Source: Paenibacillus sacheonensis (GTDB lineage: Bacteria > Bacillota > Bacilli > Paenibacillales > Paenibacillaceae). From it: DNA of 64,000 nucleotides. The stretch is from NCBI RefSeq assembly GCF_009909195.1, contig NZ_JAAAMU010000028.1:1-64000 (forward strand), in the 5' to 3' direction. The notes below the pieces were generated by a model. That model was not told the DNA's origin and searched no databases. It saw nothing but the letters and a program-made list of their open reading frames with translations. This document shows positions 1 to 64,000 of this stretch, one piece after another (the stretch's first letter is position 1; every line of letters begins with the position of its first letter). Made by a program: the position numbers and the translations under genes.

Positions 1-82
1 CTGCCAGAAAACCAATTTCCCCATTTGATACTTCTTCGAGAATAGCAAGTTTCTCCAAAGCACTATACTTTCCTAGAGACAT
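1..82 (-). CDS. IS3-type transposase OrfA, N-terminal fragment cut by window edge
   Basis: Reading leftward from an ATG at 82, the 27 visible codons begin MSLGKYSALEKLAILEEV and continue with SNGEIGFLA. This pattern (KYS..EKL.I..E...G..G...A) is typical of the first helix of the HTH_Tnp_1/OrfA protein of IS3-family elements. A good ribosome binding site (AGGGGAG) precedes the start. The rest lies outside the window, so completeness cannot be judged. The element end should lie between the start codon and roughly position 140, but I could not define the terminal inverted repeat with one end only. Confidence 0.6.
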   Translation of the reverse strand, partial: MSLGKYSALEKLAILEEVSNGEIGFLA

Positions 83-244
83 AAAAAACTCCCCTAACGA
101 TAACAGGTTTTATTATTTCACCTGTCTACCGTATGGGGAGCATATCAGCTCATCCAGGGCTGCCGCTTTTTTGCATGCCGAATGTGCTTTCATTCGTGAA
201 CAAGGTGCAGTGCCGCTGCAGGCTGTACTCGCGATGGCGCCCGT

Positions 245-290
245 ATGTACGTACAAGTTGGGCGTGTGCTATACTACTTCCATACAAGTT
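245..290 (+). promoter_or_regulatory. AraR operator and promoter of araR
   Basis: ATGTACGTACAAGT (245-258) matches the AraR operator type, with a 10-bp perfect core TGTACGTACA. A TATACT -10 box follows at 270-275, and a half-site ATACAAGT lies at 282-289. The operator would cover the -35 region, which fits autorepression of araR. The second operator at 1462-1477 supports the reading. Confidence 0.75.
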
Positions 291-320
291 AACGGAAAGC
301 AAGAGAGAACGAGGTGCCGA

Positions 321-1451
321 GTGAAGGAACAGCCAACGCCCAAATATCAACAGTTGAAAGAAGAAATTATCTCCTGGATCGCCAAGGCGGAGTTCAAGCC
401 CCATGACAAGCTTCCATCGGAGAACGAGATCGCCGGCCGATTCGGCTTCAGCCGCCAAACCGTCCGCCAGGCGCTCGGAGAATTGGAGTCGGAGGGCTGG
501 CTGTATCGCTCCCAGGGCAAAGGGACGTTCGTCGCCGAAGCCGAGCGCAGCCCAAGCATGACGGAATCCCAGCAGAAGCTGACGGTCGGCGTGATGACGA
601 CGCACATCTCGGATTATATTTTCCCGAAAATCCTGCGCGGCGTCGAGTCCGCGCTGCGGCTTCGCGGTGCCAGAATGCTGCTCGCAAGCACGGATAACGA
701 GAAGGAGCGCGAGCGGGAAAGCCTGGCTTCCATGCTGCTGCAGCAGCAGCTCGGCGGACTGATCATCGAGCCGACGAAGAGCGCGGAGGGGAATCCGAAC
801 CTGGACTATTTTCTGGCGCTCGAAGCGAGGAAAATTCCGTTCGTGATGCTCAACGGACGTTATAGCGATCTGGATGCGCCGTGCGTACGGGTGGACGACG
901 AGCTGGGCGGTTACCGCGCGGCGGAGCATCTCGCGAAGCTGGGCCATCGGCGAATCGCCGGCTTCTTCAAGACGGATGATTTTCAAGGCGTCGACCGGAT
1001 GCGCGGCTTCATGCGCTGCCTGCGGGAGCGGAAGCTGACGCTGCAGCCGGATTTTCTCGTCCGTTACGCGACGGAGGAGAAGCGGACGAAGCCGGCCGAT
1101 GCGCTCGCGGAGCTGCTGCGGCGGGATTCGGCGGAGCGGCCGACGGCGATCGTCTGCTATAACGACGAGCTGGCCGTCCGTCTGCTGGACGTCGTCCGGT
1201 TGAATGGCATGGCGGTGCCGGCGGACCTGTCGATGGTCGGCTTTGACGACGCGAATTTGGCGACGGCGACGGAAGTGAAGCTGACGACGCTGGAGCATCC
1301 CAAGACAAGGATGGGCGAGGATGCCGTGGCGCTGCTCATGAAGCTGATGAACGAGCGGGGCGCCCGCGAGACGGCAGGAGACATCGTGTACGATCCGAAG
1401 ATCATCGTTCGCCAATCGACGGCTCCGGTCGCGGAGACGGCGGTAAATTAA
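321..1451 (+). CDS. araR: Arabinose operon transcriptional repressor AraR (GntR HTH + LacI-type sensor)
   Basis: The 376-residue protein has the hybrid architecture of AraR. Residues about 5-72 form a GntR-type winged helix (LPSENEIAGRFGFSRQTVRQ, then GWLYRSQGKGTFV). From about residue 87 it continues as a LacI/GalR periplasmic-binding-like domain (VGVMTTHISDYIFPKILRGVE, later STVGFDD-like SMVGFDDANLAT). The start is GTG at 321 after GAGGTG; the open frame extends upstream to 171 but would swallow the promoter and operator. AraR normally represses arabinose genes and is released by L-arabinose. Palindromes of the known TTGTACGTACAA type lie before this gene and before araD, which fits autoregulation and control of araDB. 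Confidence 0.93.
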   Translation: MKEQPTPKYQQLKEEIISWIAKAEFKPHDKLPSENEIAGRFGFSRQTVRQALGELESEGWLYRSQGKGTFVAEAERSPSMTESQQKLTVGVMTTHISDYIFPKILRGVESALRLRGARMLLASTDNEKERERESLASMLLQQQLGGLIIEPTKSAEGNPNLDYFLALEARKIPFVMLNGRYSDLDAPCVRVDDELGGYRAAEHLAKLGHRRIAGFFKTDDFQGVDRMRGFMRCLRERKLTLQPDFLVRYATEEKRTKPADALAELLRRDSAERPTAIVCYNDELAVRLLDVVRLNGMAVPADLSMVGFDDANLATATEVKLTTLEHPKTRMGEDAVALLMKLMNERGARETAGDIVYDPKIIVRQSTAPVAETAVN

Positions 1452-1454
1452 GGC

Positions 1455-1483
1455 GTGACACACTTGTACGTACAAGTTATAAT
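1455..1483 (+). promoter_or_regulatory. araDB promoter with AraR operator inside the spacer
   Basis: GTGACA (-35, 1455-1460) and TATAAT (-10, 1478-1483) are 17 bp apart. A perfect 16-bp palindrome ACTTGTACGTACAAGT (1462-1477) fills almost the whole spacer, so bound AraR would block RNA polymerase directly. Confidence 0.85.
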
Positions 1484-1587
1484 GAAGACGAATATGAGGT
1501 TGCAACGGGGTTGCGGCGAGGGCTAGCGAGGGATGGAATCATTCCCGGCAGCGCCGGATCCCATGGATCGCGGAGAGGAGAATGCTT

Positions 1588-2283
1588 ATGCTGGAATCGT
1601 TGAAGCAAGCCGTGTGGGAAGCCAATATGGACTTGCCCAAGCACGGCCTTGTTACTTTTACGTGGGGAAACGTAAGCGGGATCGACCGCGAAAGCGGCCT
1701 TGTCGCGATTAAGCCGAGCGGCGTGCCGTACGAGGAGCTTCAGGCGGAGCAAATCGTCATCGTCGATTTGGATGGGAATGTCGTGGAGGGCAGTTTGCGG
1801 CCGTCCTCGGATACGCCGACGCATGTCGCGCTGTACCGGGCATTCGAAGGCATCGGCGGCATCGTACACACGCACTCGCCATGGGCGACGAGCTGGGCGC
1901 AGGCCGGCCGGGCCATTCCGGCGCTGGGCACGACGCACGGGGACTATTTTTACGGTGAAATCCCCTGTACGCGTCCGATGACGGAGAGCGAGATCACGGG
2001 GGCTTACGAGCTCGAGACGGGGAACGTGCTCATCGAGACGTTCCGGGAGAGAGGCATCGATCCGAATCAAGTGCCTGCCGCGCTCGTCTACAGCCACGCG
2101 CCGTTCTGCTGGGGCAAGGATGCGCATAATGCGGTCCACAATGCCGTCGTGGTGGAAGAGGTGGCCAAAATGGCGCTTCATACGTTTCAATTGAATCCGA
2201 ACGTGCAGCCGATGGACCAGCATCTGTTGGACCGTCACTACCTGCGCAAGCACGGGAAGAACGCCTATTACGGGCAAAAGTAA
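1588..2283 (+). CDS. araD: L-ribulose-5-phosphate 4-epimerase
   Basis: Class II aldolase-fold epimerase of 231 residues, the same length as E. coli AraD. It interconverts L-ribulose 5-phosphate and D-xylulose 5-phosphate, the last step of arabinose catabolism. The zinc ligands are visible as H94 and H96 (IVHTHS) and H170 (VYSHAP), with D75 (SSDTPTH) and D119 (GDYFYGE) at the expected places. I chose ATG 1588 because the GGAGAGGAG ribosome binding site ends at 1580; the ATG at 1582 would leave only one base of spacing. The gene is first in the AraR-controlled unit and is followed by araB 62 bp downstream. Confidence 0.95.
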
Positions 2284-2345
2284 GCGATTGCAGGCAGAGC
2301 CGGCTGGCGCCGGTTCACGAATTCAAACTTGGAAGGAGCCTATTC

Positions 2346-4022
2346 ATGACGCATAAATATGCGATTGGCGTGGATTACGGAACGGAATCCGGACGTGCGG
2401 TGCTGGTGCGCTTGTCCGACGGGGCGGAGATTGCGGAGCATGTGACGCCATACCGCCATAACGTCATCGACGAGCGTTTGCCCGAAAGCGGCTTGAAGCT
2501 GGAGCACGATTGGGCGCTGCAGCATCCGCGCGATTATATCGAGGTGCTGGAGCAGTCCGTTCCGGCCGTCGTACGGGAGTCCGGCATCGATCCGGTGGAG
2601 ATCATCGGCCTAGGCATCGATTTCACGGCGTGCACGATGCTGCCGATCGACGAAGCGGGTCTGCCGCTTTGCTTCGATCCCGCCTATCGGGAGAACCCGC
2701 ACAGCTGGGTAAAGTTATGGAAGCACCATGCGGCGCAGGACGAGGCCAATCGGATCAACGAAACGGCGGCGGCGCGCGGCGAAAGCTTCCTTCCCCGCTA
2801 CGGCGGCAAAATCTCCTCCGAGTGGATGCTGGCGAAAGCGTGGCAGATTCTGAACGAGGCGCCGGACATCTATGAGACGGCCGATCAATTCGTCGAGGCG
2901 ACGGATTGGGTCGTCAGCCAGATGACGGGCAACATCGTGCGCAATAGCTGCACGGCGGGCTACAAAGCCGTATGGCATAAACAGGACGGCTATCCGAACC
3001 GCGAATTCCTGAAGGCGCTCGATCCGAAGCTTGAAGATCTGGCGGAAACGAAGCTTCGCGGCGACGTGCTGCCGCTGGGAACCAAAGCCGGCGAGCTGAC
3101 GACCGAGATGGCTGCCCGCATGGGGCTGGTTGCAGGGACGGCGATCGCCGTCGGCAACGTCGACGCGCATGCGGCCGTTCCGGCCGTCGGCGTCGTTACG
3201 CCGGGCAAGCTCGTCATGGCGATGGGCACGTCGATCTGCCATATGCTGCTTGGCTCAGAGGAGAAGCAGGTCGAAGGCATGTGCGGCGTCGTAGAGGACG
3301 GCATCATCCCGGGGTATTACGGTTATGAAGCGGGGCAATCGGCCGTTGGCGATATTTTCGCCTGGTACGTCGACGAAGCGGTTCCGGCGTACGCGGTCGA
3401 GGCCGCGAAGAGCGAAGGCCTCAACATTCATGAATGGCTGGAGAAGCATGCGTCGGAGCTGAACGTCGGCGAGTCCGGCCTGCTCGCGCTCGATTGGTGG
3501 AACGGCAACCGTTCCGTGCTCGTGGATACCGACTTGACGGGCATGATGCTCGGCTTGACGCTGCTCTCGAAGCCGCAGGAAGTGTACCGCGCCCTGCTGG
3601 AAGCGACGGCGTTCGGGACGCGCAAAATCGTCGATGCCTTCCATGGCAACGGCGTCGAGGTGAACGAGCTGTATGCCTGCGGCGGCTTGCCGCAGAAGAA
3701 TCGCCTGCTGATGCAGATCTACGCCGACGTCACGAACCGCGAGATCAAAGTCGCTGCCTCCAAGCAGACGCCGGCGCTTGGCGCGGCCATGTTCGGCGCG
3801 GTTGCGGCCGGAGCTGCCAAAGGCGGTTATGACAACGTCGTGGACGCGGCCGCCGCAATGGGGCGCGTTCGCGAGGAGACGTTCAAGCCGATCCCGGCGA
3901 ACGTTGCGGTCTACGAGAAGCTGTACGCGGAATACAATCTGCTTCACGATTATTTCGGCCGCGGCGCGAACGACGTGATGAAGCGCCTGAAAGCGATCAA
4001 GGAAGAAGCGAGCGCGCACTAG
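2346..4022 (+). CDS. araB: Ribulokinase (FGGY kinase)
   Basis: 558-residue FGGY carbohydrate kinase that phosphorylates L-ribulose. The N-terminal phosphate-binding motif [14 protein letters not shown] is characteristic of ribulokinase, as is [13 protein letters not shown]. The C-terminal half carries the ATP-binding lobe with [19 protein letters not shown] and [15 protein letters not shown]. The start ATG has a clear GGAAGGAG site. It is the last gene of the unit and is followed by a strong terminator. L-arabinose isomerase (araA), the enzyme that would supply its substrate, is not in this window, so it must be encoded elsewhere. Confidence 0.95.
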
Positions 4023-4140
4023 CGGCGAGGCTGGTTATGGAGCCGGAGCTGGGCTAATGAGCCGAAGCCGTGCTTAATTACCAAAGCGGTGATTAACAGA
4101 CAAAGCAATGCTCTTATTGTCTTCATACCTGCTCCAATAC

Positions 4141-4175
4141 AAATCGCCCGCAGCCATAATGGCTGCGGGCGATTT
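4141..4175. terminator. Bidirectional intrinsic terminator between araB and the collagen-like gene
   Basis: A perfect 15-bp stem (AAATCGCCCGCAGCC at 4141-4155 with its complement at 4161-4175) encloses a 5-base loop. It has a T run on the + side and the matching A run on the - side, so it can serve both convergent genes. Confidence 0.9.
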
Positions 4176-4229
4176 TTCATGCTTGATTAACGTGCTTGCG
4201 TCCGATATTGTTTCGGCATCGCGTGGACG

Positions 4230-5039
4230 TTATTGTTGCTCCTCTGCCTCAAGGCGCTGCAGCTGTTCGAAGTTGTTCTCGACCTGACCGGAGAGCGGAA
4301 GCGCGTCCTGCTCCTCGCCGCGCAGCACGCGCACGATCAGCTCCAAGCCGACGGAGTCGCCGTTTTGAATCGGCAGATTCAGCAGCGTGTGCGGAATCGG
4401 ACGTCCGTTCAGGCGGAGAATGGCTTCCACGCTGCCTGTAACCGCGACGCCGCTCACGGAAATGATGCGGCCGTTATTGCTGATGCGGACGACGCCGGTA
4501 GAAATCAGCGCCTGGCCGACGCTCATGCCCGGGAAATGACGGACCGTGTACACATTCGTGACCCACGGGAAGAAGTTGCCGCCGTTGATCACGACCCTTA
4601 CGAATCCGAAGCCAGGGAACGGCCCCGGACCGGGAATTGGGATCGGAATCGGAATCGGGAACGGACCTGGGAATGGTCCAGGGAACGGCGGAGGCGGTGG
4701 CGGGAAGCCGCCGGGACCGCCGGGGAAGCCAGGGCCGCCAGGGAAGCCAGGGCCGCCAGGGCCACCAGGGAAGCCAGGGCCGCCGGGGCTGCCAGGGAAG
4801 CCAGGGCCGCCGGGACCGCCAGGGAAGCCGGGACCGCCAGGGAAGCCAGGGCCGCCGGGACCGCCAGGGAAGCCGGGGCCACCGGGACCGCCAGGGGAGC
4901 CGGGACCACCGGGGGAGCCAGGGCCGCCGCCTGGTCCTCCAGGCATGCCGGGGAATAATCCCCGCGGTCCGTTGCAGCCGCAGTTTGCCTGCCGCTTATA
5001 CCCAGCGGGCGCACCGGAAACATACGTGTAACGAGTCAT
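4230..5039 (-). CDS. Collagen-like surface protein with C-terminal globular domain
   Basis: 269 residues from ATG 5039, which has an AAGGAG site 8 bases upstream. Order: a short head ([22 protein letters not shown]), about 24 Gly-Xaa-Pro triplets in which the third position is nearly always Pro (GFP, GGP, GSP), a proline-rich bridge ([14 protein letters not shown], then PIPIPIPIP), and a C-terminal domain of about 120 residues starting near [15 protein letters not shown]. Bacterial collagen-like proteins of this design commonly sit on spores or the cell surface. There is no signal peptide, which favours a spore-coat or exosporium role over secretion, but that is inference. The C-domain ([20 protein letters not shown] ... 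ILRLNGRPI) has the look of a small beta-rich fold; I do not recognise a named family. Confidence 0.8.
4711..4935. repeat. Collagen-coding GGN/CCN tandem repeat
   Basis: Nine-base-phased repeats of the form CCAGGGAAGCCAGGGCCG fill this stretch and encode the Gly-Xaa-Pro run of the collagen-like gene. Because GGN and CCN are complementary, the opposite strand is also open and also reads as collagen (GPPGKPG). Such arrays change length by slippage. Confidence 0.85.
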
Positions 5040-5194
5040 GGATCGATCTCCTTTATTGACTTTCAAGGATAGGTGAATATCTCGGTTCAGCTTATGCGGC
5101 AGGAGCCTATCCGGTGTATCGTTTTCACAACTTCGAGGGCTATCCGTGCGGGAGGCGGTATACAAATAGGTATGGGCGAAAGGAGGCCGAAACG

Positions 5195-6049
5195 GTGGGC
5201 TTTTATATCGAAGTGGAACCGGGCGTGAAGCTGTTCGTCGAGGATACCGGCCAAGGAAGGCCGGTCGTCTTCATTCATGGCTGGCCGGTGAACCGCCGCA
5301 TGTGGGAATATCAGATGAACGTCGTGCCCGTGGAAGGTTATCGCTGCATTCGGATCGATCTTCGAGGCTTCGGCGATTCCGACGCGCCGCTTCATGGGTT
5401 TACGTACAATCGAATGTCCGATGATATCCGCATCGTCGTGGAGGCGCTCGGCTTGCAAAACGCGACGCTTGTCGGCTTCTCGATGGGCGGCGCGGTCAGC
5501 ATCCGGTACATGACGCGGCATGCCGGGCGCAGGATGCGAGGACTCGTTCTGGCGGCCGCCGCGGCACCGTCGATGACCAGGCATCCGGGCTACCCGCACG
5601 GCAAGCCTGCTGCTGAATATGATTCACTCCTACAAGGACTTCGCACCGACCGGCCGAAGACGACGGCGGATTTCGGCGCAGGCTTCTTCCATAACCCCGT
5701 CAGCGAACCGTTTCGCGATTGGTTTAACGGGCTTGGCTTCGAAGCGTCTTCTCAAGGCGCCATTCATGGCATGGAAGCGCTGCGCGACGAGGATTTGCGC
5801 GGCGACTTGGCGCTTATCCGCGTGCCGACGACGATATTGCACGGCAAGCTGGATATGATCGTCCCCTTCGAACTGGGAAAGCTGCAGCAGCAAGGGATCA
5901 AGAACTCCGTGCTGATCCCGTTTGAAGAAAGCAGCCACGGCTTGTTCTACGACGAGCGGGAAAAGTTCGACCGCGAGCTGCTGAAGGCGTTGAAGGCGCA
6001 TGAGCCGCCGCCGACCTCACTTCCGCCAGCTCCCCTAACTAGCGGGTGA
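5195..6049 (+). CDS. Alpha/beta hydrolase (esterase / non-heme chloroperoxidase type)
   Basis: 284-residue alpha/beta hydrolase starting at GTG 5195, eight bases after AAAGGAGG; the longer open frame to 5114 has no comparable site. The oxyanion region is FIHGWPVN (residues 27-33). The nucleophile elbow GFSMGG puts Ser at 96. The acid is probably D220 (HGKLDMIVP) and the base H248 (ESSHGLFY). The order and spacing match the arylesterase/chloroperoxidase branch of the superfamily. The substrate cannot be told from sequence. It stands alone, with a terminator-like hairpin downstream. Confidence 0.85.
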
Positions 6050-6164
6050 TGCACGCTGGAAGAGGTAATCGTCCCAACGCTAAGTGGAGGGGCTTCTGAG
6101 GGGTTTTAACTACTTAGGAATGGATCAATTAGCGGTGCCTTGCATTAACAGGCTAGCACAGATT

Positions 6165-6192
6165 AGAGGAACCGACTTTAGACGGTTCCTCT
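6165..6192. terminator. Terminator-like hairpin between convergent genes
   Basis: AGAGGAACCG (6165-6174) pairs with CGGTTCCTCT (6183-6192) around an 8-base loop. The T tract after it is weak (TGTTG), so efficiency is uncertain. Confidence 0.55.
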
Positions 6193-6238
6193 TGTTGCAT
6201 GCATTTGAATGTACTGTTCGTCGGCGATGATGCTCCTT

Positions 6239-6700
6239 TCACGGTCGATAGATGATGCCTCTTAAAATTTCCGCTCCCTTATTGGGAATGACGTAACCTT
6301 GTTCGCTGTTGGACGAATCGACCAGCAGTCCTTGCCTGCCATCCTCGTCGTCGATGTTCAGGACGAATTCCCGTTCATTTCCGCTTGCATAGTGGATGAT
6401 CATCATGAAGTAGGCCCCGTAATCTAATACCCCAGGCATCTTTTTGCCCATATCAAGCGCAGATGTGAATGTCAGGATGACATCCGGCGATGTGAAGACC
6501 CTTTCTTCAAACGGCGGCTCACCCAACTGCATGCACAGCGGCGTGCAGGTCAGCTTAATGCTCGTGATGGAATCGGAAGCAACATGGATCCCTGCGGAAC
6601 CGTTTTCCTTGTGTCCACAGCCGGCCATTCCGAAAACGAACAACATGACCGGTAATAAAAATAACGATTTGCGCCAAATACGCTCTATCTGCCAACTCAC
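6239..6700 (-). CDS. Small predicted lipoprotein, function unknown
   Basis: 153 residues from GTG 6700, preceded by GAAGGATGAG. The N-terminus is a lipoprotein signal: WRKSLFLLPVMLFVFGMAGC, with the lipidated Cys in MAGC, then a polar stretch (GHKENGSAG). The mature part holds CTPLC and a beta-rich C-terminus ending RGIIYRP. I do not recognise the family. It would be anchored on the outer face of the membrane. It lies downstream of the chemotaxis receptor on the same strand, but a hairpin separates them. The open frame continues upstream to 6808 without a good start. Confidence 0.65.
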   Translation of the reverse strand: MSWQIERIWRKSLFLLPVMLFVFGMAGCGHKENGSAGIHVASDSITSIKLTCTPLCMQLGEPPFEERVFTSPDVILTFTSALDMGKKMPGVLDYGAYFMMIIHYASGNEREFVLNIDDEDGRQGLLVDSSNSEQGYVIPNKGAEILRGIIYRP

Positions 6701-6827
6701 ATTTATCTCATCCTTCTCTAAAATCCGACTATGAGGTCTTTGCATGCTTAGACGGCATAAACCGCCGCAAAGTTCCAAATAGGATGATCTTCCAAGCTTT
6801 GTCACCACATGCCCGGGCAGAACGCAA

Positions 6828-6857
6828 AAGACCGCAGAGCCTTTGCCCGGCGGTCTT
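6828..6857 (-). terminator. Likely terminator of the chemotaxis receptor gene
   Basis: AAGACCGC (6828-6835) pairs with GCGGTCTT (6850-6857) just after the receptor gene in its reading direction. The trailing T run on the minus strand is short (TCTTTTG). Confidence 0.5.
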
Positions 6858-6910
6858 CGGCATTGCCATATTTCACGAGTCTTGCAGGTCTGCCGACTCG
6901 CGTCTCCTTC

Positions 6911-9124
6911 CTACCGCCGCCGTGCCTCGCTCAGCCTGAACTGCCCGACGAGCTGCTGCAGGAATGCCGTAATCGCCTCGACATGGTTGGAGGTATGGCG
7001 GACATGATTGAAGTCGCCGAGCAGCTCCTGCACGTTGCCTTCCACCTCCGTGGAAATTCGGCGGTTTTGCTTGCTTACGAGGGCGATCTTCTCCATGATG
7101 GCGACGACCTCGTCGATGATCTGCGATTTCAGCGAGTCATCCTCGTGCGTGCCCCGCAGAATCTCCGATGCCGCCGAGACGAGCGCCGTACCTTCGGCTA
7201 CGACTCGCGTGCCCTCGGCCATCGTAGCCGTTGCCCGCTGTGCGTTCACGTAGATATGCTGGACGATCCCATGCACCTCTTCCGTCGATCTGCGGGTGGA
7301 ATCCGCCAGCTTCTTGATCTCGGAAGCGACGACGGCGAAGCCTTTACCCTGCTCGCCGACACGCGCCGCCTCGATGGAGGCATTGAGCGCCAGCAGATGG
7401 GTCTGCGACGAGATCTCTTCGATGACGCCCAGCACGCTGCGAATCTCACCCGTCGTTACCATGAACGCCTCGATGGATCGGTTCGTTTCGGATACGCGGT
7501 CCGCGATCTGCTCCATCTTGTCCCCGATGCGGACAAGCTCTCCCTGCGCGACGCCGATGTTTGCCGAGGCCTTGTCCTCCAGCTGCCGCAGCGTCTCCCG
7601 CATTTCGCCGGCGACGTCCTTCGCGATGTCGATATCTTTCAGCTGGCTGCGAATGCTGAGGATCATATCGTTGATTTTGCCGCTTACCCGTTCCGTCGTG
7701 CCCGCGGTGGCTCCGGTCGTCTCCAGCAGCACTCGCTGGTTGGTCAGCACGTCCGCGGAGGCCAGCTTCACCTGCAGCATGACGCCTTCCAAGGAATCGA
7801 TCATGTTATTGATCCATTTGGCCAGCTCGCGCGTCTCGTCATTCGCGAACGATCCCGTGTCTAATCGCTGCGTCAGATCGCCTTTGCCTTCCGCATTGAT
7901 CCGGATAAACCGATTCAGCCGCCGCATCTGGCGCGCCGTCTCGCGATTGCCGCCGCGGTCCAGCGACCAGACCATGGCGAGGCCGAACAGCAGATTGAAG
8001 ACGCCGACGATCACGGCCCCGAGGACGGGCATGTCGTTCGTGAACATGAAATACGCCAAGAGGGTGCCGATCGCGCCCAAACCGGCCAGCCAGCCAAGCG
8101 AATGACGGAACTGCGTCCACCGGATGCTGCGGATCCGGTAAACTTCCTCCAAGTCGCCCTCGCACATCATGCCCCACACGTCCGGGCAATGCGGCAGCTG
8201 GAACGTAACGCCTTTGCCGATGACGGGGATGTGCCGGTAGTCGGAATAACCGGGGAAGGCGACGAAGAGGTTGCTGCCATTACGGATCGTGTTCGCTACG
8301 CCGGGATGCAGTTCTCCGGTCGCGGGATCGGTGAACATCAGCTCAAGCTCCGTATGCTCCTTGACGGATACCGTGCCCCAGTCCGTGGAGACGCCGTCCT
8401 TCAAATTCTCGCCGTGCGTGAAGGTACGGTCCTCGAACCGGCTGCGCGACAATGCGGTTCCGGGCGCGATCTCCATATGGAGCCGCGGCTTCGCCATGAA
8501 TAAGTAATTGTCGCCGGAATCGGGATACACATGCCCGGATTCCCGTTGAATCAGATCGCCGATGACATCGTTCGGGACGCGTCCGCAGAGCGCGCCCTGC
8601 CACTCGCCGCCACGTACGATGGGAGAGATGAAGAGCAGCGTCATTTTGTCGTGAAAGGAAGACGTGCTGGGTCCGAGCTTCAGCGTCCAGGGATCGGCGT
8701 ACGGGCCGAACAAGCATTTGCGAGCGTCTGCCGTGCCTTTCGCATAGGCAAGTCCAGAAGCAATCAAGCTGCCGGAGCCGTACTTCTCGCCTGTGTGGCG
8801 CATGTCAGTCGAGCAAGCTACTTTGCCTTCGCGGTCTAAAAGAAAGACTTCCGAGAAATCCGAAGCGCGTGCCCGCGTCTCGGCGAACATCTGAGCGAGC
8901 AGGGCACTCTCCGGCGTTTCGGCACCTGGACCGTTTTCCTGTGACATTTGCGTCAGCAGGCGGTCGAGATGATCCCAATATTCCGTCGTCCATGCGTGAA
9001 GCAGATCCATCCGCGTATCCGCGATTCCCTCGAAAATATCCGCGACATCCGCTTCCGTATCGGCATTGAGCTTATGCGACCACCAAAGCGGCAGCCCTTT
9101 CCGAAATCCGAGCCAATCAAACAT
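6911..9124 (-). CDS. Methyl-accepting chemotaxis protein with unusual topology
   Basis: 737 residues. The C-terminal half is a classic receptor signalling domain, with the hairpin tip at about [20 protein letters not shown] followed by [20 protein letters not shown], so it should talk to CheA/CheW. Residues about 1-340 form a large sensor region. The only hydrophobic segments are about 343-361 and 366-387, separated by a 4-5 residue turn (TNDM). No N-terminal membrane helix or signal peptide is visible ([19 protein letters not shown]). This implies that sensor and signalling domains are on the same, cytoplasmic side, unlike the usual periphery-sensing receptors. The ligand is unknown. The RBS is strong (AAAGGTGGGGG). 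Confidence 0.88.
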
Positions 9125-9164
9125 CAGGCATCCCCCACCTTTAGTTATCCGTTATATGGAAGGA

Positions 9165-9173
9165 ATTATAACA
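9165..9173 (-). promoter_or_regulatory. Extended -10 promoter of the chemotaxis receptor gene
   Basis: On the minus strand TGTTATAAT gives a TGn-TATAAT extended -10 element about 40 bases before the start codon. No SigD-type GCCGATAT element was seen. Confidence 0.5.
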
Positions 9174-9276
9174 TGAAAAGTTGGTGAAATGGAGACTTTT
9201 GTCGGATATATCGAGAATATAAGAAATAATGTTAGGTAATTAGACATAGATATGAAGAAAACAGCAAGCACAGCGC

Positions 9277-9312
9277 AAAAAAAGACCTCCGCGCCGCAGC
9301 GCGAAGGTCCTC
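9277..9312 (-). terminator. sodA terminator
   Basis: Minus-strand GACCTTCGCGC / GCGCGGAGGTC hairpin with a TGCG loop, followed by seven T residues, 14 bases beyond the sodA stop codon. Confidence 0.85.
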
Positions 9313-9325
9313 TTCTCATTCATGC

Positions 9326-9934
9326 TTATTTAGCAGCGTCGTAGCGTTTGCCGACTTCTGCCCAGTTTACTACGTTCCAGAACGCCGCGATGTAGTCAGG
9401 GCGTTTGTTTTGGTATTTCAGGTAGTAAGCGTGCTCCCATACGTCCAGACCAAGAAGCGGCGTGTCGCCTTCCATGATCGGGCTGTCTTGGTTAGGCAGG
9501 CTGTATACTTTCAGTTTGCCGTTGCTGAGAGCAAGGAAAGCCCAGCCGCTGCCGAAGCGAGTAGTCGCTGCTTTAGCGAAGTCGGCTTTGAATTGCTCCA
9601 AACCGCCAAGCTCGCTCGCGATCGCGTCTGCAAGTGCGCCCGTAGGCTCGCCGCCGGCGTTTGGTCCGATCGTTTCCCAGAACAGGGAGTGGTTCGCGTG
9701 GCCGCCGCCGTTGTTGCGGACAGCCGTGCGGATCGCTTCAGGTACGCTGCCCAGATCGGCAATCAGATCTTGAACGGATTTGCTTTGCAGCTCGGGAGCG
9801 GATTCCAGAGCGGCATTCAGGTTCGTGACGTACGTGTTATGGTGACGGTCGTGGTGAATCATCATCGTCGTTTCGTCGATATGCGGTTCAAGAGCATTGT
9901 TTGCGTAAGGCAAAGCGGGCAGTTGGTGTGCCAT
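9326..9934 (-). CDS. sodA: Manganese superoxide dismutase
   Basis: 202 residues. It dismutates superoxide to oxygen and peroxide in the cytoplasm. All four metal ligands are in place: H27 (MMIHHDRHH), H82 (NHSLFW), D164 and H168 ([11 protein letters not shown]). The [11 protein letters not shown] block and the Gln in PNQDSP mark the manganese rather than the iron type. The start ATG follows AGGAGG by a normal distance. It is a single-gene unit with its own promoter and terminator. Confidence 0.97.
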
Positions 9935-9977
9935 TAGTCAAAAACCTCCTAAATAATATGTAGTCGAGATCATGTCC

Positions 9978-10016
9978 ATTATCTCCGTTCCTGACCAATA
10001 AATCAACATTAATGTT
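9978..10016 (-). promoter_or_regulatory. sodA promoter with adjacent 12-bp palindrome
   Basis: On the minus strand TTGATT (10006-10001) and GATAAT (9983-9978) are separated by 17 bp. A perfect palindrome AACATTAATGTT (10005-10016) abuts and slightly overlaps the -35 box and could be a regulator site; I cannot name the regulator. Confidence 0.65.
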
Positions 10017-10162
10017 TGTAAAGTCGGAATTGACATGGACTGTCTTCTAGCATGAACCATTCCACGGCTTCCCATACGGTAAAAATAGACTGGGCCAAGC
10101 TCGAAGCAAAGCGGCTCTCGTCGGAATATACATAAGTACTATCGTTGAAATGGGTGAGTCAT

Positions 10163-10720
10163 GTGATTGTGTCCGATACGGGATTGCCCGGCGTGAAGGT
10201 GATCGAGCCCGCTTGCTTTCAGGATGAACGCGGATTTTTCATGGAGAGCTATAACCGCGATCAGCTGCTCGGGCATGGGATCGCGAACCTGTTCATTCAG
10301 GATAACCATTCCTTATCCGTGCTGCCCGGCACGCTGAGAGGGCTGCACTATCAGCTGGATCCGAGCGCGCAGACGAAGCTGGTCAGGGTCGTGGCAGGAA
10401 GCATCTTCGACGTCGCCGTCGATATTCGCCGCGGATCGCCGACATTCGGCCGTTGGGAAGGCTTCGCGCTGTCCGCATCTAATAAGAAGCAGCTGCTTGT
10501 CCCGCGAGGCTTCGCGCACGGTTTCGTTACGCTGGAGGCCAATACGGAAGTCTGCTATAAAGTCGACGCCGGTTATTCCCAATCGGATGATCGCGGCATC
10601 GCGTGGAACGATCCGGAGATCGGCATCGCGTGGCCGCTGGATCCGACGGTTTTATCGGCGAAGGATGCGAAGCATCCGCTGCTCCGCGATGCGGAGAACC
10701 ATTTTACTTACTCGAGGTGA
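10163..10720 (+). CDS. rfbC: dTDP-4-dehydrorhamnose 3,5-epimerase
   Basis: RmlC cupin enzyme, step three of dTDP-L-rhamnose synthesis. Landmarks are ERGFFMESYN, the catalytic His in LRGLHYQ, and VPRGFAHGF with DDRGIAWNDPEIGI near the C-terminus. Length is 185 residues from GTG 10163. Other in-frame starts are TTG 10145 and GTG 10169; GGGTGAG at 10152-10158 serves one of the two GTGs. First gene of an rfbC-rfbB-rfbD run; the rfbB ribosome binding site overlaps its stop codon. rfbA (the thymidylyltransferase) is not in this run. Confidence 0.93.
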   Translation: MIVSDTGLPGVKVIEPACFQDERGFFMESYNRDQLLGHGIANLFIQDNHSLSVLPGTLRGLHYQLDPSAQTKLVRVVAGSIFDVAVDIRRGSPTFGRWEGFALSASNKKQLLVPRGFAHGFVTLEANTEVCYKVDAGYSQSDDRGIAWNDPEIGIAWPLDPTVLSAKDAKHPLLRDAENHFTYSR

Positions 10721-10728
10721 AGACAGCC

Positions 10729-11763
10729 GTGAAATTGTTGATTACGGGCGGAGCGGGCTTTATCGGAAGCAATTTCTTGCATTACATGCGAAAGGCGCAT
10801 CCGGCCTATACGCTCCTGAACGCGGACGCGTTAACGTACGCAGGTAATTTAACCAATTTGGAAGGAATTGAATCCGTTCCGGACGGGAGCTATCGGTTCG
10901 TTCAGGGAGATATTCGGGACCGGGCTGCGATGGAGCCGCTCTTTCAAGCGGGCGTTGACGCCGTGATTAATTTCGCCGCGGAGTCTCATGTGGACCGGAG
11001 CATTGTGCAGCCGGATATCTTCGTGACGACGAACATCGTCGGTACGCAGACGCTGCTGGAGCTGGCAAGGGCGTACAAGGTCGATAAATTCGTTCAAATT
11101 TCGACCGACGAAGTGTACGGCACGCTTGGCGCTGCGGGTCTCTTCAGCGAGACGACGCCGTTGTCGCCGAACAGTCCGTATTCTGCGAGCAAGGCTTCGG
11201 CGGATCTGCTCGTGCGGGCGTATCACGAGACGTACGGCATGAACGTCAACATTACCCGCTGCTCCAACAATTACGGCCCGTATCAGTTTCCGGAAAAGCT
11301 GATTCCGCTTATGATCGCGCAGGCGCTGCAGGATAAGCCGCTGCCCGTATATGGCGACGGGCTGAACGTCCGCGACTGGCTTTATGTAGAAGATCATTGC
11401 AGTGCGATCGATCTAGTGCTGCACGGCGGAGCGCCAGGAGAAATCTACAACATCGGCGGGCGCAACGAACGGACGAATCTACAGGTTGTCGCGACGATTC
11501 TGGAAGCGCTCGGCAAGCCGGCTTCGCTTATTCGTCATGTGCCGGATCGGCTCGGGCATGACCGCCGTTACGCGATCGACGCGGACAAAATCCGCAAGGA
11601 GCTGGGCTGGCAGCCGCAATTTCCTTATGAGCGCGGAATCCGCGCGACGATCGAATGGTATGCGGGTCATGCCGAATGGATGGAGCGAATCGCGACAGGC
11701 ACCTATCGGAGCATGAGCGCCGGCGGCGGTTCGAACGACAACAAGGAGTTGGAACAAACATGA
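10729..11763 (+). CDS. rfbB: dTDP-glucose 4,6-dehydratase
   Basis: 344-residue extended short-chain dehydrogenase that converts dTDP-glucose to the 4-keto-6-deoxy sugar, step two of the rhamnose pathway. It shows the NAD-binding LLITGGAGFIGSNF, ESHVDRSI, the catalytic STDEVYG, and YSASKASAD for the Tyr-Lys pair. GTG 10729 follows CGAGGTGA, which overlaps the rfbC stop, so translation is probably coupled. Its last bases overlap the rfbD start (ATGA). The C-terminal tail (SAGGGSNDNKELEQT) is slightly longer than usual. Confidence 0.96.
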   Translation: MKLLITGGAGFIGSNFLHYMRKAHPAYTLLNADALTYAGNLTNLEGIESVPDGSYRFVQGDIRDRAAMEPLFQAGVDAVINFAAESHVDRSIVQPDIFVTTNIVGTQTLLELARAYKVDKFVQISTDEVYGTLGAAGLFSETTPLSPNSPYSASKASADLLVRAYHETYGMNVNITRCSNNYGPYQFPEKLIPLMIAQALQDKPLPVYGDGLNVRDWLYVEDHCSAIDLVLHGGAPGEIYNIGGRNERTNLQVVATILEALGKPASLIRHVPDRLGHDRRYAIDADKIRKELGWQPQFPYERGIRATIEWYAGHAEWMERIATGTYRSMSAGGGSNDNKELEQT

Positions 11764-12620
11764 CAACAAGACCGATGCGTATCATTGTCACGGGAGCCGA
11801 CGGTCAACTCGGCCGGGAGTTGGTACAATTGCCTGGACTGGCGGAGAAGAACATCCAAATCCTCGGATTCGGGCGGGGCGGCTTGGACGTGACGAGCCTG
11901 CAGAGCTGCCGCGAGGCCGTCAAGCGCTACCAGGCGGATGCCGTCATTCACTGCGCGGCTTATACGGCCGTCGACAAGGCGGAGGCGGAGCCGGATCTCG
12001 CGTACCGCATTAATGCGGAGGGCACGCGGAATATCGCGCTTGCAGCGCGAGAATTCGGCGCCAAGCTGATCTGCGTCAGCACGGATTACGTATTCGAAGG
12101 AACGGCTTCCCGGCCCTATAAAGAAAACGACGAGACGAATCCGCGTACGGTGTACGGCCGCACCAAGCTTGCCGGAGAGCAGGAAGCGCTGAAGGCGGGC
12201 GGCAAAGTATTCATCGTCCGCACGTCCTGGGTTTACGGCCGGTATGGTCGCAATTTCGTGCAAACCATCTCCGAGCTCATAAAGACAAAGGATGAAATCC
12301 AAGTCGTCATGGACCAAATCGGTTCGCCGACGTACACGCTGGACTTGGCGGAATTCCTCATTCAGCTCGCGCGGACGGAGGAATACGGCATCTATCATGC
12401 CTCCGGCAGCGGCGTATGCTCCTGGTTCCAGTTCGCGCAGGCTATAGTAGAAGAGATCGGCGCAAAGAACGTGAAGCTGCTTCCCTGCACGACGGCCGAG
12501 TTCCCTCGCCCTGCGCCGCGTCCAGCGTATTCGGTGCTGCAGCATGGCGAGATCCAGCGGAAGGGGCTGAAGGATCTACGTCATTGGCGAGCGGCATTGG
12601 CGGCGTATATGCAGGGGTAA
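11760..12620 (+). CDS. rfbD: dTDP-4-dehydrorhamnose reductase
   Basis: 286-residue RmlD, which reduces dTDP-4-keto-rhamnose to dTDP-L-rhamnose. It has the NADPH loop VTGADGQLGRELVQL, CVSTDYVFEG and the catalytic YGRTKLAGE, then RTSWVYG and a C-terminal substrate part (GSGVCSWFQFAQAIVEE). The start overlaps the rfbB stop as ATGA and has AAGGAG upstream. A shared terminator follows. The product very likely feeds the rhamnosyltransferases encoded at 28-31.5 kb. Confidence 0.95.
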   Translation: MTTRPMRIIVTGADGQLGRELVQLPGLAEKNIQILGFGRGGLDVTSLQSCREAVKRYQADAVIHCAAYTAVDKAEAEPDLAYRINAEGTRNIALAAREFGAKLICVSTDYVFEGTASRPYKENDETNPRTVYGRTKLAGEQEALKAGGKVFIVRTSWVYGRYGRNFVQTISELIKTKDEIQVVMDQIGSPTYTLDLAEFLIQLARTEEYGIYHASGSGVCSWFQFAQAIVEEIGAKNVKLLPCTTAEFPRPAPRPAYSVLQHGEIQRKGLKDLRHWRAALAAYMQG

Positions 12621-12721
12621 ACAGCTACTGGGGAGTGCGCTGTCCCGGAGCAGGAGAGAACGTCATGTCTATGGGCTGTATTTTCTTGCTTTAATATGAA
12701 AGCGTTTTAAATAACGGGTAT

Positions 12722-12753
12722 AAAAAAAGCCCCCACCGAAGTGGAGGCTTTTT
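12722..12753. terminator. Bidirectional terminator between rfbD and the S-layer gene
   Basis: AGCCCCCAC / GTGGAGGCT hairpin with a CGAA loop (one mismatch), A run on the left and T run on the right, placed between two convergent genes. Confidence 0.8.
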
Positions 12754-12782
12754 ACTGGTTGTCGGGATTCAATAATGCAAGA

Positions 12783-14309
12783 TTATTGAATGAAACCAAC
12801 GTTACCGAGGAAGCGAGCGATCATTGTAGCTGCTTCAGCGCGGTTCGCATTAGCGTTACCCACTACCATAGTAGCGGTTTGGCCTTTAACGATACCTTCG
12901 CTTACGACAACTGCAACTTCGCCTTTCGCCCAGCCCAGGCTGTCAGCATCTTTAAAGCTTGCCAGTGCAGCGGATACTTGCGCATCCGTCAGCGTGACAT
13001 CTTTACCCGCGAATTTGATAGCGCGAGCTACGATAGCAGACAGTTCTTTACGAGTGATGTTCGCGTTTGGTTTGAAAGTACCGTCTTCATAACCCGTGAT
13101 CAGACCTGCGTTGACCGCCGTAGCGACCGTAGCAGCGTACCATTTGTTAGAAGCGACGTCTTTGAATTTAGAAGTCGAACCGGAGACTTCAAGTCCAAGT
13201 GCACGAACGACCAAAGCTGCAAACTCAGCGCGCGTAATGTTACGTTTCGGTTCGAATGCAGTAGCAGACGTACCTTTCACGATAAACTTACTTGCGAGAG
13301 CTTCAACATCTTTCTGTGCCCAGCTTCCAGCCAGATCCGCGAAGGATACGGCTTTCGTTTGGATAACAGTGTAGATGCTGTTGCCGTTACGCTTCAGCGT
13401 TGCAGTCGTTTTGTTATTCTCCGTTTTGAAAGTGGATGGCACGAATGTCACCTCACCCGTCGTCGGGTTGTACAAAACGCCTACAAGGCCTGTCGTATCG
13501 GCTGCAGCTTCATTCAGACCGATTGTACGCGTTACGTACTGGCCGAATGTCGTGATCTCTTGTTCTTTGGTTCCTGCCACTGCTACGACTTTGAAGTCGA
13601 CAGCAGGTGCAACCTGAGTACCGCCAGCCTTCGTAACGGCTGCTGCGATTTTGTCGGCAGCGTCACCAGTTACTTTTTTCAATTCTACGCGAATGACTAG
13701 ATCCTTCAGCTCAACCCCGAGGGATTTAGCCAGTTCTTCCAGTTTCAACGCAGCGATTGGCAGCGTGTAGGAAGTTCCATTTTCCAAAACGATGGTCAGG
13801 GACTTACCTTTCAGCAGGGCATCAGCAGGCAGCAAGACAACTTCGGATTTGGAATTCACCGTAGCGTCTGCGTTAGCATTGAACAAATTGATGAGAGCAT
13901 CGCGGTTTACAGTACCGTCAGCGTTGATGACATCGATAGGGAAGAATCCACCACCGCCGCCATAGTAACCGGAAGAGTAATCATACGTCTCCGAAGTTAC
14001 TGTGCCGTATTGCAGGTAGGTATCTTCAGAAATCGTAACTGGTGCGAAAGTGAAGATGCCGTCTTTGCCGGAGTATGTAGCTTGTACGTTCGAAAGAAGT
14101 CCCTTTGCACCGTAGACCCCGATCGTGATCGTATTAGCGCCGTTCAGAGCGTTATACTCATCATCCGTCAAAGTTACCGAACCCGAAATCGTATTCGACG
14201 AGAACGAAGTGTTAATCGTTGCAGCGAACGCGATAATAGGCGTGAATACGGAAACCAACATTGCAAAAACGAGAACTGCCGCTGTTTTGTTCTTGAGAAG
14301 CTTTTTCAT
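12783..14309 (-). CDS. S-layer protein with three C-terminal SLH domains
   Basis: 508 residues. A signal peptide MKKLLKNKTAAVLVFAMLVS ... IIAFA is followed by about 290 residues of Ala/Thr/Val-rich sequence with a Gly/Tyr-rich patch (SSGYYGGGGGFF). From about residue 320 there are three S-layer homology motifs (SFADLAGSWAQKDVEALASK; FKDVASNKWYAATVATAVNA; FKDADSLGWAKGEVAVVVSE), with TRAEF, TRKEL and NRAEA at the usual places. SLH trimers bind pyruvylated secondary cell-wall polymer, so this protein is wall-anchored. The very strong ribosome binding site (AAAGGAGGTGA), own promoter and position next to glycan genes suggest it is an abundant, possibly glycosylated surface protein. It is short for a main S-layer protein, so a minor S-layer-associated protein is possible. 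Confidence 0.88.
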   Translation of the reverse strand: MKKLLKNKTAAVLVFAMLVSVFTPIIAFAATINTSFSSNTISGSVTLTDDEYNALNGANTITIGVYGAKGLLSNVQATYSGKDGIFTFAPVTISEDTYLQYGTVTSETYDYSSGYYGGGGGFFPIDVINADGTVNRDALINLFNANADATVNSKSEVVLLPADALLKGKSLTIVLENGTSYTLPIAALKLEELAKSLGVELKDLVIRVELKKVTGDAADKIAAAVTKAGGTQVAPAVDFKVVAVAGTKEQEITTFGQYVTRTIGLNEAAADTTGLVGVLYNPTTGEVTFVPSTFKTENNKTTATLKRNGNSIYTVIQTKAVSFADLAGSWAQKDVEALASKFIVKGTSATAFEPKRNITRAEFAALVVRALGLEVSGSTSKFKDVASNKWYAATVATAVNAGLITGYEDGTFKPNANITRKELSAIVARAIKFAGKDVTLTDAQVSAALASFKDADSLGWAKGEVAVVVSEGIVKGQTATMVVGNANANRAEAATMIARFLGNVGFIQ

Positions 14310-14389
14310 GTTATGTTTTCACCTCCTTTCATTAGTAGATGATAACAATAGATGATAACGAAGTATGAAGAAATTAATAAGGTTAGTAT

Positions 14390-14419
14390 ATAATAGCTTA
14401 TAATGACATGGTAGGTCAA
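14390..14419 (-). promoter_or_regulatory. Promoter of the SLH protein gene
   Basis: Minus-strand TTGACC (14419-14414) and TATTAT (14395-14390) with an 18-bp spacer, in AT-rich DNA. It leaves an untranslated leader of about 75-80 bases, a length often seen for stable S-layer mRNAs. Confidence 0.55.
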
Positions 14420-14490
14420 TAATTGTAAAAAAGAAGGTAAATTCCATTTAATTTGTCACAAATTAATGTTATTTCGTTCGAAAAACTTTA

Positions 14491-16923
14491 TCATTTCTTT
14501 AACTTAGACTCGTAAACTTCTAATTTATCTCTCAATGCATGATCATCTTTTCCTTGCGCTTGCAGCGAATCCAAATAGATTCTCAGTGCTTGAGGTACAA
14601 ATTGTTCCTTAAGTTCATGAGTAGTTAACGGTTTGATCAGATTGATAGCATCCGCATATTTTTTCTGTTCGTAATCGATTTGACCGATTGCTAAACGAAT
14701 AAGAGGCGTCACACTGAAGTTTCTTCCTTGCAGCTGCTCTTTCGGCAAATCCTTCAAAAGATCAATGCCGTATAGGATTTTCTCATAGATTTCGCGCGCA
14801 TGATTCCATTTGGCCAAAGCATCAGAAGCATTCGAACGTTGTTGAAGATTGCCGGCTTGCGAATATTCCACGATGGCCCGCTCGTAGAAATCGATATCCC
14901 ACGGTCGGTTCTGAATGCCGGTATCGAGTATGGACAATGCCTTTTCCAATTCGCCTTGGTTTTTTTGGTAGGTAAAATCCGCTAGCAGTAAGTCGCGATT
15001 ATAAGGCTCCGATTTTCGGAGTTGATTAATCAACATGGCAATGTTTTGCTCGTAGCGAGCATCTTTAGTCTGGTTATAAGCTTGATTTAACCAATCGATT
15101 TTGCGAATCATGAATTCCGGATTGCTCGGCGAGTATCGAATGGCAGAATCGAGTCGCACCAATAGATCGCTTACTGAATGCTTCTTCTCCGAGGCAAGCG
15201 TCAACGCATTACGGTAATAACCGTCCGCCATGTAAGCACGGCAGGTGCCGACAAGCAATACGGCGGCAAGCAAGGCGATGCCTGTCGGAAATCCAATATT
15301 CCACAGTTTTCCGACGGCTTCGTCATTACTGATCTTAGCGGGAAGCGGGATATGGTTGCTGTAAACGGCTCCCATGAGCCCAAGCGAGACGAAGACGATG
15401 GCAGCCAGATAGATGTAGCTCATATCGAAGTCGATTGCGCTATGGACCAATAGAGAGACGGCGAGAATATAGAACACGAAGTGCGATTTGTCCCCGTCTT
15501 TATCTCGGATAAAACCTCTTATATATGTATAGAAGACGCAAATTAGAAATCCAATTAATACGACTAATCCCGTCCAACCTGTCTCTACCAATGTCTGCAA
15601 GTAATAGCTGTGCACCTGTTTGCTACTATATGGATTATGCTGATATTTCTCGTAGAGCGCGTTCCATCCGCCGCCGCCTGCTCCGAAGATCGGATAATCC
15701 GCGGAGATCTTCATCGCGTCCTTATAGAAGGTGGCGCGTTCAAGTACGCTGTGCTGGTTGAAGTTGATGTTCTCGAGCCGATCTGCGACTTCGCCCGGAA
15801 AAAGATGCCTTACGGCGCTGCTGCCCAATAGGAGGGCGGCGCCGGTGATCGTGACGATAATCAATGCTGCCGGAACGACGGCGTATGAGAGCTTCGTATT
15901 GGAAAAAGAAGCAAACTTCTTTTCAAGCCGTTCCTGCATCAAGTGATGCAGCAGGGATACGATTGAAGCTGTAACAAGGGCTGCGACGATAAGTATTGAC
16001 CAGCCTTCGAGCGGCAGTTTGGACCATAACGACATGAGGTCTGCTGGTCCGCCCTTCACTTTGGGAAGGACAGCCCGTGCGATGGCATTCATGGTGGAAG
16101 TCATTTTGCCCAAGATCGCAAATGAGACGATGATGGATAGACACGCATAGAGCAAAAACAAAAGCTGCTGTTTGAAACGCAGGAACGGCAGCACAAGAAG
16201 AATCAGTACCGGTACGATGACCAGGGCGCCTCGCGACAAGGTAAGCATGAACGATACCCAGATCGGGACAAGCATGAACGCGTGCAAGAATCGCCAGTAC
16301 GGACGTCGGACTTGTATGACAAGGTACAATCCCGCCAGGAATAATGCAGATAACAATGCCGCATAAGCATTCGGGTATTGGAATACCGACGAGACCCGGT
16401 AAACTTCCTGCTGATACCAAAGCGCATCCGGATAATAAATTTGTCCCATCATATTAGCAAGTCCATAGAACACAATTCCATAGCCAGAAAGGAGCATTCC
16501 GTATAGGAGAACGAGTCTAGCATTCAAGGAATCTCCGTAATAGAGCCCGAGTAAGAAGATGGCGGAGAACATGAATGAAACGAAAATCATGATATGCGAT
16601 TGATGGGCGGATGCGGCGCCGATGTTAGAAATCAAGTATGTAAGAGGCATTAGCCAGACAATTGCGGAAAGCAGCGACTTCCAGCTATTCAGCTTGGCCG
16701 TTTTAAAGAGATAGATGGTTCCTGCCAGCAGCAGGACGGTAAACGCGATTTCTGCACCCAATAAAGATCGCTCGTACGAGAATAAGTAACCCGTGAATAA
16801 GTATCTGCTGTTGTAGGGGTAGACGATTAACAGTAAAGTAATGATGGTTATGCCAGTCCATTTAATGAGAGATATGTCAGATTGCGGTTCAGTTGGGATT
16901 TCTTGAGAAGGCTTTTTTTTCAT
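14491..16923 (-). CDS. O-antigen ligase / polymerase-like membrane protein with TPR-like tail
   Basis: 810 residues from ATG 16923, nine bases after AGGAG. About a dozen hydrophobic segments lie in residues 20-590. The ligase signature region is around RVSSVFQYPNAYAALLSA and FGAGGGGWNALYEKYQHNPYSSKQVHSYYLQTLVETGW, which fits the Wzy_C / WaaL fold. From about 590 to the end the sequence is soluble and helical with TPR-like periodicity (PFYNRDLLLADFTYQKNQGELEKA-type segments). In Paenibacillus and Geobacillus S-layer glycan clusters a protein of this design (WsfB) is proposed to transfer the finished glycan to the S-layer protein outside the membrane. The neighbouring SLH gene and Wzm/Wzt genes fit this, but polymerase activity is an alternative. 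Confidence 0.82.
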   Translation of the reverse strand: MKKKPSQEIPTEPQSDISLIKWTGITIITLLLIVYPYNSRYLFTGYLFSYERSLLGAEIAFTVLLLAGTIYLFKTAKLNSWKSLLSAIVWLMPLTYLISNIGAASAHQSHIMIFVSFMFSAIFLLGLYYGDSLNARLVLLYGMLLSGYGIVFYGLANMMGQIYYPDALWYQQEVYRVSSVFQYPNAYAALLSALFLAGLYLVIQVRRPYWRFLHAFMLVPIWVSFMLTLSRGALVIVPVLILLVLPFLRFKQQLLFLLYACLSIIVSFAILGKMTSTMNAIARAVLPKVKGGPADLMSLWSKLPLEGWSILIVAALVTASIVSLLHHLMQERLEKKFASFSNTKLSYAVVPAALIIVTITGAALLLGSSAVRHLFPGEVADRLENINFNQHSVLERATFYKDAMKISADYPIFGAGGGGWNALYEKYQHNPYSSKQVHSYYLQTLVETGWTGLVVLIGFLICVFYTYIRGFIRDKDGDKSHFVFYILAVSLLVHSAIDFDMSYIYLAAIVFVSLGLMGAVYSNHIPLPAKISNDEAVGKLWNIGFPTGIALLAAVLLVGTCRAYMADGYYRNALTLASEKKHSVSDLLVRLDSAIRYSPSNPEFMIRKIDWLNQAYNQTKDARYEQNIAMLINQLRKSEPYNRDLLLADFTYQKNQGELEKALSILDTGIQNRPWDIDFYERAIVEYSQAGNLQQRSNASDALAKWNHAREIYEKILYGIDLLKDLPKEQLQGRNFSVTPLIRLAIGQIDYEQKKYADAINLIKPLTTHELKEQFVPQALRIYLDSLQAQGKDDHALRDKLEVYESKLKK

Positions 16924-17290
16924 TCCAATACTCCTAGCAACTTTTTCGGAAATGACAAGTATGTAATTGTGAGAATATATGATATTAAGTTTAACGTCAA
17001 ACAAACAAGAAAAGTTGCGGAAGAAATTATGTTTTATTTTACTCCAGATCTAATTCTCTATTTTTCGGCACGTTAGGAGCAAAAGTTAATTATAAATCAA
17101 TAGTTTTTTTATTTTAATGTTTGAGTGGAGCTTATACGAGGGATTTGTTATAATTACTGTTATTTCTGGGAAAGGAAAGTGGGAAGGCCGATTTAGAATG
17201 ATCTTTAAGTGCTACCATTTGGAGATTAATGAGGAATTTAACTGTCGAATTCATTGAATTGTTGGAATTCAGAGGTGGTTTGTTAAACTT
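16924..17290. other. AT-rich divergent intergenic region
   Basis: About 370 bp between the ligase gene (minus) and the exporter operon (plus). It marks the left edge of the AT-rich block. Apart from the extended -10 element at 17146-17154 and a leader of about 130 bases before wzm, I see no gene or clear repeat. Confidence 0.6.
17146..17154 (+). promoter_or_regulatory. Extended -10 promoter of the wzm-wzt operon
   Basis: TGTTATAAT gives TGn plus a consensus TATAAT; no good -35 at the right distance, as is common with extended -10 promoters. It would drive the eight-gene AT-rich operon. Confidence 0.55.
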
Positions 17291-18067
17291 ATGAAAACGC
17301 ATGTAAGCAACTTAGTGAAGTATAAAGATTTGTTTTTAGAGTTGATTATAAAAGATATTAAATTGAAATATAGAAACTCCTTATTAGGTGTTCTTTGGAG
17401 CATGTTGAATCCGCTCCTGATGATGGTAGTTCTAAGTATTGTGTTTATGGAATTTTTTAAAAATAACATTGCTAATTTCCCTGTCTATGTATTAACTGGG
17501 AGAATAGTCTATCAATACTTTGCCGATGCGACAAACTTTGCAATGGATTCGATTCATGCGAATGGTCAATTGATAAGAAAAGTATATGTTCCAAAATACT
17601 TTTTTCCGCTATCGCGCGTATTTTCCACTTTGTTTACTGCGGTTCTCTCTCTCGTTCCGCTAGCGTTAACAATGATGGTTACGGGCTTGTCTCTGAGGTG
17701 GATGAATCTCCTCGTTATTGTTCCTATTTTCTATTTACTAGTCATTACTGCAGGGATCGCACTGATACTTGCCGCCATCACGGTTTTCTTTAACGACTTG
17801 AAGCATATGTACTCTATTGTTCTAATGATCCTCATGTATATGACGCCGATATTTTACCCGATCAGCATTATTCCGGAAAAGTATTTAACCATAATCAAGT
17901 TGAATCCGATTTATCCAATCGTAGATATGTTTCGGGATGTATTGTTATACGGAACATTGCCTAGTCTGACTTTGCATCTCATTTGCGTGGGGTATATGGT
18001 CGTTTACGCAGGAGTAGGGCTGCTCGTGTTTTACAAGTCGCAGGATCGATTCATATATCACTTATAA
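17291..18067 (+). CDS. wzm: ABC-2 polysaccharide export permease
   Basis: 258 residues with six hydrophobic segments and the family signature KYRNSLLGVLWSMLNPLLMMVVL near the N-terminus, then YVPKYFFPLSRV and MTPIFYPISIIPE. This is the membrane half of the exporter that flips a lipid-linked glycan across the membrane. The following gene is its ATPase. The ribosome site (GAGGTGG) is rather far from the ATG (about 13 bases). First gene of an AT-rich operon that runs to 27.85 kb with only short gaps or overlaps. Confidence 0.92.
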   Translation: MKTHVSNLVKYKDLFLELIIKDIKLKYRNSLLGVLWSMLNPLLMMVVLSIVFMEFFKNNIANFPVYVLTGRIVYQYFADATNFAMDSIHANGQLIRKVYVPKYFFPLSRVFSTLFTAVLSLVPLALTMMVTGLSLRWMNLLVIVPIFYLLVITAGIALILAAITVFFNDLKHMYSIVLMILMYMTPIFYPISIIPEKYLTIIKLNPIYPIVDMFRDVLLYGTLPSLTLHLICVGYMVVYAGVGLLVFYKSQDRFIYHL

Positions 18068-18084
18068 AGTCGAGGTGTGAAACG

Positions 18085-18822
18085 GTGAATGATGATATTG
18101 CCATAGAAATATCGGACGTAACGATGAAATATCGCCTCATGACAGAAAAGATTGATTCGCTTAAAAACTTTTTCATCAAAAAAGTCAGGAACGAAATCAA
18201 ATACGAAGAATTCTTTGCCTTGAAGCAAGTTAACTTTTCGATAAGGAAGGGAGAGGTTTATGGAATCATCGGTATGAATGGTGCAGGCAAGAGTACCTTG
18301 TTGAAGATCATAGCGGGTGTTTTGAAGCCAACATCTGGTAGGGTGTTGAAGCGAGGCAGTGTAGCTCCATTGATTGAATTAGGCGCAGGTTTTAATGGGG
18401 AATTGTCGGGATATGAAAACATTTTTTTGAATGGCCTACTGATGGGATACTCGAAGAAATTTATTAAAAGCAAAATGGAGGAAATTATTGATTTCTCGGA
18501 ATTGGGAAAATTCATCCATACACCGTTAAAAAATTATTCCTCCGGCATGAGGGCCAGGCTTGGGTTCTCAATAGCGACAGTCGTTAAGCCTGATATCCTT
18601 ATTGTGGATGAGGTTTTGTCTGTAGGCGATTTCAAGTTTAAGGAGAAATCCGAAATGAAAATTCGTTCTATGATGAAGGAAGGTACGACAGTGCTATTCG
18701 TGTCGCATTCATTAGGGCAAGTAGAGAGTATTTGCGATAAGGTCATTTGGCTTGAAAGTGGGTTTGTTAAGGAAATAGGAGCTGCCAAAGAAATCATTGC
18801 TCATTTTAAACAGCACGCATGA
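18085..18822 (+). CDS. wzt: Polysaccharide exporter ATPase, short form without C-terminal glycan-binding domain
   Basis: 245-residue ABC ATPase from GTG 18085 (CGAGGTG upstream). Walker A GMNGAGKST, signature YSSGMRARLGFS, Walker B DILIVDEVLSVGD and the His switch VSHS are intact. It pairs with wzm 17 bp upstream. Wzt proteins that recognise a terminal glycan cap carry an extra C-terminal carbohydrate-binding domain of about 150-200 residues; here the protein ends right after the ATPase core (IIAHFKQHA). Export should therefore not need recognition of a chain-end cap by this subunit, similar to TagH/KpsT-type systems. Confidence 0.92.
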   Translation: MNDDIAIEISDVTMKYRLMTEKIDSLKNFFIKKVRNEIKYEEFFALKQVNFSIRKGEVYGIIGMNGAGKSTLLKIIAGVLKPTSGRVLKRGSVAPLIELGAGFNGELSGYENIFLNGLLMGYSKKFIKSKMEEIIDFSELGKFIHTPLKNYSSGMRARLGFSIATVVKPDILIVDEVLSVGDFKFKEKSEMKIRSMMKEGTTVLFVSHSLGQVESICDKVIWLESGFVKEIGAAKEIIAHFKQHA

Positions 18823-18864
18823 TGTCACTCCTGGAATCTATAACTCATAAAATGGAGAACTGAA

Positions 18865-20907
18865 ATGGTATCCCTAAATGAAAATGATTTAAAAGATAAA
18901 ATAGTGTATTCAGAGATCGTTTCATTTGATGTTTTTGATACGCTGCTATTGCGGAATGTAATGCGACCTACCGATGTGTTCAAAGCCGTAGAACAAGAGA
19001 TTAATGAATATTCAGTGGAACCCGTGAATTTTTCTCGAATCCGTGTTGCTGCGGAAGAAAAGGCCAGAAGGGTTTCCGGTAGAGAAGAAATAACATTTGA
19101 GGAGATTTACGCTCAAATTGAATATGCAGTGGGCCGAATGAAAGCAAATGAATTTAAACAGCTTGAATTGAAGTTGGAGAGTCAATTTCTAATTGCTAAT
19201 CGAGATCTGATGGAAATTTTTAATTTTGCTCGTTCACTAAAAAAGAAGATTTATTTGATAAGCGATATGTATCTGGCCAGTCAAGATGTAAGCAGGTTTT
19301 TAATGGAGAATGGCTGCGAAGGTTACGATCAATTATTCATTTCTTCCGAATTAAATGTTACGAAAGCTAGCGGTTCAATGTATCAATATATAAGAGTGGC
19401 TGAAAAAATCAATTCGAATGAAAAGTGGATTCATATCGGTGACAACTATACATCCGACTATTTAAATGCCCGGAAAAATAACATCGAGGGGTATTACTAT
19501 AAAAAAATTAGCGAAAGAGAATCAATTCCCTCTGATAGAACGTTAGGAGAATCGATTATCAGTGCTATTCAATTAAATCATAAGTATACGAACAATGAAC
19601 AGGATTACTGGTATAAATTCGGTTCCGATATCGTTGCTCCGATATATATTGGGCTTATGAGGTGGATTGCAAAAAAAATCAAAGACCAGGACAATTTATA
19701 CTTCTTGGCTAGAGACGGTTTCATGCCGCATAAATTATATCAGATTATGAGAACCCATATAGCAGATCTTCCAGAGGGGAAATATTTATATGCTTCAAGA
19801 AGAGCCTACATATACCCACAACTAATCCATGCCGATGTTGACCATGCCATCGAAACGCTAATGCTTCACAATGAAGGGTTTAAGCAGAAACTAACATTAA
19901 TAGAAATCATTGAAAACGTCGGGCTTGAAGGCGAAAATTATCAGCGTCAACTCGGTCGATTTAACATTGGAACTCTTGACGAAGTAGTAAATGAAAAAAA
20001 TGCATTAAATATTAAAGCATTTCTAACTTCAATTTGGAGTGACATTCAAGAAGTCCTTGAAAAAGAATTAACGTTATTAGAGGCTTATTTAAAACAAAAC
20101 GATGTATATCAACAAAGTTCTATTAATATTTTTGACGTGGGATGGAGAGGATCGACGCATCTTGCTTTGCAAGATATAGTAGGAGGAACGGTAAAAGGAA
20201 TGTACTTTGGAACATTGGATAATATTTATTACAAAATAAAGGCCGATTCGTGTGGCTATGCCTTCAATGAAGGGGCGCCTTTTAAAAATAAAAAGATGAT
20301 CATGAAAAACGTGATGATGTATGAGTTTCTCTTCTCCTCTCCAGAAGGCTCGGTTTTTAACTTTACTTTTGATCATGACAATAAAGTGATTCCAGTATTG
20401 AATAATAGTGAACTTCAAACATCAACAAATGAAGCTACTCAACGCTTTCAACAAGGAGCAACCGATGTTTTTATCAAAAGCATGGCTTACTACAAGTTTA
20501 CGGAGGAAGTCGGCTCTGATTATGCTCTTAGCCGAATGCAAAAATTCATAAACGAACAAAATGCCTTAGATATGTTGCATTTCTCCAAACTATCAAATTC
20601 CGTCGGATTAGGAAAAGCCTTAGACGCTCAAAAATATGCTACCGAGGTTGACTTGATTGATTATTTAATGAATAGAAACATGCACAATGCCAGTGCAAAT
20701 TGTAACCTTTGGAAAATGGCTATCGTTATTAAAGATAGTCAAGGAAGGCATTTTAATAGGAATGAAATCGAGAAATTATATAATATCCGTTATGGAAATT
20801 TTAAAACAATAGTTAATCATTACGTTTCGGTCTTCAAAAAAGCTGTTCGTAACCCTCGTAAAACAATGAAACGCATGAGCATGATAATAAAAAAATTTTT
20901 TCGATAA
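18865..20907 (+). CDS. HAD-type large protein of surface glycan clusters (copy 1)
   Basis: 680 residues. The N-terminal third has HAD-fold motifs: I is SFDVFDTLL (D22), II is LISDMYLAS, and IV is HIGDNYTSDYLNARKNN. At the +2 position of motif I the usual acid/base Asp is Phe (D-V-F-D-T), so ordinary phosphatase chemistry is doubtful. The remaining two thirds form a conserved second domain with FLARDGFMPHKLYQ, LYASRRAYI and FDVGWRGSTH. It resembles the uncharacterised COG5610 family often found with glycosyltransferases. The following gene is a paralogue. Role in the glycan pathway unknown; a glycosyl- or phosphoglycosyl-transfer role for the second domain is only a guess. Confidence 0.75.
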   Translation: MVSLNENDLKDKIVYSEIVSFDVFDTLLLRNVMRPTDVFKAVEQEINEYSVEPVNFSRIRVAAEEKARRVSGREEITFEEIYAQIEYAVGRMKANEFKQLELKLESQFLIANRDLMEIFNFARSLKKKIYLISDMYLASQDVSRFLMENGCEGYDQLFISSELNVTKASGSMYQYIRVAEKINSNEKWIHIGDNYTSDYLNARKNNIEGYYYKKISERESIPSDRTLGESIISAIQLNHKYTNNEQDYWYKFGSDIVAPIYIGLMRWIAKKIKDQDNLYFLARDGFMPHKLYQIMRTHIADLPEGKYLYASRRAYIYPQLIHADVDHAIETLMLHNEGFKQKLTLIEIIENVGLEGENYQRQLGRFNIGTLDEVVNEKNALNIKAFLTSIWSDIQEVLEKELTLLEAYLKQNDVYQQSSINIFDVGWRGSTHLALQDIVGGTVKGMYFGTLDNIYYKIKADSCGYAFNEGAPFKNKKMIMKNVMMYEFLFSSPEGSVFNFTFDHDNKVIPVLNNSELQTSTNEATQRFQQGATDVFIKSMAYYKFTEEVGSDYALSRMQKFINEQNALDMLHFSKLSNSVGLGKALDAQKYATEVDLIDYLMNRNMHNASANCNLWKMAIVIKDSQGRHFNRNEIEKLYNIRYGNFKTIVNHYVSVFKKAVRNPRKTMKRMSMIIKKFFR

Positions 20908-20927
20908 CATTATAGGAGGATGGTCGT

Positions 20928-23039
20928 GTGGGAAGGCCGATAAAATCAGTTAAGGACAAATTATTTACCGCAATAGTCGAAAAAAACCCGAATATACTTA
21001 GAGATTATCAATTATATAAGTGGTCGCATATCTCAAAAAATGAGAATAAACTGAAGTCTTGGAATTATCTTTTGCTATTGAATATTAAATATCGGCTATT
21101 AAACATTCAAACCTCAACAGCCAATCAAACTAAGTCTGATTCGCAGAAACAAAAGAGGGCTCCCAAACCATATATGGGAGGAGCGGAATCTCGAATTAAT
21201 AAGAGGGAAGACGTGCAACATTTCGTAAAAAAACTAATGCATCATGATATTGTATCCTTTGATATCCTTGATACGCTTGTTTTGAGACCTTTTGCAGCAC
21301 CGACCGATATGTTTTATTTGCTAGAAGTCAAACACAATTATCTTAATTTTGCAAATATTCGAAAGCAGTCGGAGCAAGAAGCGCGTAAGATCAAATTCGA
21401 GCAATGCGGTACATACGAAATTACAATTGTCGATATCTATAACCAAGTTGCGTATCATACAGGTCTTGATCGTGACTATTGCATCAAGCTGGAGTTTGAA
21501 TTGGAGTTAGAAATGTGTACTTCAAACCCATACATGAAAGAAGTTTATGAAATTCTCAAAGCGAATCATAAAAGAATGATTGCGGTTTCGGATATGTATT
21601 TACCGAAAGGTTTAATGAAACAGATCCTAGAAAAATGCGGGTATAACGAACTTGAAGATGTTTTCATGTCTTGTGAGTTTGAGGCGAGTAAGAGGCATCA
21701 AGATTTATATGCAGTCGTGGATGAAGTACTTCAAAAAAATGGACCGAAGAGTGTCGTTCATGTTGGTGACAATTACGTATCCGATATTGAACAAGCCACT
21801 AAATTTGGATGGAATGCTGTATATTACCGAAACGTGAATGTAATTGGCAGCGAGTTTAGAACGATAAATATGTCTCGGATGGTTTCAAGTGGATATCGGG
21901 GAATAGTAAATGCGCATCTCCATAATGGAATAAAAAAGTATAGTCCGTACTATGAATATGGTTTCGTTTACGGCGGAATTCTTGCTTTAGGATTCTGTAC
22001 GTGGATTCATAGATATTGCAAAGAAAATGAAATCGATAAAATTTTATTTCTCTCCCGTGATGGAGATATTCTTCGGAAAATATATAACCTTCTTTATAAC
22101 GATGAAAATGCCGTTAACAATGAATACGTTCTTTGGTCAAGGAACCCTGGGAAAATCCTTACTTCGAATATTTCTCGTTTCGATTATTTCAGGCAATATA
22201 TTGATTATAAGGTTGGCAACGTCCAGACATTTATTATGGAAGATATTTTGGGAAGCATGGATATTGGATTTTTAAGCTCAAAATTAGAAGCGTTCGGTTT
22301 GAAAAAAGAAGATACACTGAACCTTGAAAATAAAGAGTCACTTAAAACGATGATTTTGGAAAATTGGAATCTCGTACAATCCCATTACGATAATAACAGG
22401 AAGGCAGCTAAACTGTATTTTGAGCCTATTTTAAAGGGCAGTAAACGGGCCGTGGCAGTTGATATCGGCTGGCAAGGAACAGGCGTCCTCGACTTGAAAA
22501 AAACAATCGAAAACGTATTGGGGTTTCCGTGTAAAGTGGACGGATTAATGATGGCTTATTCAAATAAGGACACTGAATATACAACTTCATTTTTTATGAA
22601 TAAAGACATTAATGTCTACTTGTGGTCCTCTCAACATAATAAGGAATTATTCTATAAACACCGCAAGAGGCCGCAAAATAATATTTTGATGGAGTTGTTC
22701 ACCACAGCTACGCATCCTTCGTTTAAGAACTTTAAATTAACTGATTCTGACTATGAATTTATATTTGATTCGCCGGAAGTCGAAAACTATCAGATTATTA
22801 AAGAGGTTCAGGAGGGTATGTTTGATTTTTCGAAGGCATACCTTAATTCCTTTAATAATCATGAAATGATGTTAAATATATCAGGATATGACGCATATGC
22901 TCCATTTACCCATATTACGGACGATTTGACTTTCTTGAAGAGGTTTTTTGGGAAATATTCCTTTAACCGCTTTATCGGCGGTGTCAGAGGGAACGAGTTT
23001 TATAACTTAGACGCTGTATTCAAGGAATTTAAGCTTTAA
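20928..23039 (+). CDS. HAD-type large protein of surface glycan clusters (copy 2)
   Basis: 703 residues from GTG 20928 (TAGGAGGA 7 bases upstream). A polar N-terminal extension of about 100 residues precedes the same architecture as the previous gene: motif I SFDILDTLVLR, motif II AVSDMYLPK, motif IV VHVGDNYVSDIEQA, then FLSRDGDILRKIYN, LWSRNPGK and VDIGWQGTG. The +2 residue of motif I is Leu, again without the usual catalytic Asp. Retention of RDG and GW-Q/R-G-S/T in both copies points to a working second domain. The two are diverged in detail, so they probably handle different substrates. Same AT-rich operon, 20-bp gap. Confidence 0.75.
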   Translation: MGRPIKSVKDKLFTAIVEKNPNILRDYQLYKWSHISKNENKLKSWNYLLLLNIKYRLLNIQTSTANQTKSDSQKQKRAPKPYMGGAESRINKREDVQHFVKKLMHHDIVSFDILDTLVLRPFAAPTDMFYLLEVKHNYLNFANIRKQSEQEARKIKFEQCGTYEITIVDIYNQVAYHTGLDRDYCIKLEFELELEMCTSNPYMKEVYEILKANHKRMIAVSDMYLPKGLMKQILEKCGYNELEDVFMSCEFEASKRHQDLYAVVDEVLQKNGPKSVVHVGDNYVSDIEQATKFGWNAVYYRNVNVIGSEFRTINMSRMVSSGYRGIVNAHLHNGIKKYSPYYEYGFVYGGILALGFCTWIHRYCKENEIDKILFLSRDGDILRKIYNLLYNDENAVNNEYVLWSRNPGKILTSNISRFDYFRQYIDYKVGNVQTFIMEDILGSMDIGFLSSKLEAFGLKKEDTLNLENKESLKTMILENWNLVQSHYDNNRKAAKLYFEPILKGSKRAVAVDIGWQGTGVLDLKKTIENVLGFPCKVDGLMMAYSNKDTEYTTSFFMNKDINVYLWSSQHNKELFYKHRKRPQNNILMELFTTATHPSFKNFKLTDSDYEFIFDSPEVENYQIIKEVQEGMFDFSKAYLNSFNNHEMMLNISGYDAYAPFTHITDDLTFLKRFFGKYSFNRFIGGVRGNEFYNLDAVFKEFKL

Positions 23040-23059
23040 GTAATTGATTGGAGGACGCT

Positions 23060-24766
23060 ATGGTTATTTATTCTGCAATAACTACTTACCACACCTTGTG
23101 CTGTATATTGCATAAATTGAAATCTAATGCTGATAAAGAGGCCGTTTTATATTTGTCGAATATTAATTACTATGCTACAAACCTGGAGAGTGGAATTAAG
23201 TTAAGCGGTATTTTCAAAGAAGTCATTTTATTCGATGATGCTTATATTTTAAAAGAGGCAAGTGCTCCTAAGCTGGAAGATGGAATAAAAAGGATTAAAG
23301 GTGCTGTGGAGAAATCGATCGAGGCGAATATGTGGGACTCGGAAATTTATATAGCGGGGGACCATTTCCCTTTTGGTCTCTATTGTATTAGCAATAATAT
23401 TGAATACAATTTCTTTGAAGATGGAGCAGGTATTTATACTCGATCTGAATTATTGTTTGATTCTGTAAAGAGCAGCAATGAACGATTGCATGAGTTGATG
23501 GTGCATTTAAAGGTAAACGGTAAAAACGAAAACGTCCAGATGAAGTACTTGAATAAAAACGCTCAAATTGATGCGCTACTAATCGCCGACCAAGAAAATG
23601 TGGTCGATTTCAACGCGGATGCGATTTTAACGAGCTTAAGCCATGCTGCCATTGAACAACTCATGATAATATTCAGCGCTAAAGAAATGAATATTACTGA
23701 TGCGCCGAAAGCGCTTATCTTGACGCAGCATTTTGCTAATTTAAATATGATGTCTCTTCGAGAACAAGAACATCTATATGCGCTGCTTGCCGATTATTTT
23801 ATCAGGGAAGGTAACGAAGTAATTATTAAACCGCATCCGTCAGATATTCAAGGCCGTTATAGTCAAGTCATCAGCGGATCCTATATAATACCCGGATATT
23901 TTCCTTCTGAATTAATACCGTATTGCGTGAAAAATAAATATGCCATAGGCGTTACGGTTTCCTCAACTGCAATTTTTAACTTAGATCAATCGATAGACGA
24001 TAAAATTGTATTTTCTAAGAAGACGGAAAAAGAATTTATTCATATGCATAGATACTATGCGGTATCTAGAATCGTTGAACTGTTGGATAGTGATGAAACA
24101 TGTATTCATACATTAGGTGCGGATGACACTCAACTCTTCAATTTTTTTAAAGTAAACGATGCGATTAACAATATAAATATTGTTTCTCACAATACCATAA
24201 GCGAGCTGGAGCTCCCCGAAAGAAAAGTAATCATTATCGATAAGGTCTCGAATAGTGAAAGAAAGCAGCATGAAACGGCAAATGAAATTAGTCGTTTTCT
24301 TCAATCTTTAACTGAAAATGATATTTCTATATTCATTAATTCAGAAGAAAACAATCTGTTTTACGATTACGGGTATGAAGATATCTTTAATAATATGGCT
24401 CATGTAATAATTCAAAAAGAACTCGTTAATGATGCATATAAAACTGATACAGAACCTGAAAACATTTTTGTATATTCCAAAAATAAAGGCTTCATGAATA
24501 AGCTATTGAATTTGAACGTAGAGCGCGAACTAAAAAACAATCAAACGAAAATCAGGATTAGCCTTGTACAGCCATTCGACTCTTCCGTGGAGGAAAAAAT
24601 CTCAAAAGGCATTTTAAAATCTACAATTGAACGGCTAAAACTTTATGCGACTCAAGACTCTGTAATTTTTGATGACCCAACCAAATTTATTGATCGTTTG
24701 ACATCGAAATCCATTAAAACGACGTTGCAAACGTTGGAGAGAAGACTGTTGTCTTATATCGAATAG
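23060..24766 (+). CDS. Sialyltransferase-like (polyST/GT52-type) glycosyltransferase
   Basis: 568 residues from ATG 23060, five bases after GGAGG. The middle of the protein has the two motifs of bacterial sialyltransferases of the polyST/GT52 type: an H-P motif in VIIKPHPSDIQGRYSQ and an S-S-S/T motif in GVTVSSTAIFNLD, with ILTQHFANLNMMSLREQE before them. Such enzymes use CMP-activated nonulosonic acids. The next gene is a CMP-sugar synthetase, which supports a CMP-sugar donor. The C-terminal 180 residues are not recognised. The assignment rests on motifs only; the acceptor and the exact sugar are unknown. Confidence 0.65.
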   Translation: MVIYSAITTYHTLCCILHKLKSNADKEAVLYLSNINYYATNLESGIKLSGIFKEVILFDDAYILKEASAPKLEDGIKRIKGAVEKSIEANMWDSEIYIAGDHFPFGLYCISNNIEYNFFEDGAGIYTRSELLFDSVKSSNERLHELMVHLKVNGKNENVQMKYLNKNAQIDALLIADQENVVDFNADAILTSLSHAAIEQLMIIFSAKEMNITDAPKALILTQHFANLNMMSLREQEHLYALLADYFIREGNEVIIKPHPSDIQGRYSQVISGSYIIPGYFPSELIPYCVKNKYAIGVTVSSTAIFNLDQSIDDKIVFSKKTEKEFIHMHRYYAVSRIVELLDSDETCIHTLGADDTQLFNFFKVNDAINNINIVSHNTISELELPERKVIIIDKVSNSERKQHETANEISRFLQSLTENDISIFINSEENNLFYDYGYEDIFNNMAHVIIQKELVNDAYKTDTEPENIFVYSKNKGFMNKLLNLNVERELKNNQTKIRISLVQPFDSSVEEKISKGILKSTIERLKLYATQDSVIFDDPTKFIDRLTSKSIKTTLQTLERRLLSYIE

Positions 24767-24792
24767 CTCGAAGACAATTTAAGGAGGATAAG

Positions 24793-25542
24793 ATGAAGAT
24801 TGTAGCTGTTATTCCTGCTCGTTATAACTCATCCCGGTTTCTTGCAAAACCGCTTGCTGATATCTTCGGCAAACCAATGATCTGGTGGGTCTATGAGCAA
24901 GTCAAGAAGGTAAATGAATTTAATGAAGTATACGTAGCAACGGACGATGACCGAATAGCAGAAATATGCACCAAGTATAACTTGAATTACATAATGACAT
25001 CCACTGCCCATGGGACAAGCACGGAACGCCTATTTGAAGTTGCACAATCGATAGGGGCAGACTATTATGTATGCATTAATGGCGACGAACCTTTAATTGA
25101 CCCGGAAATAATCAGGAGGATACTTCCGATTAATAAAACGGAGAACGAGATTTATGTTGCGAATCTTATGTCGGAAATAAAGAACCCGGTTGAAGCAGTT
25201 GATAGTACGAATATTAAAGTCGTTGTGAATTCTAAAGGCTATGCAATGTTTATGTCAAGAAGCCCTATACCATACCCTAAATCTAGTATGGACTTTTCAT
25301 ATAAAAAACATTTAGGTGTATTAGTATATAACTATCTTGCGCTTGAATTTTTTAATAACACGCAGCGGAATGCCGTTGAAAAAGTTGAAGATATTAACGA
25401 ACTGAGGTTCATTGAAAACGGAGAGAAAATCAAAATGATTGAAGTGGTTGCAGACACCCTTTCAGTTGATACCCCAAAAGACTTGGAGAAAGTAATTGCA
25501 ATAATTGAGGAGCGACTTCAAATAGGGGGAGGAAAACAATGA
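24793..25542 (+). CDS. CMP-ulosonate synthetase of the KdsB (CMP-Kdo synthetase) family
   Basis: 249 residues. The CTP-binding N-terminus is VIPARYNSSRFLAKPLADI with GKPMIWWVYEQ, followed by VATDDDRI, CINGDEPLIDPEII, FMSRSPIPYP and HLGVLVYN, the order seen in 3-deoxy-manno-octulosonate cytidylyltransferase. KdsB normally serves Gram-negative LPS core; in a Gram-positive S-layer cluster the substrate is more likely another 3-deoxy-ulosonic acid. It is flanked by a sialyltransferase-like gene and by an aldolase gene with which it overlaps by four bases (ATGA). I withhold the name kdsB because the substrate is not shown. Confidence 0.85.
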   Translation: MKIVAVIPARYNSSRFLAKPLADIFGKPMIWWVYEQVKKVNEFNEVYVATDDDRIAEICTKYNLNYIMTSTAHGTSTERLFEVAQSIGADYYVCINGDEPLIDPEIIRRILPINKTENEIYVANLMSEIKNPVEAVDSTNIKVVVNSKGYAMFMSRSPIPYPKSSMDFSYKKHLGVLVYNYLALEFFNNTQRNAVEKVEDINELRFIENGEKIKMIEVVADTLSVDTPKDLEKVIAIIEERLQIGGGKQ

Positions 25543-27134
25543 CGAACATAAAAATTTTGGACTGCACCTTGAGAGACGGAGGTTATATTAACGACTGGAA
25601 TTTCGGATATGACAATATTAAGAGCATGATCGCGCGACTTACTAAATCAAAAATCGATATTGTAGAGTGCGGATTTTTAGAAGACAGCAATTACAATAAA
25701 GAATGCAGCTTTTTTAGTAACGTCGATGAAATCAAGAAGATCTTACCCGAGGATAGTGGCGATGTGCAATATGTAGCCATGACGCGTTACGGATATTTAA
25801 ACATTGATCATTTGAAAGAATACGATGGCAAATCTATTAACGGAATTCGTGTGACCTTCCATGAGGAAGAAGCTGAGGAAGCAATTGAATACTGCAGGCA
25901 GATTCAAGAGAAAGGGTATAAAGTTTATGTTCAGCCAGTAGGGACGACCAGCTATACAGACAGTTTTTTATTAAAAATCATTGAAATTGTAAACAAAATA
26001 AAACCTTTTGCGTTCTATATAGTGGATACATTGGGGCTAATGAGAAAGAATGATTTGCTTCGAATGTTCTATTTGATTGACAATAACCTTCAAAAAGATA
26101 TAGTTGTAGGTTTTCATTCACATAATAACTTGCAGTTGTCGTTCTCAAACGCACAAGAGTTGGCTGATCTGCACACCAAAAGATCAATCATAATCGATTC
26201 ATCGGTCTATGGAATGGGGAGGGGCGCAGGCAACCTAAATACGGAGTTAATCGCGCAGCATTTGAATTCCGTTAAAGATAAAGATTATAGTGCAGACTAC
26301 TTGCTTGAGATCATCGATGATACGATTAATCCGATTTTGGAAAAGCATTCATGGGGTTATTCGGTACCATATTATCTAGCGGCAATTAATAACTGCCACC
26401 CTAACTATGCAACGTATTTAATGAACAGAAAAACGCTGCAAGTTAAGGCAATCAGTAATATTTTAAATACCATTACCCTGGATAAAAGGGAATTATACGA
26501 TGAGAAATATATTCTTGAACTGTATTCTCTTTATCAAAAGCACAACATTGACGATCACAATGATCTTGAGGCGTTATCAGAGGAGTTTAAAGGAAAGAGG
26601 GTATTGGTTCTTGCGCCGGGAGCCAGCATAAGAGAACAGTACGAAGAGATCAAACAGTATTTGACTTTCAACGAAGTGAAAATTATTTCGGTTAATTTTA
26701 GTGGCGATGAAATAAAACCTGATTTTTATTTCTTTAGCAATGACAAAAGATTTCAAAAATCTAAAGAATCGTTGGTAGATAAAGAAAATCGGGCGATAAT
26801 AAGCTCAAATGTAGAAGGCAATACCGAATACTATAAATATAAAATCAATTATAGCGACTACTTGAATTCTCAACCGCTAGTTAATGATAATGCAACCTTA
26901 ATGTTGTTTGCGCTCTTAATAAAACTAAAAGTAAAACAGATTGATATAGCAGGATTCGACGGGTTTATCTATAACGCGAATGATAATTACGCGATTGAAA
27001 CACTTGAAACGCATTTGGAGGAAAGTGTCGTGCTGGAATTAAATGCTCAAATCGCTAATGTCGTACGTGACTTCGAACAAAAAGTGCGATTGAACTTTAT
27101 TACGGACTCCTTGTATAACCCCGTACTGGTTTAA
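25539..27134 (+). CDS. HMGL-type aldolase fused to a Rossmann-like C-terminal domain
   Basis: 531 residues. Residues about 1-300 are a DRE-TIM (HMG-CoA-lyase-like) barrel: ILDCTLRDGGYINDW supplies the metal-binding Asp and catalytic Arg, and GFHSHNNLQLS the H-x-H metal pair; YGMGRGAGNLNTE is typical of 4-hydroxy-2-oxovalerate aldolase relatives. These enzymes make or break the bond between a pyruvate-type enolate and an aldehyde or acyl group. Residues about 345-531 are a second domain (RVLVLAPGASIREQ ... SVNFSGDEIKPDFYFFSND ... KVKQIDIAGFDGF) that looks Rossmann-like and recalls GT42/DUF115 proteins; this is a weak resemblance. In context the barrel could form a keto-acid sugar for the CMP synthetase upstream. 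Confidence 0.78.
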   Translation: MTNIKILDCTLRDGGYINDWNFGYDNIKSMIARLTKSKIDIVECGFLEDSNYNKECSFFSNVDEIKKILPEDSGDVQYVAMTRYGYLNIDHLKEYDGKSINGIRVTFHEEEAEEAIEYCRQIQEKGYKVYVQPVGTTSYTDSFLLKIIEIVNKIKPFAFYIVDTLGLMRKNDLLRMFYLIDNNLQKDIVVGFHSHNNLQLSFSNAQELADLHTKRSIIIDSSVYGMGRGAGNLNTELIAQHLNSVKDKDYSADYLLEIIDDTINPILEKHSWGYSVPYYLAAINNCHPNYATYLMNRKTLQVKAISNILNTITLDKRELYDEKYILELYSLYQKHNIDDHNDLEALSEEFKGKRVLVLAPGASIREQYEEIKQYLTFNEVKIISVNFSGDEIKPDFYFFSNDKRFQKSKESLVDKENRAIISSNVEGNTEYYKYKINYSDYLNSQPLVNDNATLMLFALLIKLKVKQIDIAGFDGFIYNANDNYAIETLETHLEESVVLELNAQIANVVRDFEQKVRLNFITDSLYNPVLV

Positions 27135-27158
27135 ACAATGCGCACCAATGGAGTGGAA

Positions 27159-27854
27159 ATGTTGAGAACTGAAAGCATTCGAGCGTTGTTGAATGAAATA
27201 TGCGATTTACTCACGGATAATCTCGAATTAATAGAAGAAACGCGTTATGAGATTAAGATAAAGCCTGATGGGACGCCAGTTACGAATTCGGATGTGCTTA
27301 TTGAAAGGCTTGTAAGGGAACATATTTCAAAGGTCATTCCCGATGCCGTCTTTATTGGTGAAGAGTCATACGATTCATCTTCTGTCGACTTAAAAGGTTA
27401 TTTGGTATTATTGGATCCCATCGATGGAACCGAAAATTTTTGTTCCGGGTTGAAAGAATGGGGTATTTCTTTCGGACTCTGGCAGGGAGAGAATCACCTG
27501 GGGAGTTTATTGTTCCTACCGGAAATGGGAATAAAATTAATGACTGGCGACGAGATTCACCCCGTGCGTTCTAGAATTATCGGCGTGTCATCTTCAATGT
27601 CGGATACCTTAATTAATAGTCTCCGAGAACCTGGAGAATTCAGGATTATGGGATGTGCCGTTTATAATCTTTATAATGTAATTCGAGGATCATTTCGGAG
27701 ATTTAAAAATCCCAAGGGTGCTTACATCTGGGATATACTCCCGGGCGTGATGCTTGCTCTCGAACATGGTTGTCAGGTAATGATAAATGATGAAGTGTTC
27801 TCTGGTAAGTTCTTGGATCCAAGAGAGTTATATCGAGTAGATATTACACGTTGA
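27159..27854 (+). CDS. Inositol-monophosphatase-like phosphatase of the glycan operon
   Basis: 231 residues from ATG 27159, five bases after GGAG; an in-frame ATG at 27138 has no ribosome site. Metal and phosphate motifs of the IMPase superfamily are present: GEES (residues about 68-71), LLDPIDGTENF, and a C-terminal WDILPG for the conserved W-D. It differs from the general suhB product at 52 kb and is shorter. In the operon it directly follows the aldolase, so it may remove a phosphate from the keto-acid sugar, the task KdsC has in Kdo synthesis. That role is inference. Last gene of the AT-rich operon. Confidence 0.8.
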   Translation: MLRTESIRALLNEICDLLTDNLELIEETRYEIKIKPDGTPVTNSDVLIERLVREHISKVIPDAVFIGEESYDSSSVDLKGYLVLLDPIDGTENFCSGLKEWGISFGLWQGENHLGSLLFLPEMGIKLMTGDEIHPVRSRIIGVSSSMSDTLINSLREPGEFRIMGCAVYNLYNVIRGSFRRFKNPKGAYIWDILPGVMLALEHGCQVMINDEVFSGKFLDPRELYRVDITR

Positions 27855-27867
27855 AGGATGTAGATAG

Positions 27868-27888
27868 CTCCGGCTGCTGCGGGGTTTT
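27868..27888 (+). terminator. Weak terminator after the AT-rich operon
   Basis: A 5-bp stem CTCCG / CGGGG (one G-U pair) followed by TTTT. Short and doubtful, but it is the only hairpin near the end of the operon. The remaining 210 bp before the next gene return to high GC and hold no gene I recognise. Confidence 0.35.
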
Positions 27889-28100
27889 CTTTGTAAGGTT
27901 GCTCTTAGCTAGATTTGCAGAAGGTACATACCAAAAGCATCATACTGGCGACGGTATGTCCTGTTCGATCGCGCATTTCCGTGACCGGTAGCGAGACCCG
28001 CGTGTCCCGTCATGGGCCACGCAGCGATGAAGACGCACGACTTTAAGGTGTTGAGACCATGGCGCGAGGCACTATTACACTATTCAAAGGATGAAGAAGC

Positions 28101-29039
28101 GTGAAATCAGCCCCGACAGCCAGCGTATGCATTGTCACTTATAACAGCGAATCAGACATAGCCGCTTGCCTGGAGGCCGTGTTATCGCTCTCTTATCCGC
28201 TCGAGCGAATCGTCATCGTGGACAATGCTTCCTCCGACAACAGCTGCGGCGTCGTGCGCCGCTTTCTGGACAACGTTCATTTGGTCGAAAATAAAGCAAA
28301 CGTCGGCTTCGCCCAAGGGCAGAACCAGGCCATCGCGCTCACGTCGACGGATTACGTGCTGACACTGAATCCGGATGTCAGGCTGGATCCGAACTATCTT
28401 GGGAAGCTAATCGAAGTCATGGAAAGCGATCGGCGCATCGGCAGCGCTACCGGCCAGCTGGTGCTGGGCAGCGATCCGAACATTATCGATAGCACCGGTA
28501 TCGTGATGGGGAAGACAAGAAGGGTGTGGGACCGCGGCGGCGGCGATCCCTCGTCGAAATGGCAGGAATCAGGTGAATTATTCGGCGTGTCGGCGGCGGC
28601 AGCCGTCTATGCGAGAAGAATGATCGACGATATCAAGTTGGACGGACAGTTTTTCGACGAGACGTATTTTGCGTACAAGGAAGACGTGGATGTCGCTTGG
28701 CGGGCCAAGCTGCTGGGGTGGAAGGCGTATTATGCCGCCGAAGCCAAAGCGTCTCATGGTCGCGGATGGAAATACGAGGGCAGAAAGAGCCGCAAATCGG
28801 TTCCTCTGTTTATCCGCAGGCACTCCTACCAGAATCGTATTTTTACGATTATCAAAAATGAACCCGCGAATTGGACGCTGCTTCTGACGATTCCCAGACT
28901 GCTAGGCTTGGAGCTGCTCCAAGTCGGTTATATGCTCGTATTCGAACCGGGGTTGTTGAAGTGCTGGCTTACGATCGCAAGAGCGTTGCCAAGGTTACTG
29001 GGTCAAAGAAAATCGATTCAACGGCGCGTTTTCCGTTAA
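28101..29039 (+). CDS. GT2 glycosyltransferase, rhamnosyltransferase-like
   Basis: 312 residues with a GT-A fold: SVCIVTYNSESDIAACLEAV, IVIVDNASSDNS, the D-x-D-like LTLNPDVRLDP, and a C-terminal acceptor region with FDETYFAYKEDVDVAWRAKLLG. This last pattern (E-D-V-D) is typical of WbbL-type rhamnosyltransferases. dTDP-rhamnose from rfbC-B-D is the likely donor. Cytoplasmic, with a hydrophobic C-terminal stretch that may touch the membrane. Base composition is back to the GC-rich type, unlike the operon just upstream. Confidence 0.85.
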   Translation: MKSAPTASVCIVTYNSESDIAACLEAVLSLSYPLERIVIVDNASSDNSCGVVRRFLDNVHLVENKANVGFAQGQNQAIALTSTDYVLTLNPDVRLDPNYLGKLIEVMESDRRIGSATGQLVLGSDPNIIDSTGIVMGKTRRVWDRGGGDPSSKWQESGELFGVSAAAAVYARRMIDDIKLDGQFFDETYFAYKEDVDVAWRAKLLGWKAYYAAEAKASHGRGWKYEGRKSRKSVPLFIRRHSYQNRIFTIIKNEPANWTLLLTIPRLLGLELLQVGYMLVFEPGLLKCWLTIARALPRLLGQRKSIQRRVFR

Positions 29040-29066
29040 TTGGGATCTAGTATCGAATTGCTATTG

Positions 29067-29095
29067 TTGGTCGAATAGCCATTTATTGATATAAT
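29067..29095 (+). promoter_or_regulatory. Promoter of the initiating sugar transferase gene
   Basis: TTGGTC (29067-29072) and an extended -10 TGATATAAT (TATAAT at 29090-29095) with a 17-bp spacer, about 40 bases before the start codon. Confidence 0.65.
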
Positions 29096-29135
29096 GCAAA
29101 TAGAATCGCCAAAATAAGTGATTGGGAGTGATGCT

Positions 29136-30542
29136 ATGATCCGACAAAACCAGCGTTTCTTGACTCAAATCTATGTGTTTGCGGATTTATTGTGCACACT
29201 CCTTACCTTTCTAGTAGCTTATTGGTTGAAGTTCAAAAGCGAATTTCTTCCGCATGAGCCTACGCTGCCCTTCAGAACGTATCTCATGTGGGCGACGGTC
29301 TACTCGTTGGCCGCTGTCTTGATCGGCTTCTACGTCCGCTTCTATGCACCTAGACGTCGGAAGAGCGTATCCTACGAAACCATGAAAATCATCCAGGTAC
29401 AGGGACTAAGCTTCCTAGGTTTGCTAAGCCTGCTCTATATCGTCAAGGAAGTTCACATTTCCCGCGAGTTTCTAGCACTCTACTTGGTCGCGAACATCAT
29501 ATGCTTATGCATCTATCGGTCCTCTGTGAAATTTGTCCTGTCCCGCTTCAGGCGAAGAGGGTTCAACAAACGTTACATACTCATCTTGGGAGCGGGCTCT
29601 TTGGGTCGCAGTTTTCATGACAGCATCGCGCAGCATCCGGGTCTTGGCTATGACGTCTTCGGCTATCTGGACGATTATCAGACCGAACATGACGACGAGC
29701 ATAGGCAGCATAAACCGATTCTCGGCAAAATCGACGATCTGGATACGATCTTAACGCGGCATACGATCGACGAGGTCATCATCGCCCTCCCGCTGAAAGC
29801 CTATAAGAAATATGCGTTCATCATCGACAAATGCGAACGCGCCGGCGTTAAAACGCTCATTATTCCGGATTTCTTCGACGTCCTTCCCGCCAGGCCGTTT
29901 TTTGATAACTTCGCCGGCATTCCGCTCATTAACGTGAGAGATGTTCCGCTGGACGAACTTAGCAACCAAATTCTCAAACGGGTGTTCGACATCGCCTTCT
30001 CCTTGATTATGATCATCCTGACTTCGCCGGTGATGCTGCTTGCCTGCGTCGGGACCAAGCTCACGTCTCCCGGACCGGTGATCTTCAAACAAGAGCGGGT
30101 TGGGTTGGATCGACGGAATTTCAATATGTACAAGTTCCGTTCGATGCACGTCTTCAACCAGACGGTAGCCGATACGCAGTGGACGGTGGAGAATGATCCC
30201 CGCAGAACTCGGTTCGGCACGTTTTTGCGGAAAACGAGCATTGACGAACTTCCGCAATTTTTCAACGTGCTGGCAGGCCATATGAGCGTAGTCGGCCCTC
30301 GGCCGGAACGTCCTTTCTTCGTGGAGCAATTTAAAGAAGATATTCCGAAATACATGGTCAAGCATCATATTCGTCCGGGAATCACCGGCTGGGCGCAGAC
30401 GAACGGTCTCCGCGGGGACACGTCGATCGAAGAGCGAATCGTGCATGATCTCTTCTATATCGAGAATTGGACGTTCTTCTTCGACCTCCGAATTATCGTG
30501 CGAACGGTAACGAAAGGTTTGCTGAATAAAAATGCCTATTAA
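29136..30542 (+). CDS. Undecaprenyl-phosphate sugar phosphotransferase (WsfP/WbaP type)
   Basis: 468 residues from ATG 29136 (GGGAGTG upstream). N-terminal membrane segments (IYVFADLLCTLLTFLVAYWL and three more) are followed by a nucleotide-binding-like region (RYILILGAGSLGRSF) and a C-terminal catalytic domain: KRVFDIAFSLIMIILTSPVM, SPGPVIFKQERVG, YKFRSM, TSIDELPQ, VGPRPERP and RPGITGWAQ. It transfers a sugar phosphate (often galactose or glucose type) to undecaprenyl phosphate and so starts glycan assembly. In Paenibacillus alvei and Geobacillus the homologue WsfP starts the S-layer glycan. Overlaps the next gene by 11 bases. Confidence 0.92.
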   Translation: MIRQNQRFLTQIYVFADLLCTLLTFLVAYWLKFKSEFLPHEPTLPFRTYLMWATVYSLAAVLIGFYVRFYAPRRRKSVSYETMKIIQVQGLSFLGLLSLLYIVKEVHISREFLALYLVANIICLCIYRSSVKFVLSRFRRRGFNKRYILILGAGSLGRSFHDSIAQHPGLGYDVFGYLDDYQTEHDDEHRQHKPILGKIDDLDTILTRHTIDEVIIALPLKAYKKYAFIIDKCERAGVKTLIIPDFFDVLPARPFFDNFAGIPLINVRDVPLDELSNQILKRVFDIAFSLIMIILTSPVMLLACVGTKLTSPGPVIFKQERVGLDRRNFNMYKFRSMHVFNQTVADTQWTVENDPRRTRFGTFLRKTSIDELPQFFNVLAGHMSVVGPRPERPFFVEQFKEDIPKYMVKHHIRPGITGWAQTNGLRGDTSIEERIVHDLFYIENWTFFFDLRIIVRTVTKGLLNKNAY

Positions 30543-31509
30543 TCCGAATCATGCTGTTTCCGTTATCATTCCGACATATAATGCGGGTTCCGAGTTTGCA
30601 TTGCTGCTTAGAAGGCTTCAAAGCCAGTCCAGGCCCCCTGAAGAAATCATAGTGATAGATTCCGACTCAACGGATGGAACCGCTGAGTGGGCCCGTAAGG
30701 AAGGTGTACATGTGCTTCCGATCAAGAAGTCACATTTCGACCATGGGGGAACGCGCAACCTTGGGGCGCAGCAGGCACGGGGGGATACGCTGATCTTCAT
30801 GACGCAGGATGCATGCCCGGAGGATGATTATCTAATAGAGCGTCTCCTTGAAGCGCTGTATGCCGACGAGGATACGGCATGTGCCTATGGACGCCAGCTG
30901 GCCAGAGCGGACGCGGATGCCCTCGAGCGCATGGCTAGGGAAAGCAATTACCCGCCGGTGTCGGCCAAGAAGCTGAAATCCGATTTGCCGGAGCTTGGCA
31001 TTAAGACGTTCTTCTGCTCCAATGTGTGCGCGGCCTACCGCAAGTCCGTATTCTACGAAATGGGACAGTTCGACGCGCCCGTGATCTTCAATGAAGACCT
31101 CTTCTTCGCGGCGCGCTGCGTGTTGAACGGGTATGCGGTCCGATATGCTGCCGAAGCGCGGGTCGTTCATTCGCATCATTACTCCGTCATGCAGCAATTC
31201 CGGCGCTTTTTCGACAACGGGGTATCCATGAGGAATAATGAATGGGTTTATCCTTACGCTGCCGTAGGGAAGGCCGGATCGCGTCTAGTACGGCATCAAC
31301 TGCGCTACCTGATCCGCAACCGGAAATGGTTCTGGATTCCGAAGCTTGCGGCAGATGCTGCTGCCAAGTTTCTCGGATTTCAATTGGGGAAGCGGTATCG
31401 AAAACTCCCGGCAAGGCTTTGCGTTCGTTTCAGCATGCATCGGGACATCTGGGCTAAGCTGAACATGACGGGCCCGCAGCGGAATTCGGGCTTCGAAATC
31501 ATGAAATAA
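30532..31509 (+). CDS. GT2 glycosyltransferase, rhamnosyltransferase family
   Basis: 325 residues with GT-A motifs SVIIPTYNAGSEFALLLRRL, IIVIDSDSTDGTAEW, FDHGGTRNLGA and FMTQDACPED for the donor site, then FNEDLFFAARCVLNGY. The HGGTRN plus TQDA combination is typical of RfbF/WsaC-like rhamnosyltransferases. It overlaps the initiating transferase gene by 11 bases, so the two are co-translated; it may add the first residues to the lipid-linked sugar. A clean terminator follows and closes the glycan locus. Confidence 0.88.
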   Translation: MPINPNHAVSVIIPTYNAGSEFALLLRRLQSQSRPPEEIIVIDSDSTDGTAEWARKEGVHVLPIKKSHFDHGGTRNLGAQQARGDTLIFMTQDACPEDDYLIERLLEALYADEDTACAYGRQLARADADALERMARESNYPPVSAKKLKSDLPELGIKTFFCSNVCAAYRKSVFYEMGQFDAPVIFNEDLFFAARCVLNGYAVRYAAEARVVHSHHYSVMQQFRRFFDNGVSMRNNEWVYPYAAVGKAGSRLVRHQLRYLIRNRKWFWIPKLAADAAAKFLGFQLGKRYRKLPARLCVRFSMHRDIWAKLNMTGPQRNSGFEIMK

Positions 31510-31518
31510 ACCTATCGG

Positions 31519-31547
31519 CCTCGAACGTTATGTTCGAGGTCTTTTTT
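31519..31547 (+). terminator. Terminator at the end of the glycan locus
   Basis: CCTCGAAC (31519-31526) / GTTCGAGG (31532-31539), 5-base loop, then TCTTTTTTT. Confidence 0.92.
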
Positions 31548-31621
31548 TGTCATAAACTGTCGAAGAAGTTATAATGGAAGACGAGATAGCCGCTCGGATT
31601 TCATAGACGCGGGAGGGCCAA

Positions 31622-32113
31622 ATGAAAAAGTGGATCGTGATGCTGCTTCTAATCGCCGGTATCGGATTTGTCGGATACAGGTATGCCTACCATATGATCG
31701 GCAATAAAATCATGGATCAAGTGGCCGACGAGATTCTTCACTCCAAGGAAGCAGACGAGCTGATGGCGGATCCCGAGGTAAAACAAATGATCCAAAGCAG
31801 CTTGAGCTCTAAAGAGGCCGGGAGGCTGCTAGGCAGCTTAGGGAACCAGGGAGCCTCCTCGGGGGAAAACGGGGAAGCTGCGGGCGCTAAAACAATGGTC
31901 GTCAAGAATAAAGACGAGGCAATCAAGCTCGTCATGAGCAAGTTCTCGATCGGCGAGTTGAAAGGCATGGCCGCGAAGGTGAAAGGCGGCATGACGGCAG
32001 AGGAGAAAGAAGAAATGAAACAGCGGCTGGAAGACCGATTCAGCAAGGACGAAATGGACTCGCTGAAGATTATCGCGCTTATGGAAGCTGAGAAACGGAA
32101 TTCGGACGGATGA
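31622..32113 (+). CDS. Small membrane-anchored protein, function unknown
   Basis: 163 residues with one N-terminal hydrophobic helix (WIVMLLLIAGIGFVGYRYAY) and a charged, helical remainder rich in Lys, Glu and Met (MTAEEKEEMKQRLEDRFSKDEMDSL). There is no cleavage site, so it is probably anchored with the tail outside. GGGAGG lies 5 bases before the ATG. I do not recognise a family. It has its own transcription unit after the glycan terminator. Confidence 0.7.
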   Translation: MKKWIVMLLLIAGIGFVGYRYAYHMIGNKIMDQVADEILHSKEADELMADPEVKQMIQSSLSSKEAGRLLGSLGNQGASSGENGEAAGAKTMVVKNKDEAIKLVMSKFSIGELKGMAAKVKGGMTAEEKEEMKQRLEDRFSKDEMDSLKIIALMEAEKRNSDG

Positions 32114-32460
32114 CATCCTTCAAGTTTAATAGGGAACAAGAGCTTGACCGCATAGTCTAGCTACGACGAGTTTCGCGCTTTCTTTTGCGTCGAGGTTCGT
32201 CGTTTTGCGTCTAATAAGGTTGATGATACCTAACTAAGGTCGCTATAGCGTTTACCAAATAGAAGAAAGCGAGGTAAACAAAAACGTTGAAAGCGCTTAA
32301 ATTTAAGCGCTTTCAACAGCAAACGGGTGAATTCGCAACTTTTTTAAGGATTTTTAAAGGTTTTAGAAGGAATTCGCATGAATTTGTCGTATTATTAATT
32401 TTACATAAAGAAACCGTTAGTCTATCATTCCATACTGCGTTTGAAGAGGAGCTTAAAGTT
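32114..32460. other. Intergenic region with nested inverted repeats
   Basis: Holds a hairpin ACGACGA / TCGTCGT (32163-32169, 32197-32203) followed by TTTT that may end the upstream gene, a GTTTACC / GGTAAAC inverted repeat (32250-32256, 32273-32279), then the 32-bp palindrome at 32286-32317. GAATTCGCA occurs twice (about 32329 and 32371). No gene seen, although the GNAT frame is open back to 32287. Confidence 0.6.
32286..32317. repeat. Perfect 32-bp palindrome with twin cre-like boxes
   Basis: GTTGAAAGCGCTTAAA is followed immediately by its exact reverse complement. Each half contains TGAAAGCGCTTA, close to the CcpA/LacI-family operator TGAAAGCGCTTTCA. It lies 143 bp before the GNAT start codon. 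As DNA it offers two mirror-image LacI-type sites; as RNA it would be a hairpin without a T tail. Confidence 0.8.
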
Positions 32461-32883
32461 ATGGACGTTCGATCCTTCCAATTAGCCGATTATCAACCTG
32501 TTACTGAGCTGCTGGAAACCGTCTTGTCGGAAGAGTGCTATGAGCAGACCATGGAAGCTTTTGCCCGCCAACTGTCGTGGGACAGCGAATTGGTGCTGGT
32601 CGCCGCGGTCGGAGATGAAATCGCGGGCATCATGATCGGCACGATCGACAATGGCAGAGGGTACTATTACCGGATTGCCGTGCATCCCGATTATCAACGT
32701 CAGGGCATCGGCAAGAAGCTGATTGCGTCGCTGCGCCAGCGTTTCGTACAACGTGGCGTTTCCAAGATCATGATTACGGCGGACGAGCACAACGAACCGA
32801 TCCTTTCTCTTTATGAATCGCTTGGCTATGTCACGGCGGATTTTTTCCGTTCGTTCCAGAAACTGAGCATTGTCGCAGGGTAA
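32461..32883 (+). CDS. GNAT-family N-acetyltransferase
   Basis: 140 residues from ATG 32461 (GAGGAG upstream). The acetyl-CoA-binding motif A is clear: YYYRIAVHPDYQRQGIGKKLIASLRQR, followed by VSKIMITADEHNEPILSLYESLGY. The substrate cannot be predicted. The open frame upstream to 32287 would run through the palindrome and lacks a ribosome site, so I use the internal ATG. Confidence 0.88.
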   Translation: MDVRSFQLADYQPVTELLETVLSEECYEQTMEAFARQLSWDSELVLVAAVGDEIAGIMIGTIDNGRGYYYRIAVHPDYQRQGIGKKLIASLRQRFVQRGVSKIMITADEHNEPILSLYESLGYVTADFFRSFQKLSIVAG

Positions 32884-32926
32884 CCAATCCGGCTTCATTC
32901 CTCTCTATACTGCTTTAATGAAGGAC

Positions 32927-32972
32927 AAGCATATCTGCCGTCATTGCTTTTGGCGTACAGATATGCTTTTCT
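32927..32972 (+). terminator. Terminator after the GNAT gene
   Basis: AAGCATATCTG (32927-32937) pairs perfectly with CAGATATGCTT (32958-32968), then TTCTTAT. Confidence 0.75.
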
Positions 32973-33077
32973 TATCTTATAGGTAAGTAAAGCGCTTCAT
33001 TAAATGGAATAATAAATCGATCTCGTATTCGCATGCCACGACTCACAAGAAATCCAGTTTGCGTAGGAGTATTGCTT

Positions 33078-33629
33078 ATGACAACCTATCGGCCCTGCGT
33101 CATTAAGAGCTTCAAAAACAACGGGCATTTGCACCGCATGTGGCTGGAAAATTGGCTGATTCCCGCCGATCTGCTGGCACCTGAACATACCGCGGAATCG
33201 ATGCTCGTTTTCATCAACCGTCAGACTCCGATACAGGAAGCGGACGGCAAGCAGTGGATCAGCCGCGTGCCTGCCGTGTCCTTCTTCATCCCGGGCGAGT
33301 GGTTCAACGTCGTTGGGCTGTTGGAGGAGCATGGCGTGCGGTATTACTGCAACGTCGCCTCGCCGTTATTCTTCCAAAACGACGTATTGACGTACATCGA
33401 CTACGATCTCGACGTCATCGTTCCCCGCGGCGGCAAGGCGCAGGTCGTGGATCAGGAAGAGTATGAAATGCACAAAATCGCCTATCACTATTCAGAGGAA
33501 GTCAACCGAAAAGTAATGGAGGGGCTGGAAGCATTGCTTCACCGCGCGAAAAGCGGACAGCCGCCGTTCAACGACCAATTGATCATGTCGTACTACGAGG
33601 CTTGGCATAAACAAATGGGCGAGGTGTAG
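33078..33629 (+). CDS. DUF402 nucleoside tri-/diphosphate phosphatase (YgaC-like)
   Basis: 183 residues from ATG 33078 (GTAGGAG upstream). The DUF402 hallmarks are visible: KSFKNNGHLHRMW, PAVSFFIPGEWFNVVGLLEE, YYCNVASPL and the acidic TYIDYDLDVIV, ending with an FNDQLIMSYYEAWHK helix. Members of this family in Firmicutes hydrolyse nucleoside tri- and diphosphates; a distant relative acts on CMP-phosphonates. It is followed after 7 bp by signal peptidase I, so both may be co-expressed. Confidence 0.88.
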   Translation: MTTYRPCVIKSFKNNGHLHRMWLENWLIPADLLAPEHTAESMLVFINRQTPIQEADGKQWISRVPAVSFFIPGEWFNVVGLLEEHGVRYYCNVASPLFFQNDVLTYIDYDLDVIVPRGGKAQVVDQEEYEMHKIAYHYSEEVNRKVMEGLEALLHRAKSGQPPFNDQLIMSYYEAWHKQMGEV

Positions 33630-33636
33630 CTGACAA

Positions 33637-34431
33637 ATGAATACGGGTCCGGGTCCGGGAAGCGAAACACCGCAGGGAATCGAACAAACGGCCTTGGGAC
33701 CGCGCAAGAGCAGGATGGCGCCCGCCAAGGCAGCCAAAGGGCGTCCCGAATCGAAGCGGTCGGAATCGATTCGATCCGAATCGATCCAATCCGAATCAAA
33801 CCGATCCGAAACACGGCGTCCGGAAGCGAACGGCACAGAACCGAGTCGTTCAGAAACCAGAAGTCCGGAAGCAAGCAGGAGATCCGCTTCTACCAAGACG
33901 ACACCGCTCTGGCTGATCGAATTGCGGAATTGGGTTTCGACGCTGGTCATCGCCGTTCTGGTCGTGCTCGGTTTGCATTATTTCGTATTCAGCCTGTCGA
34001 CGGTAAAGGGACAATCGATGCAGCCGACGCTGTACGAGAAAGAATGGCTGTTCGTCAATAAGGTCGGCTATCGACTTGGTTCGCCCGAAATCGGCGACGT
34101 CGTTATTCTCGACGAATCTTCGTTCGAGGAAGCAAGCAAGGAATACCTCGTCAAACGAATCGTGGCCGGTCCCGGCGATCGGATCGAGGTCCGCCAGGGT
34201 GAGCTGTACCGCAATGGCGAGCTCGTCGTCGAGCCGTACACGGACGTGCTCATCGAGGATGACGATTACGGCCCGGTTACCGTTGCCGCCGATCATTATT
34301 TCGTGATTGGCGACAACCGGCATGCGGGAGCAAGCCGCGACAGCCGGGTCTTTCAGGCCGTGCCGCGCAGCGCCATACTTGGACGTGCGGATCTGGTTCT
34401 ATGGCCGATCACCAAATGGGCGCATTTATAG
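33637..34431 (+). CDS. lepB: Signal peptidase I with long disordered N-terminus
   Basis: 264 residues. It removes signal peptides of secreted proteins at the outer membrane face. Catalytic Ser127 sits in KGQSMQPTL and Lys173 in YLVKRIVAGPGDR, the Ser-Lys pair of bacterial type-I peptidases, followed by GDNR in box E. One transmembrane helix spans about 100-121. Unusual are the first 88 residues: a low-complexity cytosolic stretch built from Arg-Ser-Glu repeats (RSESIRSESIQSESNRSET). Most Bacillus SipS/SipT proteins have fewer than 20 residues before the helix. GAGGTG before the ATG supports this start. Confidence 0.93.
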   Translation: MNTGPGPGSETPQGIEQTALGPRKSRMAPAKAAKGRPESKRSESIRSESIQSESNRSETRRPEANGTEPSRSETRSPEASRRSASTKTTPLWLIELRNWVSTLVIAVLVVLGLHYFVFSLSTVKGQSMQPTLYEKEWLFVNKVGYRLGSPEIGDVVILDESSFEEASKEYLVKRIVAGPGDRIEVRQGELYRNGELVVEPYTDVLIEDDDYGPVTVAADHYFVIGDNRHAGASRDSRVFQAVPRSAILGRADLVLWPITKWAHL

Positions 34432-34455
34432 CTTAAGCAGAATGGAGGTGCCGAG

Positions 34456-35655
34456 TTGGACAGCGGCAGCATGGATTGGCAGCAATTGAAGAACGACATG
34501 AAGGCCGCAGCGGTAGAACTCGGCATCGACAAGATCGGTATCGCTCCCGCGGCGCCCTTTACGGAATTGCGGGTTAGGCTTGAACGTCATCGGGAGCTCG
34601 GCTATGAATCCGGCTTCGAGGAACCCGATCTGAATAAACGGACGGAGCCGTCGCTGCTGTTCGAAGACCCGCAGTCCATCATTGCGATCGCGATCGCTTA
34701 TCCGTCCAAGCTGCAGGATCCGCCGAAATCGGCCCCCGGCGCCAGGCGCGGCATATTATCCCGTTCGGCTTGGGGCGAGGATTACCATGCGGTGCTGCGC
34801 GAGCGGCTGCGGCGGCTGGAGGCTTGGCTGCAGGAGCGGGTTCCGGAAGGACGCTTCCTAAGCATGGTGGACACGGGCGCGCTGTCGGACCGTGCGGTGG
34901 CACAGCGCGCAGGCATCGGCTGGTCCGGCAGCAATTGCGCCATCATCACGCCGGAGTGGGGCTCCTGGGTGTACTTGGGCGAGATGATCACGAACCTGCC
35001 GCTGCCGCCGGACCAGCCGGTAACGGAGAGCTGCGGTAACTGCACGGCCTGCATCGACGCTTGTCCGACGGACGCGCTCGTCGCCCCGGGCCAGCTGAAT
35101 TCGCAGCGCTGCATCTCGTACGTTACGCAGACGAAGGGGCTCGTTACGGACGAGCTCATGCGCAAGATCGGTAACCGGCTGTACGGATGCGATACCTGTC
35201 AGACCGTTTGCCCGGAGAACAAAGGGAAGCATGCCGCGCATCATGCGGAGCTGGTCCCCGACAACGAGAAAGTAAAACCGCTGCTGGTGCCGCTCCTGAC
35301 GATGGGGAACCGCGAATTCAAGGAGCGTTACGGCGCCAGCGCGTCCGCTTGGCGGGGCCGCAAGCCGATTCAGCGCAATGCCGTCATCGCGTTAGGCAAC
35401 TTCAAAGATACGGCATCCGTTCCGGCGCTTGAAGAGGTGCTGCGCGGCGATCCGCGCTTCGAGCTTCGCGCGACGGCCGCTTGGGCGCTTGGCCGAATCG
35501 GCGGGGACTCTGCCAAGGCAGCTCTCGTGAAGAGCAGAGATAGCGAGAAGGACATCGCGGTTCAGGAGGCGCTCGGCGCGGCGCTCGCGGCTTGGGGCGA
35601 CGAGTCGGGACAATCCGCGCAAGCCCCTGAACGCGGTGCGGGCCGCGGAGAATAA
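34456..35655 (+). CDS. queG: Epoxyqueuosine reductase
   Basis: 399 residues. It reduces epoxyqueuosine to queuosine in tRNA, using cobalamin and two [4Fe-4S] clusters. The clusters are bound by CGNCTACIDACPTDAL and CDTCQTVCPENK. The B12-binding N-terminal part has FLSMVDTGALSDRAVAQRAG and IGWSGSNCAII. The C-terminal about 90 residues are HEAT-like repeats (VPALEEVLRGDPRFELRATAAWALGRIG), as usual. The start is TTG 34456, five bases after GGAGGTG; the first ATG is 15 bases further on and has no own site. folE, needed for the same 7-deazapurine pathway, is close by. Confidence 0.95.
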   Translation: MDSGSMDWQQLKNDMKAAAVELGIDKIGIAPAAPFTELRVRLERHRELGYESGFEEPDLNKRTEPSLLFEDPQSIIAIAIAYPSKLQDPPKSAPGARRGILSRSAWGEDYHAVLRERLRRLEAWLQERVPEGRFLSMVDTGALSDRAVAQRAGIGWSGSNCAIITPEWGSWVYLGEMITNLPLPPDQPVTESCGNCTACIDACPTDALVAPGQLNSQRCISYVTQTKGLVTDELMRKIGNRLYGCDTCQTVCPENKGKHAAHHAELVPDNEKVKPLLVPLLTMGNREFKERYGASASAWRGRKPIQRNAVIALGNFKDTASVPALEEVLRGDPRFELRATAAWALGRIGGDSAKAALVKSRDSEKDIAVQEALGAALAAWGDESGQSAQAPERGAGRGE

Positions 35656-35690
35656 GAAGCAGCAATCGGGCGAGACGAGGGCTGCTTCTT
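35654..35690 (+). terminator. Hairpin overlapping the queG stop
   Basis: AAGAAGCAGC (35654-35663) pairs with GCTGCTTCTT (35681-35690); it begins inside the queG stop codon. T tail weak (CGTTTG). Confidence 0.55.
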
Positions 35691-35766
35691 CGTTTGCGAA
35701 TGCAGGTCTCGCATGCTATTATAGAGGGCAATATGACTAAATAGAGATAAGGCAAGGTGAACGAAT

Positions 35767-35991
35767 ATGTGGACGGTCATTATTTCGATCATTACGCTCA
35801 TCGTCGGTGCTGTCGGCGGCTTCTTCGTTGGCGTGTACTATCTCCGCAAACAGCTGGAGAAGATGCAGAACGATCCGGAAATGCTGAAGAAGATGGCGAA
35901 GCAGATGGGCTACAACATGAACAACCAACAGCTGCAAAAAGCGCAGACGATGATGAAAAATCAACAGCCGCGCCCGGGCAAACGGAGATAA
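35767..35991 (+). CDS. yneF: YneF-family (UPF0154) small membrane protein
   Basis: 74 residues: one N-terminal helix (VIISIITLIVGAVGGFFVGVYYLRKQLE) followed by the conserved NDPEMLKKMAKQMGYNMNNQQLQKAQTMMK. This is a widely conserved Firmicutes family of unknown function. AAGGTGA precedes the ATG. Next gene folE, 44 bp downstream. Confidence 0.93.
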   Translation: MWTVIISIITLIVGAVGGFFVGVYYLRKQLEKMQNDPEMLKKMAKQMGYNMNNQQLQKAQTMMKNQQPRPGKRR

Positions 35992-36035
35992 TCGCTCCAG
36001 CCGCATGACGGTGCAGGGGAAAGGAGACGATACGT

Positions 36036-36629
36036 ATGGCAGGGATGAAAGACTACGTCAATTCGGTCGTTTCGGATAATCGCGAGAAAATGGAATATCA
36101 CATCGGCCAAATCTTAAGCCTCATCGGCGAAGACGTCAACCGCGAAGGACTGCTCGAGACGCCTGCGCGCGTGACGCGCATGTACGAGGAGATCTTCGCC
36201 GGTTACGCGGTCGATCCGCGGGACGTGCTCGGCGTAACCTTCGACGAGCAGCACGAAGAGCTCGTCATCGTACGGGATATCGTCTATTACAGCCAATGCG
36301 AGCATCATATGGCGCCGTTCTTTGGCAGAGCGCATATCGGATATATTCCGAGCGGCAAGATCGCCGGACTTAGCAAGCTGGCACGGCTTGTGGACGCCGT
36401 GACGCGGCGTCTGCAGGTCCAGGAGCGGATTACGACGCAAATCGCGGACATTATGGACGAGGTGCTTCAGCCTCACGGCGTCATGGTCGTGGTGGAAGGC
36501 GAGCATCTGTGCATGTGCGCGCGCGGCGTGAAGAAATCGGGCAGCAAGACGGTCACGTCGGCCGTGCGCGGCGAATTCCGCACGAGCGCGGCGCTCCGTT
36601 CGGAGTTCCTGTCGCTGCTCAAGCAATAA
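36036..36629 (+). CDS. folE: GTP cyclohydrolase I
   Basis: 197 residues. It converts GTP to 7,8-dihydroneopterin triphosphate, entry to folate and to queuosine. Zinc ligands are C and H in YSQCEHHMAPF and the second Cys in EGEHLCMCARGVKKSGS; GYIPSGKIAGLSKLARLVD is the signature. The start has AAAGGAGA. It stands beside queG, another queuosine-pathway gene, but with yneF between. Confidence 0.96.
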   Translation: MAGMKDYVNSVVSDNREKMEYHIGQILSLIGEDVNREGLLETPARVTRMYEEIFAGYAVDPRDVLGVTFDEQHEELVIVRDIVYYSQCEHHMAPFFGRAHIGYIPSGKIAGLSKLARLVDAVTRRLQVQERITTQIADIMDEVLQPHGVMVVVEGEHLCMCARGVKKSGSKTVTSAVRGEFRTSAALRSEFLSLLKQ

Positions 36630-36646
36630 GCATAGGACGGTCAAAT

Positions 36647-36699
36647 AAGGGCTCTGCTTCGCAGGCCGCCTGAACGGCGGACGGCAAAGCAGAGCCCTT
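36647..36699. terminator. Bidirectional terminator between folE and a convergent hydrolase
   Basis: A perfect 13-bp stem AAGGGCTCTGCTT (36647-36659) with its complement (36687-36699), enclosing a second small hairpin CCGCC / GGCGG. Long, GC-rich and between convergent genes. Confidence 0.8.
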
Positions 36700-36724
36700 G
36701 ATGTTTCTAGCGGAGCTTACTTGG

Positions 36725-37891
36725 TTAAGCAGTCTTATAAGCCGCGTCTACTTGGCTGAGGAACAGCGCCGCGCGCTGGATGTATTCCTTCGGGTGCGTC
36801 TTGAACAGCAGCTCGTGAATGCCGCCGGATACGACCCAGCTTCGCGACAAGCTGTTCTTTTGCATGGACGCAATCTGCTCCGCGGTGGATACCGATGCGA
36901 TAGCGTCATTCGTCCCGTGCATGATGAAGAGCGGCATCGAATACGTCGTCTGCATGACCTGTTTGACGGGCAGTTTATCCATATGGACGCCGGTAAAGAA
37001 CGGCAGCATCCATTTGATAAGCGGTATCGACGGATTGCGCGGCAGGTCTTTCATATATTGATGCATATTATTGTACATAGAGTCGGAGCTTGGCAGAAAC
37101 AAGCTGTCGAGGAGCATGGCGTCGATCCGGTCGGAATCGTCCGTCTGCAGCGCCGCTTGCAGCGCGGTTCCGGCGCCCATGGAGAAGCCCCAGACGACGA
37201 CCTCGCCTGCGCCCTGCGATCGGGCGTACTGTACGGCGGCCAGCAGCTGCTGGGATTCTTCCTGTCCGCCCGTGGCAGGCGTACGCTTGCCGGAGGAGGC
37301 ATACCCGTAATCAAACATGAAGACGTTGTAATGCAGGCCGTGCAGTAGCTCGGCCAAGTCATACATCGGCACCCATGTTTCTTCGCGGTTCGCGCCGTAT
37401 CCGTGACTGAAGACGACGGTACGGTCGGAACTCACGGCCGCCGTTGCTGCTGCGGCAGAAGCCGCGGTCGATACGCCGGCTTTGGTTCCGGAGGGCTTGC
37501 CTGCCGCGGCCGCCGCCAGCTTGGTTCCGTCGGCTCCTTTTCCTTTCGGAGCGGAGAACGATCCGCCTGCGGGAATATACCAGCCGTGCACGGTCGTTTG
37601 ACCGCTTTTGCTCGGGAAAGCTACGTCGCCGTACGCTAGCCCTTTGGCGTCGAACGGATTGGTCGTGAGGGCGGGCACGTAGGGATGCGCGATGACCCAG
37701 GCCACATACCCATGGAAGGCAAGCCCGAGAAACAACAGCAGCGCAGTGAACGCGGATAGCACCGCAAGCGCGGCATGTCTGCGGCGGCTGCCGGCAGCGG
37801 TCTTCTCCGCGGGCGAAGGCGCGAGGGGAGGGAGCAGGCCGGGCGTAAAGCCGCCCGCGGCCGGATGCATCGGTGTCATTGTCGTACTCAT
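36725..37891 (-). CDS. Membrane-anchored alpha/beta hydrolase (BEM46-like)
   Basis: 388 residues from ATG 37891 (GAGGGGG upstream). A cytosolic Pro/Ala-rich head, one membrane helix (ALAVLSAFTALLLFLGLAFHGYVAWVI), then an outside hydrolase domain. Motifs: oxyanion VVFSHGYGANREE, nucleophile in VVWGFSMGAGTALQ, acid in FIMHGTNDAI, base in SGGIHELLF. An Ala/Thr/Lys-rich insert of about 45 residues (KLAAAAAGKPSGTKAGVSTAASAAAATAAVS) separates the first strands. Substrate unknown. A cre-like site lies 40 bp upstream. Confidence 0.85.
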   Translation of the reverse strand: MSTTMTPMHPAAGGFTPGLLPPLAPSPAEKTAAGSRRRHAALAVLSAFTALLLFLGLAFHGYVAWVIAHPYVPALTTNPFDAKGLAYGDVAFPSKSGQTTVHGWYIPAGGSFSAPKGKGADGTKLAAAAAGKPSGTKAGVSTAASAAAATAAVSSDRTVVFSHGYGANREETWVPMYDLAELLHGLHYNVFMFDYGYASSGKRTPATGGQEESQQLLAAVQYARSQGAGEVVVWGFSMGAGTALQAALQTDDSDRIDAMLLDSLFLPSSDSMYNNMHQYMKDLPRNPSIPLIKWMLPFFTGVHMDKLPVKQVMQTTYSMPLFIMHGTNDAIASVSTAEQIASMQKNSLSRSWVVSGGIHELLFKTHPKEYIQRAALFLSQVDAAYKTA

Positions 37892-37931
37892 GATAGTTAC
37901 CCCCTCAAACTGTCCTATTTCCCGCATTTAT

Positions 37932-37945
37932 TGAAAGCGCTTTCT
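37932..37945. promoter_or_regulatory. cre-like site upstream of the membrane hydrolase
   Basis: TGAAAGCGCTTTCT differs in one base from the perfect palindrome TGAAAGCGCTTTCA. It is placed 41-54 bp before the start codon on the minus strand, so bound CcpA would probably repress. Confidence 0.55.
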
Positions 37946-38092
37946 AATAGTTCTGTATTCCTATACTATGGCGAGCGGGACCTGCCTGTCAATGTATGTC
38001 GACGATTTGTTAACGTCCTGTAATCATGCTGTAAAAGAAGGCGGAAAATCGCGCCGCGCTTTACCTCGCGTACCGATTTGGGTTATACTGAG

Positions 38093-38121
38093 TATAATTG
38101 AGTTTCACAGAATGAAACCGG
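38093..38121 (+). promoter_or_regulatory. Promoter and operator of the IclR gene, shared with aconitase
   Basis: A TATAAT -10 box (38093-38098) is followed by GTTTCACAGAATGAAACCGG (38102-38121). The core GTTTCA-n5-TGAAAC is a perfect dyad and would overlap the transcription start. The same 20 bases, in opposite orientation, lie before acnA. Confidence 0.8.
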
Positions 38122-38139
38122 GACGGGGGGAGAGGGCCG

Positions 38140-38886
38140 ATGGCGGAGGATGGCAAATCGACGGTTCGTGCCGTCGAACGCGCGCTTGATTTATTGCTTT
38201 GTTTCACGACGCGGCGGGAGTGGGCGATGACGGAGCTGGCCGAGCAGGTGGGCCTGCATAAGAGCACCGTCCACCGCATGCTGGCAACGCTCGAACAGCG
38301 CGGTTTCGTGGCGCGGGATTCGGCATCGGACCGTTATCGGCTGGGCCTGCGGATCTGGGAGCTGTCGGCGAATATGTCGGGGGCGGACGATCCGGCGGTT
38401 ATCGGGCTGCCGGAGATGGAGCGGCTGCGGGATCTGCTTGGCGAAACGGTCAGTCTCTATTTGCGCGACGGCAACGAGCGGATTCGCATCCAGGCCGTGC
38501 AAAGCATCCAAGCCATCCGCCGGGTGGCGCCGATCGGCGCTCGGCTGCCTCTGTACGTGGGGGCCTCCAGCAAAGTGCTGATTGCCTTCGAGGAGCCGGC
38601 AGTGGTCGAGGAATTGCTGCAGGACGAATCGTGGCCGCCTGCCTTCGACCGGAAGCAGTACCGCGAGCAGTTCGGGGAATGGCGCCGGCTCGGGTACGCG
38701 ACGAGCGTGGAAGAGCGCGAGCAGGGCGCAGCCGCCGTGGCCGCTCCGATCTTCTCCCGCATGGGCAAGCTGGTCGCGGCGCTGTCCGTATCCGGACCGG
38801 CAAACAGGCTCACGCCGGAGAAAATGCGCGAGCAGGCACCGGCCGTCATGGAAGCGGCGAACCGGCTCGGTTCGATGTTGAAATAG
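38140..38886 (+). CDS. IclR-family transcriptional regulator, candidate aconitase regulator
   Basis: 248 residues. N-terminal winged helix (TVRAVERALDLLLCFTTRREWAMTELAEQVGLHKSTVHRMLATLEQRGFVARD) and a C-terminal effector domain (residues about 80-245) with the IclR landmarks PIGARLPLYVGASSKVLIAF and GYATSVEEREQGAAAVAAPIF. IclR proteins bind small organic acids. The operator at its own promoter recurs exactly before acnA, 4.7 kb away, so it is likely an autoregulated regulator of aconitase. In B. subtilis citB is instead controlled by CcpC (LysR type). GGGGGGAG precedes the ATG. Confidence 0.9.
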   Translation: MAEDGKSTVRAVERALDLLLCFTTRREWAMTELAEQVGLHKSTVHRMLATLEQRGFVARDSASDRYRLGLRIWELSANMSGADDPAVIGLPEMERLRDLLGETVSLYLRDGNERIRIQAVQSIQAIRRVAPIGARLPLYVGASSKVLIAFEEPAVVEELLQDESWPPAFDRKQYREQFGEWRRLGYATSVEEREQGAAAVAAPIFSRMGKLVAALSVSGPANRLTPEKMREQAPAVMEAANRLGSMLK

Positions 38887-39120
38887 AAGTAAGTAATGGG
38901 GCGCATCCGAAGCTTGGCTTTCGGTGCGCCTTATTTGTTTAGGTGCCGCTGGCAGATTGCGCGTTGCTCATGGTGGCAGCGCTGGACAGCAGGCTGGCTC
39001 CATTTGGCGGTAAGGAAACTGCCAGAGGGAACTAAGAGAGGCTGCGGTGCGAAGGGGCTATGAGCGCTGTAGAGGGCTGCAAAGGACGCAGAGACTATCT
39101 TAGTTCTATGGGTGCTGTAG
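38887..39120. other. Start of a gene-free stretch, degenerate repeats
   Basis: Begins the 1.1-kb gap between the IclR gene and aconitase. Contains loose copies of GCTGTAGAGGCTGCAGAGG that lead into the phased array at 39121. No credible gene. Confidence 0.55.
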
Positions 39121-39210
39121 AGGCTGCAGAGGGCTATATAAGGCTGCAGAGATCTACAGCAATCTACAGAGATCTACAGAAATTTACGGAGGGCTACAGA
39201 GATCTACAGC
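39121..39210. repeat. Phased 10-bp repeat array (NNNCTACAGA)
   Basis: Nine decamers in exact 10-bp register: aggctgcaga, gggctatata, aggctgcaga, gatctacagc, aatctacaga, gatctacaga, aatttacgga, gggctacaga, gatctacagc. Further CTACAG copies without strict phase continue to about 39301 (eight exact CTACAG in 39154-39301). The open frame through it (YRDLQKFTEGYRDLQRYKEL) reflects the repeat and is not credible as a gene. Confidence 0.8.
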
Positions 39211-39301
39211 GCTACAAAGAACTGAGGGGGTACAGTGGACTACAGAAATCTACAGCGCCACAGATCTGAGATATTGGGGACTATAGTGGACGTGGGCTAC
39301 A

Positions 39302-40000
39302 GTTGGATCGAGCAAGACAACACGAGTCCTCACAGGCGGCGCGGCCAAGACCTATATGTTGCTGATGTTGAGCGAATGCCGCAGACCACATTGCTCTAAG
39401 CCGTCCGCCTGCTGCTGACCGCAGCAATGGACGATAGGGCAGCGCCTGGCAGGACAACCGCACAAGCGAATGCACATCGTGCGCCATATGATGTACCAAG
39501 ACGATAAGGAACGCACCGGGCAGCTTCCAGCGACGGCGAAGCTCCGCAAGCGGTACGGCATCCGGCATCGTCTGTATGAAACCCCAACGAGCAGGGAGTT
39601 AATGCCGTCACTGACGATGCTTATTCCGCTTGAAGATTCCGTTCCACGGGCTTCCGCACGCCACGGAAGCCTGCCGGGAAACGAACCTTCGGTTTGAGAA
39701 TATAGAAGTTTGGATTTGCAGCCTCGCCTTGATTTAGTAACATCGGCTCTGGCTACATCGCAGATTCCCCAGCTGCGGATATAACCGGGTCGACAATATG
39801 CAAGATCATCGGGATGTTGTCATCCCGGCAGCGCACTACCATGCGCAAAGACTCCCTGCGCAGTTCCACGCGAGACCAAGCGGAGAGAAGCAATCGGAAC
39901 CCCATTCTCCGCCCGGAATTACCCCGCTGACTCCACGAGCAAGCCGAGGAGCGCGCCGAGGCGAAGGCACGCAGGCCGGATGGCTCTGCAATAAACAAAA
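39302..40000. other. 700 bp without a recognisable gene
   Basis: Short open frames on both strands do not resemble proteins I know, have no ribosome sites and overlap each other. GC content is high. It may be decayed coding sequence. Only the acnA terminator at its right end is recognisable. Confidence 0.5.
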
Positions 40001-40003
40001 AAT

Positions 40004-40032
40004 CGGGCCCGCTCTCTTAGAGAGCGGGCCCG
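40004..40032 (-). terminator. acnA terminator
   Basis: A 12-bp perfect GC-rich stem CGGGCCCGCTCT / AGAGCGGGCCCG with a short loop, followed on the minus strand by ATTTTTTG. Confidence 0.9.
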
Positions 40033-40052
40033 TTTTGATAAGTCCGGCCGGT

Positions 40053-42770
40053 TTAGTTGCCGTTTGCGGCAATCATTTGACGGAGGACGGTTTGCAGAAT
40101 ACCGCTGTTGCGGTAGTAATCCACGTCGACCAGGGAATCCAAGCGGACGATGGCAGGGAATTCGAACGTCGTGCCGTCTTCGCGCGTAGCGATGACCGTG
40201 ACCGTTTGACCCGGCTGCACGTCGTTGCTCAGGCCGACGATGTCGAACGTTTCGCGTCCCGTGATGCTCAGCGTTTTCCAGCCGTGGCCTTCTTGGAATT
40301 GCAGCGGCAGAACGCCCATGCCGACCAAGTTGGAACGGTGAATCCGCTCGAAGCTTTCGGCGATGACGGCTTTGACGCCGAGCAGGAACGTACCTTTTGC
40401 CGCCCAGTCGCGGGAGCTTCCCGTACCGTATTCTTTACCGGCGATGACGACGAGGTTCTTGCCGTTCTTCTGATACAGCATCGATGCGTCGTAGATGGAC
40501 ATCACTTCGTCCGTAGGGAGGTAAGTCGTAACGCCGCCTTCCGTACCTGGAGCGACCTGGTTGCGGATCCGGATGTTCGCGAACGTACCGCGCATCATGA
40601 CTTCGTGATTGCCGCGGCGCGATCCGTAGGAGTTGAAGTCCACTTTGTCTACGCCGTGTTTGATCAAGTATTCGCCGGCAGGGCTGTCGGTCTTGATGTT
40701 GCCCGCAGGAGAGATATGGTCCGTCGTGACGGAATCGCTAAGCAATGCCAGCACGCTCGAGCCTTTGATGTCTTGGATGTCGCCGATATCCGCGCCCAGG
40801 TTCTCGAAGAACGGCGGGTTTTGGATGTACGTCGATTTGGCATCCCACTCGTAGCTTTCGCCAGTCGGCACGTCGATCGCGTTCCAACGCTCGTTTTGCG
40901 TAAATACGTTCTCGTATTTCGCGCGGAACATCGCAGGGTTGATTGCCGTAGACAGCGCGTCGGAAATTTCCTTGGACGTCGGCCAGATGTCTTTCAGGTA
41001 AACAGGCTGATTGTTGCCGTCGAAGCCGATCGGATCCGAAGACAAGTCGATGTTCACCGTGCCTGCAAGCGCATAAGCGACGACAAGCGGCGGCGATGCC
41101 AGGTAGTTGGCTTTGACCTGCGCATGGACGCGGCCTTCGAAGTTCCGGTTACCGGACAGTACGGCAGCAACCGTCATGTCGTTGTCCGCGATCGCTTTGC
41201 TTACTTCGTCCGGCAATGGACCGGAGTTGCCGATGCAAGTCGCGCAGCCGTAGCCGGCAACGTAGAAGCCAAGCGCTTCAAGCGGCTCGAGCAGGTTGGC
41301 GTTCTTGAGGTAGTCCGTAACGACCAGGGAACCAGGCGTCAGGGAGCTCTTCACGTAAGCCGGTTTCTTCAAACCGCGCTCGACGGCTTTCTTCGCCACG
41401 AGTCCGGCGCCGAGCATAACGCTCGGGTTCGAGGTGTTCGTGCAGCTCGTGATAGCCGCGATAACGACTGCGCCCGTGCCCATTTTGCTCACTTGGCCGT
41501 TCATGTGCTTCACTTCGACCGTTTCTTCGATCTTGTTATCGGAGAGGCCGTAGCCGCCCTTCTCGACCGGCGTACGCATGATGCCGTTGAACGATTCTTT
41601 CATCGCCGTCAGCTCGACGCGGTCTTGCGGACGCTTAGGACCTGCAAGGGATGGCACGATCGTGGACAAGTCAAGCTCGACGATGTCCGAGAACGTCGGT
41701 TCAGGCGTATCGTCCGTGCGGAACATGCCTTGGGCCGTATAGTAAGCTTCGACAAGCGCGATTTGCTCTTCCGTACGGCCCGTGGCGCGAAGGAAGTGCA
41801 GGGACACGTCGTCGACCGGGAAATAGCCGATGGTTGCGCCGTATTCGGGAGCCATGTTGGCTACCGTTGCGCGGTCTTCCAGGCTGATGTTGGACAAACC
41901 GGGGCCGAAGAACTCGACGAATTTGCCGACGACGCCTTTTTTACGAAGGATTTGCGTAACCGTCAGCGCAAGGTCGGTCGCCGTAGCGCCTTCTGACAGG
42001 CTGCCCGTCAGGCGGAAGCCGATAACCTCAGGCGTTACGAAGTACAGCGGTTGGCCAAGCATGCCGGCCTCCGCCTCGATGCCGCCTACGCCCCAGCCGA
42101 CGACGCCGAGACCGTTGATCATCGTCGTGTGGGAGTCGGTACCTACGAGGGAATCCGGGTAAACGACCGTTTCGCCGTCAATGGTTTTGGTAGCGGCAAC
42201 GGATGCCAGGTACTCCAGATTGACTTGGTGAACGATACCCGTGCCCGGCGGTACGGCGCGGAAGTTATCGAATGCCGTTTGCGCCCAGCGAAGGAAACGG
42301 TAACGCTCCTCGTTGCGTTTGAATTCGATGTCCATATTGTATTCGAGCGCTTCCGGCGTTCCGAAAGCGTCGACCATAACGGAGTGGTCGATAACGAGAT
42401 CAACCGGCACGAGCGGGTTGATTTGTTTCGGGTCTCCGCCCGATTTCTTCACGGTGTCGCGCATCGCTGCCAGATCGACGACGACCGGTACGCCGGTGAA
42501 GTCCTGCAGGACGATACGCGCGGGAATGAACGGGATTTCTTTGTCTTCGCGTCCGTCAGCCCAAGTCGCGAGCTGCTTGACATGTTCCTTCGTGATGCCG
42601 CGGCCGTCGAATTGACGAACGGCTGCTTCGAGCAGCACCTTGATGGAGAAAGGGAGCTTCGAAATTTTACCCAGGCCTTGCTCTTCCAATCCGTCCAGAC
42701 GGTAGTAAGCGTACTGCTTGCCGCCGACCGACAGCGATTCGCGGACGGAGTACTCGTTTTGCTTTGTCAT
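40053..42770 (-). CDS. acnA: Aconitate hydratase (aconitase A)
   Basis: 905 residues, the normal length for the AcnA/IRP branch. It isomerises citrate to isocitrate in the TCA cycle. The [4Fe-4S] cysteines are seen in [13 protein letters not shown] and [14 protein letters not shown]. Active-site landmarks include [62 protein letters not shown] and [16 protein letters not shown]. The protein could also bind RNA when its cluster is lost, as B. subtilis CitB does. Single-gene unit with its own terminator and an IclR-type operator upstream. CAAGGAGG lies about 14 bases before the ATG. Confidence 0.97.
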
Positions 42771-42801
42771 TGCGCGTCGCGCCTCCTTGACTTTGTGTGT
42801 T

Positions 42802-42856
42802 CCGGTTTCATTCTGTGAAACACGATTTCAAAAAAATAATTCCTGCTCTAAGTATA
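42802..42856 (-). promoter_or_regulatory. acnA upstream region with IclR-type operator
   Basis: CCGGTTTCATTCTGTGAAAC (42802-42821) is the exact reverse complement of the operator before the IclR gene. A minus-strand TATACT (42856-42851) is a possible -10 box about 30 bp upstream of it, so the site would lie in the early transcribed region. Confidence 0.75.
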
Positions 42857-43018
42857 GCGGTTTTCGAGCAAATAAGAAAGACCAAATATCACCTGCGGCG
42901 GCAGATCTTCCGCCTGTTTTTACATGAATCGGTTCCCGCGCTCATATAATGAACCAGCGTTATTCCGCCTGCTGGCGGAGGTTTGTCCAAACTAACGGAC
43001 GTGCGGGAGGGATTACAG

Positions 43019-44227
43019 GTGCCGCGATCGCGAATACGGACCGGAACAGGCAAAACGGGAACGAATAAAAGCGCAACCGGCAAGTCGAAGCCGAGCCGCG
43101 TTTCCGCTCAGGCCGTGCGGCTGCACGGGGCGGGAAGATCGGGCAGCGCCGTGCTTGCGCAGGAAGCCGGTGAACCGCCGGACACGGCCAAATCGGAAGG
43201 CTGGAAGGCGGCCGTCCACCGGTATGTGAAGCTGTACAATCAAGCCGAGATCGATCGTTATGCGGCTCCTTTCGACGAAGTGATTGCCGACGAGGACCAC
43301 CTGTACCGCTTCGGCCAGCGATTGGGCAGGCTGCGCGAGCAAGAGCTGCTTCGCGGCATTCTGCCCGCCCGCAGCGAGACGAGCGCCGAGCTGCTGCGCG
43401 TCAGCGAATCCGGTTCGCTTTCCGAGGTGTCCGTGCTGATCGAGCTGCGCGTCAAGCGGACGATCGAGCAGCAGGGACGGACGTATTCGGAGGAGCGCTT
43501 CGGCCGCGAACGGCTGTGGCTGACCGCGGACGGAGGCGAGTACGTCATTTCCCGGATCGAGCCGATCGTGTCCGAGCGCAGGCCGAGGTACGGCACGTCT
43601 TCTTCCGGCAGCGCCAGCGAATCCGGCCTGGAGCATGCCTTGGCCGCGGAGAGCAAGCCGCAATCCATACCTTATATAAATTATGATGTTTTGCCGTTTT
43701 TCAAACATGGGCGCGCTGGGATTCGTTACAGGCGGGATCTGGCGGCGGCTTATGCCGATCGCTGGTGGAACGAGGCGAACCCGGCCTACGAGAATTTCGA
43801 GGTGAATTGCACCAATTACATCTCCCAATGTCTCTTTGCAGGCAGCGCACCGATGAACTATACTGGAAAAAGGGCTTCGGGCTGGTGGTACCGCGGCTAC
43901 AGCGGGGGCCGGGAGAATTGGAGCTACAGTTGGGCCGTCGCGAACGCGCTGCAGCTTTATTTATCGGCGCCGCACAATTCTTCGCTGCGGGCAACGGTCG
44001 TCGATTCGGCGGATCAGCTCGCTCTGGGCGATGTCATTATTTATGACTGGGGCGGAGACAACCGGTTTCAGCACAGCACGATCGTGACCGCGTTCGACGC
44101 GGCCGGCATGCCGCTCGTGAACGCGAATACGGTGCCGAGCCGCCACCGCTACTGGGATTATCAAGATTCCTACGCCTGGACGGAGAACACCAAGTACCGT
44201 TTTTTTCATATCGCGGATGAGTTTTAA
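43019..44227 (+). CDS. Protein with C-terminal amidase-like (Amidase_6) domain
   Basis: 402 residues from GTG 43019, eight bases after GGGAGG. The C-terminal about 165 residues match the putative amidase domain: AAAYADRWWNEANPAYENFEVNCTNYISQCLFAGS with a candidate catalytic Cys, then SYSWAVANALQLYL, GDVIIYDWGGDNRFQHSTIVT with the conserved His, and YWDYQDSYAWTENTKYRFFHI. Residues about 60-220 are a soluble alpha/beta region that often accompanies the domain. No signal peptide is seen at this start, although the family is usually extracytoplasmic; an upstream start does not add one. A wall-peptide hydrolase role is possible, not shown. Confidence 0.8.
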   Translation: MPRSRIRTGTGKTGTNKSATGKSKPSRVSAQAVRLHGAGRSGSAVLAQEAGEPPDTAKSEGWKAAVHRYVKLYNQAEIDRYAAPFDEVIADEDHLYRFGQRLGRLREQELLRGILPARSETSAELLRVSESGSLSEVSVLIELRVKRTIEQQGRTYSEERFGRERLWLTADGGEYVISRIEPIVSERRPRYGTSSSGSASESGLEHALAAESKPQSIPYINYDVLPFFKHGRAGIRYRRDLAAAYADRWWNEANPAYENFEVNCTNYISQCLFAGSAPMNYTGKRASGWWYRGYSGGRENWSYSWAVANALQLYLSAPHNSSLRATVVDSADQLALGDVIIYDWGGDNRFQHSTIVTAFDAAGMPLVNANTVPSRHRYWDYQDSYAWTENTKYRFFHIADEF

Positions 44228-44299
44228 CGTGCGCTTCCAGCCCGATTGAATGACAACCCGCCTGTGTGGGAAATTTATACGTAACCGGAGGATTGAATC

Positions 44300-45499
44300 A
44301 TGGGGGAGAAAGTGCGCGTAGGTCTAATCTACGGGGGACGTTCCGGCGAGCATGAGGTGTCGCTGCAAACGGCTTTGGCAGTTATGAAAGCATTCGACTA
44401 CAGCAAATACGAAATCAAACCTTTCTATATTTCAAAATCAGGCGAGTGGCGTTCGGGGGACACCTTGCTGGCACCGCCTTCGGATCTGGCCGTGCTGCGG
44501 CTCGCGGACGGGGACGCCATCGTCGGCATGGACGCGCTCATGCCGGTCTTCGGCGGCGTCGCCGACCAGGAGCCTGACGAGGCTGCTTCCATATCTGCCG
44601 TCCCGGCAGAGGTGAAGATTGCCGCGGTGTCTTCCGCGGCGAACGGCGTCGTGCCTGCTTCCCGCGGGGACAACGGACTCGACGTCGTTTTTCCGCTGCT
44701 CCACGGCACGTTCGGCGAAGACGGCACGATTCAGGGCTTGTTCGAGATGGCGGACATTCCGTATGTCGGCGCTGGCGTGCTCGCATCTGCGGTCGGCATG
44801 GATAAAATCACGATGAAGAAGGTATTCGCCCAAGACGGGCTGCCGCAGTGCATCTACCGCTACTTCAACCGGACGCAATGGGAGAAGGATGAGTCCTACT
44901 ATATTATGGAGATCGAAACGGCGCTCGGTTATCCTTGCTTCATCAAGCCGGCGAATCTTGGCTCCAGCGTCGGCATATCCAAAGCGCGGAACCGCGAGGA
45001 ATTGATCGCTGCCGTCAATTACGCGCTCCGCTTCGACCGCAAGGTTATCGTCGAGGAGTTCGTCGATGCGCGCGAGATCGAGGTAAGCGTGCTCGGCAAC
45101 GACGAGCCGCAGGCTTCCGTCGTCGGCGAGATCACCTCGTCGAGCGAGTTCTACGATTATAAAGCGAAGTACATCGACGGCAAGTCGATGATGCATATTC
45201 CGGCCAATCTTCCTGCGGAAGTGTCGGAATCGGTCCGCGAGATGGCGGTTCGCGCCTTCCAGGCGATCGACGGCTCCGGCCTGTCGCGCGTGGATTTCTT
45301 CCTGCGCAAGGAAGACGGCCAGCTGTTCATCAACGAAGTGAACACGATGCCTGGCTTTACGCCGTACAGCATGTATCCGCTGATGTGGAAGGAAAGCGGC
45401 GTCTCGTACGCGGAGCTGCTCGATACGCTGATCGCGCTTGCGATTTCGCGTCATGCCGAGAAGCAGCGCATCGACTACAGCGGAGGAAGTCCGGCTTAG
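44300..45499 (+). CDS. ddl: D-alanine--D-alanine ligase
   Basis: 399-residue ATP-grasp ligase that makes D-Ala-D-Ala for peptidoglycan. N-terminal GLIYGGRSGEHEVSLQTA, central FPLLHGTFGEDGTIQGLFE, ATP-binding FIKPANLGSSVGISKA and metal-binding FINEVNTMPGFTPYSMYP are intact. The omega-loop reads EFYDYKAKY; the Tyr predicts D-Ala rather than D-lactate as second substrate, so no intrinsic vancomycin-type ligase. An insert of roughly 25-30 residues (about 90-118, acidic then Ala/Val-rich) makes it longer than most Ddl proteins. CGGAGG precedes the ATG. Confidence 0.95.
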   Translation: MGEKVRVGLIYGGRSGEHEVSLQTALAVMKAFDYSKYEIKPFYISKSGEWRSGDTLLAPPSDLAVLRLADGDAIVGMDALMPVFGGVADQEPDEAASISAVPAEVKIAAVSSAANGVVPASRGDNGLDVVFPLLHGTFGEDGTIQGLFEMADIPYVGAGVLASAVGMDKITMKKVFAQDGLPQCIYRYFNRTQWEKDESYYIMEIETALGYPCFIKPANLGSSVGISKARNREELIAAVNYALRFDRKVIVEEFVDAREIEVSVLGNDEPQASVVGEITSSSEFYDYKAKYIDGKSMMHIPANLPAEVSESVREMAVRAFQAIDGSGLSRVDFFLRKEDGQLFINEVNTMPGFTPYSMYPLMWKESGVSYAELLDTLIALAISRHAEKQRIDYSGGSPA

Positions 45500-45608
45500 G
45501 ATAAAGCCGAATCGGGTGCCGCGGCTGCGGCGCCCGCGTCTGCGAAGCCGGGCTCGGTGCCCGGCTGCGAGGCTAGCCTTTAGCTTTTAACTTTCAGGAG
45601 GTTCGCCC

Positions 45609-45926
45609 ATGGGATTCCAAACGGAGTTTAATTCGGTCTGCAAGTTCAAGTCCAAGCAGGAAGTGTACGAGCTCTTGGAATACGGCCGCGGCAAAATGGT
45701 CAAGAGCGGCTTCCGCGTGTATCCGACCGGCCAAAAGGTCATCGCTTATACGCCGGATAACGAAGCGATCGCGATCGTGCGCATTCTCGTGTCCATTGCC
45801 GAAATCAATTTTCAAGGCGAGGAAATCACGCAGGTCGAAATGGAGCTCGTCCGCAAGCTGACGGAGGAAGAAGCGCGCGTGCAGACGGCGCTGGCGGACG
45901 AGATGTTTTTCGGGGAACAAGCATGA
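45609..45926 (+). CDS. Small conserved protein (DUF2584-like)
   Basis: 105 residues beginning MGFQTEFNSVCKFKSKQEV, with FRVYPTGQKVIAYT and AIAIVRILVSIAEI. The MGFQTEFN start and the RVYP motif recall the DUF2584 family of Bacilli; I am not certain. A strong AGGAGG site lies before the ATG. Its stop overlaps the start of uvsE (ATGA), so the two are probably co-translated, but no repair role is known for the family. Confidence 0.65.
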   Translation: MGFQTEFNSVCKFKSKQEVYELLEYGRGKMVKSGFRVYPTGQKVIAYTPDNEAIAIVRILVSIAEINFQGEEITQVEMELVRKLTEEEARVQTALADEMFFGEQA

Positions 45927-46927
45927 TCGTGCGCTTCGGGTTCGTGGCGATGAGCGTGCTGCTGGGGAAGGATACGTCGCCGTCGCGGACGATGACGTAT
46001 GCGACGTTCTCGAAGCTGGACGACCGGGAGGCGGGAATTCGCCGATTGGAGCGGATCGCGGAGGACAACTTGCGGACGACGCTGCGAATCATGAAGCACT
46101 GCGTCGGCCATGATGTCTACGTCTATCGGATGACGTCCAAGCTTATTCCGCTCGCGACGCATGACGCGCTGAAGGACTGGAACCCCTACCCGGCGCTCGA
46201 AGGAGCGTTCGCGGATATCGGCCGGTATGCGAAGGAGAAAGGCATGCGGCTGTCGTTTCATCCCGATCATTTCTGCGTATTCAGTACGCCGCGTCCCGAA
46301 GTGCTGGCCAAGTCGGCCGAGGATTTGAATTACCACGTCACGATGCTGGAGCATATGGGGCTGGACCCCGATACGAAATGCAACATTCACGTCGGCGGCG
46401 CCTACGGGGACAAGCCTGTCGCGCTGGAGCGGTTCATCCGCCAATTCGGCGCGCTGGACGGCCGGCTCCGCAGCAGAGTGACGCTGGAGAACGACGACAA
46501 GACGTTCACCGTCCGCGAGACGCTCGAAGCGGCGGAGGCCGTCGGCACGCCGATGGTGCTGGACATTCATCATCATGCGGTCAATGACGGCGGAGAGAGC
46601 GACGCGTCCCTGCATGACGAATTATGGCCGCGCATCGTTCGCACGTGGAACGGCCCGGACGGGCTGCCGTTGGCCGTCGTGCCGAAGCTGCATGTCTCGA
46701 GTCCCAAGAGCGAGAAGGATCCGCGAGGCCACGCCGATAACGTCGAGGTTGGCCCGCTGCTGCGATTCCTGCGGGGCGTGAACGGTTCGGTTCCGCGGCT
46801 GGACGTCATGATCGAGGCGAAGCAGAAGGACGCTGCGCTGCTGCAGTTGATGGACGACATGCGCCAGCTGCAGCAAGAAGGCGAGCGCATTCGCGTCATC
46901 GACGGCGGAAGTATCGAGATCCTGTAA
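45923..46927 (+). CDS. uvsE: UV damage endonuclease
   Basis: 334-residue TIM-barrel UVDE enzyme, which nicks DNA 5' of UV photoproducts and other lesions without needing UvrABC. Landmarks: RFGFVAMSV near the start, LSFHPDHFCVF, NIHVGGAYGDKPVALERF, LENDDKTFT, LDIHHHAVN and KLHVSSPK, which supply the metal-binding His, Glu and Asp. Such genes are common in spore formers. Start overlaps the preceding gene by four bases. Confidence 0.93.
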   Translation: MIVRFGFVAMSVLLGKDTSPSRTMTYATFSKLDDREAGIRRLERIAEDNLRTTLRIMKHCVGHDVYVYRMTSKLIPLATHDALKDWNPYPALEGAFADIGRYAKEKGMRLSFHPDHFCVFSTPRPEVLAKSAEDLNYHVTMLEHMGLDPDTKCNIHVGGAYGDKPVALERFIRQFGALDGRLRSRVTLENDDKTFTVRETLEAAEAVGTPMVLDIHHHAVNDGGESDASLHDELWPRIVRTWNGPDGLPLAVVPKLHVSSPKSEKDPRGHADNVEVGPLLRFLRGVNGSVPRLDVMIEAKQKDAALLQLMDDMRQLQQEGERIRVIDGGSIEIL

Positions 46928-46941
46928 GAAGGAATAGGACG

Positions 46942-46986
46942 GAGGCGCGAAAGAAGCTGGATTAGAGGCTTGATCTTTCGCGCCTC
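46942..46986 (+). terminator. uvsE terminator
   Basis: 13-bp stem GAGGCGCGAAAGA (46942-46954) / TCTTTCGCGCCTC (46974-46986), then TTGCGGTATTTTT. Confidence 0.75.
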
Positions 46987-47087
46987 TTGCGGTATTTTTG
47001 GTAAAGGAAGCGCTCTCATTCTCGGTATCATACACCCTGGTCCTACTTCCGCATTCGCACGACCACTACGGAGAGGATTGTGATTCA

Positions 47088-47858
47088 ATGAACGGATTAT
47101 TAGCAGGGAAGAACATGCTCGTCATGGGCGTTGCGAATGACCGCAGCATCGCATGGGCGATTGCCCAGTCGCTGGCTGCGCAGGGTGCGCGTCTCGCGTT
47201 CACCTATGAGAATGAGCGGGTGGAGGAACGGGTGCGCAAGCTGGCGGATACGATTCCGGGCTCGATATTGCTGCCGTGCAACGTTACGGCGGATGAAGAG
47301 ATCGAAGGGCTGGCGGACCACATTCGCGAGAGCTTCGGCGTCCTGCACGGCCTTGTACATAGCATCGCTTTCGCGAAAACGGAAGAACTCGAAGGGATGT
47401 TCGTCGACACTTCCCGCGCCGGATTTGCGCTTGCGCACGACATCAGCGCCTACTCGTTGACGGCAGTCGCGCAGCGGCTTTATCCGCTCATGACGGAAGG
47501 CGGCAGCATCATGACGATGACCTATTTGGGAGCGGAACGCGCGCTGCGCAATTATAACGTCATGGGCGTGGCCAAAGCCGCGCTGGAAGCGTCCGTCCGC
47601 TACTTGGCGGCCGACCTCGGTCCGCACGGCGTGCGGGTCAATGCCGTCTCCGCCGGTCCGATTCGGACGCTCGCCGCCAAGGGCATCAAGGACTTTAATT
47701 CGATTCTCCGGCAGGTGGAGGAGAAGTCTCCGCTGCGCAAGACGACGGACGCCTCCGAAGTCGGCGACACGGCCATGTTCCTGCTCAGCAATCTCTCGCG
47801 CGGGATTACGGGTGAAATCATATATTGCGATAACGGCTATCATATTGTCGGGGTTTAG
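47088..47858 (+). CDS. fabI: Enoyl-[acyl-carrier-protein] reductase (NADH), FabI type
   Basis: 256-residue short-chain dehydrogenase, last step of fatty-acid elongation. Features: GKNMLVMGVANDRSIAWAIAQ with the FabI-type nucleotide loop, SIAFA, MTMTYLGAERALRNYNVMGVAKAALEASVRYLA holding the Tyr-x6-Lys pair (YNVMGVAK), and SAGPIRTLAAKGI. It starts at ATG 47088 after GAGAGG; the open frame goes up to 46998 without a ribosome site. FabI is the target of triclosan. I see no FapR operator upstream. Confidence 0.94.
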   Translation: MNGLLAGKNMLVMGVANDRSIAWAIAQSLAAQGARLAFTYENERVEERVRKLADTIPGSILLPCNVTADEEIEGLADHIRESFGVLHGLVHSIAFAKTEELEGMFVDTSRAGFALAHDISAYSLTAVAQRLYPLMTEGGSIMTMTYLGAERALRNYNVMGVAKAALEASVRYLAADLGPHGVRVNAVSAGPIRTLAAKGIKDFNSILRQVEEKSPLRKTTDASEVGDTAMFLLSNLSRGITGEIIYCDNGYHIVGV

Positions 47859-47897
47859 GCATTAAAGTTATTGAAGTGTTGGGTTTAGGAAGAGAAC

Positions 47898-47950
47898 AGG
47901 CGATTTCTGACCAGGCCGATGTCGGCAATGGTACGGAGGTCGCCTTTTTG
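47898..47950 (+). terminator. Candidate fabI terminator
   Basis: AGGCGA (47898-47903) and TCGCCT (47940-47945) with a long structured loop, followed by TTTTTGG. Confidence 0.5.
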
Positions 47951-47986
47951 GTTCATAACGTTAAGCGACAGCGAGATTCGAGCATT

Positions 47987-48110
47987 TTCGACAATGGAGG
48001 CGAGGAAGGAAGCCTGAGAATGCGGTTCTTATGCCGAATAGTAAGAAATACAAAAAAAAGTTGCGATCGGGCGCGATTCGACATTGTTTTTACGATACGT
48101 ATTGTATCAT
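47987..48110 (+). promoter_or_regulatory. sinI control region with two Spo0A boxes
   Basis: TTCGACA, the reverse complement of the 0A box TGTCGAA, occurs exactly at 47987-47993 and 48077-48083, 90 bp apart; the first is embedded in TTTCGACAA, an even fuller match. TATCAT (48105-48110) is a possible -10 box, which would place the second 0A box directly at the -35 region, the position used for activation by Spo0A~P. A weaker CGTCGAA is at 48128. Confidence 0.65.
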
Positions 48111-48212
48111 CTAAGTGGGACTAACACGTCGAAAAACGGGACAATAGTCCTGCGGTAGACCTTATGGCGTACAGGCTATTGGAACTCATTTGACAAGTTG
48201 GAGGGTTACACG

Positions 48213-48365
48213 GTGATGCTTATTCCTGATAAGGACGAGGTTGCTGATCGAGAATGGATTTCTTTGCTGCTGCAAGCCCGGGCGATGGGCGTGACGGTTG
48301 AAGAGATCAGAGCTTTTATTCGGGCATGCAAGCATGTAAACGATTCCAATTCAGTTACCGTATAG
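48213..48365 (+). CDS. sinI: SinI-like antirepressor
   Basis: 50 residues from GTG 48213 (or ATG 48216), after GGAGGG. The core DREWISLLLQARAMGVTVEE continues IRAFIRACK and lines up with B. subtilis SinI (DQEWVELMVEAKEANISPEE, then IRKYL). SinI is a helical hairpin that takes SinR apart by forming a heterodimer; the same pattern occurs in the C-terminus of the SinR encoded next door (SDWQQLLHEAMSSGISKVQFKEFL). The gene is convergent with sinR with only 5 bp between stop codons, whereas in B. subtilis both lie in tandem. Two Spo0A boxes upstream fit Spo0A~P activation. Confidence 0.88.
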   Translation: MMLIPDKDEVADREWISLLLQARAMGVTVEEIRAFIRACKHVNDSNSVTV

Positions 48366-48370
48366 CGGAG

Positions 48371-48715
48371 CTAGCTGGAGGAGTCGTTATTCTTCTTCCA
48401 TTTTTGAAATTCCAGAAACTCTTTGAACTGGACTTTGCTGATGCCGGACGACATCGCTTCATGAAGCAGCTGCTGCCAGTCCGAATCAAGCTGTTGTTCA
48501 TTCTCCGCTGCGTCTCCGTATAAGATGGCATGAATCGTCACGTCCAGCGCGGTGGAAACCTTCTCGAGAAATTGGATCGAAGGATTGGACTGCAGCCCTC
48601 GTTCGACATTGCTGACATAGGACTTAGCGACCTCTGCCCGCTCAGCAAGCTCGGAGAGGGACATTCCTTTGTTCATGCGCAGCTGTTGGATTCGTCTGCC
48701 GATATCTTCAATCAT
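48371..48715 (-). CDS. sinR: SinR-like biofilm master repressor
   Basis: 114 residues from ATG 48715 (AAAGGA nine bases upstream; ATG 48721 is also possible). The HTH part IGRRIQQLRMNKGMSLSELA, continuing AERAEVAKSYVSNVERGLQ, and NPSIQFLEKVSTALDVTIHAILYG is very close to B. subtilis SinR. The C-terminal part (LDSDWQQLLHEAMSSGISKV, then QFKEFLEFQKWKK) is the tetramerisation domain targeted by SinI. A minus-strand TATAAT (48745-48740) lies 20-30 bp upstream, and GTTCTAAGAGACT just before it could be a self-binding site. Expected target: the matrix operon starting at 49252, which has SinR boxes. Confidence 0.93.
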   Translation of the reverse strand: MIEDIGRRIQQLRMNKGMSLSELAERAEVAKSYVSNVERGLQSNPSIQFLEKVSTALDVTIHAILYGDAAENEQQLDSDWQQLLHEAMSSGISKVQFKEFLEFQKWKKNNDSSS

Positions 48716-49045
48716 GCTCATGCATCCTTTGTTTCGTGGATTATACGGACCGTAGCCTAGTCTCTTAGAACCTTCTAGGCTTAAACACATCTTAAGGGGT
48801 GCCAATTGATTTGTAAAGTTGTGCGTCAGGTATATAAAAAAAGGCCAATAGCGAAGGTCAAGGCGTCGAGAAACCCGCGTTTGCAAAACGTTGGGTTTCT
48901 TTTGTTTTTTAGAATACCGCTCGAACGGCCGATTCTTCGATACGTGCCGCACCATTCCAGATGGAGATTGGCAGCTAGATGATCGGGCTCACTAGCGGAC
49001 GAGAACTTGAACCAAGGTGTTGTTCGGGAAAAGGACGAGCTAGTC
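48716..49045. other. Intergenic region upstream of sinR
   Basis: Contains the sinR promoter, an inverted repeat CCTAG / CTAGG (48756-48760, 48775-48779), a plus-strand terminator at 48869-48910 and about 130 bp without visible features. No gene. Confidence 0.6.
48869..48910 (+). terminator. Strong plus-strand terminator with no gene directly upstream
   Basis: AGAAACCC (48869-48876) / GGGTTTCT (48893-48900) plus an inner CGTTT / AAACG, then TTTGTTTTTT. On the minus strand there is no T tail. The nearest upstream plus-strand gene is sinI, 504 bp away, with the whole of sinR in between on the other strand. Confidence 0.85.
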
Positions 49046-49232
49046 GTTCTTTATAGGGAACATTTATTTGGAAATTAGAGATAATGAAAGATATATTGAG
49101 TAAAACTTAGAAATATATAAATATTTGTTCGTTATAAAGAATATTTGCCGTTATTTCAGACTATTCAAAAACGGAAAAATAGCATATATTGATGTTGCAA
49201 GACGTTCTTAATAGAGAACAAAGTTGTTCTTC
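49046..49232 (+). promoter_or_regulatory. SinR operator array upstream of the matrix operon
   Basis: Three 16-bp dyads of the form GTTCTTT-n2-AAAGAAC: GTTCTTTATAGGGAAC (49046-49061), GTTCGTTATAAAGAAT (49127-49142) and GTTCTTAATAGAGAAC (49204-49219), plus a half-site GTTCTTC (49226-49232). The known SinR half-site is GTTCTYT. The dyads are 81 and 77 bp apart, about 7.5 helical turns. The DNA between is very AT-rich. Confidence 0.8.
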
Positions 49233-49251
49233 AAAAGGGTGTGGAGGCCTC

Positions 49252-50436
49252 ATGCAGATGAGATCCGAAAGAGCTAAAAGGAGACGAAAGGATCGCAATC
49301 GCAAAATTCTCTTACTCTCCATGAATTCTTTCTCGATTCTGTTTTTATTATTCGTTACCGTTTCAAGCCGTGCGGGAATGACATACGGACATTTTACATC
49401 CAAGGCTGCGATAGACGGGGAAATCGGTATTTGTTCGGTGTATCCGAATCAGGTCGAGCAGCTGCTGGAGCAATTCGTTCAGCACGTAACCAGGGGAGAG
49501 GCCGATTATGGAAGCTTATCCCTGTATAACGGCTCAAATGAAGAAGCAATCGGAATTCCGGACGCAGCTGCCGCCTCGGATGAAGAGCTGCAGCAATTCG
49601 CGAGTTCAATAAACGCGCGAATAGACGTACTTGAGATTCAGCAGCAAGCCATCGATGGTCTAACCGGCGCAAATGACTCCGAGTGGGCAAGCGCGCAATC
49701 CGAAATTGTTTCGGCCGCTTCGATCCTGACTCAACTGTCCGACTACATAGGAAGCGTTAATTTGCACTGTCTTGCACCTGAAGATCCCTCGATGTTGGAT
49801 CAATTTCTCGCTTTAATTAACGGAAGCCGCGTCGCGTCCGAAGCCTTCCAAGAACAGGGCCGATCGATTTATGGCGCATTATCCGGAAGCCCATCGGGAA
49901 TGAACGCCACGCCATTACTTGTCAATGAGCCGGCCGTAATCAGCGCTGCCGCGGCAGCAAGCTATCAAGCGGCACAGCGTTCGTTAAGCGATGCCCGCAG
50001 TGCCGCCGTACAGCAGCATTCGAACTTGCAGCAGCAGCTGGCACAGATCAACGCGGAGATTGCCGCACGGGAGCAAGCAAAAGCCGATGCGGAGGCTAAT
50101 GCGAAAGATGGAGAATCGACGAAAGAGCAAGCGGACGGAGAAACGGTGAACGGGCAGGCAGCGGACGAAACGACCAGCGAACGGGCGGCCGGCGAACCAG
50201 CGGAAGAGAAAGCCGATGAATCGCGCTCCGAATCGGTTCCATCCGTTCGGGATGAATCGGCAGAGCAGGATCCTGCGGTGCCCGAAAACCCTTCGGTCAA
50301 TCCAGCCACGCCATCTTCCGATTCTGCGAAGGAGCAAACGGAGACTGCCGATCATCCTGCAATTCCGATAACGACGCAACCCAACTCCAATGAATCAGGT
50401 GGTGTTTCAAATGAAATTGAAATCGATCATGAGTAA
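49252..50436 (+). CDS. TapA-like matrix accessory protein, first gene of the sipW-tasA operon
   Basis: 394 residues from ATG 49252 (GTGGAGG upstream; ATG 49258 is an alternative). A basic head (RSERAKRRRKDRNRKILLL) and one hydrophobic helix (MNSFSILFLLFVTVSSRAGM) are followed by TYGHFTSKAAIDGEIGIC, which resembles SipW-processed precursors. The body is helical and Gln/Ala-rich, with a predicted coiled coil near QQHSNLQQQLAQINAEIAAREQAKAD, and the last 120 residues are an acidic Glu/Ser/Pro/Thr tail. Position and outline match TapA, which anchors TasA fibres in B. subtilis, but sequence similarity is not evident, so I call it an analogue. It overlaps sipW by 26 bases. Confidence 0.7.
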   Translation: MQMRSERAKRRRKDRNRKILLLSMNSFSILFLLFVTVSSRAGMTYGHFTSKAAIDGEIGICSVYPNQVEQLLEQFVQHVTRGEADYGSLSLYNGSNEEAIGIPDAAAASDEELQQFASSINARIDVLEIQQQAIDGLTGANDSEWASAQSEIVSAASILTQLSDYIGSVNLHCLAPEDPSMLDQFLALINGSRVASEAFQEQGRSIYGALSGSPSGMNATPLLVNEPAVISAAAAASYQAAQRSLSDARSAAVQQHSNLQQQLAQINAEIAAREQAKADAEANAKDGESTKEQADGETVNGQAADETTSERAAGEPAEEKADESRSESVPSVRDESAEQDPAVPENPSVNPATPSSDSAKEQTETADHPAIPITTQPNSNESGGVSNEIEIDHE

Positions 50437-50992
50437 AGCTGCGACGTTATTGCTGATCGTCGTATTCCTCATCGTTGCTTTCTCCGTCGTGGTCTCGAAA
50501 GCATCCGGCGGGGCGCCGAAAATGCTGGGCTACGAGATCAAAATCGTATTATCCGGCTCCATGGAGCCAGGCATTAAAACAGGATCGATCGTGGCCATTA
50601 AGCCCGGCGGGGATATGAACCGGTTCAAAGTCGGCGACGTCGTCACGTTCAAAGATATGGAAAACAGGCTGATTACCCACAGGATCGTAGAAGTCGGCAC
50701 GAAAGACAGGCAGCAGCTGTACACCACCAAGGGGGACAACAACCCTACTGCGGACGTCAATCGCGTTCCGGCCGATCGCATCGTCGGGCAGTATTCCGGC
50801 TTCACGATTCCTTACCTAGGCTATGGCATGGATTTTGCGAATTCCAAGCAAGGCAGCCTGCTGCTGCTCGTGCCGGGACTTCTATTTCTCCTCTACTCGA
50901 TCGTGACGATTTGGAAAGCAATCTCCGACCTTGAGAAGAAGAAAGCAGAACCGCTAACGCCGCAGAATCCGAATCCGGATACATTGGCGTAG
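50411..50992 (+). CDS. sipW: ER-type signal peptidase SipW
   Basis: 193 residues from ATG 50411, six bases after AGGTGGTG; the frame is open to 50390. Catalytic Ser50 is in VLSGSMEPGIKTGS and the general base is His90 (LITHRIV) rather than Lys, which marks the ER-type (SipW) branch. Membrane helices lie at about 11-30 and near the C-terminus (LLLLVPGLLFLLYSIVTIW). SipW specifically cleaves TasA and TapA in B. subtilis; here tasA follows and a TapA-like gene precedes. Different from the Ser-Lys type peptidase at 34 kb. Confidence 0.95.
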   Translation: MKLKSIMSKAATLLLIVVFLIVAFSVVVSKASGGAPKMLGYEIKIVLSGSMEPGIKTGSIVAIKPGGDMNRFKVGDVVTFKDMENRLITHRIVEVGTKDRQQLYTTKGDNNPTADVNRVPADRIVGQYSGFTIPYLGYGMDFANSKQGSLLLLVPGLLFLLYSIVTIWKAISDLEKKKAEPLTPQNPNPDTLA

Positions 50993-51082
50993 CTAGAATT
51001 GATTGTCCTCCTTGCGAGAATTCGCAAGGATACAATAAATAAAAACCACCTCGGTAAGAGGACGATAAGGGAGGAAATAAAA

Positions 51083-51691
51083 ATGAGTCTCAAAGTAAAG
51101 CTGGGTCTTGGTTTGGCAACTGCAGTAATGGGGATTTCCTTGATTGGCGGAGGTACATATGCCTATTTTACATCCACTGAAAGCACAACGGGTACATTTG
51201 CTGCCGGTTATATCGACTTGACCGCAAGCCCGACAACGGTAATTAGCGTAAGCGATATTAAACCGGGCGATACTTGGGAAAAATCCTTCTCCCTGAAAAA
51301 TACGGGCACGGTCGATATCGCAAAAGTTCTTCTGCACACTACCTATGAGGTTGGTGACTACGGCAGCAATAACCAACTGGATTTGGGCAAATACATTCGC
51401 GTTGATTTCTTGCGGAACGCGACAAACGACTTGCCGGGACAAAACATCATCGGCTCGAAAACGCTTTATGAATTGCAGCAAATGACGAACTCTCAAGATC
51501 CGGACGTCGTCAAAGATATCCTTGGCCTTCTCACCGATTGGATCGACAATAGCGGTCTGGACAAAATCAACAACGGCGAAACGAACGATTTCAAAGTGAA
51601 GTTCACGTTCGTCAATGACGGCGACCAATCCCAGTTCCAAAGAGACAGCCTGACGCTGCACTGGGATTTTGAAGCACAAACGCAAAACTAA
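51083..51691 (+). CDS. tasA: TasA/camelysin family biofilm matrix protein
   Basis: 202 residues from ATG 51083 (GGGAGG eight bases upstream). The SipW-type signal VKLGLGLATAVMGISLIGGG is followed by TYAYFTSTESTTGTFAAGYI, the typical start of the camelysin/TasA (M73) family. Further marks are DIKPGDTWEKSFSLKNTGTVDIAKV and FKVKFTFVNDG. TasA forms the protein fibres of the biofilm; camelysin annotations as a protease are doubtful. It lies 90 bp after sipW and has a good own ribosome site, suiting high expression. It is shorter than B. subtilis TasA (261). Confidence 0.92.
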   Translation: MSLKVKLGLGLATAVMGISLIGGGTYAYFTSTESTTGTFAAGYIDLTASPTTVISVSDIKPGDTWEKSFSLKNTGTVDIAKVLLHTTYEVGDYGSNNQLDLGKYIRVDFLRNATNDLPGQNIIGSKTLYELQQMTNSQDPDVVKDILGLLTDWIDNSGLDKINNGETNDFKVKFTFVNDGDQSQFQRDSLTLHWDFEAQTQN

Positions 51692-51704
51692 TAAGCATGA
51701 ACAT

Positions 51705-51736
51705 GAACGCCTCGGATCGACGGGGCGTTCTTTTTT
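51705..51736 (+). terminator. Terminator of the matrix operon
   Basis: GAACGCCTCG (51705-51714) / CGGGGCGTTC (51721-51730) with a 6-base loop and six T residues. Confidence 0.92.
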
Positions 51737-51745
51737 ATCTTCTTT

Positions 51746-51898
51746 TTAGACTAAACGGAACTGAAAATCTTTCAAGGCGGCCTTTTCCTTGGCTTCTTTT
51801 GCACGCTTACTGGCAATAGAGATACCATTTGGAGTAATATAGGTATTGGTGTCTTTCAGTGAATTCGGGCGAAACTTTGTCCGCCCGCTGACGTATTG
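51746..51898 (-). pseudogene. Possible gene remnant (C-terminal 50 codons only)
   Basis: On the minus strand an open stretch of 50 codons ends at 51746 with TNTYITPNGISIASKRAKEA and KEKAALKDFQFRLV. A stop lies directly upstream and no start codon or ribosome site is visible. The Lys/Ala-rich ending looks like the true C-terminus of a protein, so this may be a decayed gene. Family not recognised. Confidence 0.3.
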
Positions 51899-51944
51899 TT
51901 ACAAAGAAGTAATTGAACTCATAGGAAAGTAGCGTGGTCTAACC

Positions 51945-52787
51945 ATGAGTGAACCGATTATCGGGGGCAAGAGTTTCACAGCTGTCGCGATCAATTGCGC
52001 AGCGAAAGCCGGAGAATGGATAAAGACGAAACTTGGCAACCATACAAGCCTATCGTTAAAATATTCCGCGCAGGACCTAGTCACGGAAGTAGATAAAGGC
52101 GCGGAGACGATGATCCGCAACTTGGTGGGAACGCACTTCCCGGATCATTCCTTCCTCGGCGAGGAAGGCGTGCAGCCTGGACCTGAGGCGTCGACGAAGG
52201 CGCTGCAAAGCGTGCAAGACGCAGAATACCTTTGGATCGTGGATCCGATCGACGGCACGACGAATTTCGTGCACGGCTTCCCGTTCTTCTCGGTGTCCAT
52301 CGCGCTCGCGTACCGCGGAGAAGTCATCGTCGGCGTCGTATACGATCCGATGCGGGACGAGCTGTTCGTCGCGGAGAAAGGCAAGGGCGCTTACGTCCGC
52401 GGCCGCCGCATGGCGGTCTCCGGCGAGACTACGCTCGGCGAAAGCTTGCTGGCGACGGGCTTCCCAGCGGATCCGAATTACGCCCAGCCGCTCAATATGA
52501 AGCAGCTGCAAGCGCTCGCCCCGCAGGTGCGCAATATCCGTTCGGCGGGCTCGGCGGCGCTGCATATGGCTTATGTCGCCTCGGGGCGGTTGACCGGCTT
52601 CTGGGAGATCGGATTGAACTCCTGGGATTTGGCGGCAGGAGCGCTGCTCGTGAAGGAATCGGGAGGGACCGTTACGGACATGCAAGGGAACGACTACCAT
52701 CTCGGCGTTCGCCACGTTGCAGCCTCCAACGGCCGCGTGCACGGCGAATTCGTGAACGCCCTGCAGCAGGCAGAGGCCGGCGGCTGA
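51945..52787 (+). CDS. suhB: Inositol monophosphatase family protein
   Basis: 280 residues, the normal length for bacterial SuhB-type enzymes. Metal sites are complete: GEEG (FLGEEGVQPG), DPIDGTTNF, and the late W-D in LNSWDLAAGALLVKESGG. KYSAQDLVTEVDKGAE near the N-terminus is the Mg2+-site-3 region. It hydrolyses myo-inositol phosphates or related sugar phosphates. Compare the divergent IMPase-like gene at 27.2 kb. The ribosome site is poor (AGGAAAG, 15 bases away), so the start is less sure. Confidence 0.9.
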   Translation: MSEPIIGGKSFTAVAINCAAKAGEWIKTKLGNHTSLSLKYSAQDLVTEVDKGAETMIRNLVGTHFPDHSFLGEEGVQPGPEASTKALQSVQDAEYLWIVDPIDGTTNFVHGFPFFSVSIALAYRGEVIVGVVYDPMRDELFVAEKGKGAYVRGRRMAVSGETTLGESLLATGFPADPNYAQPLNMKQLQALAPQVRNIRSAGSAALHMAYVASGRLTGFWEIGLNSWDLAAGALLVKESGGTVTDMQGNDYHLGVRHVAASNGRVHGEFVNALQQAEAGG

Positions 52788-52795
52788 CAAACGAA

Positions 52796-52844
52796 GAACG
52801 TCTCTCATTCCGTCCGCATATGACGGGAGAAGAGGCGTTCTTTT
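52796..52844 (+). terminator. suhB terminator
   Basis: GAACGTCTCT (52796-52805) / AGAGGCGTTC (52831-52840) with an inner CCGTC / GACGG, then TTTT. Confidence 0.8.
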
Positions 52845-52886
52845 GCATAGAATAGCGTAAGACGCTATGGGATGGGGGCTGGCCGG

Positions 52887-53297
52887 ATGTTTATCGAGCT
52901 TGACGTACAGGGCGATGTGCCGCTTCACGAGCAGATCGCGCAGCAAATTATCGCGGGCATTGCTTCGGGGACGCTGAAGCCGGGCAAGACGCTGCCTTCG
53001 GCCAAACGGCTGGCGGCGGACCTGCGCATTAAATCGACGACGGTGCATAAAGCGTACCGGAGCTTATTCGACGAAGGCTTTCTCGTGGAACGCTATGACG
53101 GACGGCTTGGCATGCTCGTGCCGCCGACGGAGGAAATGCCGCGGCTGACGGAGCGATTTATGGAACGGATGCAGAACCAGCTGCGCGCGCTGGCGGTCGA
53201 AGGCCGGGCGAGAGGCATGACGGAGACCGAATTCAGTAAAGCCTGCGTGAAAATTTACCGCAGCGATTTATCAAGGATGGGAGATTCACTCGAATGA
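52887..53297 (+). CDS. YtrA-type GntR transcriptional regulator
   Basis: 136 residues from ATG 52887. A GntR winged helix (VPLHEQIAQQIIAGIASGTLKPGKTLPSAKRLAADLRIKSTTVHKAYRSLFDEGFLVERYDGRLGMLV) with only a short helical C-terminus, the YtrA subtype, which usually controls a neighbouring ABC transporter or membrane protein. Its stop overlaps the start of the DUF1648 gene (ATGA), so that protein is the likely partner or target. The alternative ATG at 52872 is less well placed for a ribosome site. Confidence 0.88.
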   Translation: MFIELDVQGDVPLHEQIAQQIIAGIASGTLKPGKTLPSAKRLAADLRIKSTTVHKAYRSLFDEGFLVERYDGRLGMLVPPTEEMPRLTERFMERMQNQLRALAVEGRARGMTETEFSKACVKIYRSDLSRMGDSLE

Positions 53298-54001
53298 ACA
53301 AAGGATCAAACAACCATGAAGGCGTGCTGTCGATGCACTGGTATTGGGTGCAGGGGCTGCTGATCGCAGGCTCCGCGCTGGCCGCGGCATGGCTGTGGAA
53401 GGACATTCCGCCGACGTTGACGACGCATTACAATATCCGCTTCGAGGCGGACGGTTACAGCGGCAAAAGCTGGGGGACCGTGTTTCTGTTCAATTTCGTG
53501 CAGCTTTGCTTGCTCGCGACGATCTTGGGCACGAACGCGGTCATCGCCCAGGCGAAGCCGGGCGGGAGCTCGGACAGCGGGACAAGCGAGAACAAGCAGC
53601 GAAGGTTTCGGTACGTGAACAGCGTATTTCTCTATGGCCTGTCGCTGTTGTTGACGGCGTTCTTCAGTTATATTCAAGCCACGATGCTGTACGGTTGGCC
53701 GACCAAGGCGCTGTCCATCGTGACGATTGCGGTGATGGCGCTGATCGTCCTTGGCGTTATCGGGCTCATCGTGACGGTGAGGCGGCTCGGTCTGCGGGAG
53801 GGGTCTGCCCAGGACGAGGAACACTGGCTTGCCGGCGGCGGCGTGTATTACAACCCGAGCGATCCCGCCATATTCGTGCCGAAGAAACTGGGGATCGGCT
53901 GGACCGTTAACTTCGGCCGTCCGATGGGCTGGGTCGTGATTGCGACGCTTATTCTTATTCCGTTCGCGATCGTCATGCTGGTCGCGCTGATGGTCGAATA
54001 G
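53294..54001 (+). CDS. DUF1648/DUF5808 membrane protein
   Basis: 235 residues with about five membrane helices. The N-terminal part (SALAAAWLWKDIPPTLTTHYNIRFEADGY) has the DUF1648 pattern of a Pro-rich loop followed by H-x-N-x2-F/G-x-A-D-G. The C-terminal part (HWLAGGGVYYNPSDPAIFVPKKLGIGWTVNFGRPMGW) is a DUF5808 motif. Proteins with these domains occur next to YtrA-like regulators and some give immunity to membrane-active toxins (SdpI relatives). The exact function is unknown. Translationally coupled to the regulator gene. Confidence 0.85.
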   Translation: MNKGSNNHEGVLSMHWYWVQGLLIAGSALAAAWLWKDIPPTLTTHYNIRFEADGYSGKSWGTVFLFNFVQLCLLATILGTNAVIAQAKPGGSSDSGTSENKQRRFRYVNSVFLYGLSLLLTAFFSYIQATMLYGWPTKALSIVTIAVMALIVLGVIGLIVTVRRLGLREGSAQDEEHWLAGGGVYYNPSDPAIFVPKKLGIGWTVNFGRPMGWVVIATLILIPFAIVMLVALMVE

Positions 54002-54055
54002 CAAGGGGCAAGCTGGCGCGGAAAGAGTTCTCCGGCATCAGGGGGCGAAAATCAG

Positions 54056-54098
54056 AAAAACCTCGATTCCCGCCTGATAAGCGGTGATCGAGGTTTTT
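54056..54098. terminator. Bidirectional terminator between DUF1648 gene and hemL
   Basis: AAAAACCTCGAT (54056-54067) pairs perfectly with ATCGAGGTTTTT (54087-54098) and encloses CCGC / GCGG. T tracts in both directions. Confidence 0.92.
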
Positions 54099-54126
54099 GG
54101 CGTTGTTCGGTATGGATGCGAGCGGA

Positions 54127-55446
54127 TTAGCGCTTCATGGCAGCAAAAGCGTTCTCCGCGGCCGCGATCGTGGCTGCGATGTCCTCGTCCGTGTGGGCCG
54201 TGGTCAGGAACCAGGCTTCATACTTGGAAGGAGCGAGACAGATGCCCTGATCCAGCATCAACCGGAAAAACTGCGCGAACGCTTCGCCGTCGGTATCCTG
54301 CGCTTCATCGTAGTTCGTGATGGGATGGCTGCAGAAATGGGCGGAGAACGAGCCGCGGATACGGTTGATCGTCAGCGGGATGCCATGCTTGTCCGCCGAT
54401 GCTTGAAGCGCTTCGGCCAGCCGGGCTGCCTGGGCATCCATGCGGTCGTAGACACCCGGCTGCATCAGCACCTCGAGGCAGGCGATGCCGGCCGAGATGG
54501 AAGCCGGGTTGCCGGCCATCGTGCCCGCCTGGTAGGCCGGGCCGAGCGGCGCAACCTGCTCCATGACCGCCTTGCGGCCGCCGTAAGCGCCGATCGGCAG
54601 GCCGCCGCCGATGATCTTGCCGAGCGCCGTGAGATCCGGCTCGATGGCAGCGCGATCCGGGAACGCGGCATAGGTTTGCGCGCTGCCGTAATGGAAGCGG
54701 AAGGCGCTGATGACTTCATCGTAGATAACGAGGGCGCCTGCCTCGCGGGTCATTTTGCAGAGACCTTCGAGGAAGCCCGGCTCCGGCATGACCATGCCGA
54801 AGTTGCCGACGATGGGCTCGACCATCACGGCCGCGACGTCGTCGCCGAACGTATCCAGCGCCGTGCGCAGGCCGTCCAGGTCGTTGAACGGGACGGTGAT
54901 GACTTCGCTAGCGATGCTGACCGGAACGCCGGCGCTGTCGGGGATGCCGAGCGTCGACGGACCGGAGCCGGCTGCTACGAGCACGAGATCGGAATGGCCG
55001 TGGTAGCAGCCGGCGAATTTGATGATTTTGCTTCGTTTCGTATAGGCTCTGGCGACGCGGATCGTCGTCATGACGGCCTCCGTGCCGGAGTTGACGAAAC
55101 GGACCTTGTCGAGCGAGGGAATGGCTTCCTTGAGCATCCGCGCGAGCGTGATTTCAAGCTCAGTCGGCGTGCCGTAGAGGGTGCCGTTCGCGGCTGCCGT
55201 CGTGATCGCTTCGGTAATATGCGGGTGCGCATGGCCGGTTATGATAGGTCCGTAGGCGCACAGATAGTCGATGTAGCGATTGTCGTCGACGTCCCAGAAA
55301 TGCGCGCCCTGCGCGTGCTTCATGAAGACGGGCGCCCCGCCCCCGACGGCCTTGAACGAACGCGAGGGACTGTTGACGCCCCCGACGATATGTTGAAGCG
55401 CTTCGGCATATAAAGCCTCCGAGCGCGGTCGATGATTGTTGGACAT
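54127..55446 (-). CDS. hemL: Glutamate-1-semialdehyde 2,1-aminomutase
   Basis: 439-residue class-III PLP enzyme that makes 5-aminolevulinate in the C5 heme pathway. Signatures: [18 protein letters not shown] at the N-terminus, [38 protein letters not shown], the PLP lysine in [17 protein letters not shown], and [17 protein letters not shown] lies before the ATG. No other heme gene is next to it, so it is probably a second, scattered hemL copy of the kind common in Bacilli. Confidence 0.94.
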
Positions 55447-55540
55447 GGATAGTGCCTCCTTGAGTCTTCATGCAATGCTTGATATAGGAAACCGAAACGC
55501 AATGCCCTTATTGTACCTCTGCCATGCCGACAAGCACAAC

Positions 55541-55575
55541 AAAAGAGAGCGGCCGATTGCATCGGCGCGCTCCCT
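55541..55575 (-). terminator. Candidate terminator of the LCP gene
   Basis: Minus-strand GAGCGCGCCGAT / ATCGGCCGCTCTC imperfect hairpin followed by TTTT. It lies 120 bp beyond the LCP stop codon, after the 23-bp repeats. Confidence 0.55.
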
Positions 55576-55600
55576 TGGCGATTCTATTGGCTGACTTTGA

Positions 55601-55692
55601 TTGTTCTAATAGCTGTACTCTAATTGTTTTAATAGCTGAACCTTAATTGTGCTAATAGCTGAACATGGATTGTTCTGTTCGCTGCTCGCGAT
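55601..55692. repeat. 23-bp tandem repeat, four copies
   Basis: Copies start at 55601, 55624, 55647 and 55670. Consensus ATTGTTCTAATAGCTGAACC plus three bases; copies 1-3 are close, copy 4 diverges after CTG. It ends 5 bp before the LCP gene stop codon and so forms its 3' untranslated region. Confidence 0.85.
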
Positions 55693-55696
55693 CGCT

Positions 55697-56797
55697 CTAT
55701 CGGCTGCCTTCATTGGCGGTATTCCCGCTGCCTGCAGTCGAGGAGTTCGATTCCGTATTGGTTACCGTTCCGTTACCGCTTTGAACCGACGTATCGGTCG
55801 AGGCCGGAATCGTGGAATCCTTGGTCAGCTCATCCTGCACGAATTCCAGTACTTTGTCCTCGTCCGAAATCGCGAGCACGGAAGCGCCGTTTACTTTCTC
55901 GCCGCTGATCAGGTCCATCGGAGGCACTTGAGCCTGGCCGGCGATATGGCTGTTCACGCCAAGCTGGCCGAGCTTGATCATATCGGATACTTCGATATTC
56001 GTTTTGACGTAACCGTCCACGCTGTCGACGATCTTCTTCATCTTCAGCAGGTTCCAGCCGTTCTTCATCTTGTCGGCTACGGCGCCGAGCAGCTTGCGCT
56101 GACGCTCGGTGCGCGTGAAGTCGCTCATCGCGTCATGACGGAAGCGCACGTATTGCAGGGCTTTCGTGCCGTCAAGGTCCTGAACGCCTTTCTTAAGATG
56201 AATGTCGTAGCGGTTGCCGTCGGCGTTGTCGACGTAGTTCATGTCCTTCTCGACCTCGAAGTTTTGGATGCCGCCGATCGCGTCGATGACCGACTTGAAT
56301 CCTTCGAAGTCCGTGTACACATAATACTGGATATCGAGTCCAAGCACGTTGCCGATCGTCTGCATGGCAAGCTCGGAACCGCCGAGCGCGAACGCCGTGT
56401 TGATGCGGTCGTCTCCATGGCCCGGAATGTCCACCCAAGTGTCGCGAAGAACGGAGAACAAGTGAATGTCTTTCTTGACCGGATCCAAGGATACGACCAT
56501 CATGGAGTCGGAGCGGGCTTTATCGTTCTCGGCCAAGCCGCGGTTGTCGCCGCCCATGATGAGGATGTTGACGCGTTCCTTGCCTTCCCATTCCGGTGGT
56601 TTCTCGGTTGCAACGACCTGGTAATCGGTGAATTTCGGATCATTCGTCGGATCGCTCAGCTTATCGAGCCCGTTATAAGTGCCGTAAAGTTCATAGAAGA
56701 TGTAACCGCCGACCGCCAAAATCACGACGGCAGCGCCGAGCAGCGCCCATCTCCAGGGTCTTTTTCGTTTTGGTTGCTTCGCTTTCGCACGCGCCAT
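55697..56797 (-). CDS. LytR-CpsA-Psr (LCP) family cell-wall glycopolymer transferase
   Basis: 366 residues from ATG 56797, after CAAGGAGG. A basic head and one membrane helix (WRWALLGAAVVILAVGGYIFYELY) precede the outside LCP domain: ILIMGGDNRGL, ARSDSMMVVSLDP, the signature FSVLRDTWVDIPGHG, INTAFALGG, YVYTDFEGFKSVIDAIGGI, and ALQYVRFRHD with conserved Arg. These enzymes attach teichoic-acid-like or other polymers from undecaprenyl carriers to peptidoglycan. The Ser/Thr-rich tail of about 45 residues is disordered. In this organism it may attach the secondary polymer that SLH domains bind. Confidence 0.92.
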   Translation of the reverse strand: MARAKAKQPKRKRPWRWALLGAAVVILAVGGYIFYELYGTYNGLDKLSDPTNDPKFTDYQVVATEKPPEWEGKERVNILIMGGDNRGLAENDKARSDSMMVVSLDPVKKDIHLFSVLRDTWVDIPGHGDDRINTAFALGGSELAMQTIGNVLGLDIQYYVYTDFEGFKSVIDAIGGIQNFEVEKDMNYVDNADGNRYDIHLKKGVQDLDGTKALQYVRFRHDAMSDFTRTERQRKLLGAVADKMKNGWNLLKMKKIVDSVDGYVKTNIEVSDMIKLGQLGVNSHIAGQAQVPPMDLISGEKVNGASVLAISDEDKVLEFVQDELTKDSTIPASTDTSVQSGNGTVTNTESNSSTAGSGNTANEGSR

Positions 56798-57050
56798 GTT
56801 CGTTTCAGTTCCTCCTTGGAATAGGTCCGAATCGGACGAGGAGTAAACCCCGCTTCGGAACAATAAAGTATGACGTCCAATAGATTGCTATCAGGTCGAG
56901 CAGGTTGACCAAACTTTTGTAAACAGTATAGCATTACATATCATAAAATTATAAAATGGATTGTCATAGAGAAGCAAGTTTTATCTGATTGGAACGAATA
57001 TGGTGGATATTTCCCAGGAAATGTCGAAAAAGAGAGGAGCCGGACGCAGC

Positions 57051-58325
57051 ATGCTGGCGATCGACGTACAAGATTTAAGGAAGCAATTCCAGGTTCAGAA
57101 GAACCGCGAAGGTCTCGGAGGCGCGCTCAAGGACTTGTTCAAGCGCGAATACAATTCGATTACCGCGGTCAAAGATATAAGCTTTCAAATTCCGCAGGGC
57201 GAAATTTGCGGCTACATAGGAGAGAACGGGGCGGGCAAATCGACCACGATCAAGATGCTGACGGGCATCCTCGTTCCAACCTCGGGACACCTCATGGTAA
57301 ATGGCTTCGTGCCTTATAAAGACAGGGAAAAATTCGTCCGCGGCATCGGCGTCGTGTTCGGTCAGCGCAGCCAATTATGGTGGGATATCGGCGTTATCGA
57401 ATCCTTCCAGCTGCTTCGCAAGGTCTATCGGGTGTCCGAAGCCGACTACCGCCAGCGGCTGGACGAATTGGTGGAACGGCTGCAGCTGGGCGACCTGCTC
57501 AACCGTCCCGTAAGGAAGCTCAGCCTGGGTCAACGGATGCGCTGCGAGCTCGTCGCGTCGCTGCTGCATAACCCTTCGATTCTATTTCTGGACGAGCCGA
57601 CGATCGGTTTGGATATCATCGTCAAGACGGAAATCCGCGAATTCTTAAAAAAAATTAATCGGGAGCAAGGCACGACGATCCTGCTGACGACGCATGATTT
57701 GCAGGATATCGAGGCGCTGTGCTCGCGCGTCATCATGCTCGACGACGGCCGCATTATCTATGACGGCGGCTTGGAGGAGCTGAAATCGCGCTGGAGCAAA
57801 GGCCGTGAGCTCCAATTCCAGTTCGGGGAACATCCGTCGCTGCATACGCTGCGCAGCTTGACGGAAGGGCTGGAAGGCGTCGAATGGAGCATCGACAACG
57901 AGCTGACGGCCACGATGTGGCTGCCGCATGCGGTAAATGTCTCTGAGGCGCTCGCCCGCGTCGTCGGCGGCAGCTCGGATATCCGCGACATCAAAATCAT
58001 GGAGACGAATACGGACGAGATCGTTCGCGAGATTTACTCTTCCGGCTCGGCTTCCAATGAAGCGGCCGCGAAGCTGGGCGGCGGCGCGGTCTTCGAGGAA
58101 GCGGAGGCAGCATCGCAAGAACCGGCGCAGGACGCAGCCGATACGCCAGCTTACGCTGCGGTTCAGTCGGGAGGCGTGCCGTCCCCGGCAGACTCCGAAG
58201 CCGCCGTGACGGACGATACGGATCATGCTGCGCCGTCCGGCTCCGGCGATGCCGCTCCGTCCGAGCGGAAGGCGGATGAACCGGTTCTCGCGGCCGCTGC
58301 CTCCAAGAAGGAACCCACGTCATGA
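57051..58325 (+). CDS. ABC-2 exporter ATPase with long disordered C-terminus
   Basis: 424 residues from ATG 57051. Start uncertain: ATG 57000 and 57021 are in frame, and GAGAGGAG at about 57032-57039 best suits 57051. Walker A GENGAGKST, Q-loop FGQRSQLWWD, signature LSLGQRMRCE, Walker B SILFLDEPTIGLD and switch TTHD are complete; the insert (NREGLGGALKDLFKREY) before Walker A is typical of the COG4586 family. After the NBD, roughly the last 90 residues are Ala/Glu/Pro/Ser-rich and low in complexity, unusual for these proteins. It overlaps the first permease gene by four bases. Confidence 0.92.
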   Translation: MLAIDVQDLRKQFQVQKNREGLGGALKDLFKREYNSITAVKDISFQIPQGEICGYIGENGAGKSTTIKMLTGILVPTSGHLMVNGFVPYKDREKFVRGIGVVFGQRSQLWWDIGVIESFQLLRKVYRVSEADYRQRLDELVERLQLGDLLNRPVRKLSLGQRMRCELVASLLHNPSILFLDEPTIGLDIIVKTEIREFLKKINREQGTTILLTTHDLQDIEALCSRVIMLDDGRIIYDGGLEELKSRWSKGRELQFQFGEHPSLHTLRSLTEGLEGVEWSIDNELTATMWLPHAVNVSEALARVVGGSSDIRDIKIMETNTDEIVREIYSSGSASNEAAAKLGGGAVFEEAEAASQEPAQDAADTPAYAAVQSGGVPSPADSEAAVTDDTDHAAPSGSGDAAPSERKADEPVLAAAASKKEPTS

Positions 58326-59116
58326 ACAGCGCTTACTTGGACCTGATTCGCATTCGTTTTCTCATGATGCTGGCGTATCGCGTCAATTATTACAGCGGCA
58401 TCGTCATATACACGATCAACATCGGCGCGTACTATTTTCTGTGGGAAGCGATCTATGGCGACCAGAAGCTGCTGGCGGGCTTCACCCTCGCTCAGATGAC
58501 GACGTACGTAGCGGTTTCGTGGATGGCGAGGGCTTTCTACTTCAATAACCTGGATCGCGAAATCGCAAACGAAATCCGCGACGGCAGCGTGGCCGTGCAA
58601 TTTATCCGTCCGTACAACTATCTGTTCGTGAAGCTGATGCAGGGGTTCGGCGAAGGACTGTTCCGCCTGCTTCTGTTCATGGGGCCGGGCCTTGCGCTCG
58701 TCTGCCTGATCTTCCCGGTGAAGCTGCCGTCGGATCCGGGCACCTGGGTCATTTATCTGTTCATGCTGCTGTTCAGCTTTCTTATTAATACGCAGATCAA
58801 CATGCTCGTAGGCTTGTTTGCGTTCTTCGTCGAAAATAACGAGGGCATGCTGCGCATGAAGCGGGTGCTCGTCGACCTGTTCTCGGGGGTTATCGTGCCG
58901 ATTACGTTCTTCCCGGGCTGGCTGGCCGTCACGATGAAATGGCTGCCGTTTCAAGCGATTACGTTTATCCCGAGCTCGGTCTTCACGGGTCGCGTTACGG
59001 GCGCGGAAGTGTGGCGCGTCTTCGGCATTCAAGTAATATGGTTCGTCGCATTGATTATTCCGATTGCATGGGTATGGCGCCAGGCGCGAACCCGGTTGTT
59101 CGTGCAGGGAGGTTGA
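58322..59116 (+). CDS. ABC-2 exporter permease 1 (COG4587 type)
   Basis: 264 residues with about six membrane segments. The conserved cytosolic motif LDREIANEIRDGSVAVQFIRPYNYLFVKL identifies the ABC-2 family of the COG4587 type. ATGA overlap with the ATPase gene, and the second permease follows after 7 bp, so the three genes encode one heteromeric exporter. The substrate is unknown; related trios are annotated as antibiotic or drug exporters without proof. Confidence 0.9.
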   Translation: MNSAYLDLIRIRFLMMLAYRVNYYSGIVIYTINIGAYYFLWEAIYGDQKLLAGFTLAQMTTYVAVSWMARAFYFNNLDREIANEIRDGSVAVQFIRPYNYLFVKLMQGFGEGLFRLLLFMGPGLALVCLIFPVKLPSDPGTWVIYLFMLLFSFLINTQINMLVGLFAFFVENNEGMLRMKRVLVDLFSGVIVPITFFPGWLAVTMKWLPFQAITFIPSSVFTGRVTGAEVWRVFGIQVIWFVALIIPIAWVWRQARTRLFVQGG

Positions 59117-59123
59117 GGGATAG

Positions 59124-59915
59124 ATGTTTTATTGGTCGCTTGCCGTAGAGTACATGAAGAATTACGTGAAAACAAAGCTGACGTACCGGATGGACTTCTG
59201 GATCGAGGTGCTGTCGGACCTGTTGTTTCAGGCCGTCAATCTGATCTTCATCCTCATCGTGTTCCGGCATACGCCGACGCTCGGGGGCTGGACCGAGGCG
59301 GAAGTGGTGTTCGTGTACGGGTATTTCATGGTGCCGTCGGGCATCTTCAGCGCGCTCTTCAACATTTGGAACTTCAGCGAACGATATATCGTCAAAGGCG
59401 AAATGGACCGCGTGCTGACGCGCCCCGCCTATAACCTGTACCAAGTGCTGCTCGAAAATCTCGATCCGCCGTCGTTGTTCGGCTCGTTCGTCGGCCTGAT
59501 CATCATGATCCTGAGCTGGGGCGACCTGGGGCTGGCCTTCCATCTGACGGATGTGCTGATGCTGATCGCGTTCACGATCGGGTCCGTCATGATTTATGCC
59601 GGCATCTTTACGTCTCTGACGGCGATTTCGTTCTATTCGGACGCGCCGACGGGCATTTTGCCCTTGATGTACAATATTTCGACGTACGGCCGGTACCCGG
59701 TCAATATTTACAGCAAGATCATCCGGTTCTTCCTGACCTGGCTGCTGCCGTTCGCCTTTACCGGCGTCATTCCGGCCTCGTATTTTCTCGGTCGGAACGA
59801 GTCGGGCCTGTCGGATCTTGCTCCGTACACGCCCCTTATGGGCGTCATCGTCATGGGGCTCGGGCTGCTCATCTGGAATCACGGCGTCAAGCGGTACCGG
59901 GGCGCGGGATCATAA
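59124..59915 (+). CDS. ABC-2 exporter permease 2 (COG3694 type)
   Basis: 263 residues, about six membrane segments, with KLTYRMDFWIEVLSDLLFQAVNL, then YIVKGEMDRVLTRPAYNLYQVLLENLD, the matching motif of the partner permease. It forms the second half of the exporter channel. Two overlapping upstream genes and a 30-bp gap to bcp suggest one operon, though bcp has its own ribosome site. Confidence 0.9.
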   Translation: MFYWSLAVEYMKNYVKTKLTYRMDFWIEVLSDLLFQAVNLIFILIVFRHTPTLGGWTEAEVVFVYGYFMVPSGIFSALFNIWNFSERYIVKGEMDRVLTRPAYNLYQVLLENLDPPSLFGSFVGLIIMILSWGDLGLAFHLTDVLMLIAFTIGSVMIYAGIFTSLTAISFYSDAPTGILPLMYNISTYGRYPVNIYSKIIRFFLTWLLPFAFTGVIPASYFLGRNESGLSDLAPYTPLMGVIVMGLGLLIWNHGVKRYRGAGS

Positions 59916-59945
59916 GAATTCGATCGCAAGGGGAGAGAAGAAGCA

Positions 59946-60422
59946 ATGGCAATCAAAGCGAAAGCGGTCCTGGGGAAAAAGGCGCCGGATTTCAAGCTTC
60001 CCGCGGGAGGCGGGCGCGAAGTCAGCTTAAGTCAATACGTCGGCCATAAGGTCGTCCTATTCTTCTATCCGAAGGATATGACGCCGGCGTGCACGCAGGA
60101 GTCCTGCGATTTTCGCGACGCGTATGCGGAATTCGGGAAGCACGATACGGTCGTGCTCGGCATCAGCAACGACCCTGCGGAGCGTCATGAGAAGTTCGCG
60201 GAGAAATACGAGCTGCCCTTCGAGCTGCTCGCGGACACGGAGCATCGCGTATGCGAGCTGTACGGCGTATGGCAGCTGAAGAAGCTGTACGGCCGCGAGT
60301 ACATGGGTCTGGTGCGCTCGACCTTTCTCATCGACGAGAAAGGCAAGCTGGTGCGCGAATGGCGCAACCTCCGCGTGAAGGGCCATGTGCAGGACGTGCT
60401 GGCCGCTGCGCTCGAGCTGTAA
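59946..60422 (+). CDS. bcp: Thioredoxin-dependent peroxiredoxin (BCP/PrxQ)
   Basis: 158 residues. It reduces hydrogen peroxide and organic peroxides using thioredoxin. Peroxidatic Cys49 and resolving Cys54 are in YPKDMTPACTQESCDFRD, five residues apart as in the alpha-2 type of BCP; usual BCP motifs KAPDFKLP, LGISNDP and VRSTFLIDEKG follow. GGGGAG lies 10 bases before the ATG. Confidence 0.95.
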   Translation: MAIKAKAVLGKKAPDFKLPAGGGREVSLSQYVGHKVVLFFYPKDMTPACTQESCDFRDAYAEFGKHDTVVLGISNDPAERHEKFAEKYELPFELLADTEHRVCELYGVWQLKKLYGREYMGLVRSTFLIDEKGKLVREWRNLRVKGHVQDVLAAALEL

Positions 60423-60460
60423 GGACAGGCATCGAGCGGCGAGGGGGAAATCGAACGTAA

Positions 60461-60505
60461 AAAAGCCTTCGGGGCGCGGGATTCCGCGCTTCCGAAGGCT
60501 ATTTC
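60461..60505. terminator. Bidirectional terminator between bcp and the AraC regulator
   Basis: AGCCTTCGG (60465-60473) / CCGAAGGCT (60493-60501) with an inner GCGCGG / CCGCGC. A run of six T on the minus strand, shorter on the plus strand. Confidence 0.88.
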
Positions 60506-60570
60506 GTGTGCGGACGCGCCACTACAAGTAACGTCATTCGGAGCGGACGCGCCGTCGAGCCGCCGCCGAA

Positions 60571-62934
60571 TCAACCGCTTAGCGAATCGGAATCTCCCCT
60601 TGCCGAGCCGCCGAATCGGGCCGCGTACTCTTTCGGCGTCATGCCGAAGCGCGTGCGGAACAGTTTGTAGAAATACGATTGGTTCTCGTAACCGACCTGG
60701 ACGAGTACCTCGTAGACGCTGTGGTCGCCCGTCTCGAACAGCTTGGCCGCGCGGCTCAGGCGAACTTCGTTGATCTGCTCCCCGATCGAGATGCCGACCG
60801 CGTCCTTGAACAGCTTCGCCAGCTTGCGCGACGGCATCTTCAACGTCGAGGCGATGCCGTCGAGGCAGAGCGCGTTGTCCGCGTAGCTCAGCTGGATAAT
60901 GTTCTGAACCGTGTCCACGACAAAATGCTGCGAACTGGCGCTTTCGCTCTCCTTCGAGTCGTCCAACGCATCCTGCAGCACCTGCTGCAGACCGGCGAAG
61001 CATTCTTCGATCGTCTCGATCGTGCCGAGCGACTGGAGCATGCTCAGCAATTGATCCTCGCCCTGCTCCGCGGCTCCTCCGTGGCGGGTCTGGCTCTGCT
61101 TGAGACGAATGCGTATCTCGCCGACGAGATGCATGATCGACGTGACCATATGCTCGTACTTCATGCCGACGAGCTCCGCCTTCAGCGCATCGAGCGATTG
61201 CTTGACGCCCGGATAATTGCGCTTCTCGATATGCTCGAGCAGGATCGTTTCCGCCCGCGCGGAGTGGGAGAGACTGCGGTTGGCAGCATTGTCGCGCACC
61301 AGATCGGCGGTGATGACGCTGCCCGTGCCGATGACGAAACGGTACGCCGCCAGCTTGCCGAGGGCGCGGAAAGCATCCGGCAGGCCCGGTGCCCGCGTGA
61401 TCGGGCCGCTGACGGACACCGTGACGGACAAGCGGTAATATTCTTTGATGAACGCTTGAGCCGTTTCGAGCAGGACGACGATCTCGGCCTCGTTCAAGCC
61501 GCCGTCTCCGAGCGGAAGCAGCAGCGCCAGCTCGTCGTCCTGCATGGCGGTCTCTTCGGCTTGTCCGAGGGCAAGCAGCGTTTCGCGCATGATATTGCCG
61601 ATCGCGTATTTGATCAGCTGCCGGTCCTGTTGGTTGTAGCGCTGCTGCAGCTGCGCGAATTCGTCCATCTTGACCAGCACCAGGCGGAATTCGCCGTCGT
61701 AGGCGAAAGGCATTTGATGCTCGCGGCACAGCTCCTCGAAGCTCTCGCGGGACAGCGGCTGCTCGCCGAGCAGCATGCTCTTCAGCGCGTACGACTTTAG
61801 AATGGTCTGAACCGACTGCCGCTGCGAGTCGTACTGCTTCACCCTGGATAGCGTATCGTCGTACATTTTGCTCAGGAACGAGATTTCGTCCCGGGTCGAC
61901 GACTGGTCGCCGCCGCTCGATACTTGCTTCAGCAGGCGGAGAATCGGCGTGTAGACGATGCCGGACGCCGTCAGGGAGAAGAGCAGCGCGATCAGGACGA
62001 AGATGGCCACGATGACCGTCAAGAACGTGCGAAAGGCATACAGGGAGCCGTATACGGCGGAGATCGGCTGGATTTTGAAAATCGTCAGGCTTTGGTCCTT
62101 CAGCTGCAAATACGAGATGACGTACCGCTCTCCGCTCAGCTTCCGAACGATCGAGCCGGAATCGGCCTTGGGCGGTTTGTTCTTGAAATCCTGGATCAGC
62201 GAAGCGCGCAGCTCGGCATGCTCCTTGTCCTTCTCCAGAAACCCGCCGTTGTCGCTGTAGATGTATGCGCTTTCGCCACGCTGTTCATTAACGAAGCTGT
62301 ACTGTTTCAGATTGTCCATGATCCAGTTCGGATTCAGGTTGATCGCCACGGCGGAATCGATTTTGGCCGGATCCCCGGACGACTCGTACATCAGGTAGGT
62401 AATGATCGGCTCCTTCACCGGCTTCGTTCCGTAATCGTTCTCGATTGCGCGGAATATCGGCTTCATGCGCGGCGCGCCGGGATAGGCGACGATCATTTGC
62501 TTCATCCCGGCATCGTCGTAATACATCTGCTTGCCGGCATAATAATATTGTTCGTTATAGCTATTATAGAAGCCGATGGATTGAATCGACGTGTTCGACG
62601 TGATGACGGATGCCGAGATGCGGTTCAGTTTGGAGTAAATTTCGTCTTGCCCGATATTGCCGGTGTTGTTCAAGATCGCGGTGGCGTCCGGCGTGACGAA
62701 CAAATAGACGGCGATGTTGCGGATCGCCGCATCCATCTGCTCGATGGTATGCTTCGTTTGGTTCAGCAGCTGGCTGTTCTTCTGCGTCTCGAGCTCGTAC
62801 AGCTTGTCCTTGCCGTAGACGTAGAGCGCCGCGGAAAGCGTGCAGACGAGCAGGGTAGCGACTAGACTGATCGACAAGACGATGCGCAAGTAGTATTTAT
62901 TCTGCATACGGAACGAACCGTAAAATTTTCTCAT
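60571..62934 (-). CDS. Membrane-bound AraC-family regulator with extracellular sensor
   Basis: 787 residues from ATG 62934 (GGGGGC upstream); the frame stays open for 300 codons more but that part has no ribosome site and overlaps the divergent permease gene. Order: membrane helix (YYLRIVLSISLVATLLVCTLSAALYVYG), an outer sensor of about 260 residues with Cache-like features (SASVITSNTSIQSIGFYNSYNEQYYY), a second helix (FLTVIVAIFVLIALLFSLTASGIVY), a cytosolic linker, and a C-terminal AraC HTH (LAKLFKDAVGISIGEQINEVRLSRAAKLF ... VGYENQSYFYKLFRTRFGMTPKEYAARF). This is the type that controls sugar or oligosaccharide uptake in Paenibacillus; the divergent LplB-type permease is the probable target. 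Confidence 0.9.
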   Translation of the reverse strand: MRKFYGSFRMQNKYYLRIVLSISLVATLLVCTLSAALYVYGKDKLYELETQKNSQLLNQTKHTIEQMDAAIRNIAVYLFVTPDATAILNNTGNIGQDEIYSKLNRISASVITSNTSIQSIGFYNSYNEQYYYAGKQMYYDDAGMKQMIVAYPGAPRMKPIFRAIENDYGTKPVKEPIITYLMYESSGDPAKIDSAVAINLNPNWIMDNLKQYSFVNEQRGESAYIYSDNGGFLEKDKEHAELRASLIQDFKNKPPKADSGSIVRKLSGERYVISYLQLKDQSLTIFKIQPISAVYGSLYAFRTFLTVIVAIFVLIALLFSLTASGIVYTPILRLLKQVSSGGDQSSTRDEISFLSKMYDDTLSRVKQYDSQRQSVQTILKSYALKSMLLGEQPLSRESFEELCREHQMPFAYDGEFRLVLVKMDEFAQLQQRYNQQDRQLIKYAIGNIMRETLLALGQAEETAMQDDELALLLPLGDGGLNEAEIVVLLETAQAFIKEYYRLSVTVSVSGPITRAPGLPDAFRALGKLAAYRFVIGTGSVITADLVRDNAANRSLSHSARAETILLEHIEKRNYPGVKQSLDALKAELVGMKYEHMVTSIMHLVGEIRIRLKQSQTRHGGAAEQGEDQLLSMLQSLGTIETIEECFAGLQQVLQDALDDSKESESASSQHFVVDTVQNIIQLSYADNALCLDGIASTLKMPSRKLAKLFKDAVGISIGEQINEVRLSRAAKLFETGDHSVYEVLVQVGYENQSYFYKLFRTRFGMTPKEYAARFGGSARGDSDSLSG

Positions 62935-63246
62935 GCAACCGCCCCCCGATTGAGTTTCTTCGTCTAATCGTATACGTTCCGCAAGGCGATTGTAAATAGC
63001 TCCGCGCGCCGCCGAACGCTTTTTTGAATGCGCATACATAAATTGCACATCCGCAATTGGATATCCGGCCGATAATGCATGCCGGCAAGTGGACAGACGG
63101 CGAAAAGTGCACACGCGAAATGCATGCACCGAACGCGATTTGCACTGTTCGGCCCCTGCAGGGCGGATCCATAATAAGGGGCAGAGGCAGCCGCCGAACG
63201 ATGCAGGGAGCGGCTGGATCGCAAGGAATGGAGGATAACATTCAAC
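62935..63246. other. Divergent promoter region of AraC regulator and sugar permease
   Basis: About 310 bp. Contains the dyad at 63041-63058, and CGCGAAATGCATGCAC (from about 63113) partly repeated as CGCGATTTGCACTGTT (from about 63135). No clear -35/-10 pair and no gene seen. Confidence 0.55.
63041..63058. promoter_or_regulatory. Candidate operator, 6-6-6 dyad
   Basis: AATTGC-ACATCC-GCAATT is a perfect inverted repeat with a 6-base centre, 107 bp upstream of the regulator gene and 188 bp upstream of the permease gene. The binding protein is not known; the AraC regulator or another sugar regulator are candidates. Confidence 0.4.
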
Positions 63247-64000
63247 ATGTCGAAACATCTCAAGTATTTCCGAAGCAGCTTCGGACTGACGCTTCTCGCG
63301 CTGCCGGCCATCGTCTTCATCTTCATCTTCAGTTACGTGCCCCTGTACGGACTCGTGCTTCCGTTCAAAGAGTACAACTTCGAAAAAGGGTTTCTGCACA
63401 GCCCATGGATCGGCCTCACAAACTTCGAATTCCTGTTCAACTCCGACTTGCTTCACATTATACGCAACACGGTCGTCATGAACGCGCTGTTCATCTCGAT
63501 CAACGTCATCGTGGAAGTGGCGGTCGCGCTCCTGCTGTTCGAACTCGGCAAGCGGGCGACCAAAGTGTATCAGACGGTGCTGTTCCTGCCGTTCTTCATC
63601 TCGTGGATCGTCGTCTCGTACGCGGTGTTCGGATTCCTCGATTCCGACACGGGCATCGTCAATAAGCTGTTGGCGGCGTTCGGCATGGACCCGGTCATGT
63701 TCTATAACAGTCCCGGCTACTGGCCGCTTATCCTGGTCGTCGCCCACGTATGGAAGTTCCTCGGCTACGGAACGCTGATGTATTACGCCGCCCTGATGGG
63801 CATCGACGCCGAATATTACGAAGCGGCGCGGCTCGACGGCGCAACGCGGTTCCAGCAGGCCTGGCATATCTCCATTCCGCTGATTCGCCCGATCATCATC
63901 ATTATGGTCGTGCTGTCGATCGGCAACATCTTCTATTCCGACTTCGGGCTGTTCTACAGCGTGACGCAGGACAACGCGCTGCTCTATCCGACGACGGACG
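63247..64000 (+). CDS. Sugar ABC transporter permease (LplB type), cut by window end
   Basis: 251 codons are visible from ATG 63247 (GGAGG upstream). The start MSKHLKYFRSSFGLTLLALP is followed by AIVFIFIFSYVPLYGLVLPFKEYN, typical of LplB/YtcP-type permeases of polysaccharide or oligosaccharide importers. The EAA loop that contacts the ATPase is YYEAARLDGATRFQQAWHI followed by SIPLIRP. The 3' end lies outside. A second permease and a binding protein would be expected downstream. The divergent membrane AraC regulator is the likely controller. Confidence 0.93.
   Translation, partial: MSKHLKYFRSSFGLTLLALPAIVFIFIFSYVPLYGLVLPFKEYNFEKGFLHSPWIGLTNFEFLFNSDLLHIIRNTVVMNALFISINVIVEVAVALLLFELGKRATKVYQTVLFLPFFISWIVVSYAVFGFLDSDTGIVNKLLAAFGMDPVMFYNSPGYWPLILVVAHVWKFLGYGTLMYYAALMGIDAEYYEAARLDGATRFQQAWHISIPLIRPIIIIMVVLSIGNIFYSDFGLFYSVTQDNALLYPTTD

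Follow-up and report, generated by a model that had tools for sequence, protein, structure and literature searches.

A candidate aldolase-based route to a CMP-activated ulosonic acid in an S-layer-type glycan locus of Paenibacillus sacheonensis

To our knowledge, every de novo pathway described for CMP-activated ulosonic acids (Kdo, sialic, legionaminic and pseudaminic acid) uses a PEP-condensing synthase: KdsA in the Kdo pathway, alongside KdsC and KdsB, and NeuB in the sialic and nonulosonic acid pathways, alongside NeuA. Here we describe a four-gene operon in a 64,000-nucleotide stretch of the P. sacheonensis genome (contig NZ_JAAAMU010000028.1, positions 1 to 64,000; the whole stretch is called the window below). 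The operon resembles the Kdo pathway in its KdsB-family CTP activation, its phosphatase gene and its proposed ulosonate logic, and some of its relatives even have a KdsC-type phosphatase; it differs in having a DmpG-like aldolase and no KdsA, a KdsB that lacks the signature of KdsA-linked enzymes, and an IMPase (HAD_2 in relatives) where the Kdo pathway has KdsC. A polysialyltransferase-like transferase, and a NeuA-like partner in 27 of 55 linked loci, recall the sialic acid pathway; in this host, however, the aldolase takes the place of NeuB, which the genome lacks. The genes of the locus are as follows.

12783..14309, - strand: SLH-domain surface protein (domain match)
14491..17004, - strand: O-antigen ligase-domain (Wzy_C) protein, possible glycan ligase (domain match)
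17291..18067, + strand: ABC-2 type transporter (Wzm-like), probable glycan export (domain match)
18082..18822, + strand: ABC transporter ATPase (Wzt-like; domain match)
18865..20907, + strand: second large HAD-domain protein (domain match)
20928..23039, + strand: large HAD-domain protein upstream of the operon (domain match; genes for related proteins also neighbour the aldolase elsewhere)
23048..24766, + strand: PF07388 alpha-2,8-polysialyltransferase-like glycosyltransferase (PF07388 match; TTG start, with an ATG at 23063)
24793..25542, + strand: KdsB-type cytidylyltransferase of the aldolase-linked clade (PF02348, NF009905 and TIGR00466 matches; clade tree)
25539..27134, + strand: DmpG-like (HMGL / DRE-TIM) aldolase, proposed pyruvate-dependent ulosonate(-phosphate) synthase (PF00682, fold, residues)
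26544..27131, + strand: aldolase C-terminal domain, putative MptE / Maf / sialyltransferase-like fold (structure and profile comparisons)
27138..27854, + strand: IMPase-family phosphatase, proposed ulosonate-phosphate phosphatase (PF00459; LDPIDGT; a relative in the same slot of locus L006)
28101..29039, + strand: GT2 glycosyltransferase (domain match)
29118..30542, + strand: WbaP/WsaP-like sugar-phosphate transferase (PF02397; domain match)

Judged by its genes, this is an S-layer-type glycan locus: the Wzm/Wzt pair, the WbaP-like initiator, the O-antigen ligase-domain protein and the SLH protein that it shares with the S-layer glycan (slg) clusters of Geobacillus and Paenibacillus alvei are all present. 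Wzm/Wzt and the WbaP-like initiator of slg clusters are described in the 2010 review PMC2943079. Two rhamnose-pathway-like genes near the operon are another likeness to these clusters. The CMP-sugar genes, in contrast, set the locus apart, and a text search of PMC2943079 finds none of the terms 'CMP', 'sialic' and 'ulosonic'. The four operon genes lie consecutively on the + strand between 23048 and 27854, separated by 26 bases, then overlapping by 4 bases, then 3 bases apart; the tight packing reported in an earlier note on this DNA is borne out, and profile matches place the genes in the families it had named.

We consider it likely that the product of this operon is a CMP-activated 3-deoxy-2-ulosonic acid other than Kdo, built by means of a pyruvate aldolase and then transferred to a glycan. 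The metal-dependent HMGL aldolase would join pyruvate to a sugar-phosphate aldehyde to give an ulosonate phosphate, replacing the PEP-using KdsA or NeuB; the IMPase-like enzyme would then strip the phosphate, and the KdsB-like enzyme would use CTP to activate the anomeric hydroxyl of the ulosonate. The polysialyltransferase-like enzyme would add the activated sugar to the glycan as it grows, and export by the ABC transporter would bring the glycan to the surface, probably onto the S-layer protein. The substrate, the direction of the aldolase and the order of the steps are what we infer from the genes. For comparison, we used 80 aldolase loci with fetched flanks, and 50 genomes that contain such loci.

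The cytidylyltransferase matches PF02348 with 158.9 bits (cut-off 22.6) and exceeds two curated KdsB cut-offs (NF009905, 264 against 255; TIGR00466, 158.6 against 155.2) but not two others (NF003950, 202.3 of 234; NF003948, 153.9 of 281), in agreement with its earlier naming as a KdsB-type CMP-sugar synthetase. Its CTP-loop and metal residues (R10, R15, K19, D98 and D226) are intact and invariant in all 33 aldolase-linked and all 34 KdsA-linked KdsBs; PMC3149649 gives the roles of R10, R15 and K19 in KdsB. The aldolase-linked enzymes nonetheless form a separate clade, and the split from the KdsA-linked ones is supported at 99 SH-aLRT. Six positions, chosen post hoc with the aid of presumed contacts to Kdo (96/173/175/177/202/203 in the window enzyme), read QHGYEQ in 34/34 KdsA-linked KdsBs and in 13/13 other KdsB copies from 12 genomes. 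The window enzyme does not keep this signature and reads NHGLNE (N96, H173, G175, L177, N202, E203), and Gln203 is found in none of the 33 aldolase-linked enzymes. In five genomes with both kinds of KdsB, the signature occurs only in the copy that is not linked to the aldolase.

Could the sugar be ordinary Kdo or a nonulosonic acid, supplied by a KdsA or NeuB that is encoded at another locus, with the aldolase unrelated? This would be conceivable in the 22 of 50 related genomes that have KdsA or NeuB somewhere, while the other 28 have neither. Scans of the window's genome with PF03102 and with PF00793 hit the same single gene, a 353-aa AroF-type DAHP synthase, and PF02348 finds the window KdsB and two partial matches (30.2 and 21.8 bits), so that there is one good KdsB. 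On these scans we reject a canonical Kdo or NeuB supply here; they extend to the genome, as far as it is assembled, the earlier statement that no KdsA or NeuB homologue is present; the complete pathway elsewhere that would have spoken against the proposal was not found. As the window KdsB also lies outside the KdsA-linked clade and misses its signature, this explanation is largely refuted for this genome, and we regard it as extremely improbable.

The linkage of aldolase and cytidylyltransferase recurs. In 55 of the 80 loci a cytidylyltransferase lies on the same strand within 1.5 kb of the aldolase (28 KdsB-type, 27 NeuA-like); 54 of the 63 cytidylyltransferase genes in these loci are directly upstream of it, 14 of the 54 with a 4-base overlap, and no KdsA or NeuB is seen in the fetched flanks of any of the 80 loci. 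The partner appears to be exchangeable: the aldolase domains of the window and of locus L006 are 75% identical, yet their cytidylyltransferases are of different types, and on the aldolase tree the KdsB label changes 15 times, at least eight of these forced by supported branches, although the mean for shuffled labels is higher (23.6). The remaining 25 loci have no same-strand cytidylyltransferase within 1.5 kb. For 19 of them the whole fetched stretch contains none, and these 19 include every one of the 13 loci in which a TPP enzyme lies near the aldolase. The link to CMP chemistry therefore does not hold throughout the family. Aldolase loci also come from Bacteroidales, Akkermansia, Melainabacteria and Fusobacterium, and the restriction to Gram-positive S-layer glycans that the earlier note had assumed does not hold. 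In the open-licence literature, we found nothing on the pairing of aldolase and cytidylyltransferase or on a role of the aldolase in such a pathway.

The aldolase matches PF00682 (HMGL-like) with 71.3 bits (cut-off 29) over residues 4-244. In sequence and fold it is closest to the pyruvate aldolases 3dxi and DmpG, and its GRGAGN motif resembles the GAGAGN of DmpG; Claisen-type synthases have GERxGN. For 3dxi (BVU_2661, Bacteroides vulgatus), the title says only that it is the N-terminal domain of a putative aldolase, with no function given. Identification as IPMS or citramalate synthase was rejected, these models scoring below those for DmpG. Nor is the protein a typical 4-hydroxy-2-oxovalerate aldolase (DmpG/BphI; 1nvm, 4lrs): it stays far under the DmpG cut-offs (TIGR03217, 73.2 of 286; NF006049, 85 of 229), has a different C-terminal domain, and none of the operon genes scanned encodes an acylating dehydrogenase. 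The metal site (Arg-Asp and His-x-His; R12, D13, H193, H195) is intact in the window and in 76/76 aldolases. The His that follows RDG in DmpG, which we take to be the catalytic base, is replaced by Tyr16 (Tyr in 73 and Phe in 3 of the 76). The catalytic residues, whose loss would count against the pathway, are thus kept as far as metal binding is concerned, but not at this His.

PF00682 also includes Claisen-type synthases, which match the aldolase weakly, and since the aldolase-linked KdsBs lack the KdsA-linked signature, their substrate is not fixed by it. The substrate of the aldolase might then be a different keto acid or a CoA thioester, in which case the acid activated by the cytidylyltransferase would not be a 3-deoxy-ulosonate. 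We find this unlikely in view of the closeness to 3dxi and DmpG, the GRGAGN motif, and the KdsC-type phosphatases and KDG-kinase-type genes beside some relatives, which point to 3-deoxy-ulosonates. A phosphonate route, which a PEP mutase would suggest, was also rejected: the sole strong gene of that family in the genome is a methylisocitrate lyase (484 bits over 353). The E. coli K3 capsule contains a 4-deoxy-2-hexulosonic acid, according to a title cited in PMC10433991; we rejected a link to this sugar, as a text search of that paper finds neither 'aldolase' nor 'kdsB', and the aldol product of pyruvate would be 3-deoxy, not 4-deoxy.

The C-terminal part of the aldolase had been called a Rossmann-like domain fused to an HMGL aldolase; the aldolase stands, while the domain is better named MptE-like. 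It scores 20.8 of 34.6 against PF01973 (MptE-like), below the curated cut-off, and comparing its profile with MptE-like proteins that stand alone yields a probability of 78% (E 1.8e-5, one comparison). HPPK of M. jannaschii and SteA lead the best 50 Foldseek matches listed, among which there is neither Maf nor a sialyltransferase, and the same two appear when solved chains are searched by profile (E 0.012 and 0.086, respectively). The likeness to Maf and to sialyltransferase (CstII, GT42) comes only from VIA-align re-comparison; GT42 proteins occur in 1/50 genomes. That the domain makes the aldolase bifunctional, binding or transferring the CMP-sugar of the same operon, seems improbable to us.

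The IMPase-like phosphatase is confirmed by 73.2 bits against PF00459 (Inositol_P; cut-off 27) and by an intact DPxDGT metal motif, LDPIDGT (aligned to 2q74). IMPase is a local choice, and HAD phosphatases are commoner: within 1.5 kb of the aldolase the 80 loci have HAD_2 in 38, KdsC-type in 8 (the two scanned pass TIGR01670) and IMPase in one (L006). Of the aldolase-KdsB-IMPase triplet suggested earlier as a search target, the pairing with a cytidylyltransferase recurs; the IMPase fills its slot in one locus besides the window. In 26 of the 55 cytidylyltransferase loci, some on short contigs, no phosphatase of the three families lies within 1.5 kb. A PfkB kinase adjoins the aldolase in four loci (L018, L026, L027 and L134); such a kinase is the opposite of a phosphatase and counts against the proposed pathway. 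The one scanned, from L018, belongs with the 2-keto-3-deoxygluconate kinases.

KDG-type kinases beside some copies, and the catabolic part that DmpG-type enzymes play in the breakdown of aromatic compounds, would also fit an aldolase that cleaves, recycling or degrading an ulosonate supplied otherwise. We hold this to be quite unlikely, as the host genome has no KdsA or NeuB, and the close partners of the aldolase are glycan genes and a cytidylyltransferase, which is a biosynthetic enzyme.

The first enzyme of the operon matches PF07388 (A-2_8-polyST) with 45.8 bits (cut-off 23.3), and is probably the transferase of the CMP-activated sugar; no relative with a solved structure was found. It contains the HPSD and SST motifs on which its description as sialyltransferase-like had relied (residues 263 and 305, numbered from the TTG start), but in an alignment of 39 family members, the window's included, only the H and P of HPSD (39/39) and the second Ser of SST (38/39) are conserved, the other letters being variable.

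Synthesis by the aldolase, removal of the phosphate and CMP-dependent transfer, the logic of the earlier note, thus survives comparative genomics (pairing, phosphatases, absence of KdsA and NeuB, KdsB clade), while the chemistry stays inferred. The aldolase family is large and already catalogued (one search scored 7,998 candidates, of which 7,948 passed). Searches of plasmids gave 44 records, none covering 80% of the query, and those of phages gave 2, with only partial or DmpG-like proteins among the matches listed (25 for plasmids). With somewhat more confidence than doubt, we suggest a third general route to CMP-ulosonic acids, in which a metal-dependent DmpG-like pyruvate aldolase with a putative sialyltransferase-fold domain at its C-terminus works with interchangeable KdsB- or NeuA-type partners and phosphatases across Bacillota, Bacteroidota, Verrucomicrobiota, Fusobacteriota and Melainabacteria, towards products as yet undescribed. 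If true, this would assign a function to a large aldolase family named only by domain, would mean that these KdsB-like genes are wrongly annotated as CMP-Kdo synthetases, and would predict new acidic sugars on many bacteria.

Gene calls together with family profiles bear out the presence of four consecutive genes, as the earlier note described:

23048-24766, + strand, gene 1, PF07388 enzyme
24793-25542, + strand, gene 2, KdsB-type cytidylyltransferase
25539-27134, + strand, gene 3, PF00682 aldolase with a second domain
27138-27854, + strand, gene 4, IMPase-like phosphatase

The genes are spaced by 26 bases, then a 4-base overlap, then 3 bases; promoter- and terminator-like sites showed no excess over chance level. 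Of the HPSD and SST motifs of the gene 1 product, HP is invariant across all 39 of 39 PF07388 family members compared and 38 of 39 have the central Ser of SST; the remaining letters vary. The gene 3 product combines a PF00682 TIM barrel with a second domain that weakly matches the Pfam MptE-like family (20.8 bits, cut-off 34.6). Several of the compared glycan loci also encode free-standing MptE-like proteins (L010:7007-7882 and relatives), which are possible distant relatives of this C-terminal domain. The surroundings of the operon comprise:

upstream, Wzm- and Wzt-like ABC transporter genes (profile match)
upstream, 18865-23039, two large HAD-domain proteins (profile match)
downstream, GT2 (profile match)
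downstream, WbaP/WsaP-like initiator (profile match)
nearby, O-antigen ligase-domain protein, SLH-domain protein and two rhamnose-pathway-like genes

This gene content resembles that of the S-layer glycan clusters described in PMC2943079.

The aldolase loci compared are the best 80 of at least 582 confirmed places in a scan of genome contigs, a sample therefore biased towards close kin. With all ORFs and profile models, a same-strand cytidylyltransferase lies within 1.5 kb in 55 of these best 80 of at least 582 loci, being of KdsB type in 28 and of NeuA type in 27; 54 of the 63 cytidylyltransferase genes in these linked loci are directly upstream of the aldolase (14 of the 54 with a 4-base overlap) and none is directly downstream. 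Using non-overlapping gene calls, 75 of the same best 80 have a clean aldolase gene, directly preceded by a cytidylyltransferase in 51. On the aldolase-domain tree, the KdsB label changes 15 times, fewer than the shuffled mean of 23.6, so that the label is partly inherited; at least 8 changes are forced by supported branches. The partner type differs even between close aldolases: in Paenibacillus sp. HB172176 (L006), whose aldolase domain is 75% identical to that of the window and whose gene content is similar, the partner is NeuA-type, not KdsB-type as in the window. That distant partners with the same chemistry were swapped repeatedly suggests cytidylylation to be what the pairing conserves.

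Not all aldolases of this kind are paired. No cytidylyltransferase lies within 1.5 kb in 25 of the best 80 of at least 582 loci, 19 of which have none anywhere in the fetched stretch; an acetolactate-synthase-like TPP enzyme is near the aldolase in 13 of the 80, all within those 19. One aldolase subgroup (L053, L054, L062, L069, L071, L073, L075, L080, L083-L085) has a HAD phosphatase and such a TPP enzyme nearby, and no cytidylyltransferase was found in its fetched stretches. Related aldolases probably feed other routes too. An aldolase-only paralogue of ~325 aa, lacking the C-terminal domain, occurs in the window genome (C4:11180-12049, L116) and in L119-L121, L123 and L124; the six copies form their own branch on the aldolase-domain tree (support 100), and no KdsB-like gene was seen near them in the stretches read. 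Of 147 genomes from the family, 138 have a match to the aldolase profile; the best match spans the barrel only, except in the window genome, G127 and G144.

The absence of a KdsA or NeuB homologue now extends to the whole window genome (7.4 Mb, 99.93% complete), in which a profile search found neither, the sole gene in both families being an AroF-type DAHP synthase; a KdsA/NeuB pathway elsewhere feeding the window KdsB, named beforehand as one of the results that would refute the proposal, was not found there. The window copy is also the only convincing KdsB in this genome, beside two partial PF02348 matches at 30.2 and 21.8 bits. Neither synthase (>60 bits) occurs in the fetched flanks of any of the best 80 of at least 582 loci. 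We further searched 50 genomes, out of 51 candidates, calling NeuB at >100 bits and KdsA above its cut-off and counting weaker matches as DAHP synthases. Strong NeuB was present in 14 and KdsA in 11, with both in three; 28 have neither. Many of the genomes are metagenome assemblies that may be incomplete, so that absence is weaker there. Neither synthase was found in 17 of 24 genomes with a KdsB-type partner vs 11 of 26 with a NeuA-type partner.

Could the KdsB partner nonetheless be an ordinary CMP-Kdo synthetase? Surveying 398 genomes of the window's phylum (places >115 bits), we found 42 KdsB places besides the window's; among the 40 fetched with flanks, 34 carry KdsA, one (L134) the aldolase and 5 neither gene, and none has both. 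A tree of 72 KdsBs, built by a quick method with the KdsA-linked set drawn from one phylum, separates 33 aldolase-linked copies and L135 from 34 KdsA-linked copies and 4 others (99% SH-aLRT). The CTP-loop and metal residues are identical between the two groups. At positions 96, 173, 175, 177, 202 and 203 (window numbering), which presumably line the Kdo site, all 34 KdsA-linked copies have Q, H, G, Y, E and Q; the 33 aldolase-linked copies retain Q96 in 8, H173 in 10, G175 in 25, Y177 in 9, E202 in 9 and Q203 in 0, and the window KdsB has N, H, G, L, N and E. To compare copies inside single genomes, we searched 12 (11 have KdsA; G156 has NeuB only) for KdsB as a control and obtained 18 places >120 bits, 5 of them aldolase-linked copies already in the tree. 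All six letters occur in the 13 other copies, two of which (L190, L191) are divergent elsewhere; the aldolase-linked copies in five of these genomes have not kept the full set. The aldolase-linked partner is probably not a CMP-Kdo synthetase. In L135:582-3711 (- strand), a KdsB of the aldolase-linked clade adjoins a transketolase-like gene and one for an FkbH-domain protein; no aldolase was found in this 7.7-kb contig, whose gene set may represent a different route to the acid.

Phosphatases recur beside the aldolase. Within 1.5 kb, HAD_2 is found in 38 and KdsC-type in 8 of the best 80 of at least 582 loci, and an IMPase, besides the window's, in one (L006); the first two are members of one superfamily (HAD), with IMPase outside it. 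Two KdsC-type proteins scanned scored 133.4 and 123.7 bits, above the KdsC subfamily cut-off of 106.95. At least one of the three types is present in 29 of the 55 cytidylyltransferase loci from these best 80. The two HAD proteins upstream of the window operon are 680-700 aa long, with the HAD domain N-terminal and the remainder unassigned. Relatives are found repeatedly at aldolase loci, and the gene immediately downstream of the aldolase encodes one in L011, L021 and L035, where it might supply the phosphatase. A PfkB kinase takes the place of the phosphatase in L018, L026, L027 and L134, two being located directly beside the aldolase as follows:

L018:11590-12612, PfkB kinase
L134 from 334, PfkB kinase

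Against a KDPG aldolase/sugar kinase fusion model, the L018 kinase scores 552 bits over the kinase half (the cut-off of 700 applies to the full fusion); its score with a KDG/KDGal kinase model is 236.6 bits (cut-off 440). It is of the 2-keto-3-deoxygluconate kinase kind, which points to 2-keto-3-deoxy acids; the kinase neighbours do not, however, indicate that phosphate flows in the direction expected from the phosphatases.

We found no account of the cytidylyltransferase-aldolase pairing in searches of open-licence papers; an earlier description elsewhere is possible. The pathway logic of the earlier note is supported by the linkage, the phosphatases, the synthase absence and the KdsB clade. 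From the genes, we consider it fairly likely that the window operon encodes a route to a CMP-activated ulosonic acid made by the aldolase, with sugar chain lengths from C6 to C9 all compatible. The confinement of this route to Gram-positive S-layer glycans does not hold, as it would reach well beyond them.
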